The position numbers were made by a program, and so were the translations under genes. The notes beneath the pieces are model-generated. The model was not told the origin of the DNA. It searched no databases and worked only from the letters and a program-made list of their open reading frames with translations. Positions 1-25,377 of a stretch of DNA of 25,377 nucleotides are shown here, piece after piece. Numbering within the stretch: position 1 is the first letter of the stretch; each line of letters begins with the position of its first letter. Source of the stretch: a virus; IMG/VR virus record IMGVR_UViG_3300020061_000024, positions 1 to 25,377 of that record; one strand, given 5' to 3'.

Positions 1-242
1 CCGAGCCGTATCCGGACCGAAACACGCGATGCGACAGCCGGACGGAGCTTCGCGCCATCCGTCGACTCGTGGGCCGACGACATGGACAGGATCGCGGTCT
101 TCGCCTCTTCGGCCGCCGGACTTACCGCAACCGTGAGCATTTTCACGAAGTCTCGGGCCAGTTCTTTGCCGTCCTCTTCCTTGCGCAGCGCCGACACCAA
201 CGCGTCGTAAGACTTTTGGTCGACCTCGATGCGCTCGATCAC
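1..242 (-). CDS. HK97 gp10-like tail completion protein, 3' end outside window (partial)
   Basis: About 80 codons are open from a GTG start at 242 to the left edge of the window. The GTG overlaps the TGA of the upstream gene (GTGA), which points to translational coupling. The N-terminus reads MIERIEVDQKSYDALVSAL and is followed by a charged helix with DGKELARDF and a segment PAAEEAKTAI. A short strand, then a long amphipathic helix with K/R-rich ends and 'A..PA...AK..I' spacing, is the usual start of HK97 gp10-like tail completion (neck) proteins, which join the head connector to the tail tube. The family call is inferred from this pattern, and the C-terminal half cannot be seen. Finding it after the tail-tube genes rather than before them is unusual. 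It could instead be another small tail-assembly protein. Confidence 0.6.
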   Translation of the reverse strand, partial: MIERIEVDQKSYDALVSALRKEEDGKELARDFVKMLTVAVSPAAEEAKTAILSMSSAHESTDGAKLRPAVASRVSVRIRL

Positions 243-556
243 GGCCGCTTCTTCGCGGCCTTACGGGGCTTCGAAACCGGCGCACGCAGCCACGTCGGTG
301 CCGCCTTGAGGTCGACGGGGTACGCGCGGCGGGCGACGTGAACCGTGTACGCGCCCGCATCGTCGTAACTGACCAGGACCACCCCGAGAGGGCCGACCCC
401 CGGCTCGACGCCGATCTCGGCCAGCCATGACACCAAATCCGCCAGCTGCTGCTCAGACAGAGTTGTGGGATCGTCGATGCGTGCATGGAGCCACGGCCCG
501 CGCCGACCACCACGGTACACGGCGACCGGCTCGAAACGCTCCCCGAACTGCACCAT
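239..556 (-). CDS. hypothetical protein, 105 aa, tail module
   Basis: No family recognised. I place the start at ATG 556, two bases after the stop of the tail-tube paralogue. The frame stays open to 649, but that would overlap the upstream gene by about 90 bases and adds an Arg-rich stretch typical of shadow translation. The N-terminal half (MVQFGERFEPVAVYRGGRRG) looks like beta strands. The middle has a helix (LSEQQLADLVSWLAEIGV), then strands including VVLVSYDDAGAYTVHVARRAYP. The C-terminus is basic and Lys/Arg/Pro-rich (KPRKAAKKRP). The stop overlaps the start of the gp10-like gene. Its position between a tail-tube paralogue and gp10 suggests a structural or assembly role in tail or neck, but nothing in the sequence proves that. 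Confidence 0.7.
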   Translation of the reverse strand: MVQFGERFEPVAVYRGGRRGPWLHARIDDPTTLSEQQLADLVSWLAEIGVEPGVGPLGVVLVSYDDAGAYTVHVARRAYPVDLKAAPTWLRAPVSKPRKAAKKRP

Positions 557-558
557 GG

Positions 559-972
559 TCAGCTGGTTGCACGGGTGACGACGCCAGAAGTCGGGAAACT
601 CACGTCTACTTCGGCGACGTCGCCCGGCGAGCCGGACAGCGGCTTCCATTCCTTGATGAGGACCGACCCCGTGTACTTGGGGTTGCTGGTGGAGACCGCG
701 GACTGGGTGAGGCGGACCTCGAAGGTGACGACGGTGCCGAGGATCGTCCAGAAGTCCTCGTCCAGACCGTCGTCAACGATGTCCTGCTTCAGGCCGAGCG
801 CCAGCGTGCCGGACTTCAGGCCACCGAGGACTTCCTTCCAGCCAAGGCTGGCGAAGGTGGTGACGTCCTTCTCCTCGACGTCGATCGAGAGTTCCACTTT
901 GGAGCAGTGGTCGTGGAGTGCGCCAGGTCCGGTGATGGACACGTAGGCAGCGGTGAGAACCATCATCGCCAT
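559..972 (-). CDS. second tail-tube-like protein (paralogue of the major tail protein)
   Basis: A 137-aa protein. Residues from about 25 to 52 (KVELSIDVEEKDVTTFAS, then LGWKEVLGGL) match the major tail protein just upstream (KIELATDVEEKDVTNFAS, then GGWKELFGGL) almost position by position, and both begin with a VLT strand. The two are clearly homologous. The shorter copy lacks the extra C-terminal domain of the larger one and ends in strands around KYTGSVLIKEWKPLSGSPGD. Tail-tube proteins stack as hexameric rings and form the DNA channel of siphovirus tails. This copy could form a specialised ring, a tube completion piece or a minor tube subunit. The start at ATG 972 has GGAGG about 10 bases upstream; two further ATGs follow within four codons. 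A terminator-like hairpin lies between the two paralogues. Confidence 0.8.
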   Translation of the reverse strand: MAMMVLTAAYVSITGPGALHDHCSKVELSIDVEEKDVTTFASLGWKEVLGGLKSGTLALGLKQDIVDDGLDEDFWTILGTVVTFEVRLTQSAVSTSNPKYTGSVLIKEWKPLSGSPGDVAEVDVSFPTSGVVTRATS

Positions 973-999
973 GGCGGTGGACCCTCCTCAGGGCATGGG

Positions 1000-1022
1000 T
1001 GAAAGCCCGGCGGGGAGCCGGG
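1000..1022 (-). terminator. terminator-like hairpin after the major tail gene
   Basis: On the minus strand, CCCGGC-TCCCC-GCCGGG (stem arms 1017-1022 and 1006-1011) is followed by CTTTC. The stem is short but all G/C, and it lies 20 bases after the major tail stop. The weak T-run means it may be only a partial terminator that lowers expression of the genes after the highly expressed tube gene. Confidence 0.5.
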
Positions 1023-1041
1023 AGAAGGTTTGGTCGGGGGG

Positions 1042-1776
1042 TTACTTGATGCCGACGCCGACGGCGAAAAGGAAACTGGGATTGGTGCCCGTGATGGTCC
1101 ATTGCGCTCTGAACCAGGTATCCGTGACCGGGCCGGCCGCGCGTTTGATCTGACCACCGATGGCGGTCGCTGCGGTGAAGGTGAGGACGTCAGTCGGAGA
1201 GGCGAAGGTGTTGTCCACGTCGGACTGGATCTTCACGGTGATGGTCGGGGTAGCCGTCCCCGCGATCGACTGGACGTGCAGGGTCGCGTACAGGTACTCG
1301 GTCGCAGACAGGGCGGCGAGTTCCACGGCGGTGCCGGACCCTGTCGCCGTCCGAGCCGTGCCAGGCGGATGCCCGACCTTCCCCCGTGCCAGTGGCCATG
1401 CCCCCGACGCGCCACTGGTCCACGGTGCGACATCGCCAACGGCGCCGCCGAGTTTGTAGCTGGCTTTCATGGCCTGCAACATCCAGGCCAGATCACCGAC
1501 AGCTGCACCGTTCGGGCACACCGTGTATGCGCCGACAGCACCGAGGTTGGTCCAGGACTCGTCGTCGACCTTCCCCAGATCGCCGGCCTCCCACTGACCC
1601 TCCGCGGCCAGCGCGCTGGTGAACAGTCCGCCGAATAGCTCTTTCCAGCCCCCGCTGGCGAAATTTGTGACGTCCTTCTCCTCGACGTCCGTTGCGAGCT
1701 CGATCTTGTTGGACCGGGCGGTCAGGTCGGCGGCGCCGCCGAACATGCGCACGTTGGTCAACACGAAGAAACCCAT
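1042..1776 (-). CDS. major tail (tube) protein
   Basis: A 244-aa protein, a normal length for a siphovirus tube subunit with an added C-terminal domain. The start at ATG 1776 has GAGGAG five bases upstream. Residues 1-60 hold the conserved tube core with KIELATDVEEKDVTNFAS and a GGWKELFGGL helix, shared with the downstream paralogue. The C-terminal part from about residue 150 is beta-rich (TEYLYATLHVQSIAGTATPT, later WFRAQWTITG) and looks like a separate sandwich domain that could project from the tube surface. Position after the connector and probable tail terminator, and a hairpin after the stop, fit a highly expressed tube gene. The structural role is inferred from fold pattern, gene order and the paralogy. 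Confidence 0.8.
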   Translation of the reverse strand: MGFFVLTNVRMFGGAADLTARSNKIELATDVEEKDVTNFASGGWKELFGGLFTSALAAEGQWEAGDLGKVDDESWTNLGAVGAYTVCPNGAAVGDLAWMLQAMKASYKLGGAVGDVAPWTSGASGAWPLARGKVGHPPGTARTATGSGTAVELAALSATEYLYATLHVQSIAGTATPTITVKIQSDVDNTFASPTDVLTFTAATAIGGQIKRAAGPVTDTWFRAQWTITGTNPSFLFAVGVGIK

Positions 1777-1804
1777 GCGCGCTCCTCAAAGGGCGGGTGG
1801 AAGG

Positions 1805-2224
1805 TCAGGAGTTGGTGATGACGACGCGGGCGCGGAGCGTCGCACCGATGTGAAGCGCGCCAACGGCCTCGAACCGGAAGTTGTAGGCAGTCATCGCGGT
1901 GACCACCGCCTCGGCGTTAGCAAGCCCAAGGGTCTTGTCGGCGTGAATGATGGACACGATCGACCGGTCGCCGGTTCCAGCGACGTACTCGTCAAGAAGG
2001 TCCTGGCCCACGTCGTCGTCGCCGGACGGAACGAGGATGTGAAGATCAAAATCCCACAGGTCGCCGCCGCGGTTGAACGTCATCAGATAGTCAGCCTTGG
2101 CGGGCATGACGACCAAGCACGGCACGAGGATGTTCGCCGAAACCCGGTGGTAGACGTTGATGCCGCCGATGCTGGCTGCGATGGTGGTTCCGAACGCGAC
2201 CCTGACCTCTTTCAGCGTTGGCAT
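1805..2224 (-). CDS. probable tail terminator / head-tail joining protein
   Basis: A 139-aa protein starting at ATG 2224, whose first base is also the last base of the preceding stop (TGATG). The sequence alternates strands and helices: N-terminal helix (MPTLKEVRVAFGTTIAAS), strands around VPCLVVMPAKADYLMTFNRG, WDFDLHILVPSGDDD, a helix with GQDLLDEYVAG, then a late strand FRFEAVGALHIGATLRARVV. This small alpha/beta layout, just before the major tail gene, is what tail terminator proteins (HK97 gp11, lambda gpU type) look like. These cap the tail tube and contact the head connector. I see no diagnostic motif, so the call rests on size, fold pattern and gene order. A neck protein of another type is the alternative. 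Confidence 0.55.
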   Translation of the reverse strand: MPTLKEVRVAFGTTIAASIGGINVYHRVSANILVPCLVVMPAKADYLMTFNRGGDLWDFDLHILVPSGDDDVGQDLLDEYVAGTGDRSIVSIIHADKTLGLANAEAVVTAMTAYNFRFEAVGALHIGATLRARVVITNS

Positions 2225-2856
2225 CAGACGGCCCCGATGTTCATCCGCACGTACGGATGGAGCAGCGCCAGAACGTCCGGGTCTTGTCTCGATATCCGCA
2301 CCGACCCGTACTCGCCGAATCCTGCGATCCCGTTCGGGGAGTTTTTGCGGTCAATGAGGCTGGCCGTGCGCAGGACGCATGCCTGCTGCACCTCGTCCGG
2401 TACGGACGACCAGCCGAACTTGGCGGTCACCTGCAACGTGTCCCGGTACTGGTGGACCGGGAACCTTTTGGAGCCGACCGCGACGATCCGCCAATATGCG
2501 TACGGTTGCACCGTCGTACCGGTGCCGACCCGGCTGGCGTTGCGGGGCTCAAGGTGAAAGTCGACGTCGATCGTCCACGTCTGCGACCAGGTGTAGTCAC
2601 CGGTGGGGTCCGTCTTCACCACCAGACCCGTCGTGGTCGCGATGTCATCCACCCATGCCACGTACGGGTCATCAGGCCGGTACACACCCACCGACGTGGC
2701 GGTTTCGAGGTAGAAACTCCGGCCGCAGTGCCGGTCGATCCACCTTGACGCCGACTCGATCGCCCGCTCGATGATGCCCGCCGTGAGCACATTGTTCGAG
2801 TCGGCGTAGTGCTCCCGGATCTCTACAACGTCCGTGTAGCCGTTGGTGACAGTCAC
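2224..2856 (-). CDS. head-tail connector protein (HK97 gp6-like)
   Basis: A 210-aa protein with a GTG start at 2856 and a G-rich stretch upstream. The N-terminal part is helical, with EIREHYADSNNVLTAGIIER and IESASRWIDRHCGRSFYLET; helices of the form 'I..A...A...ID..CGR.F' are the signature of the gp6-like connector family that forms a ring under the portal. A beta-rich middle with several aromatics follows (YAYWRIVAVGSKRFPV), then a C-terminal helix (VPDEVQQACVLRTASLIDRK) that is also typical of actinophage connectors. It acts in the capsid vertex, linking portal to tail. Its stop overlaps the start of the next gene by one base. Confidence 0.8.
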   Translation of the reverse strand: MTVTNGYTDVVEIREHYADSNNVLTAGIIERAIESASRWIDRHCGRSFYLETATSVGVYRPDDPYVAWVDDIATTTGLVVKTDPTGDYTWSQTWTIDVDFHLEPRNASRVGTGTTVQPYAYWRIVAVGSKRFPVHQYRDTLQVTAKFGWSSVPDEVQQACVLRTASLIDRKNSPNGIAGFGEYGSVRISRQDPDVLALLHPYVRMNIGAV

Positions 2857-2880
2857 ACCGACCCCCGCCCCATAGGTAGG

Positions 2881-2898
2881 GGCCGGATGTCACCGGCC
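2881..2898 (-). other. G/C hairpin in the gap before the connector gene
   Basis: GGCCGG and CCGGCC (6-bp stem, 6-base loop) lie in the 59-base gap between the beta-rich 122-aa gene and the connector gene. There is no T-run after it. It may be a weak terminator or an mRNA stability structure, or chance in GC-rich DNA. Confidence 0.3.
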
Positions 2899-2915
2899 GT
2901 ACAGAGCAGAAGGTG

Positions 2916-3284
2916 TTACGGGAGGAGTAGGGCGTTGATGCTGTAGGTGATGCTGTTCGCGTTTCCGTGTACGGCGTTGATGCGCCACAGCGGCGGCAGC
3001 TGGTCGTTCGCTGCGAGGTTCGTCGTGACGGCGGACCCGGGGAAGACTCTGAGAACTGTGACCACGGCGGTGGCGACGGCAGCTGAGGCCAGGATGGTGT
3101 AGTAGTCGTCGCCGAGGGCCGAGTAGCCCTGAATCGTGACGACGACGGACGGCGTCGAGGTGATCGCGGTCGCGTCGATGACGACGACCAGGCCGCGGTG
3201 GCCGTAGTTGGCGAAGGTTTCCGAGTTCACCGTTGCCGTACGGGCCGCCGAGGCCAGTACCGTCATCTGCTCGGGCTGCCTCAT
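2916..3284 (-). CDS. small beta-rich structural protein, 122 aa (decoration-like)
   Basis: Starts at ATG 3284 in an ATGA overlap with the previous stop; a second ATG six codons in is possible. After a short N-terminus the protein is nearly all beta strands and small residues: ATVNSETFANYGHRGLVVVI, PSVVVTIQGYS, YYTILASAAVATAVVTVLRV, WRINAVHGNANSITYSINA. Such valine/threonine-rich sandwiches in the head operon are commonly capsid decoration, fibre or neck-whisker-like proteins. I do not recognise the family. It resembles in style the 147-aa protein three genes upstream, so both could be surface proteins of the head, but I cannot show homology by eye. Confidence 0.75.
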   Translation of the reverse strand: MRQPEQMTVLASAARTATVNSETFANYGHRGLVVVIDATAITSTPSVVVTIQGYSALGDDYYTILASAAVATAVVTVLRVFPGSAVTTNLAANDQLPPLWRINAVHGNANSITYSINALLLP

Positions 3285-3520
3285 GGCCTCCGGTCCTCTA
3301 CGAGCTTGGCCAGCAACGCCTTGCCCAGGTCGTCCCAGCCGGTGATCCGGTACACAACCTGGCCGGCGACGGTGATGAGGTCTCCGCGTATCTTCAGGAC
3401 CGCGGGGTCCGCCTCGGCGATCAGTTCCAATGAGATCCGAGTAAGCGGCGGCGCGGATAGTACCTGGACCCGGCCGTCTTCATTTTGAACGAAGTCGACG
3501 GGGCCTTCGAGGACCGTCAT
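3281..3520 (-). CDS. hypothetical protein, 79 aa, head module
   Basis: I choose ATG 3520 (MTVLEGPVDFVQNEDGRVQV) because it sits in an ATGA overlap with the upstream stop. A longer open frame to 3676 would add an Arg/Ala-rich stretch lying entirely over the upstream gene. The protein has strands (RVQVLSAPPLTRISLELIAE, VLKIRGDLITVAGQVVYRIT) and a C-terminal helix (DDLGKALLAKLVEDRR). Its place among head-completion genes suggests a small structural or assembly protein. No family recognised. Confidence 0.75.
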   Translation of the reverse strand: MTVLEGPVDFVQNEDGRVQVLSAPPLTRISLELIAEADPAVLKIRGDLITVAGQVVYRITGWDDLGKALLAKLVEDRRP

Positions 3521-3783
3521 GTGGCTGCCCGGTTGTGTCCGCCGCCGGACAGCCGGTTCTTCTGCGGCTCCTTCGCCGACGGCTTCGGCTCGACCGGCTT
3601 CGCGGCTGGCGGTTCCGGCTCCGAATCTGGCTCGACCTCGAGCGATAGGACTCCCGGAGAGTCGGTGTTCAGCCACTCGACGTCAGCAGGCGACAGGTCG
3701 ATGACGAGCCCGGCCTGCCACGGCCCCCACTGCTTGCCGTCCCGCATCGAGCCGTAATGGTGGTTCACGAGGTATCGGGGCAT
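3517..3783 (-). CDS. small head-module protein with SH3-like N-terminus, 88 aa
   Basis: Starts at ATG 3783 with GGAAGGA about nine bases upstream, three bases after the previous stop. Residues 1-45 (MPRYLVNHHYGSMRDGKQWG, GLVIDLSPADVEWLN) look like the small beta-barrel seen in many short phage head proteins, of the form 'Y.V......G..Y..G..I.LS..D...L'. The C-terminal 40 residues are Pro/Glu/Lys-rich and probably disordered (EPDSEPEPPAAKPVEPKPSA), ending in a His/Arg-containing tail. It may bridge capsid or connector parts, or help assembly. The family similarity is by pattern only. Confidence 0.75.
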   Translation of the reverse strand: MPRYLVNHHYGSMRDGKQWGPWQAGLVIDLSPADVEWLNTDSPGVLSLEVEPDSEPEPPAAKPVEPKPSAKEPQKNRLSGGGHNRAAT

Positions 3784-3786
3784 GGT

Positions 3787-4230
3787 TTAGATTCCTTCCA
3801 GGTGGACCAGCGCGTACACGATGACGGCGATGTCGGCCGTGATGGGTGTCCACGACGTCGTCGTGAGCTTCACCCCGATGCGGGAGCCCGCAAGAGAAAC
3901 GTCCGTTCCGCGGGGCTGGGTTGCGTACTTGCGGAGCGTGTCCGTGGCGTTCAGTGCCGCTGTAAGTCCGGTCACAGTGCCGTCGATCGTCGCGTCAACC
4001 GTCAACGTCCCGGCCGTACGCGCCTCATCGTTGACAACGGCGATCCCGACGATCTCGAAGTCCCACGGGACGACGTACTCGGTGACGGCCAGCGTCGACG
4101 TCGTCGCCGACGTTTCCAAGACATTCATCGCCACGGCGGCCTGCGAGTCCGCGACCTGATCCTGGCTGAACAGGTAGGGCACCAACTGGCCCTTGGCGAT
4201 GATGCGTTCCATGAGCGTGGCTCGTGACAT
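3787..4230 (-). CDS. beta-rich head protein following the major capsid gene, 147 aa (decoration-like)
   Basis: The open frame extends to 4365, but ATG 4230 (MSRATLMERIIAKGQLVPYL) has GGAGG seven bases upstream, and the upstream extension is Arg/Pro-rich and runs into the inverted repeat, so I take 4230. After an N-terminal helix the protein is strand-rich: ATTSTLAVTEYVVPWDFEIV, GTLTVDATIDGTVTGLTAAL, SRIGVKLTTTSWTPITADIA, VIVYALVHLEG. The first gene after the major capsid gene is often a decoration or cement protein, and the predicted beta sandwich fits that. No family motif is recognised. A head fibre subunit is the main alternative. Confidence 0.75.
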   Translation of the reverse strand: MSRATLMERIIAKGQLVPYLFSQDQVADSQAAVAMNVLETSATTSTLAVTEYVVPWDFEIVGIAVVNDEARTAGTLTVDATIDGTVTGLTAALNATDTLRKYATQPRGTDVSLAGSRIGVKLTTTSWTPITADIAVIVYALVHLEGI

Positions 4231-4237
4231 GGAAGGT

Positions 4238-4242
4238 CCTCC
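4238..4242 (-). promoter_or_regulatory. ribosome binding site fixing the start of the 147-aa head protein
   Basis: GGAGG on the minus strand, seven bases before ATG 4230. It argues against the longer open frame that reaches 4365. Confidence 0.7.
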
Positions 4243-4326
4243 AATTCGGGAGCACCCTGCCCGGCGGAATCCGGGACAGGGCATCGCGAAGGCTCTACTT
4301 CGCGGTTCTGATGGCAGGCGTGCGTT

Positions 4327-4344
4327 CCGAGGCCAAGGCCTCGG
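4327..4344 (-). other. second hairpin after the capsid gene
   Basis: CCGAGGC and GCCTCGG form a 7-bp stem around a 4-base loop, about 20 bases downstream (in reading direction) of the 18-bp inverted repeat. Together they make a two-hairpin 3' region after the major capsid gene. Confidence 0.4.
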
Positions 4345-4364
4345 GGCGCCTGAACGCCGGGCCA

Positions 4365-4409
4365 CTTCTGCCGTAGGTCCCTGAATCTACAAGGGACCTA
4401 CGGCAGAAG
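4365..4409 (-). terminator. 18-bp perfect inverted repeat after the major capsid gene
   Basis: Arms 4365-4382 and 4392-4409 are perfect reverse complements (CTTCTGCCGTAGGTCCCT on the plus strand, left arm) with a 9-base loop. The structure starts six bases after the capsid stop on the minus strand. There is no T-run, so a classical Rho-independent terminator is not proven; T-less terminators are accepted for actinobacteria. It could equally protect the capsid mRNA 3' end or set a processing site. Confidence 0.55.
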
Positions 4410-4415
4410 CCTCGG

Positions 4416-5891
4416 CTACGGAAGAGTGATGTTGTACACGCCCGCGGCGCTCTCGATGCCGCTTGCCGCGCCGGACGGCGTGAACCGGCCGACGGCGAGA
4501 CGCAGGCTCCAGATCAGACGGGTCTGGTCACGACCGGGCAGGCGTTCCTGCTCGAGCATGACCCGGCGGCGCCAGCCGACCTTGTAGGCGTTCCGGTTGA
4601 ACGCCATGGTCTGGCCCTTGACGTTGTTGCTGCCCGTGGTCGACAGCTTGCCGTCGGCCTCGGTGAGCCGCATCGCCATCGACACGATGTGCGGATGCAC
4701 ACCGATTCGCGACACCTCGCCCGTCAGGACGGTGGCGTTGGTGCCATATTTGTCCACTGTGAGCACTTCGTCGAGCATGGCGATCGAGTCGGCCGTCCGC
4801 GGGTCCGACACATAGACCAGGTCGCTGGACACCGTCGGGTGTCCCCAGTCGTGGATGTTGGCGTCGTCAATCATCAGCGACCGCAGCTTGTTCAGCTGCG
4901 CCCACGTGACTCCGCCGGCGGCGTTGATGCCGTTGGCGGTGTTGTCAACGAGCCAGGCATGCCTCAACCCGTCCTGAGCCAGGTAGTGCTTGGTGTCGGC
5001 CGGGTCCGCGTCGTCGAGGTTGATGTTGCCCGTGCCGGCGTTGGTCGTGTCGCCGTTCAACAGCAGCGAATCCGAGTAGTACTCCATCGACAGACCCGCC
5101 TGACGGCGAAGGAACGTCAGGTACGGGATGATCGAGTCCTCCTCCATCTCTCCGGAGTAGATCTGATGGATGATCATCTTGGATGGGGTGAGCTGCACCC
5201 GGTTCGAGCCCGTCTTCGACGTCGCATAGTCCGACGACGTCGGGCTGGTGTTCTCCGGGACGAGCAGCATCTCGGGGATGTCGACCTCGACCGGGATGTA
5301 CGTGGTCGCGTCCTGCATCTCGAACGAGTCGATCAGCGAGAACAGCCGGGAACCACGGCGGGCCGCCTCCCACAGTTCGCCCACGTACTGCGCGCCCACG
5401 AGTTGCAGGCCGAAGCCCGTCTCCGCGGTGTCCATGGCGCGCATCGCACGCTCGTAGCCGATGGCGTCGAGCCGGCCGGCTCGCTTCATCTCACGCAGGT
5501 TCCGCTCATCGTCGGCGCGGGCGATCGCGGTGGACAGGTACCGGCCGTTCGACAGCGCCTCGAACGTCCGGGTCAGCTCCTCCGACGGGCCCCGCTTGTT
5601 GATGCCCGCCTCCTGCGCGGAGTGCATGATGTCGTACAGCAGCTCGCAATCCCCGGTGTCCATGCCCAGGCGCGCGTACTTGGTGCCGACGAGCTCGGTC
5701 GACGGCGCCCCGAACCGGATCTTCCGCACGTACTCGGCGCCCGAGTCGCTGGCCAGGAACGTTTCCAGGTTGGACCGGATCGCCGAGGCCAGCTTCTCGT
5801 CGGACAGGCGCTCGTTCTGGTCGCTCTGCAGTGCGTCGAGGCGCGCCCGGATGTCCGTAGCCAGCGCCTCAAAGGTGACCTGGTCGGTCAT
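4416..5891 (-). CDS. major capsid protein (HK97 fold)
   Basis: A 491-aa protein starting at ATG 5891 in an ATGA overlap with the prohead protease stop, with AAGGGAG just upstream. The N-terminal region to about residue 150 is helical and charged (FEALATDIRARLDALQSDQN, ERNLREMKRAGRLDAIGYER) and resembles the scaffolding delta-domain that HK97-type proteases remove. The rest has the mixed pattern of the HK97 shell fold: LFSLIDSFEMQDATTYIPVE near the start of the mature part, a long central helix region (IIPYLTFLRRQAGLSMEYYS), LVYVSDPRTADSIAMLDEVL, and a C-terminal stretch YKVGWRRRVMLEQERLPGRD. The subunits build the icosahedral shell. Order protease-capsid and the inverted repeat after the stop fit a highly expressed capsid gene. 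A cleavage position cannot be read from the sequence. Confidence 0.9.
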   Translation of the reverse strand: MTDQVTFEALATDIRARLDALQSDQNERLSDEKLASAIRSNLETFLASDSGAEYVRKIRFGAPSTELVGTKYARLGMDTGDCELLYDIMHSAQEAGINKRGPSEELTRTFEALSNGRYLSTAIARADDERNLREMKRAGRLDAIGYERAMRAMDTAETGFGLQLVGAQYVGELWEAARRGSRLFSLIDSFEMQDATTYIPVEVDIPEMLLVPENTSPTSSDYATSKTGSNRVQLTPSKMIIHQIYSGEMEEDSIIPYLTFLRRQAGLSMEYYSDSLLLNGDTTNAGTGNINLDDADPADTKHYLAQDGLRHAWLVDNTANGINAAGGVTWAQLNKLRSLMIDDANIHDWGHPTVSSDLVYVSDPRTADSIAMLDEVLTVDKYGTNATVLTGEVSRIGVHPHIVSMAMRLTEADGKLSTTGSNNVKGQTMAFNRNAYKVGWRRRVMLEQERLPGRDQTRLIWSLRLAVGRFTPSGAASGIESAAGVYNITLP

Positions 5892-6766
5892 GATGCTCCC
5901 TTAAGGGTGAATGCCGCGAGGACGCTCCGCGCAGCTTTGGGGTCGACGCCTGCGAGCGCGGGCGGCATGGTCTCCCCGGCTGGTGCCGGGTCGTTTGTGG
6001 TGGCATCTGCGGGCAGCCGGATACCCAGTCCCCGCAGAAGAGCCGGTAGTTCCTCGACCCGCACAGGACGGCCCGACCTCGAAGCCCGAGCCACGGACTG
6101 CTGTGGACGGTCGTCGGCGAGTGCGATGCCAAGCCGCCGACATTCGGCGATGACGGCCGTACGCACCTGGGGCTCGGTGACGTCCGAGTCTGGGTTTTCG
6201 ACGTCTTCGAAGGCGTCGACGAGTTGGCGGCCGTAGTGGGCCAGCCCTCGGCGCATCCGTTCGGCGACCGCGGTCGGGTCGGCGGGGACGTTCACAATGG
6301 ACAGTTCGGTGAGGTCGTAGTAGGCGCTGCGGGCCAGGTTGTCTGGCGTCATCCGCCAGTGCTCCATGAGCTGGCCGTCTTCATTTGTGAAGTCCCAGCC
6401 GACGCTCGAGCTGCGGAGGAATCCGCGGCGCACCTTCGACTCGATCTTGACGGCGTCCGGGTCCTCCTGATCAAACCGCACCGCGACCCGCAGCCGTTTC
6501 GGCTCAACCGTTGGGTCACCCACGCCGATCGCCGGCTGTTGATGGTTGTGGCTCCACAGGACCGGGCCGCCGGCGGCCACATAGTTCTGGGTACGCCACC
6601 CGTTCGCGCGAAGATCGAGCCCGTCACGTTTTAGACCAGGTGACGACGCAGTGAATGGGATCGGGGTGCCCGGTGAGTCGCGGGTGAAGTCGTCGGCTGT
6701 GGTGTAGCCGCGGCAGTACTGCAAACCGCGGGCGGAGCGGCCCCCCGGGCGGACGGAGGTGGGCAT
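5888..6766 (-). CDS. prohead maturation protease (HK97 gp4-like serine protease)
   Basis: A 292-aa protein starting at ATG 6766 with GGGAGG five bases upstream. The herpes-assemblin-like serine protease core spans about residues 20-170: the His motif PVLWSHNHQQPAIGVG near 68-83, a Ser-containing strand FLRSSSVGWDF near 116-126 (probable nucleophile among S119-S121), and the conserved LTELSIVNVPADP at 152-164. These are the marks of the prohead protease family, which cuts the capsid delta-domain and itself during head maturation. The C-terminal 120 residues are a charged, probably disordered extension, common in this family. It is coupled to the capsid gene by an ATGA overlap. A terminator-like hairpin lies 27 bases before its start. 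It may also process other head-packaged proteins, such as those of the neighbouring cassette; that is inference. Confidence 0.92.
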   Translation of the reverse strand: MPTSVRPGGRSARGLQYCRGYTTADDFTRDSPGTPIPFTASSPGLKRDGLDLRANGWRTQNYVAAGGPVLWSHNHQQPAIGVGDPTVEPKRLRVAVRFDQEDPDAVKIESKVRRGFLRSSSVGWDFTNEDGQLMEHWRMTPDNLARSAYYDLTELSIVNVPADPTAVAERMRRGLAHYGRQLVDAFEDVENPDSDVTEPQVRTAVIAECRRLGIALADDRPQQSVARASRSGRPVRVEELPALLRGLGIRLPADATTNDPAPAGETMPPALAGVDPKAARSVLAAFTLKGAS

Positions 6767-6790
6767 TGTTGCCTCCCGGATTTGGGCATG

Positions 6791-6819
6791 GAAAAGGCCC
6801 GCACGAATGGCGGGCCTCA
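6791..6819 (-). terminator. Rho-independent-like terminator between methylase-helicase and protease genes
   Basis: On the minus strand, AGGCCCGC-CATTCGT-GCGGGCCT (8-bp stem, 7-base loop, arms 6810-6817 and 6795-6802) is followed by TTTC, and the first arm begins within the stop codon of the methylase-helicase gene. This is the most terminator-like structure in the window. It would separate the cassette from the head genes, so protease and capsid need either read-through or a promoter in the end of the large gene; I cannot point to one. Confidence 0.65.
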
Positions 6820-9800
6820 GGTCAAGGGTTGCTGCCAGGCGAATACTGCGTTGTCGAGCGCCTCGGTCAACAGGTCCAGAAGGTCCTCGGCGAGGTGGAT
6901 GCCGAGCCGCGCCGTGTTCCGTTCCTGACCGAGACGGTCAACCAGTTCCTGGGCTAGGCTCCCGCCGGCGAGTACACCGTCGATGAGCTTGATGTACTCG
7001 CGGTAGTTCTCGATGACGGCGTTGTTCTCGGCCAGTGCCCGTGTGGCCTCGATAACTGCGGTGGCCTCGGCCTGCCGATCGGGCGGGAGGCGTTTGATGG
7101 CGACCGGTCCGGGGGTCTTGTGTTCCTTGCGTGCCTCCGCGGCCGCGGTGTCGCCGGCCTTGGCAGGGTCGGGCATAGCCGCGAACTGCTCCTTGAGCTT
7201 GGCCACAATCGTCGGGTCCGGCGCGGCCACCGAGGTCGGGGCAACCGGGGTGGGTTCGGGGGCGAGTGCCTTGACTTCCTGGTCGTGTTGGGCCTGGACC
7301 CTGATCGCCTCATCGAGGTCGGTGAAGTGTTCCCGGGCGGCGCGAAGTGCGTCGCCGTTGAACGGCACGGCGAGCCGGGCTTGCGCCTCCTCTGTGGTGT
7401 GGCGGGCGGCTTCGATGGTGGCCACATCCCTGGCGCGGACACTCTCCAAGTTGCGGAGCGTGTTCTCCAGCCGGATGGCCAGGTCACCGTCTAGGATCTC
7501 GGCCCGGCCGAGTACCGTGGCCGATTCGGGCACGTCAACGAGTCCGAGCTGGATGCCGCTGGCGTAGGAATCCCTTTCGACCCGGATGGTGAAGCCGCCC
7601 ACCTCGCCGAGGTCACGTCTGCCGTAGAAGGATGTGCCGAGCGCTTGGAGCCGTTCGCGTAGCGCGGCGGTGGCTTCGCCGCGGTTGTCGTACTCGACCC
7701 CGTTGACGGTCATGCGGAACGCATCCTTGCGGGTGTCGACCCGTCGTGCAATGGCGGCGTCGACTGCGGCGATGCCTCGCTCTGCCCGGGTGATCGTCTT
7801 CCCGGCCTCGCTGATTTTGAACCGGTTCGCCCTGTGGTCGTTGTCGTGGGCCCGTTCCAGCCGTTCCAGGCGGCTGACCTCGGCCTCTGCCTGGTAGTGG
7901 TCGATGAGTAGCTCGTTGCCGTCGGCCAGAGCCGCGGCCTCGTCAGCGGTCAGGGCAGCGTCGCCAATGTCGTCGATTTCGCGCACGTCCAGCTTGCCGC
8001 GCATGAGCTGGCTGATGAACTTGGCCTTGCGGGCTACCGTCTTCCAGTTGTAGTCGTCGAAAGACCGTTCGGTGACGTACCGGAGGACCCGCACCTCAGG
8101 GTTTTGGTTCTTCTGCCGAATGATTCGGCCCTCGCGTTGCTGCACGTCGGCGGGCCGCCAAGGGACATCGAGGTGGTGCATTGCGACGGCCCGCCACTGG
8201 ATGTTGGCGCCGGTGCCCATCTTCCCGGTGGAGCCGACCAGGACGGAGATCCGCCCGTCGTTCGCGGCGGCGAACAGTTCGACCTTCTCCTTGTCGCTCT
8301 TCGCCTCGTGGATGAACCGGATCCGCTCCCGCGGGATCCCTTGGGCGACGAGCTTGCTGCGCAGATCCTCGTAGAGGTCGAAGCCGCTACCGCCCTCCTC
8401 AGCACCCCCCGGCTTGGGTGTGCCGAGGTCGGCGAAGACGATCTGCAACGCACCCGGCGTAGGGGATAGCTCGCCGGGCTTGCCGACAACGGGGTAGACG
8501 CGGTCCCGGTTCTCCTGCCAAATCTCGGCGATCCTCTCCGCCGCTACGTCCACCTTGGAGCGCTCAGGGGTGGATCGGCCGAGCAGCCGAAGGTCAAACG
8601 CGCCCGCTCGTCCCTCGCGGGTGATGTTGAGCATGTTGTCGTCGCCTTTTTCGGGCTTGCCGCCGCGGGTCCGAATCGCCTTGGCCCGCACTCCCAGCTC
8701 GGCCATGAGGTTTTTGAGTTCCTCGCTGGGCGGCACGACGACGACCTCGGGAAGGCGTTCCCCGTCTTTGGGACGTTTGGCGAGCTTCGGGGGCTTGACG
8801 ATGTGCTCAAGATCCTCGGCGGTCTTGACGTCGCCGGCGATACCCCATGGGCGCAACAACTCTGGGACGTTGACGAACTTCGCGAAGCGGGACTTGATGC
8901 GCCAGCCGCCCTCGGGTGCGGGCTCAACCCCGGTGACGACGGTGCCGAACTGCGCGGCGAAGCTGTCGAAGTCGGTGATCCGCAAAGATTCCAGCAGGTC
9001 GGGGCGTAGGAACTTCATCATCGTGTGCGCCTCGCCCATCGAGTTGGCGATCGGCGTGGCGGTGGCCAGGGTGACGACGTGGTGCGGGTTGCGTTGACGC
9101 AGATGCCCGATCTTCATGTGCAGGTCGGTCGCGATCCCATTGCCGGGGATGCCCATACCCTCGATTGCCGATGTGCGGCGCAGATTCTTATAGTTGTGCG
9201 CCTCATCAATTAGCAAATAATCGATGCCTGTCAATTCGAATGTGATGCCGGGATCCTTCTTGGCCTTGGCAATGTTGGCCTTGATACGTACTTCGGCTTT
9301 CTGCTTTGCCGCCTCGATCTGCTTGACCGTCTTTTCCTTGGCCTGCTTGTCCTTCCCATATCCGGCGTGCCGTGCGGCGGTTCTGGCCCTGTCAATGGCT
9401 TCGTCAAGGACCTTGAGCTCGTCGAGTAAAAACGCTTCCTGCGCTTCTGCCGAGAGCGGGATGGATTTGAAGGCATCCTTGGTGATGATGACGGCGTCCC
9501 AGTTGCCGGTAGCGGCGTGGGCGATGAACTCCCGCCGCCCGTTCCGCGTCTTCGTCACCGTCAAGTCGTCGCTGCCCGCGGCGAGGATCCTGGCCTGCGG
9601 GTAGATTTGCAGGAACTCGTTGCGGAACTGCTCCAACATGTGATTCGGCACCACGATTGCTGGTTTCCGAGCAAGGCCCAGCCTGCGCAGCTCCATCGCA
9701 CCGATGGTCATCACGGCTGTCTTGCCCGCCCCGACCTCATGCCACAACCCGACCGAGGGTTCAGCGATGATCCGGGCGACGGCTGCCTTCACATGCGGAT

Positions 9801-12800
9801 GAGGGGCGAACCGTGTCGACATTCCGGGCAGCGACGGGTCAACACCGCTGTACGTCCGCAGCACCAGCGAGTTGAACGTCCGGTTGTAGGTCGCGGCCAT
9901 GTCGTCGGCACGGGCAGGGTCTTCCCACACCCACTCGGCGAACCGTTCGCCCATCGCCCGGGCCTTCTCGTTCGCCGCCTCGGTCTTGACCGGGTTCAGG
10001 ACCCGCTTCTCGCCACCCTCGCCGTTGTCGACCACGTCGGTGACCCGAATGGGTCGCAGTGTCAGCAAGCTTTCAGCGATGTCGATAGCGCTACGGTCGG
10101 GAGTGCCCCACTCGGATGACGCGGCGATGGTTTTCTTGTTGCCGGAGACTGTCCACTCGGAGCCGTAGGGATTCTCGACCCGTACCGACCCGTCGCGCAG
10201 GATCTCGGTCAGGAACTGCGCGACATACTTGGGTTCGATCCAGGTGGCTCCGAGCTGGGCGCGGATCTCGGTCGCTCCCAGATCCGGCGGGAGGACCTGC
10301 TCCAACGCCTTGACGTTCAGTTCGAATTCAGGGTTTTCGGCGGCGGCCAGGCGCGCGGCGTCTAGCTTTTCGCGGACGTTGCCGGACAGGTACGCCGGCG
10401 CCGGCACCAGCTCTTTCGTGTCGGGATCGTCGTAGACGAGTTCGCCGAGTTCGCGGCGGGCGGTGTCGTTGTCGACTCCGAGGAGCCGCGCCACCTCGTC
10501 CAGCCACACGCGGCCGTTCTCGTCAAGGCTGATGTTGAGCGCGTCGGCGGGGGTGTCCGCGCCAAGTTTACGTTCGCGGGGGGCGGCGACCCTGCCGTAC
10601 AGAATGTCGGCCTTGCTGGTGGTGCCCTGTGCCGGGTCGTAGTTCTCCAGGCCTTTGACCGCCGCTGCGTACGGATCCTCACGGAACCCGCCCTGTGCCG
10701 GATGCCGCCGACCCATGATCGGTTCGCCGGTTTCGGGGTTGGTTTTGCCGGTGCGGGTCGCCGTGTACCGGTTGATCGGCCCGTACTCGGCGACGTAGCC
10801 GTCATAGGCGTCGTTGAGTTCCGCCCGGAGCCGGCCCATCTTTTCGGTGTCGTCCGCGTTGGCCGACTCTTCGTCGAGGAGCGCGAGCTCGACGTCGCGG
10901 AGGTGCAGCAGGGCGCGCAGTTCGGCGGCCTGGGCCTTCGGCGGCGTGAATGGCTTCGCGGTGGCGCCCCGGACCTGGCTGAACGTGCCGTCGGGAAGGG
11001 CGCGGATGTAGCCGTCGGGTTGCTGTTCGCTGAGCGGGATGAGGTCCGGTTCGGTACGGGACTCCCCGTCGGCTGCGGTCATGGTCAGGCCGTTGGCCTT
11101 CGCCCGGCCCACGATCTTGTCCAGGGCATCGCGCAGGGCAGGGCCGGCGTCGGAGTCGCCGTCAACGGTGAGGTCGTTGGCGTAGTGCATACCGCCCAGG
11201 GCTAGCTTGCCGAGCACCAGGTCGGGGTGCTCGTGGAAGACTTCGTTGATGGCGACCTGTGTCCCGTTGACGTCGACGGGGCGGCTCTGCTCGAACGGGA
11301 GCCCGGCCGGGGCCGCGCCCGGTTCGCGGCGGCGAAAGACCAGCAGGTCCGTGACGACTGCGGTGCCGGCGGCTCGTTGGTGCGCACCTGACGGCAGCCG
11401 GACGGCTCCGACGAGGTCGCCGAGTTCGGCCATCTCGCGGCGGGCGGCCGGGTTGCGGGAGTCCAATGTGTAGCGGGAGGTGAGCACCGCCACCAGACCG
11501 CCCGGGCGGGTCAGGTGCAACGACTTCAAAATGAAGTGGTTGTGGATGCTGTGCTTGCCCTTGTTGTGGCGTGGGTCTGCGAGGCGGATCCCTTCGGCGA
11601 AGGGCACGTTGCCGACAGTGACGTCGAAGGTGCCGTCGTCGAGGCGGGTGTCGGCGAACGACTCGGCTCGCACCTGCGCGTTCGGGTACAGGGCCTGTGA
11701 GATGGCGGCCGTGGTGGGGTCGAGTTCCACTCCGACCATGTGGGCGCCGTCGGGTGCCCGGCCCATGAAGTTCCCTGAGCCGGATCCTGGTTCGAGGACC
11801 CGTCCGCCGTCGAAGCCAAGTTTGCCGACGGCGTCCCACATGGCGTCGACATAGTTGGCGTCGGTGTAGTGGGCGTTGAGAATGGAGCGGTTCGCGGCGG
11901 CGTACTCCTGCTCGCTCAGCAACTCCTTCAGCTCACGCTGTGCCGGGCCCCACTTCCGGTCCCACTCCTTCGGGTTGGCAGGGTTGGTGTCGAACACCTT
12001 CGGGAGCGCACCCCACCCGGACCAGCGGGCAAGCGCTGATTGCTCGTCGGCGGTGGCGGGCCGACCCTCGGACTGGATACGACGCAACGTGCGCAACGCA
12101 TCCATGTTGGCGCGTAGCCTCGCCATCTCCCCGGATGGGGCAAGGTCGCCCTGCCCGGCCGGGCGGAACACCGGCGCTACATCGGGTCCTCGTCTCCCTC
12201 CGCCCTGGGCAGGGTCTCCCGTAGCACCTGTTCCTCCGCCATCAGCCGAGCCCAGTTCAGCCGGCCGATCCTCTTCATAAACGTCTCGCCCGGCGGTGCC
12301 GTCCCCTCGTGGTCCGGGGTCAGCTCCGCTATCCAATTGCTTATCTGCTCCCCCAGGTTCGTGAAGAACGTCTCCCGGTCGGGCATCGCCTGGTACTCCA
12401 CTGGCCGGCACTTCGCCCAGTGCGTCTGCGCCAAGTCTCCGTAGCGATTCATCTGCATCCGCCGCCTTCTTGTGCTCGACCAGCCGATCCACGAGGTCGG
12501 CTTTCTTGCCAGTCTTCGGCAAACCTGCCTCGGCGAGCAAGCCCTTCAGGTCGGTCACCTTCAACGCCGCGAACCCGGCTCGGAGGTCGTCCCGCTTGTC
12601 CCGCTTCACGTGCCCGACCAGCCGGTCCACGATGTCGGCCTTCTTGCCGCTCTTCGGCAGCCCGGCGTGGCCGAGGACTGCCTTCAGCTGGGGCATCTTC
12701 AGCGCCGCGAACCCGGGCCGCGGGTCGTCCCGCCCGGCCGCCGCGTCGAGGATCCCCTGCAACACATCCGGCGACCAGCCCCCGGGGCTTTTCACCCACC

Positions 12801-13341
12801 GGCCACCGTCGGCGCCGCCCGGGTCGCGCAGCTGCTCCTTCCAGTGGTCGCTTTTGTGGTCGCTCTTGGTGCCGGAGCGCCCGCCCGCGGTGGGTCCGTG
12901 CCCGAAAACCTTGAAGTACCACGCCCCGGCCGTCTTGTGCGCCAGGAGCTCATTACCGTCCATGTGCTTGAGGAGATGGTGATACAGAGCCGTGTACGGG
13001 TGTGGGCCATCCGCCCACTTGGCGAGACCTTCGACGGATTCCGTCCAGTAATGCTTGAGTCCCTCGCCGCCCGGGTGAGTGTCCTCACCGGCGATGCGCT
13101 CCCAGGACTCGTCCCAACCACGCTCACCGGGATACGCCTCACCGTTGGATTCCCACCGGACACCGCGGTCACCGTCGATCGGCCGCCGATGGTCCAAGGT
13201 GTTTGCCCAGACCGCATCCGGCATGCCCTGCGGATACGCCCCACAGGAGGTGACCGTGCCCGTGACGACCCACGACCGGAGGTGTAGGCACGTGGAGCAC
13301 TGGGACACGTCGCGGGCGAGGAGGGACAGTGGCTGGCTCAA
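6817..13341 (-). CDS. giant zinc-ribbon/SAP/N6-adenine methylase/SNF2 helicase polyvalent protein (DarB-like)
   Basis: About 2174 aa from TTG 13341, which has AAGGGAGG nine bases upstream. The frame stays open to 13401, but starts there lie at or inside a hairpin and lack a Shine-Dalgarno. Order: Cys residues 15, 18 and 33 with CSTCLHL and CGAYPQGMPD (zinc-ribbon-like); a KHYWTESVEGLAKWADGP module about 96-150; the shared RDPGG-GGRW tag 167-183; two SAP-like DNA-binding repeats 205-292 (SGKKADIVDRL, TGKKADLVDRL); a Gly/Asp-rich linker 293-405; an N6-adenine methylase with motif I VLEPGSGSGNF at 515-525 and GNVPF at 577-581; an SNF2-type helicase with Walker A HEVGAGKT 1201-1208, DEAH 1379-1382, TATP 1427-1430 and QQREGRIIRQ 1734-1743; and a helical C-terminus. 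P1 DarB, an injected antirestriction protein, has a similar methylase-helicase plan. The linker is overlapped by a nested gene, so the ORF may be a fusion of two genes or be expressed as two products. Confidence 0.9.
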   Translation of the reverse strand: MSQPLSLLARDVSQCSTCLHLRSWVVTGTVTSCGAYPQGMPDAVWANTLDHRRPIDGDRGVRWESNGEAYPGERGWDESWERIAGEDTHPGGEGLKHYWTESVEGLAKWADGPHPYTALYHHLLKHMDGNELLAHKTAGAWYFKVFGHGPTAGGRSGTKSDHKSDHWKEQLRDPGGADGGRWVKSPGGWSPDVLQGILDAAAGRDDPRPGFAALKMPQLKAVLGHAGLPKSGKKADIVDRLVGHVKRDKRDDLRAGFAALKVTDLKGLLAEAGLPKTGKKADLVDRLVEHKKAADADESLRRLGADALGEVPASGVPGDARPGDVLHEPGGADKQLDSGADPGPRGDGTAGRDVYEEDRPAELGSADGGGTGATGDPAQGGGRRGPDVAPVFRPAGQGDLAPSGEMARLRANMDALRTLRRIQSEGRPATADEQSALARWSGWGALPKVFDTNPANPKEWDRKWGPAQRELKELLSEQEYAAANRSILNAHYTDANYVDAMWDAVGKLGFDGGRVLEPGSGSGNFMGRAPDGAHMVGVELDPTTAAISQALYPNAQVRAESFADTRLDDGTFDVTVGNVPFAEGIRLADPRHNKGKHSIHNHFILKSLHLTRPGGLVAVLTSRYTLDSRNPAARREMAELGDLVGAVRLPSGAHQRAAGTAVVTDLLVFRRREPGAAPAGLPFEQSRPVDVNGTQVAINEVFHEHPDLVLGKLALGGMHYANDLTVDGDSDAGPALRDALDKIVGRAKANGLTMTAADGESRTEPDLIPLSEQQPDGYIRALPDGTFSQVRGATAKPFTPPKAQAAELRALLHLRDVELALLDEESANADDTEKMGRLRAELNDAYDGYVAEYGPINRYTATRTGKTNPETGEPIMGRRHPAQGGFREDPYAAAVKGLENYDPAQGTTSKADILYGRVAAPRERKLGADTPADALNISLDENGRVWLDEVARLLGVDNDTARRELGELVYDDPDTKELVPAPAYLSGNVREKLDAARLAAAENPEFELNVKALEQVLPPDLGATEIRAQLGATWIEPKYVAQFLTEILRDGSVRVENPYGSEWTVSGNKKTIAASSEWGTPDRSAIDIAESLLTLRPIRVTDVVDNGEGGEKRVLNPVKTEAANEKARAMGERFAEWVWEDPARADDMAATYNRTFNSLVLRTYSGVDPSLPGMSTRFAPHPHVKAAVARIIAEPSVGLWHEVGAGKTAVMTIGAMELRRLGLARKPAIVVPNHMLEQFRNEFLQIYPQARILAAGSDDLTVTKTRNGRREFIAHAATGNWDAVIITKDAFKSIPLSAEAQEAFLLDELKVLDEAIDRARTAARHAGYGKDKQAKEKTVKQIEAAKQKAEVRIKANIAKAKKDPGITFELTGIDYLLIDEAHNYKNLRRTSAIEGMGIPGNGIATDLHMKIGHLRQRNPHHVVTLATATPIANSMGEAHTMMKFLRPDLLESLRITDFDSFAAQFGTVVTGVEPAPEGGWRIKSRFAKFVNVPELLRPWGIAGDVKTAEDLEHIVKPPKLAKRPKDGERLPEVVVVPPSEELKNLMAELGVRAKAIRTRGGKPEKGDDNMLNITREGRAGAFDLRLLGRSTPERSKVDVAAERIAEIWQENRDRVYPVVGKPGELSPTPGALQIVFADLGTPKPGGAEEGGSGFDLYEDLRSKLVAQGIPRERIRFIHEAKSDKEKVELFAAANDGRISVLVGSTGKMGTGANIQWRAVAMHHLDVPWRPADVQQREGRIIRQKNQNPEVRVLRYVTERSFDDYNWKTVARKAKFISQLMRGKLDVREIDDIGDAALTADEAAALADGNELLIDHYQAEAEVSRLERLERAHDNDHRANRFKISEAGKTITRAERGIAAVDAAIARRVDTRKDAFRMTVNGVEYDNRGEATAALRERLQALGTSFYGRRDLGEVGGFTIRVERDSYASGIQLGLVDVPESATVLGRAEILDGDLAIRLENTLRNLESVRARDVATIEAARHTTEEAQARLAVPFNGDALRAAREHFTDLDEAIRVQAQHDQEVKALAPEPTPVAPTSVAAPDPTIVAKLKEQFAAMPDPAKAGDTAAAEARKEHKTPGPVAIKRLPPDRQAEATAVIEATRALAENNAVIENYREYIKLIDGVLAGGSLAQELVDRLGQERNTARLGIHLAEDLLDLLTEALDNAVFAWQQPLT
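12177..12458 (-). CDS. nested small protein, 93 aa, in another frame inside the methylase-helicase linker
   Basis: Starts at ATG 12458 with AAGAAGG about six bases upstream (a second ATG is two codons on) and ends at TAG 12177. The product begins MQMNRYGDLAQTHWAKCRPV and continues with RETFFTNLGEQISNWIAEL and RIGRLNWARLMAEEQVLRET, a balanced helical protein with three Trp residues. By hand count 81 of its 93 codons end in G or C, against about 45% for the long frame over the same DNA, so the nested frame carries the coding signature. Small proteins of the form 'Y...A...W......Y..I.D...FF..LGE' are, as far as I recall, often encoded just before actinobacterial phage or element methylase-helicases. 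Six bases after its stop, GTG 12171 could start the methylase-helicase on its own. Function unknown. Confidence 0.75.
   Translation of the reverse strand: MQMNRYGDLAQTHWAKCRPVEYQAMPDRETFFTNLGEQISNWIAELTPDHEGTAPPGETFMKRIGRLNWARLMAEEQVLRETLPRAEGDEDPM
12793..12843 (-). repeat. tag motif copy: WKEQLRDPGGADGGRWV (methylase-helicase protein)
   Basis: Copy of the cassette-wide motif, followed by the helix SPDVLQGILDAAAG. The DNA at 12820-12840 matches 20 of 21 bases with the copies at 19270 and 20179. Confidence 0.8.
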
Positions 13342-13350
13342 CGGCGCGCG

Positions 13351-13358
13351 CCTCCCTT
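13351..13358 (-). promoter_or_regulatory. ribosome binding site supporting the TTG start of the methylase-helicase gene
   Basis: AAGGGAGG on the minus strand, nine bases before TTG 13341. No comparable site precedes the alternative GTG 13401 or ATG 13389. Confidence 0.65.
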
Positions 13359-13390
13359 CGGAGATTGTCGGCGGGCGCGACGGGGGCATA

Positions 13391-13424
13391 CGTAAGGGCA
13401 CCGCGCCGTCGCGATGCCCTTACG
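13391..13424 (-). other. hairpin in the leader of the methylase-helicase gene
   Basis: CGTAAGGGCA (13391-13400) pairs perfectly with TGCCCTTACG (13415-13424). Inside, after one mismatch, CGCG pairs with CGCG around CCGT, giving 14 pairs in all. It lies in the 121-base gap after the 65-aa gene and upstream of the preferred TTG start. There is no T-run. Possible roles are a terminator, an mRNA processing site or translational control. Confidence 0.55.
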
Positions 13425-13462
13425 AGAGAAGATCTGTTTGAGTTGGTGAGACCGTTGTGTGG

Positions 13463-13660
13463 TCAGCTTTCTTGTGCCTTCGCCCACGCCTTGCCCTTGT
13501 CGAAGTCGAAGTCGGCTTCGGTGATGCCGTCGGCGTCGTCGGTCACGACGCTTGTCACCCAGGAGCCGTTGCCGTCTTCGTCCTCCAGGTAGATTGCGCC
13601 CGGCTCCGGGCTCGGACTGTCCGGATTCTTGACCCTCTTGAGTGGCTTGAAGCTGTCCAT
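13463..13660 (-). CDS. small acidic protein, 65 aa
   Basis: ATG 13660 has GGGAGG six bases upstream and begins one base after the stop of the ParB-like gene; the frame is open to 13693 but that start lacks this support. The protein begins MDSFKPLKRVKNPDSPSPEP, continues with a short strand region (GAIYLEDEDGNGSWVTSVVT) and an acidic stretch (DDADGITEADFDFDKG), and ends in KAWAKAQES. No family recognised. Position between two polyvalent genes suggests an accessory or cargo protein of the cassette. A hairpin follows it. High acidity could mean a protein-binding or DNA-mimicking role, but that is speculation. Confidence 0.75.
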   Translation of the reverse strand: MDSFKPLKRVKNPDSPSPEPGAIYLEDEDGNGSWVTSVVTDDADGITEADFDFDKGKAWAKAQES

Positions 13661-13661
13661 G

Positions 13662-15116
13662 TCATCCCTCCCTATCGGTAGCCAGTCCCTCAAATTCCGC
13701 GAAGTCCATCACGATGCCGTCCGGGTTCTCGGGGGTCCCGAGAATGTCGTCGATGCTGGCGTCGATCCGCATCACCTTCACGTCGAGTGTCCCACCCCGC
13801 GCGATGCTAGCCAGCGAGGCGCCCGCCCAGCGGTGATGCCCGTCGACAACCGCCCATTCGTCGCCCTGCCGGCCGACGATCATCACACCGGACTCCAACC
13901 AACCGCCGTCGCGCATGAAGCCGTACAGTTTCGCGACCTTCGGCGCGTTCAGCTCGGACTGTGATGCGACCAGCTGGCGGGGGTCCATGGTGCCGTACTC
14001 GAACTTGACACCCTTGTCGGCAAGGAACTGTTCGAAGTCCTCCATGGTCCTGCCCTTGGCGGTGTCGCCTTCTTTCCCGAAACCGGTCGGTAGTTGCGGC
14101 ATCGTGTCGCGCGGCCTGTCCCGCAGGTGCCGCTGGAACAGGTTGCCGTTGCCGGCACCGTCGACCTGCAAGTTGGCGAGGTTGAACGGTTCCGGCTGGC
14201 CGGTTTTGATCGCCTGCATCAGCCCGTCAACCTGAGCCGAGGCGATAGTGGTCTTGTTGCCGCCAGCGAGTTGCAGCATCGCCTTCCGCGCCTGCGGGTC
14301 CCCACCGCCGTGAATTCTCGGTTTGACCAGGTCGTTTAGCAGTTGCTTCGCGATTTCGTCACGGTCCGCGCCCGGCCGCACCTTGAGGCCGCGCAGCTTC
14401 GCCACCTTACGCAGGACCGGCTTGTCGAAGCCGTCGAACGGGTCGCCCTTATGATCGCCGTTCAGCCACTTCGCGATCTTGTAGACAAGGCCGGCGATCG
14501 AGGGCTTAAACTTGCCGCCGAGCTTAGGTGTACCTTTCGGCCAGCGGGGATGCTTCTCCGGGTCGAACACGGGGGCGTCCCGGATGAACAGGTCGTAGAG
14601 CGCCAGTGCCCGCTCAGCGTCCCCGCCTGCGTTGAGGCGGTCGATCTCCTCCAACGCATCCAACAACGCCTGCGAATCCTCGTCCAACCCGTTGTCGTCA
14701 TCGTGGTCGTCATTAGGGCCGTCATCGGCGTCGGCTGGTGCGTCGTCCAACGCCGCGAGGAGCTGCTGCGCGGCGCGTACGTTTACCGTCGCTGGCGACT
14801 GCGGCACGCCGTCGGCGGGAAGCAACCCCCACCGGCGAAGCAGGACCGGCAGGTCGTCGACCCGAAGGTAGCGGCCCACAGGACGCAGATCGTCGGCGCT
14901 CACAGCAGGGACTCCCATCCTGGGGGGTGGCAATTCGGTTCCTGCCCACAGGGGTGGGCGCGCTTCGATGGACTCGACGAGGCGTTGCACTCCGGCGGGA
15001 AGGTCGGTCCAGTCGGCGGCGTGTTCCGCCGCCTCGACGATGAGCCGCCGCTCCACGACGGAGACATCCCTGGTCCCGACCGCAGCGCCGAGTCGACGCG
15101 ACAGTTCAGGAGACAC
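13662..15116 (-). CDS. ParB-like polyvalent protein, 484 aa
   Basis: GTG 15116 has AGGAGG six bases upstream and overlaps the 2027-aa gene's stop by 11 bases; the frame is open to 15260 but the extra part is Ser/Thr/Pro-rich shadow of the upstream gene. Residues 1-60 are helical. An acidic low-complexity stretch follows (about 124-147, many Asp). Residues 184-205 carry the cassette tag in its HPR form (EKHPRWPKGTPKLGGKFKPS), followed by the helix IAGLVYKIAKWLNG. Residues 232-265 (LRKVAKLRGLKV, DRDEIAKQLLNDLV) resemble an SAP/HeH helix pair. The C-terminal domain has the ParB/sulfiredoxin-fold signature AVVDGHHRWAGASLA at 422-436, with strands on both sides. ParB-like domains bind nucleotides or DNA; in phage polyvalent proteins they occur as nuclease- or NTPase-like modules. 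Enzyme activity here is unproven. Confidence 0.85.
   Translation of the reverse strand: MSPELSRRLGAAVGTRDVSVVERRLIVEAAEHAADWTDLPAGVQRLVESIEARPPLWAGTELPPPRMGVPAVSADDLRPVGRYLRVDDLPVLLRRWGLLPADGVPQSPATVNVRAAQQLLAALDDAPADADDGPNDDHDDDNGLDEDSQALLDALEEIDRLNAGGDAERALALYDLFIRDAPVFDPEKHPRWPKGTPKLGGKFKPSIAGLVYKIAKWLNGDHKGDPFDGFDKPVLRKVAKLRGLKVRPGADRDEIAKQLLNDLVKPRIHGGGDPQARKAMLQLAGGNKTTIASAQVDGLMQAIKTGQPEPFNLANLQVDGAGNGNLFQRHLRDRPRDTMPQLPTGFGKEGDTAKGRTMEDFEQFLADKGVKFEYGTMDPRQLVASQSELNAPKVAKLYGFMRDGGWLESGVMIVGRQGDEWAVVDGHHRWAGASLASIARGGTLDVKVMRIDASIDDILGTPENPDGIVMDFAEFEGLATDREG
13667..13672 (-). promoter_or_regulatory. ribosome binding site of the 65-aa protein
   Basis: GGGAGG on the minus strand, six bases before ATG 13660, inside the end of the ParB-like gene. 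It decides the short start. Confidence 0.7.
14502..14567 (-). repeat. tag motif copy, HPR form, in the ParB-like protein
   Basis: FDPEKHPRWPKGTPKLGGKF followed by the amphipathic helix IAGLVYKIAKWLNG. It matches the copy at 17320-17391 most closely (both have HP-x-x-PKGTP-GG/KGG). Confidence 0.75.
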
Positions 15117-18100
15117 CGGAAGCCTCCTCAACGGTGAGTGCGGTTCGGTTGAGGATGACGTAGTTCTTGGTCCCGAGTCCGTTCGGCCGCGGGCCGCCGG
15201 GTTGTCCGATGTCGAGGACGATCGCGTCGTAGCCGCGGGCGGCAGCGTATCTGCCGACATCCCCGAATGCCTTGGCGGCGTTCGATCCGGGCTTTCCGGT
15301 TTCCATCATCGTGTAACGGAACGCCTCATCAGAGATGCTCTTGTAATCGATGACCTTCGCGTCCTTGTGTAGGACGGCCCGGGCGATGCCGTGGTCATCG
15401 TCGTCGGTGTAGTTGCGGGCATCGTCGTGATTGTCGGTGAAGTAGTAGCCGTTGCCGTAGAGCCCGTTCCCGAAGTACGCCGAACCGGATCGAAGCTGCT
15501 CAGTCTTTTCCGCGCCGGTTATGCTGCTGCCGTCCCTCTGGTCAGCCCCACGGAACACCTCGGTGTGCCCGGTGAGCACCAACTGGTCAATGGTCGCGGC
15601 CGAGGCAACGGTCGGTGTGCGGTCGAAACCCTGCATGGCTGCGATGACCGACAGTGCCTGGTCTGCTGAACGGTGCTGGTCCCGTTGGGCGGCCACCTGG
15701 TCAGCTAGGCCCGCCGCGTCGACCGCAATCAGATCCCGTCCTACCGCAGGCCCTGGCATCTTGCCCTGAGCCTTGAGTGCCAGGACTGTCTCATTCACGA
15801 GCAGGCTAGCCATCTCGCGGCTGAGGCCATCAGAGACGTACATATCAATGATCTCTTCGGGAGTGTCCTCGCCGTATTCGAGTGCATCGGCGATGTCTCG
15901 TGCGTGGCCGCTTTTCAGCAGGGCTGGATCGCTGTAGTCCACGCCAGGGACGACGGACGTGCGCGGTGCGACCTTCTTCGCAGCCGCCACCTTGGCGGCG
16001 ACCGCGGTGACCAGGTCGGCCTTCTTCTTCCCGCTGCCAGCGCCCAAACCCATGCGCTTCATCAAGGCCTTCAGTTCGGTGACCTTCATGCCTCGCAGCG
16101 CGTCCTCGGCGGCACTGCGGTCGTTGAGCTCACCCAACTGGGCGACGATCGCGTCGAGATCGGAGGCCGCCGGTGCAGTTGCCTTGGCTACTGCGGGTGC
16201 CGCCGCCGTGCCCTTCTTGGCTGGCGCTGCCTTCTTCGCCGTCTTGGCCGGAGCGGTTTGGATCTTCAACAGGTGCCGGGGCTGGTCACCGATAACGACC
16301 GCCGCGTCATTGTCACGAGCGGTCAGTGTCTTGGTGTTCAGCTCCTCCATGAGGAGGACGTCAGGCCGCTCGATCATTCGATCAAGCACCGCGTCCACGG
16401 TCGCCTTGTCGACACCGCCGAGCCGCTCCCGAAGGTCGGCCAGCTGGACCCAACCCAACGTCCCCGGCCGGTCGGCTATGAGATCGCTATATGCCTCGCG
16501 AATCCGATTCTCGACCTGCGCCTCGCGCACCGCCGGGTCATCCGACAGGCCACCAGCATCGGCCGGCCGCAAACTTGGAGCGGGTGACATCGGTCGGCCG
16601 CTGAGTGTTGAGTTGTACGCGGTGGCGATCTGCTGCCGTACGCGCTGCGCGAGCGGAGATGCGCCGTCGCCGTGTAGGGCGTCATCGGCAAGCGCTTCGG
16701 CAACCATGGCCTCACGCGATCGCAGGGCATAATCGCCGAGCTGTGCCTTGATGCCTGCCTGGACCTGTCCTGGGTCGCCGTGGTCGAGACCGGCGTCGCC
16801 GAGATACGCCTTGACCGCCACGTCGACATGCTCATGACCGCGGCCGCCAGTCATCGCATCGACAGCAGATCCGAACAGCGACGCCGCCACATACGCAAAG
16901 TCGTTGCCGGGCCGTCCATGTGCCCCACCGCGACGCAACCTCTGAAGGTTGGACGTACGACTCATGGCCGTGGACTCGTCGAGCAGGACCTCGACCGCGC
17001 CCGACCTCGGGTGGACCGTCGCCGTGCCCCACACATCCAAACCGTCGGCCGGCTTGCCGACCGAAACCTTGTCCAGGCGGGTCTCTGGCCACCGTTCAGC
17101 ACCGCGGAGCAAGCCTTCGGCATACTCCTTGGCCGTAATGAGGTTGGTCTTCTGGCCCAGGTCCACGTCGACCGGCCGCCCCAGCGTCCGGCGCAGTTCG
17201 ATCCGCAGCCGGGTGTTGACGTCCGCCACCGACTTCAGCCTGCTGATCTCCGGCCGTACCTTCACCGGACCACGGCCGTGAAGGTTGGCCAGCTTCCCCA
17301 AAGCTTCGCCGACATGCGGCATCCACTCGCCGCCCTTGCCGCCGGGAGTCCCCTTCGGATACTTCGGGTGCAGCTTCTTGTCGTACGCGCGGGTTGCGCT
17401 GTCCGGTTCGGCGTCATCGTCGGTGAGTAGCGAAAGCGCGAGTGTCGCCTGGAATCGGTTGAACTCTTCGGCACTTAGTTCGACCTGCGCGGCCTCGACG
17501 GAGTCGCCGGCTTCAAGGGTGCGGGATCCATCCGAGTGGCGGGTCGACCAGTCGAAGTATCTGCCGTCGTCGAAGGTCACCGCTCCGTCGTCGAAGAGAC
17601 CGTCTTCGTCTCGCTCGACCGCAAGGTCGACGAGCACCCGTTGGTCAGGGAGTGACTCCCGAATGCGGGTCAGTGCCAACGCCCGCGAGAGTCGCTGCTC
17701 TTCGTCGTCGTCGAGCGGCAAGACTACGGACTCCTTGCCGCCGCTTACCTCGTAGGAACGACAACCGTCCTCGCCGGTGCTCGACCAGTCGATGTATCGG
17801 CTGTCATCGAAGGAGATGCCCCCGCCATCATCCTCGCTACCCAGGGCCTTCAACGCCGCTGCGATACCAGCACCGGAGCCGACGAACTTGCCGTCCTCTG
17901 AGTTGCGGGGATGGTGCGACTCGAAGTCGACGTCGCGCTGGGCGCGCTGCTGGTTCGAGTACGCTCGGGCAGGCTCAGCGGCTTCGTCCGCAGCCAGGTG
18001 CCGGCCGCGACCGTTCCACTCGGCCTCGTCAATGACGGCGTCGAGCGCCTCAACCATCTCGGACAGATCACCGGCCGGGATGGTGACGAGCCGCCCGGCG

Positions 18101-21100
18101 TCGCCGATCTTGGCGATGGTGACGGTGCCGTCCGACTTGGCCTCAACGTCGTACGTGTGGAGGAGCTTGCGGCTGCCAGCAGGTCCGCCTTCGACACCGG
18201 CGCCGAGGTCACGCAACTCCGCCAAGGTGTCGCGGGCGATCTTTGCCTGCTCAATGTTGAGGAGCAGGTCCCAGGTTCCGCCGCCGTCGGAGGTGAGTGC
18301 GATGTCGTGGTCGGTGAAGAGGGTCACATCGTAGCTGCCGCCTACGCTGACGGTGTCTTCTTCTTCGGGGTCGAAATCGGCGACCTCGCGGAGGGTGTCC
18401 GCGAAGTTGGAGGCGTCGTTTGAGTCCATGTGCCAGACGTCGAAGTCGGTTTCAAGCCGATCCGGGTCGGGCTCCTTAACACCGTCCTTCGGCCAACCGA
18501 TCAGGATTTCGCTGTCCGGGTTGTATCCGACCAAGACGTCCAGATCGGGGATGACCTCATAGTCGACCAGTCGCATCTCCCGCTCGGCCGGTGACTCGTC
18601 GGCGAAGTCGGGGTCTTCGGGGTCGTCGATGTAGTGGTCGATGTCGGCATACATGCGGTCGATCACGTCGGCAACGGCCCGCGCGGAGTCCGGGTCAAGA
18701 TAGTCCGCGTGGACAGCACGGCCAGGAGACTTTTCGCCCTCGAGGTGCGGGGCGTCCGAGGTGACGACGATGTTCTCGCCCCAGTACCGCCCGACGTAGG
18801 TGTCGGGCTGCAACAAGGGGCTCTCCTCGGTGACGAGGAGTCCCTGGGTGTCGAAGAGTTGCCGCAGTGTGCGGAATGACGAGTGAACGAACGTCCCATC
18901 GTCTGGGCTGCGGGGGTGCAACTGCTCAAAGTCGGCGTCACGCCCGAAGCCAGACTGGTGCCCAGCGACTGCCGCCGCGACCTTCGCGAACTTCGCAGCC
19001 TTCTTGGCTTTGAGTCCCTTCGTCAGCAGGTCTGCCAGCTTGGCTGCCGCCAGCACCTCACCGCCAGGCACGAACATCAGCCCTAGTGACACCACATCCA
19101 AGGGCGAGACGGTCAGGTCGAGCGGTGTTCCCTTGTAATCAACGGAGAAGTGCGCGCCCTTGATGCCGAGACCGTGGTAATGGACCTTGTCTGCCTTGCC
19201 CTTGAGCCAGCCCCCGATCTTGCCCACAGTCTCAGCTGCACCCGGAACGCCGTCCGTCCATTTGCCGTCCGGGTCGCGCAGCTGGTCCTTGTCGAACTTC
19301 CGCGCCGACCTTGTCCCAGCGAGAGCCAGCATCTTGTCGAGCAGGCGGACGACCTTCGCGGATTCGGCTGCGTATAGATGGGCGCGAGCCTCGGCGAACT
19401 CGACGTCTTCGGATGTCATCCCGTCCGGGACAACCCACAGGTCGGTCTGCGGCCCGGACTCCGGCTCGTCAACAACGACCCTGTAATGGACGCGGCCCGA
19501 CTCGGCCGGAATCGAGCCGACTGCTACCTCGACGTGGGGCAGATCAGGATTGACGGTCCCGTCTGGAATCGCATCCCACGCAGCCTCAACCTCAGCCAGC
19601 GCGACCTTCGCCCGTTTGTTCGCGTCGGCGAGGATGTCACGCAACTGCGCAGCGGCGGCCGAATCGAGCTTGGCGGTATAGCCGCTCGCGAAGACCTCGC
19701 TCGTGTCAAGGTCTTCGATCTCGCCGAGCCGCTTCTCAATCTCATCTTGCCGGGCGATGATGCGGTCAAGCTCGGCGTCGTCCTCGACCGAAATCGGCGG
19801 GCCGTCGTGCAGCGAAGCGACATACTTGGCGGAGAGCGGGTCCCGCTGCTCCCAGAGGCGTGCATCCTCGTCTTCGAGTCGCGTGCGTTCATCCTGGATC
19901 TTCTGCCGATCGGCGTTCAATTCGGCGAGGGACTCCTGACCGCGCCACGGTCCGGCCTCATCGTCGCGGCTGCCGAACATCCCGTCGCCGAGGCCTATGC
20001 GAAGGGCCCGCTGGCCGTCCTTGCCGGTCACAGCCAGCCGGACAGTGCCGTCGTCGGCTGACACTTTGTCCGATCCGAGAAGCTCCTCGCCGTCATCGAG
20101 GCGGATCTTCCCAGCCAGTTTGAGTGCATCCTTCAACGCGCCGCCAGCCGTGACCCACTGCCCGCCGCCTTCGCCGCCCGGGTCGCGCAGCTGGTCCTTA
20201 TCGAACTTGCGTGTGTTGCCAGGGTGAGAGCGGGTCGTATCGAAGGTCTCGTTGAGGTCGGCCAGGGCATCCACGCTCGTATCGCCAGCGACGTCCCTGG
20301 GCTCGTAGCTCGGCCGCTGTGCGTCGTCGTCATCGTCGTAGTCCTCGGCCTCGGCCTCGCGGATCATCTCCTCGACCTGGTCGGCCAGCGCGTGGGCGTC
20401 ATCCTGGCTGAAGTCCCGCAGCACCCCCCGCTTGTCCTCGCCGGCGTCGACCGTGAGGACGACACGGCCACCGTCGTGGGCCTGGACGTGGTGCTTGTCG
20501 CCGACTGCGCTCTCATCGGCGAGAACCCCGAACGTCTCGGCCAGTTCGTCCATGGCGCGACCAGCCGACATGAACTGTCCGCCGTCTTCTCCGCCTGGAT
20601 CGCGGGGCTGCGTCTTCCAGTCCCTCGTTGCCGATACGCCCGTGAGCGGAATGTCTGTGATCACACCACCGAACGCGACTCGTACGCGATCGAAGGTGAT
20701 CGAGCCGACGCGGTCAACCAGGTCCGCGACCCGGGATGCGTCACCAGAGAAGACGAGGGTTACGTGCGCTGCGAACGGCTGCCGCGGTGCTGGTAGGTCT
20801 GCCCCGTAGTCCTCGACGGCGGCCGCGGTGGCGTTGTACGCGCGGGCGACGTCGTCTCCACCCACCAGCCCGACGATCGCCGGTTCGTCGCCGGCCGGGT
20901 TGAAGATGGCAAGCGAGAACAGGTCTCCCGTGACGGGACCGAAGCTGGCGAAGTACGCACGCACAAGCTCAACCAGGTGCGCCTGCGACGGCCCGCCGAA
21001 GTCAACCGCCTTGCCCAGGTACCGCAACGTCAGGTGCAGGCGGTCGACCGGCTCCCCTCCGGGTACAGCCAGACGCTTCGTGTCCTCATCGGACGGCACC

Positions 21101-21189
21101 AGCGCAACCATGGCGCCGGTGTGGACCTCGGCCGCACGGGCAAGCCGTTCGAACACATCAAGGGAGCGGAGGAGAGCGTCGACTGACAC
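15106..21189 (-). CDS. 2027-aa polyvalent protein: 2H phosphoesterase to ADP-ribosyltransferase
   Basis: GTG 21189 is preceded by AGGAG; M26 is the main alternative start. Order: 2H phosphoesterase about 26-186 with HLT (52-54) and HVT (142-144); tag 1 (189-210); tag 2 (327-349); coiled coil about 420-495; tag 3 (630-647); hydrophobic helices about 696-742; tag 4 (749-770); an acidic region with repeating strand-helix units; tag 5 (1085-1105); two alike FDD-x-RY-x-DW units at about 1125-1176 and 1204-1255; tag 6 (1267-1290); a domain resembling a phage metallopeptidase that has lost HExxH (SLFGS, 1437-1441); winged helix about 1558-1643; Ala/Lys linker; SAP-like pair 1698-1736; and an ADP-ribosyltransferase-like domain about 1865-2018 (VFRG, FGNGLYGNGYYFTDN, NYVILNRTAL). 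2H enzymes cut cyclic or 2'-phosphodiester bonds; ART domains transfer ADP-ribose from NAD. Probably carried in the head and injected; that is inferred from family knowledge and gene position. Confidence 0.9.
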   Translation of the reverse strand: MSVDALLRSLDVFERLARAAEVHTGAMVALVPSDEDTKRLAVPGGEPVDRLHLTLRYLGKAVDFGGPSQAHLVELVRAYFASFGPVTGDLFSLAIFNPAGDEPAIVGLVGGDDVARAYNATAAAVEDYGADLPAPRQPFAAHVTLVFSGDASRVADLVDRVGSITFDRVRVAFGGVITDIPLTGVSATRDWKTQPRDPGGEDGGQFMSAGRAMDELAETFGVLADESAVGDKHHVQAHDGGRVVLTVDAGEDKRGVLRDFSQDDAHALADQVEEMIREAEAEDYDDDDDAQRPSYEPRDVAGDTSVDALADLNETFDTTRSHPGNTRKFDKDQLRDPGGEGGGQWVTAGGALKDALKLAGKIRLDDGEELLGSDKVSADDGTVRLAVTGKDGQRALRIGLGDGMFGSRDDEAGPWRGQESLAELNADRQKIQDERTRLEDEDARLWEQRDPLSAKYVASLHDGPPISVEDDAELDRIIARQDEIEKRLGEIEDLDTSEVFASGYTAKLDSAAAAQLRDILADANKRAKVALAEVEAAWDAIPDGTVNPDLPHVEVAVGSIPAESGRVHYRVVVDEPESGPQTDLWVVPDGMTSEDVEFAEARAHLYAAESAKVVRLLDKMLALAGTRSARKFDKDQLRDPDGKWTDGVPGAAETVGKIGGWLKGKADKVHYHGLGIKGAHFSVDYKGTPLDLTVSPLDVVSLGLMFVPGGEVLAAAKLADLLTKGLKAKKAAKFAKVAAAVAGHQSGFGRDADFEQLHPRSPDDGTFVHSSFRTLRQLFDTQGLLVTEESPLLQPDTYVGRYWGENIVVTSDAPHLEGEKSPGRAVHADYLDPDSARAVADVIDRMYADIDHYIDDPEDPDFADESPAEREMRLVDYEVIPDLDVLVGYNPDSEILIGWPKDGVKEPDPDRLETDFDVWHMDSNDASNFADTLREVADFDPEEEDTVSVGGSYDVTLFTDHDIALTSDGGGTWDLLLNIEQAKIARDTLAELRDLGAGVEGGPAGSRKLLHTYDVEAKSDGTVTIAKIGDAGRLVTIPAGDLSEMVEALDAVIDEAEWNGRGRHLAADEAAEPARAYSNQQRAQRDVDFESHHPRNSEDGKFVGSGAGIAAALKALGSEDDGGGISFDDSRYIDWSSTGEDGCRSYEVSGGKESVVLPLDDDEEQRLSRALALTRIRESLPDQRVLVDLAVERDEDGLFDDGAVTFDDGRYFDWSTRHSDGSRTLEAGDSVEAAQVELSAEEFNRFQATLALSLLTDDDAEPDSATRAYDKKLHPKYPKGTPGGKGGEWMPHVGEALGKLANLHGRGPVKVRPEISRLKSVADVNTRLRIELRRTLGRPVDVDLGQKTNLITAKEYAEGLLRGAERWPETRLDKVSVGKPADGLDVWGTATVHPRSGAVEVLLDESTAMSRTSNLQRLRRGGAHGRPGNDFAYVAASLFGSAVDAMTGGRGHEHVDVAVKAYLGDAGLDHGDPGQVQAGIKAQLGDYALRSREAMVAEALADDALHGDGASPLAQRVRQQIATAYNSTLSGRPMSPAPSLRPADAGGLSDDPAVREAQVENRIREAYSDLIADRPGTLGWVQLADLRERLGGVDKATVDAVLDRMIERPDVLLMEELNTKTLTARDNDAAVVIGDQPRHLLKIQTAPAKTAKKAAPAKKGTAAAPAVAKATAPAASDLDAIVAQLGELNDRSAAEDALRGMKVTELKALMKRMGLGAGSGKKKADLVTAVAAKVAAAKKVAPRTSVVPGVDYSDPALLKSGHARDIADALEYGEDTPEEIIDMYVSDGLSREMASLLVNETVLALKAQGKMPGPAVGRDLIAVDAAGLADQVAAQRDQHRSADQALSVIAAMQGFDRTPTVASAATIDQLVLTGHTEVFRGADQRDGSSITGAEKTEQLRSGSAYFGNGLYGNGYYFTDNHDDARNYTDDDDHGIARAVLHKDAKVIDYKSISDEAFRYTMMETGKPGSNAAKAFGDVGRYAAARGYDAIVLDIGQPGGPRPNGLGTKNYVILNRTALTVEEASGVS
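15123..15128 (-). promoter_or_regulatory. ribosome binding site of the ParB-like gene
   Basis: AGGAGG on the minus strand, six bases before GTG 15116, within the last codons of the 2027-aa gene. Confidence 0.7.
17320..17391 (-). repeat. tag motif copy 6 in the 2027-aa protein (HPK form)
   Basis: RAYDKKLHPKYPKGTPGGKG then GEWM, followed by the helix VGEALGKLANLHG. Closest relative is the copy in the ParB-like protein. Confidence 0.75.
17875..17937 (-). repeat. tag motif copy 5 in the 2027-aa protein (HPR form)
   Basis: RDVDFESHHPRNSEDGKFVG followed by the helix GIAAALKALG. Pairs with copy 4 (RDADFEQLHPRSPDDGTFV). Confidence 0.75.
18880..18945 (-). repeat. tag motif copy 4 in the 2027-aa protein (HPR form)
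   Basis: RDADFEQLHPRSPDDGTFVH followed by the helix SFRTLRQLFDTQG. Confidence 0.75.
19249..19302 (-). repeat. tag motif copy 3 in the 2027-aa protein (RDP form)
   Basis: RKFDKDQLRDPDGKWTDG followed by the helix AAETVGKIGGWLKG. At DNA level 19270-19299 matches 20179-20208 at 29 of 30 bases. Confidence 0.85.
20143..20211 (-). repeat. tag motif copy 2 in the 2027-aa protein (RDP form)
   Basis: RKFDKDQLRDPGGEGGGQWV followed by the helix ALKDALKLAG. Contains the second arm of the 29/30-base direct repeat (20179-20208). Confidence 0.85.
20560..20625 (-). repeat. tag motif copy 1 in the 2027-aa protein (RDP form)
   Basis: RDWKTQPRDPGGEDGGQFMS followed by the helix AMDELAETFG. It directly follows the 2H phosphoesterase domain. 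Confidence 0.8.
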
Positions 21190-21278
21190 GGCTCACCTAC
21201 TCCTACCGAGGAAGCGAACCGGTCGCGACGAGCTGGGTCAGAACAAGAACAGGAACGGGCCAGGCACGAGGAGTGCCG

Positions 21279-21524
21279 TTAAAGGATGGCCGACTTGCGC
21301 GCCGCCGCCAACCGCTGGTATGCCTCGGTGGTCAGCCGCGAGTCGGCGTTGACCGCGTCCCAGGAGTCCGGGTCTGGCGCCGCGCCGATGTCGCCCTGGT
21401 ACGCCTGCGCGAGGGACGCCCTGGGTTGCTGCCTCGGCCAGGCACGGCGACGGAAGTCGGCCTCGGCCTCCATCAAGGTCATGGTCCCAGCGGCCAGCCG
21501 GTCAAGCACCTCAGCGACGGTCAC
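21279..21524 (-). CDS. hypothetical protein, 81 aa, between zeta-like and 2027-aa genes
   Basis: GTG 21524 overlaps the stop of the zeta-like gene (GTGA), and TAA ends it at 21279. The N-terminal half is helical (MTVAEVLDRLAAGTMTLMEA, then EADFRRRAWP). The second half holds LAQAYQGDIGAAPDPDSWDA and a C-terminal helix TEAYQRLAAARKSAIL. Small proteins with an 'L..G..T..E...DF..R.WP' start are familiar beside phage portal and MuF-like genes, but I do not know their function. Tight coupling to a toxin-like kinase makes an antidote or partner role possible. The 89-base gap after it contains only the ribosome binding region of the next gene and a weak hairpin. Confidence 0.75.
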   Translation of the reverse strand: MTVAEVLDRLAAGTMTLMEAEADFRRRAWPRQQPRASLAQAYQGDIGAAPDPDSWDAVNADSRLTTEAYQRLAAARKSAIL

Positions 21525-22483
21525 CGCCCCACCCCCTTGTCGACCAGCCTAGGCGCACGACCCCACACCGAGTTGTCGAACATGGACCAGTCGTCAAACA
21601 TACTGCGCATGCCCAAAAAGGCATCCTTGTTCATGGTGGTGCCGTGAGGGGTCAGGTACGACCGGATCACGTCAGGCGGCACGAACCGGCCGCCCAGCCC
21701 GCTGCCTGCCCGGAGCTCATCAGCGCCCTGCCGGTAACGCCCAAGTGCACGCTCCACCGAAACCTCAACCGGAATGTCGACAAACACACCCGAAATGTCG
21801 CGGTAGCCGTTCGCCCGCATCGCATTCACCCTGGTCGAGATCTCCTCGGGCGAGCCCATGGTGATATCCCAAATCACGTTCCTCCGGTCACGGTACGCCA
21901 TGTCCGCCATGAGCTCGGCGATGCGCCGCGACTCGGCGTGTACCAGCGCAGCACGTTCCATCGGCGACAAGTCGGGGTGGCCAGGCACCTCCGGCACCAG
22001 TCCCCGGCGAGCCATCTCTTCCTTCACATCGTCCGGGTTGATCGTGAAGTACTGTCCGGGGTCTATTCCCGCGTGCTCGCGCAAAACCGAAGTTTTTCCG
22101 GCGCCTCCAAGTCCGCCGGACATGACCGCGCGACCGTCACGCGGAACGTGCGACGCCTGGGCGTACATGTCGGCGGCGATCTCGCGGTGGATCGCGTCAC
22201 GTTCCGGATCCCAGACGCCGTTCCCGTCGGAATACAAGACGTCAGAGCCGTGGGTGGTGAAGGCTCCCTTCATCACCTCTGCGACCCGTTCCACCCGCGC
22301 GTTGAACTCCACGTCCGTCATTGGCCTGCCCGGGGTGTGGGTAGCCGGGTCGCCGAAGAGTTTCTTCACCGCGGCGACCGGATCGCCAATCCATTGACCG
22401 CTATGGGGGTCACGTGGCTGGTTCTTGTCGAACTTGCGGATCAGCGCGACGATGTCGTCGGCTGCCCGTTGCAGGTCAGTCAT
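21521..22483 (-). CDS. zeta-toxin-like P-loop kinase with N-terminal tag motif, 320 aa
   Basis: ATG 22483 lies in an ATGA overlap with the portal stop; the frame is open to 22561 but only over the portal gene. Residues 17-31 carry the cassette tag (KFDKNQPRDPHSGQW), followed by the helix PVAAVKKLFG. The zeta-like domain spans about 117-285: Walker A GGLGGAGKTS at 123-132, FTINPDDVKEEM near 146-157, a helix with HAESRRIAELMADMAYRD, the strand NVIWDITM near 202-209, and FVDIPVEVSVERALGRYRQ with arginines placed like the catalytic ones of zeta kinases. Zeta toxins phosphorylate UDP-N-acetylglucosamine and block cell wall synthesis; related phage proteins may phosphorylate other targets. No epsilon-type antitoxin is seen, unless the 81-aa neighbour serves. 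The tag suggests it belongs to the same cargo set as the large proteins. Confidence 0.88.
   Translation of the reverse strand: MTDLQRAADDIVALIRKFDKNQPRDPHSGQWIGDPVAAVKKLFGDPATHTPGRPMTDVEFNARVERVAEVMKGAFTTHGSDVLYSDGNGVWDPERDAIHREIAADMYAQASHVPRDGRAVMSGGLGGAGKTSVLREHAGIDPGQYFTINPDDVKEEMARRGLVPEVPGHPDLSPMERAALVHAESRRIAELMADMAYRDRRNVIWDITMGSPEEISTRVNAMRANGYRDISGVFVDIPVEVSVERALGRYRQGADELRAGSGLGGRFVPPDVIRSYLTPHGTTMNKDAFLGMRSMFDDWSMFDNSVWGRAPRLVDKGVGR
22391..22435 (-). repeat. tag motif copy: KFDKNQPRDPHSGQW (zeta-like protein)
   Basis: Located at residues 17-31, in front of the helix PVAAVKKLFG. Shares KFDK-x-Q with copies 2 and 3 of the 2027-aa protein. Confidence 0.85.
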
Positions 22484-23964
22484 CGCACTGACTGTCCGTT
22501 GAGTCGCTGAGACCCGAACGCTGCGAGGAGCTGCCGGGCCTGCATGTGGTCCACTTCCCACACCCGGGATGCGTTGGGTTTGTTGACCGGGTTCTTCTCG
22601 TCATCCGGCGGGACCTTCACCGGGACACCCTTCGCGTCAACCTTCGGCGGTCCGCCCTGAACCGCGGTCGGCGGCACACCAGGCTGCGCACCGCCCGGAG
22701 CCTCAAGCTTCCCGTCCTTATCAACCTGCGCCTTGTTCAGCGGCAGCCATGGCCGCTCACCCCAGTTGACCGGCGGGAACCCGTTCCGTTCCCGCCACTC
22801 GTTGATCGTGAGGAGCCCACGGTCGATCATCTGCTGGTCCCGGGACCACACCTCAGTCGCCGACTCCTGCAACGCAGGGATCTGGGAAAAGTCGTACTCA
22901 CAGTGATCCGGATACGCGCGGGCGCCCTTGTCCCGCGCGAACTTGGGCAAATACTGCTCGCGGATCTCCTCCGCCTTGAACTGCGCGTCCGGCTTCAACG
23001 CCCGCGACCACTCGACCCGCTCCAGCGCGTTCGCGTCACCAAGGCTGGCCTGCTCCAGGTCATTGTGGAGGACGGCCTGCATCCCGTACGCGCGGCACAC
23101 CTGCCTAAACGTCATGTTCAGTCCCGCGACGAACTCCGCGTCCTTCGGCGACATCGACATCTGCGCGAACTTCGCCTCGTACCGCAACACAGCCCACCGG
23201 TGAGCGTTCTTAGGCCCGGTGAACTTGCTCTTCAAGTGCCGCTCAAGGTCGTCGGCCTGGTCTTTCGAGAACGTCATCTTGTCGTTCGGCGGCACAATCA
23301 GACCGGCGAGGTTCATGCCCTGCTCAAAAAGCTTGCCGTTCGCGGTCATCATCGCCCTCGCCGTATCGGCCGCCAGGCGGGCCGCCCCAAGCGGACTCAT
23401 CGCCGAGAACTCATCGATGGGGTTCGGGTAGCGGAACCACACCACCTCGTCTGAGCTGAAATGGATCGGTGCGCCGCCCATGTGTGGCCAGTACCAGTAG
23501 CCGTCGAGGTACTCGGTTTCGTGCCCGACCGGCCGCATCCGCGACGCCTTCAACCACCAGATCTCGCCCAACGGGCTCTTCGCCGACGGCGGCTCCAGCG
23601 CCCAGTACGTCTCACCCCAGATACCCATGGACAGTTCATCCATGCGCGCCAATCTTGAGGTCGTCCAAAATTCGTTAATGTATCGGTGGAGTTCGACGGG
23701 CCGGCCGGAGTCGAGCTCCTTCTTCTTCGTCCCGCGGCCGGAGTAGAACTTGAGGTCCAGGCCGGCGAGCAGCCGGGCCCGCGCTGAAACGACCGAGAAC
23801 ACATCGTTCGACGTCGCTAGATAATCCTCATAGTCCTCTGGCGAGAACCTCGAATCGTCGTGGCCCCAGCGCGTCTCAAACGGCAGAACAGTGCCGACAC
23901 CAACAGGCCACGACCGAGTAAGAGCCTGCTCGCGGCGAGCGGCCACCCGGTCGATGATGGCCAT
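22480..23964 (-). CDS. portal protein (HK97 gp3-like family)
   Basis: A 494-aa protein, normal length for the family. ATG 23964 shares one base with the previous stop (TGATG). The N-terminal region has NDVFSVVSARARLLAGLDLK, typical of the start of the portal clip/wing domain. Next come GIWGETYWALEPP, the strand VVWFRYPNPIDEFSAMSPLG, then the helix RAMMTANGKLFEQGMNLAGL, all in the order seen in HK97-type portals. Later parts include FVAGLNMTFRQVCRAYGMQA and NEWRERNGFPPVNWGERPWL, the usual C-terminal 'IN..R...G.PP' signature. The C-terminus is Pro/Gly-rich and variable. Twelve copies form the portal ring through which DNA enters and leaves the head. The next gene is coupled by an ATGA overlap. 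Confidence 0.93.
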   Translation of the reverse strand: MAIIDRVAARREQALTRSWPVGVGTVLPFETRWGHDDSRFSPEDYEDYLATSNDVFSVVSARARLLAGLDLKFYSGRGTKKKELDSGRPVELHRYINEFWTTSRLARMDELSMGIWGETYWALEPPSAKSPLGEIWWLKASRMRPVGHETEYLDGYWYWPHMGGAPIHFSSDEVVWFRYPNPIDEFSAMSPLGAARLAADTARAMMTANGKLFEQGMNLAGLIVPPNDKMTFSKDQADDLERHLKSKFTGPKNAHRWAVLRYEAKFAQMSMSPKDAEFVAGLNMTFRQVCRAYGMQAVLHNDLEQASLGDANALERVEWSRALKPDAQFKAEEIREQYLPKFARDKGARAYPDHCEYDFSQIPALQESATEVWSRDQQMIDRGLLTINEWRERNGFPPVNWGERPWLPLNKAQVDKDGKLEAPGGAQPGVPPTAVQGGPPKVDAKGVPVKVPPDDEKNPVNKPNASRVWEVDHMQARQLLAAFGSQRLNGQSVR

Positions 23965-24179
23965 CAGGTCCTAGACCCCTTGGGTGCAGCCATCTCCCAG
24001 CCCTCCACGCCCGCGAACCACACAAACCCGACAGTCCACACGATCGCGCGTACGACGTACCGCGCGGTCAGGCCGAGCACCAGGAACGGGAGAACGAGGA
24101 TCGAAAGGATCAACTTGCGGACGTCGATAGCGACAACCCGCGACGCCACCCGCTCCGCATGCACGCTAACAACAGTCAC
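23964..24179 (-). CDS. small two-helix membrane protein, 71 aa, between terminase and portal
   Basis: GTG 24179 overlaps the terminase stop (GTGA), and its own stop shares a base with the portal start. Two hydrophobic segments are seen: about 23-39 (LILSILVLPFLVLGLTA) and about 44-60 (AIVWTVGFVWFAGVEGW), separated by a short RYVVR turn. The N-terminus is mixed and weakly basic and the C-terminus is short and polar (APKGSRT). No signal peptidase site is evident, so it is probably an integral membrane hairpin. Function unknown. Options include a holin-like or superinfection-exclusion protein, or a membrane anchor for packaging; none is supported by a motif. Confidence 0.8.
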   Translation of the reverse strand: MTVVSVHAERVASRVVAIDVRKLILSILVLPFLVLGLTARYVVRAIVWTVGFVWFAGVEGWEMAAPKGSRT

Positions 24180-25377
24180 GCCAACCCCCTCGGCTCTTCG
24201 CCCTCGTCGGAGCCGAACAGGTCACCGTCGAGGACGATCATGTCGTTGTCAGCGTGGAGAACCCACAAGCCCATGCACAGCGTGATCGCCGCGTCGATGT
24301 GCCTCTTACTCTTGCCCTTCGACAACGTGAAGCCCCGCTCCTGCTCCCGCTTCACCGCCGCCACAATGTGAGCTGACAACTCTGGGTCGCCGTCGTGAAC
24401 GATCTGCCGGCCAACAATCATGTCGAAAGCCAGCCCGCACGCCGGCGCCATGCGCTGCGGCGATTGATCGAACTGGATAGTGAGGATGCCCTCGTCCTCA
24501 AGCATCCGGCCCGGCAGCTCAAAAAACCTCGGGTCGTACGCGACACCCCGGAACTCTGAGCCATGCGCCAGCGACCGAATGTGGTTGAACACGTCCAGGT
24601 GGTCAATACGGCCGTCGACCGGGGGGTTCCAGATCCTCGTCGTGATCGCACACCGCCCGTCGGGCAGCAACTCGATACGAGACACAGCAACCGAGTCACG
24701 TTTGAGGGCCATATCGACAGAAACAGTGAACGGGTTCCCTGGGTCGGAGGACCACTTGCCCCTGCATGCCGTCCACGCCTGCGGGTAGTCCTTGAGCCAC
24801 GACTCCTCGGCGACGTCGACCCACTTGTTCGCGTAGTAGCGGATCCATTCGTGCGACGGGAACGCCGGCTTGCCCCAGTCATTGACCCTGTCGTCCACGT
24901 TCCACAACACACCGGCCGCGCCCGACGCCGCGAGCACAGCACGGCGTCGGTGGGCCTTCAGCTTGAAGTCCAGCCCATCCGGCGCCTCACGCCAGTCCAT
25001 CAAGAACCGCGGCGACAACGACGGGTTGCGCTCGACCTTCTTACCCATCCTGTACAGCGCGCCCAAGAACGAGTGGTCTACGTCGAACCCGGCAGTCGAC
25101 AGGGAGATGATCCGGCCGCTCCCATGCGGCGTACGGCGCTTGCGGGTCGACTTGCCCACCACTGTCGTCACGCGGGCCTTGTTACCGCCAAGGTCGCCCC
25201 ACTCGTGGAGCTCGTCGCGAATGAACAGTGTCGGGTTGCCGCCCTCGTTCGTACCCGCCACCGCGGCGATCCGGAAGATCCGGCCCGGCCGCCCGTCCCC
25301 GAACGTGATCTCGGTGTCATACACATCGAAGAACCCGCACAGCGGCGACTCCTTCGCTGCCTCGTCCCGACCGCCGT
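24176..25377 (-). CDS. terminase large subunit, N-terminal part outside window (partial)
   Basis: The frame is open to the right edge (about 400 codons seen), so the start and the Walker A motif lie outside. The ATPase Walker B is PTLFIRDELHEW, with the DE pair. The coupling motif follows in IISLSTAGFDVDHSFLG. The C-terminal RNase H-like nuclease shows FTVSVDMALKRDSVAVSRIE (first metal-binding Asp), GVAYDPRFFELPGRML (second Asp), and KSKRHIDAAITLCMGLWVL (third Asp). The enzyme cuts concatemeric DNA and drives it into the prohead, docking on the portal encoded two genes on. It ends in a GTGA overlap with the small membrane protein gene. A short GTG at 25324 is only an internal codon. Confidence 0.93.
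   Translation of the reverse strand, partial: GGRDEAAKESPLCGFFDVYDTEITFGDGRPGRIFRIAAVAGTNEGGNPTLFIRDELHEWGDLGGNKARVTTVVGKSTRKRRTPHGSGRIISLSTAGFDVDHSFLGALYRMGKKVERNPSLSPRFLMDWREAPDGLDFKLKAHRRRAVLAASGAAGVLWNVDDRVNDWGKPAFPSHEWIRYYANKWVDVAEESWLKDYPQAWTACRGKWSSDPGNPFTVSVDMALKRDSVAVSRIELLPDGRCAITTRIWNPPVDGRIDHLDVFNHIRSLAHGSEFRGVAYDPRFFELPGRMLEDEGILTIQFDQSPQRMAPACGLAFDMIVGRQIVHDGDPELSAHIVAAVKREQERGFTLSKGKSKRHIDAAITLCMGLWVLHADNDMIVLDGDLFGSDEGEEPRGLA

Follow-up and report, generated by a model that had tools for sequence, protein, structure and literature searches.

A short signature at the beginning of phage effector and toxin modules: a candidate label for head loading

Results

The window, by which we mean the whole 25,377-nucleotide viral stretch analysed here (IMG/VR record IMGVR_UViG_3300020061_000024), encodes multidomain proteins of the polyvalent type between the genes for a portal protein and a prohead protease.

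4416..5891, minus strand: probable major capsid protein, named only from its position after the protease; no Pfam match; without the motif
5888..6766, minus strand: prohead protease S78 (PF04586, E=3e-5), context; without the motif
6817..13401, minus strand: DarB-like methylase-helicase, putative cargo
13662..15260, minus strand: ParB-like protein, putative cargo, so named in the first-pass annotation; no Pfam match
15106..21189, minus strand: 2027-aa multidomain protein with an N-terminal 2H/LigT domain, six motif copies and an ART-like C-terminus
21521..22561, minus strand: zeta-toxin-like kinase protein, putative cargo (PF06414, E=2e-16); its model matches epsilon/zeta structures
22480..23964, minus strand: portal protein (PF04860, E=3.4e-44), context; without the motif

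The architecture is that of polyvalent proteins, with a 2H domain and a weak ART-like end in the 2027-aa protein (the latter seen by eye, PF18760 matching only at E=0.12) and SAP, methylase and helicase domains together in another. Residues 383-529 of the ParB-like protein are weakly similar to part of gp60 of Pseudomonas phage H66 (E=5e-4). No window protein scanned matched a MuF domain, and no close relatives were found in viral contigs when sought via the portal.

The first-pass annotation had described one short motif recurring nine times in four named cassette proteins, and this was confirmed: a single regular expression recovered nine copies in these proteins, all within 12 bases of the positions first given, and none in 12 other selected window ORFs including portal, protease, capsid and terminase. 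When the four proteins were shuffled 2000 times the mean was 0.055 matches and the maximum 2, against the 9 observed. All copies lie on the minus strand.

22391..22432, minus strand: zeta-like protein, residues 44-57, FDKNQPRDPHSGQW; scored with window-independent profiles
20572..20619, minus strand: 2027-aa protein, copy 1, residues 191-206, WKTQPRDPGGEDGGQF; directly C-terminal of the 2H domain; seed of the module profile
20155..20205, minus strand: 2027-aa protein, copy 2, residues 329-345, FDKDQLRDPGGEGGGQW; regular expression and module profile
19258..19296, minus strand: 2027-aa protein, copy 3, residues 632-644, FDKDQLRDPDGKW; strict-copy profile, 21.2 bits
18889..18930, minus strand: 2027-aa protein, copy 4, residues 754-767, FEQLHPRSPDDGTF; by resemblance only
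17884..17925, minus strand: 2027-aa protein, copy 5, residues 1089-1102, FESHHPRNSEDGKF; by resemblance only
17323..17385, minus strand: 2027-aa protein, copy 6, residues 1269-1289, YDKKLHPKYPKGTPGGKGGEW; long-loop form, also found elsewhere
14508..14567, minus strand: ParB-like protein, residues 232-251, FDPEKHPRWPKGTPKLGGKF; regular expression
12796..12843, minus strand: methylase-helicase, residues 187-202, WKEQLRDPGGADGGRW; upstream of HeH/SAP domains; also module profile

A profile of strict copies from outside the window clearly recovered two of the nine (21.2 and 15.7 bits), and the module profile seeded with copy 1 also retrieved copy 2 and the methylase-helicase copy. Neither profile recovered the four HPR/HPK copies, whose probable membership of the family rests on resemblance, on the occurrence of the long-loop form elsewhere and on the coexistence of both forms in single ORFs (L178, L182, L051 and L117).

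Where domains can be recognised the copies do sit at their boundaries, as had been proposed. In the 2027-aa protein the 2H match ends at about residue 183 and copy 1 begins at 191; in the AlphaFold2 model of the zeta protein the confident fold starts at about residue 80, downstream of the copy at 44-57; and in the methylase-helicase HeH/SAP matches start at residue 234, after the copy at 187-202. The amphipathic helix that had been included as a defining part of the motif was not supported. The 26 residues after the nine copies did not exceed random 26-mers from the same proteins (p=0.57, on a crude measure of helix propensity), the strict family outside the window is followed by G/S/A-rich sequence, and the helix predicted behind the zeta copy has pLDDT below 50. 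A helix resembling DALKLAGKI follows some copies of the form RDPGG..GG[QR]W, a group with helix propensity slightly above that of the strict group (p=0.008); as a general feature of the motif, a helix was rejected on the propensity test and the G/S/A-rich downstream sequence.

Outside the window the motif recurs as a signature of 13-20 residues, [FY]DPxQPRDxxGR[FW], with a long-loop form HPR/QPRDP-G-x-GGQ[FW]. A scan of 2.9 million viral contigs found the strict pattern in at least 120 stretches, with at least 142 matches, none of them containing a stop and 141 lying in frames of at least 100 codons, and its codon-reversed control was found in no viral stretch. Chance occurrence in GC-rich sequence is ruled out by the codon-reversed, shuffling and backward-read controls. 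Two positions left free in the pattern are nevertheless kept, with P at +2 in 123 of 152 and G at +16 in 102 of 152. The codons used at motif positions differ little from those elsewhere in these ORFs (KL 0.000 to 0.117 bits), and for this reason an anchor for DNA recombination was rejected. The signature is conserved at the protein rather than the DNA level and forms one protein-level motif family. Among the matches listed, none of the Pfam or PHROG models is defined by this motif; phrog_38358 (86 positions, function unknown) shows a weak overlap with it in two proteins. The PDB gave nothing convincing for the motif, and no such tag appeared among the listed results of searches of the open-licence PMC literature by motif strings and topic, although the motif may already have been published.

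Fewer than 60 residues lie downstream of the motif in only 2 of 128 complete ORFs, where 20.9 were expected, so that the signature is nearly always N-terminal of a C-terminal module. This position is what would be expected of a junction element without targeting function, that is, a conserved turn, linker or fusion scar between exchangeable effector modules which aids their independent folding or unfolding and is carried along with toxin cassettes. We consider this explanation unlikely. It agrees with both AlphaFold2 models, in which the motif is a low-confidence linker (the signature being weakly predicted as a small beta-turn inside disordered linker), but a linker or scar would hardly keep near-fixed residues and aromatic ends across phyla, as seen at +2 and +16. 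Moreover, 18 of 187 strict copies (140 viral, excluding L041 and L108, and 47 chromosomal), some of them near-identical, are at most 14 codons from the start, whichever possible start is taken, leaving little to link; many others are internal, and several internal copies within one ORF remain intact (L053 and L113), which also counts against a scar.

Family assignments were made for 96 of 135 viral carrier ORFs (150-900 aa, non-duplicate and within the residue limit; long ORFs are missing), and one ORF may match several Pfam families. Head families comprised Phage_portal (13), Phage_portal_3 (5) and Phage_Mu_F (11); effector families comprised ADPrib_exo_Tox (12), ART (4), Acb1 (3) and ART-PolyVal (3), with zeta, ParB_N and CDI-type toxin at 2 each. 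The leading PHROGs of carriers were portal, head maturation protease, head morphogenesis and minor head protein. By these assignments the signature recurs on predicted portal, MuF, toxin, ART, zeta, anti-CBASS and ParB proteins. Thirteen ORFs, some near-identical, contain the motif together with a PF04860-like portal region, and one ORF (L187) combines motif copies with Peptidase_S78.

In viral contigs the signature sits among head and packaging genes. Neighbouring genes without the motif match TerL, head protease, portal and scaffold families, together with HNH endonuclease, tail fibre and methyltransferase families; the first four were absent among the 25 of 85 families listed for far genes (94 of 139 far ORFs scanned). 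The motif was found in none of 197 ORFs tiled over 10-kb stretches away from it in 20 motif contigs. Of 33 contigs, 15 had a PF04860 portal within 5 kb of the motif, where 9.0 would be expected (P=0.014), a proximity of modest significance by itself. In the cultured phages Damien and P3.1 the motif opens a basic head-operon protein, phrog_12708 covering the whole of Damien gp10. A search of cultured phages with a 22-aa query gave 8 of 50,697 records (E 0.3 to 9, one probably by chance), and other short peptide BLAST searches gave one record or none, such short queries being insensitive. The proposal of a modular phage-cargo signature thus stands as regards unrelated functions, fusions to portal, MuF and protease, and head-gene context, and falls as regards the helix.

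The same fusions bear on a second rival, a processing site at which a prohead or cargo protease would cut, freeing effectors from portal or MuF anchors and splitting multi-copy chains, perhaps in combination with targeting. In fusions the motif separates portal from cargo, and in multi-copy chains it separates one module from the next; an S78 protease is encoded in the window and protease families occur among neighbours, and in the accounts of T4 drawn on here its capsid targeting sequence (CTS) unites targeting with processing. The motif is, on the other hand, long for a protease site, and a PF04860 portal is missing from the surroundings of many chromosomal copies. The prohead-protease cut site suggested at first is less likely because the window capsid, protease and portal, the expected substrates of such a protease, lack the motif and because some copies are already N-terminal, with at most 14 residues ahead of 18 of the 187. 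Overall we regard a processing site as unlikely.

Bacterial and archaeal genome collections (11.3 million contigs, 257 Gb) also yielded matches, at 50 genome loci. Eight were set aside by eye (L137, L138, L152, L154, L156, L160, L163 and L170); the 42 kept are a conservative figure, since L163 (41.4 bits, with C instead of W) is probably a true copy and the motif core is matched in open frames at L138 and L152. We take 28 of the 42, from record names and general knowledge, to be Alphaproteobacteria, and a profile census of that class was positive in 5 of 289 genomes, two of them (G051 and G055) previously known positives. In the 36 genomes with 37 of the 42 loci that were used for portal counts, a PF04860 portal was present somewhere in 31 (it was absent from alphaproteobacterial G052 and G063) and lay within 10 kb of a strict copy in only 8; the backward-read pattern had no match in any of the 36. 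Phage families were a minority among 150 genes flanking chromosomal loci (of 154 flanking ORFs). The first-pass annotation had asked whether matches would fall mainly in non-phage proteins without head-gene context: overall they do not, with at least 120 viral stretches against 50 genome loci, whereas the bacterial matches taken alone largely do.

Among 39 chromosomal carriers scanned of 47, toxin domains were Tox-REase-5 (3), RNAse_A_bac (2), Ntox50 (1) and ART (1). In a comparison of 31 hand-picked carriers, from which portal and MuF carriers were left out, many shared a common N-terminal region of about 40 aa, and the C-terminal parts of the toxin-like proteins formed 16 clusters for 29 sequences, a diversity that also suits the junction element. 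DUF2019 genes adjoin three carriers and Imm52 occurs in two flanking genes. Such copies on toxin-like genes without a nearby portal argue against head-only use. The toxin domains, the shared N-terminal region and the adjoining DUF2019 and Imm52 genes would fit a general delivery signal for polymorphic toxins, for example for a chaperone, an unfoldase or a secretion route, which phages also use. We judge this distinctly improbable: per contig, viral collections contain more strict copies than genome collections do, plasmids gave no match with the 22-aa query (an insensitive search), and many viral carriers are portal or MuF fusions. Also improbable, in our estimate, is a cross-phylum head-loading address that would act in cis for phage effectors and in trans for orphan chromosomal toxin-like genes, above all those of Alphaproteobacteria, whose products would ride in the heads of gene transfer agents or resident prophages and so reach recipients, which they would attack or protect; the involvement of gene transfer agents is speculation.

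Discussion

In many phages, effector and toxin modules begin with one short signature. The explanation that we favour, tentatively and at somewhat less than even confidence, is that this signature, at the N-terminal edge of cargo modules, is a linear docking tag which takes them into phage heads. Its binding partner in the producing cell would be a conserved component inside the prohead or at the portal vertex, and any module bearing the tag would be loaded during assembly and then ejected along with the DNA. The 2027-aa protein with its six copies may be a chain of once separate tagged modules, and a copy that separates a portal or MuF domain from cargo may show where the cargo was joined; processing at the tag as in T4 would be possible, yet not required. 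Several observations count against a docking tag. Seven of the nine window copies diverge from the strict form. The tag should be superfluous where cargo is already fused to portal or MuF, and that the motif is kept even there favours a junction element. H66 gp60, recorded in the virion by mass spectrometry, lacks the motif; its similarity to the ParB-like protein is weak and partial (E=5e-4). Also to be counted here are the few cultured phages that show the signature, the modest significance of portal proximity, the scarcity of nearby portals and of phage families at chromosomal loci, and the HNH endonuclease, tail fibre and methyltransferase families among near genes.

Proteins carried into cells are known for few phages. 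If the signature is a head-loading signal, injected effectors would be predictable from sequence across uncultured phages, it would explain how very different enzymes share one delivery route, and a label of about 20 residues could be tried for loading proteins into laboratory phage heads. Head-loading signals have been mapped in T4 and P1, as described in the cited parts of PMC9026906 and PMC9024508.

The PLxRFG/tail-700 domain (NCBIfam NF032893) is likewise a signature of very large multidomain phage proteins, but it is a domain of 681 positions rather than a short motif, and it matched none of 19 motif-bearing records, the window included, with controls equally silent. Phage polyvalent proteins, as presented in the portions of Iyer 2017 (PMC5512222) and PMC9503650 drawn on here, include fusions to portal, MuF and capsid-processing protease, with predicted packaging and injection. 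They share with the window the domain set of 2H, ART, zeta, ParB-like and methylase-helicase, and in those portions no common short tag is described. MuF polymorphic toxins have a head-linked N-terminal part, variable C-terminal toxins and genes beside the portal (sections of Jamet 2017, PMC5576092, and Zhang 2012, PMC3482391); they overlap with the motif carriers, of which 11 of 96 have a MuF domain, but most of the 96 have no MuF match, and the main text of Jamet 2017 does not once use the word 'motif'.

P1 DarB has a measured capsid targeting signal, according to the cited part of PMC9024508. That signal serves a methylase-helicase of the DarB type, and the DarB-like window protein bears the motif, although at residue 187 rather than N-terminally as in the P1 account; P1 DarB itself has no copy by regular expression or profile, which counts against the docking tag. 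The CTS of T4, carried by IPIII and relatives, is a short N-terminal head-marking peptide removed by gp21 (cited part of PMC9026906). As there described, it is like the window motif in being a short cargo mark on otherwise different proteins; unlike the CTS, the window motif is often internal, is repeated, stands at the starts of modules and occurs across unrelated phages.

The motif in the window and beyond

All nine motif copies claimed by the first-pass annotation were found in the virus record of 25,377 bases. A single expression gave 9 matches in the four cassette proteins (zeta-like, 2027-aa, ParB-like and methylase-helicase), against a mean of 0.055 per shuffle in 2000 shuffles, and none in 12 other window ORFs.

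Window gene order, right to left: terminase-like; portal (PF04860); zeta-like; short ORF; 2027-aa; ParB-like; methylase-helicase; S78 prohead protease; probable capsid protein.

By eye, the 2027-aa protein (window 15106-21189) carries apparent repeats of small alpha/beta segments between its motif copies (DGxVxL...DAxxLADxLxxM), and a portal/MuF-like ORF of another motif-bearing locus, L002, ends with a segment resembling these repeats.

A degenerate DNA pattern encoding [FY]Dxx[QH]PRDxxGR[FW] matched at least 120 stretches of viral contigs, with at least 142 matches and a stop codon in none, while a control with codon order reversed found no stretches in these contigs. Proline at +2 is conserved in 123 of 152 non-redundant copies though unforced by the pattern, and threonine at +13 (82 copies) and glycine at +16 (102) are likewise unforced. 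Two further patterns found the long-loop form, such as QPRDPGGEDGGQW and HPRYPRGTPGGLGGQF, in 24 and 5 stretches, with open frames throughout and, in most, an unforced aromatic a few positions upstream. Both forms occur within a single ORF in four loci (L178, L182, L051 and L117), and an ORF may hold multiple copies, for example five in locus L053. Iterated profiles recovered 273 copies from the fetched loci, versus 4 in reversed proteins.

Head-gene context and mechanism

In the portal distance test of 50 contigs, 33 of which contain a PF04860 portal, the motif lay within 5 kb of the portal in 15 of the 33 (9.0 expected, P=0.014) and no more than 10 kb away in 22 (15.7 expected, P=0.014), a modest effect. 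None of 197 tiled ORFs in motif-distant 10-kb stretches of 20 contigs held the motif; motif-near stretches (26 of 137 ORFs) were selected for having it, and so provide no test. The best 25 of 136 families of non-motif genes near the motif include terminase, head maturation protease, portal, scaffold and neck, and also HNH endonuclease, kinase, methyltransferase and tail fibre; the best 25 of 85 families far from it include methylase, helicase, ligase, recombination, transposase, tail, tail fibre and endolysin.

Among 96 viral carrier ORFs, each open to several Pfam families, we found portal (three families; 13, 5 and 1 members), ADP-ribosyltransferase (three families; 12, 4 and 3), MuF (11), anti-CBASS Acb1 (3), zeta, ParB_N, Tox-REase-5 and CDI-type (2 each) and PBECR1 (1), and the leading PHROGs were portal, head maturation protease, head morphogenesis and minor head protein. 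A portal-seeded search gave 13 ORFs, some near-identical, uniting portal region and motif. In one ORF (L187:6531-8684), two copies of the motif share a protein with a Peptidase_S78 prohead protease domain (E=2.3e-28), making it a fusion of cargo with protease. DUF7178 matches carriers in both the viral set (3 of 96) and the chromosomal set (2 of 39, in L128 and L135).

Synonymous codons are chosen in the motif much as they are across the ORFs that carry it, so selection acts on the protein. Fewer than 60 residues follow the motif in only 2 of 128 complete ORFs (20.9 expected), and fewer than 60 precede it in 38 of 128. In 18 of 187 copies, some near-identical, no possible start is more than 14 codons away from the motif, which fits a tag and requires no anchor to be cut from. 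A processing site and a junction element are both real rivals to a tag. In the AF2 model of the zeta-like protein, which matches epsilon/zeta and AvrRxo1 structures, blocks from about residue 81 mostly score at least 84, and the motif, whose blocks score 55-64 and include a small beta bridge, lies outside the folded domain; the model of a portal fusion is of low quality, averaging 58, with the motif block at 49 and its surroundings at 26-40. These models offer weak hints that the motif sits outside the folded domain. Taken together, the evidence is best explained by a docking tag through which motif-bearing cargo would be loaded into phage heads; the packaging itself is what we infer.

Cultured phages

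A 22-aa query matched 8 of 50,697 cultured phage records, at weak E-values between 0.3 and 9. Six are Mycobacterium records (with Damien twice) and one is a Nocardia record, the matches lying in genes annotated as capsid or head maturation protease; the eighth, a microvirus, is probably a chance match. The Damien and P3.1 proteins start with the motif and are 257 or 236 aa long.

L126:6735-7508, Damien gp10: annotated capsid/head maturation protease; short, very basic (pI 12.0), motif at start.
L125:11992-12702, P3.1 homologue: same annotation; short, very basic (pI 11.3), motif at start.

Despite their annotation, both are probably not proteases.

Bacterial and archaeal copies and known systems

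A scan of 84,980 bacterial and archaeal genomes (257 Gb) with the strict pattern yielded 50 stretches, from which 42 loci were retained; by record title, 28 of these belong to Alphaproteobacteria. Of 36 genomes, 31 contain a PF04860 portal, and in 8 such a portal is no more than 10 kb from the motif; these counts will miss prophages, since the search used a single portal family and some of the contigs are short. Pfam matches among 39 chromosomal carriers included the toxin families Tox-REase-5 (3), RNAse_A_bac (2), Ntox50 (1) and ART (1), and, besides DUF7178, portal (2) and MuF (2). A DUF2019 (PF09450) gene, which may represent an immunity family, directly adjoins three related carriers (L130, L145 and L167) that are HNH-like by eye. 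Six loci (L133, L142, L144, L149, L175 and L176) have a second, longer N-terminal region of about 90-160 aa before the motif, and an LP.LD-like stretch is visible by eye in this region in several of them.

The motif is absent from P1 DarB and from gp60 of Pseudomonas phage H66, and these two proteins, together with the bacterial and archaeal results, count against a role in heads only. H66 gp60 (L235:9505-20868) is a PLxRFG protein of 3787 aa whose presence in the virion is recorded as confirmed by mass spectrometry; it weakly resembles part of the ParB-like protein in the window.

From 31 hand-picked chromosomal carriers, the post-motif parts of 29 fell into 16 clusters. The N-termini of 9 of 13 beat all or all but one of more than 400 shuffles against the others' profile, some of the 13 being close relatives and 4 not standing out. 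These carriers combine a conserved beginning with an end that varies, as polymorphic toxins do.

Follow-up and report, generated by a model that had tools for sequence, protein, structure and literature searches.

The case for long nested genes in bacteria usually rests on single genomes, and such genes are thought to be young. An experimentally supported orphan overlapping gene of Escherichia coli likewise makes bacterial DNA dual-coding and is described as recent in origin (PMC4683798), whereas the pair described here is common to elements of Actinomycetota and Bacillota. In phages, an out-of-frame HNH gene carried within methylases (ShiLan) is a patchily distributed homing element (PMC11855218). 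Our locus resembles ShiLan in that a gene is hidden in the other frame of a stop-free stretch of a phage DNA methylase gene, corresponding to a loop in the host protein. In contrast to the homing element, the hidden gene here is TnpV-like and occurs in every methylase locus of a sample drawn by the methylase core, and in two phyla. The hidden frame had no HNH match in Pfam, PHROGs or NCBIfam, and instead of a patchy distribution among related methylases, all 37 core-selected contigs carried the nested gene.

TnpV (PF14198) of Tn4451-type elements belongs, at a distance, to the same family, and in elements of Bacillota typical TnpV genes occur nested. Unlike the pair reported here, the TnpV genes described so far are stand-alone genes, some of them neighbouring site-specific recombinases or resistance genes, and a role of TnpV in excision has only been postulated, by its likeness to Xis (PMC3158075). 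The surrounding giant ORF falls among the polyvalent proteins and DarB-like methylase-helicases, which share a methylase-helicase dyad and variable N-terminal modules; neither "TnpV" nor "overlapping" occurs in the text of the survey of these proteins, and a hidden linker gene is not described there (PMC5512222). We found no earlier report of the nested pair in the open-access literature, and one may exist elsewhere.

Giant ORF and nested gene in the window

The window, i.e., the whole stretch of DNA analysed, is a virus record of 25,377 bases with a tailed-phage head module (portal and prohead protease matches, with weak terminase and major-head matches). Its features relevant to the nested pair are as follows.

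6817..13401, minus strand: giant ORF of 2194 aa with SAP repeats, linker, N6-adenine methylase and SNF2-type helicase, a DarB-like polyvalent protein by PHROG and Pfam matches
12472..12714, minus strand: two SAP domains in the long frame, directly upstream of the nested gene (PF02037, E 3.8e-21, two stretches; codon-position GC normal for a coding frame)
12465..12469, minus strand: Shine-Dalgarno (SD)-like GAAGG, 6 nt ahead of ATG 12458 (from the sequence and from SD enrichment at the nested starts of homologues)
12178..12459, minus strand: Gly/Asp-rich linker (residues 315-408), the long-frame reading of the overlap, between the SAP part and the methylase; stop-free in homologues
12177..12458, minus strand: nested TnpV-like gene, 93 aa from ATG 12458 (91 aa from ATG 12452), in the +1 frame of the giant ORF (from homologues and AlphaFold2)
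12169..12171, minus strand: in-frame GTG, a weakly supported candidate start of a separate methylase-helicase, without a good SD ahead; ATG 12126 is also in frame
11611..11799, minus strand: methyltransferase core match (residues 535-597; Methyltransf_25, E 0.0035, below the cut-off; PHROG methylase matches)
8113..9762, minus strand: SF2/SNF2 helicase part (ResIII, residues 1214-1405; Helicase_C, residues 1692-1763; Pfam)

The giant ORF opens with GTG 13401, and its real start is uncertain, with ATG 13389 and ATG 13224 as alternatives. PHROG 10089 (DarB-like antirestriction) matched it with 1361 bits across residues 312-2059, and the Pfam domains SAP, ResIII and Helicase_C were matched as well. 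An adenine methylase and an SNF2-type helicase are thus joined in one polypeptide of a phage or mobile element, as in DarB-like polyvalent methylase-helicases. The codon-position GC of the long frame follows a normal coding pattern both before (0.72/0.39/0.92) and after (0.69/0.46/0.83) the overlap. Elsewhere in the record, a 2027-aa ORF of the head module (15106-21189, minus strand) has RNA-ligase-like, LigT phosphoesterase-like and head-maturation-protease matches and shares 155 nt with the ORF at 13662-15260, and an ORF with a zeta-toxin domain (21521-22561, minus strand; PF06414, E 2e-16) adjoins the portal gene.

Within the overlap, the normal coding pattern belongs to the nested frame (0.62/0.44/0.87) and not to the long frame. 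Codons ending in G or C make up 87% of the nested frame (about 81/93) and 44% of the long frame (about 42/94); our recount reproduced the hand counts of the preliminary description (81/93 versus 42/94), and the start signal of the nested gene and GTG 12171 are as it had described them. The second in-frame ATG, at 12452, fits the MNxYG start of the family. The nested stop is TAG 12179-12177, and GTG 12171 begins 6 nt past it. AlphaFold2 confidently predicts four helices for the nested protein (pLDDT 89.4, pTM 0.74); a fold search with this model gave no significant match in PDB or BFVD, and a sequence search of PDB gave chance-level matches alone. The window by itself proves nothing about dual coding: a long frame open across 91 codons is unremarkable (P = 0.43 by synonymous permutation, 0.23 with helicase codon usage), and its significance comes from the comparison with homologues.

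Homologues, fixed phase and stop avoidance

Homologues of the small gene exist and stand next to methylase-helicase genes, which bears out the earlier proposal of a real second gene. A tblastn search with the nested window protein found matches in 70 plasmids at about 36-47% identity, the genera listed being Actinomycetota, and the small gene lay directly ahead of the methylase-helicase gene in the plasmid loci looked at. The same query (P0002) gave zero matches in the phage set by tblastn, and scans of viral contigs with single proteins (P0002, the SAP part and the L041 small protein) also gave zero. Profile-profile comparison (hhalign) aligned the window small-protein family with Bacillota-type TnpV (PF14198) over 81 columns (probability 96.9, E 1.9e-10). 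Against the Pfam TnpV model, the window protein scored 14.3 bits, under the 27-bit gathering cut-off, and Bacillota-type nested proteins scored above it (142 bits in L096 and 29 bits in L098). By its profile, the window small protein is TnpV-like, a distant homologue of TnpV; its nearest relative seen is the small protein of L117 (50% identity).

Annotations of these loci conflict. Some give a TnpV protein followed by the start of a helicase, and in older records a long helicase is the sole entry for that DNA. In L101 and L102, TnpV is annotated and the surrounding giant ORF is absent from the plasmid gene table, so that each annotation hides one member of the pair. Three Actinomycetota-like loci come from records titled otherwise, namely L020 and L026 (Arthrobacter-type, titled Vibrio cholerae) and L040 (titled Deltaproteobacteria MAG); these titles probably reflect contamination or misassigned records.

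The phase between the two frames is fixed. Loci were drawn from plasmids, genomes and viral contigs. In each intact Actinomycetota locus whose gap is at most 450 nt, the small gene closest to the methylase has the helicase frame at -1 relative to it, although anything from ~30 to 390 nt separates the small-gene stop from the methylase core. L039 alone departs from this phase, its reading frame being broken by an indel. Small genes that lie farther away, or that are the first of two tandem copies, have phases 0 and 1 and a closed frame; in the tandem pairs of L054 (887-1773) and L076 (1039-1779), only the second copy, adjoining the methylase, is nested and in -1 phase. Apart from L007, all intact near-methylase loci have a helicase frame that runs open from a point ahead of the small gene.

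Stop codons in the long frame are strongly depleted over the small gene. The expectation came from permuting synonymous codons gene by gene in 36 small genes sharing at most 60% identity, a non-redundant set which, like the disjoint pairs used below, reduces shared ancestry among loci and does not remove it. The helicase frame held 9 stops, all in L007, versus 37.6 expected, and 35 of the 36 loci were open. Control frames were at expectation: 173 stops were observed versus 162 expected in the +1 frame, and 192 versus 187.5 in the helicase-core -1 frame. Viral contigs fetched by alignment of the methylase core only, some of which may be plasmids or integrated elements, formed an independent sample. 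The small gene was present, nested and in -1 phase in 37/37 of them, with zero long-frame stops; its match was weak in one contig (L148, E 6e-3). The 16 non-redundant contigs gave 0 stops versus 14.2 expected.

Bacillota-type TnpV loci (n = 19, 38-56% GC) provide the same contrast in a second phylum. TnpV ORFs are nested in the same -1 phase in the phage contig L096 (45% GC) and the Listeria phage contig L098 (38% GC), and overall 12 loci are nested and 7 stand alone. The nested loci held 0 long-frame stops versus 29.5 expected by permutation and 77.8 from composition, and the stand-alone loci held 40 versus 51.7 expected. At fourfold third positions of the small gene, which the long frame reads as first positions, the composition was 56% G and 8% T in nested loci versus 22% G and 21% T in stand-alone loci. 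The Iamia plasmid L099 has the nested arrangement too, and an apparent 1-nt indel in its overlap shifts both frames together.

These counts bear on a reading in which three separate genes are used, i.e., an upstream protein, the small protein and a methylase-helicase starting at GTG 12171 or later, with the open frame as a by-product of high GC. RefSeq often places the helicase start past the small gene, the GTG at 12171 lies in frame, and the search for relatives with separate genes, which the preliminary description had suggested, found L007 and L078-L081. However, both the stop avoidance with neutral control frames and the open frames of the entire core-based sample argue against it, and the nested Bacillota loci are equally open at 38-56% GC. 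Without a stop, a ribosome translating the SAP part must run into the methylase. We therefore consider three separate genes very unlikely, and a separately made methylase-helicase, which may still exist, is not needed for the explanation.

The relatives with separate genes differ in form. In L007 (NZ_CP108576.1 240299-269347), from a Streptomyces microflavus plasmid, the small gene is followed from 7489 onward by one annotated gene of ~29 kb (~9,700 aa), which is annotated as a UvrD-helicase domain protein and is separate from the small gene, not nested. In L078, L079, L080 and L081, the small gene stands alone in a longer version, about 750-830 nt ahead of the methylase core. The helicase gene of these loci is separate, and in three of them it begins MYQTPR.

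A phase of exactly -1 in every intact nested locus would also be accounted for by programmed -1 frameshifting, in which ribosomes translating the small gene would shift to the helicase frame and make a fusion of small protein and helicase. However, slippery heptamers are not enriched (9 observed versus 9.9 expected) and share no common position, i.e., no conserved heptamer was found, and slippage does not account for an open, coding helicase frame ahead of the small gene. We regard frameshifting as highly improbable.

Selection, start signals and the upstream segment

Synonymous constraint is evident in the small gene. In 18 disjoint locus pairs, fourfold-site divergence was 131/823 (0.159) in the small gene versus 951/3065 (0.310) in the helicase core (p 5e-19), and a wider set of 101 non-independent pairs agrees; codon bias could partly cause the lower divergence. 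This comparison across homologues, which had been proposed as a check, thus found divergence at half the helicase level and selection in both frames. Stop avoidance and synonymous constraint together support dual-coding DNA, i.e., a same-strand nested pair with both frames under selection. Selection is not confined to the long frame, and the 93-aa protein has independent homologues.

The segment upstream of the small gene, judged by its substitutions, evolves as coding sequence of the helicase frame. Changes at codon positions 1/2/3 of that frame numbered 39/43/86 in the 18 disjoint pairs. The frame often encodes a short peptide there, e.g., MARxRK...QLSLDxFLW, which resembles the QLxLF sliding-clamp motif (PMC4549789) and occurs in 12/35 non-redundant loci versus 0.1 expected in shuffled sequence. 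Neither the excess of third-position changes nor these peptides would be expected if the upstream part were a gene separate from the helicase. The clamp-motif peptide is absent from the window, where SAP repeats occupy that place.

An SD match of at least 5 nt precedes 50% of nested starts (36 loci) versus 8.7% of 458 out-of-frame internal ATG/GTG codons. The match is absent at the starts of L073, L074, L075 and L089, and in several distant members the aligned frame opens with a codon other than ATG, so that some loci may have lost the small protein or carry it in degenerate form. The distant members without an obvious start codon or SD would fit a reading in which the long frame alone is used, the nested ORF being either a relic or a shadow of sequence conservation in the long frame. 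To this reading we assign next to no probability, since it is the nested frame that carries the normal coding GC pattern in the overlap, and the nested protein is a confidently folded prediction from a conserved family with stand-alone members.

Origin and meaning of the nested pair

The arrangement is not particular to this lineage. The preliminary description had proposed that the SAP gene lost its stop and collapsed an ancestral three-gene order. Nesting in this -1 phase is instead common to dozens of plasmids and phages, whose upstream parts are very different (a short clamp-motif peptide, DnaG_N, MuF, a Mu-type portal or SAP), and we dropped a stop loss specific to the window. Because the upstream parts differ, nesting is older than the architecture of the window, and SAP is one of many N-termini. 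Among the core-selected contigs, L117 has a Mu-type portal domain in the N-terminal part of its long frame, and L118 has a MuF domain there. The portal domain of L117 (471-3500, plus strand; PF06074, E 2.9e-44) lies in one open frame with the host ORF of the small gene and the methylase core, which suggests either the fusion of a portal to a DarB-like protein or a long frame that is open by chance.

On comparative evidence, the locus is very probably a maintained nested pair, in which the long frame is read through the whole overlap and the small gene is read from an internal start, making the DNA dual-coding. Ribosomes that start upstream would read the long frame across the overlap to make the giant DarB-like methylase-helicase, with the overlap as a flexible linker. 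Others would start internally at the SD site and ATG of the nested gene to make the small helical TnpV-like protein. The TnpV frame has host-like codon usage and stand-alone relatives, which suggests that it came first and that the linker arose by overprinting on it.

The nested pair probably predates the split of the Actinomycetota and Bacillota forms of the element, with its phase fixed and both products made and needed, while annotation shows one product or truncates the N-terminus of the helicase. More tentatively, the constant adjacency of the two genes raises the possibility that the small protein is a co-produced partner or regulator of a methylase-helicase that protects incoming DNA, and that nesting keeps the pair together and co-expressed as the element moves.

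Many annotated helicases of this methylase-helicase family probably lack their true N-terminus, including the sliding-clamp-like motif, and many copies of the small gene are probably unannotated. Dozens of divergent elements allow comparative tests of both frames, and the stand-alone TnpV genes serve as a natural control. The nested pair would offer a concrete case for how overprinted DNA persists over long times.
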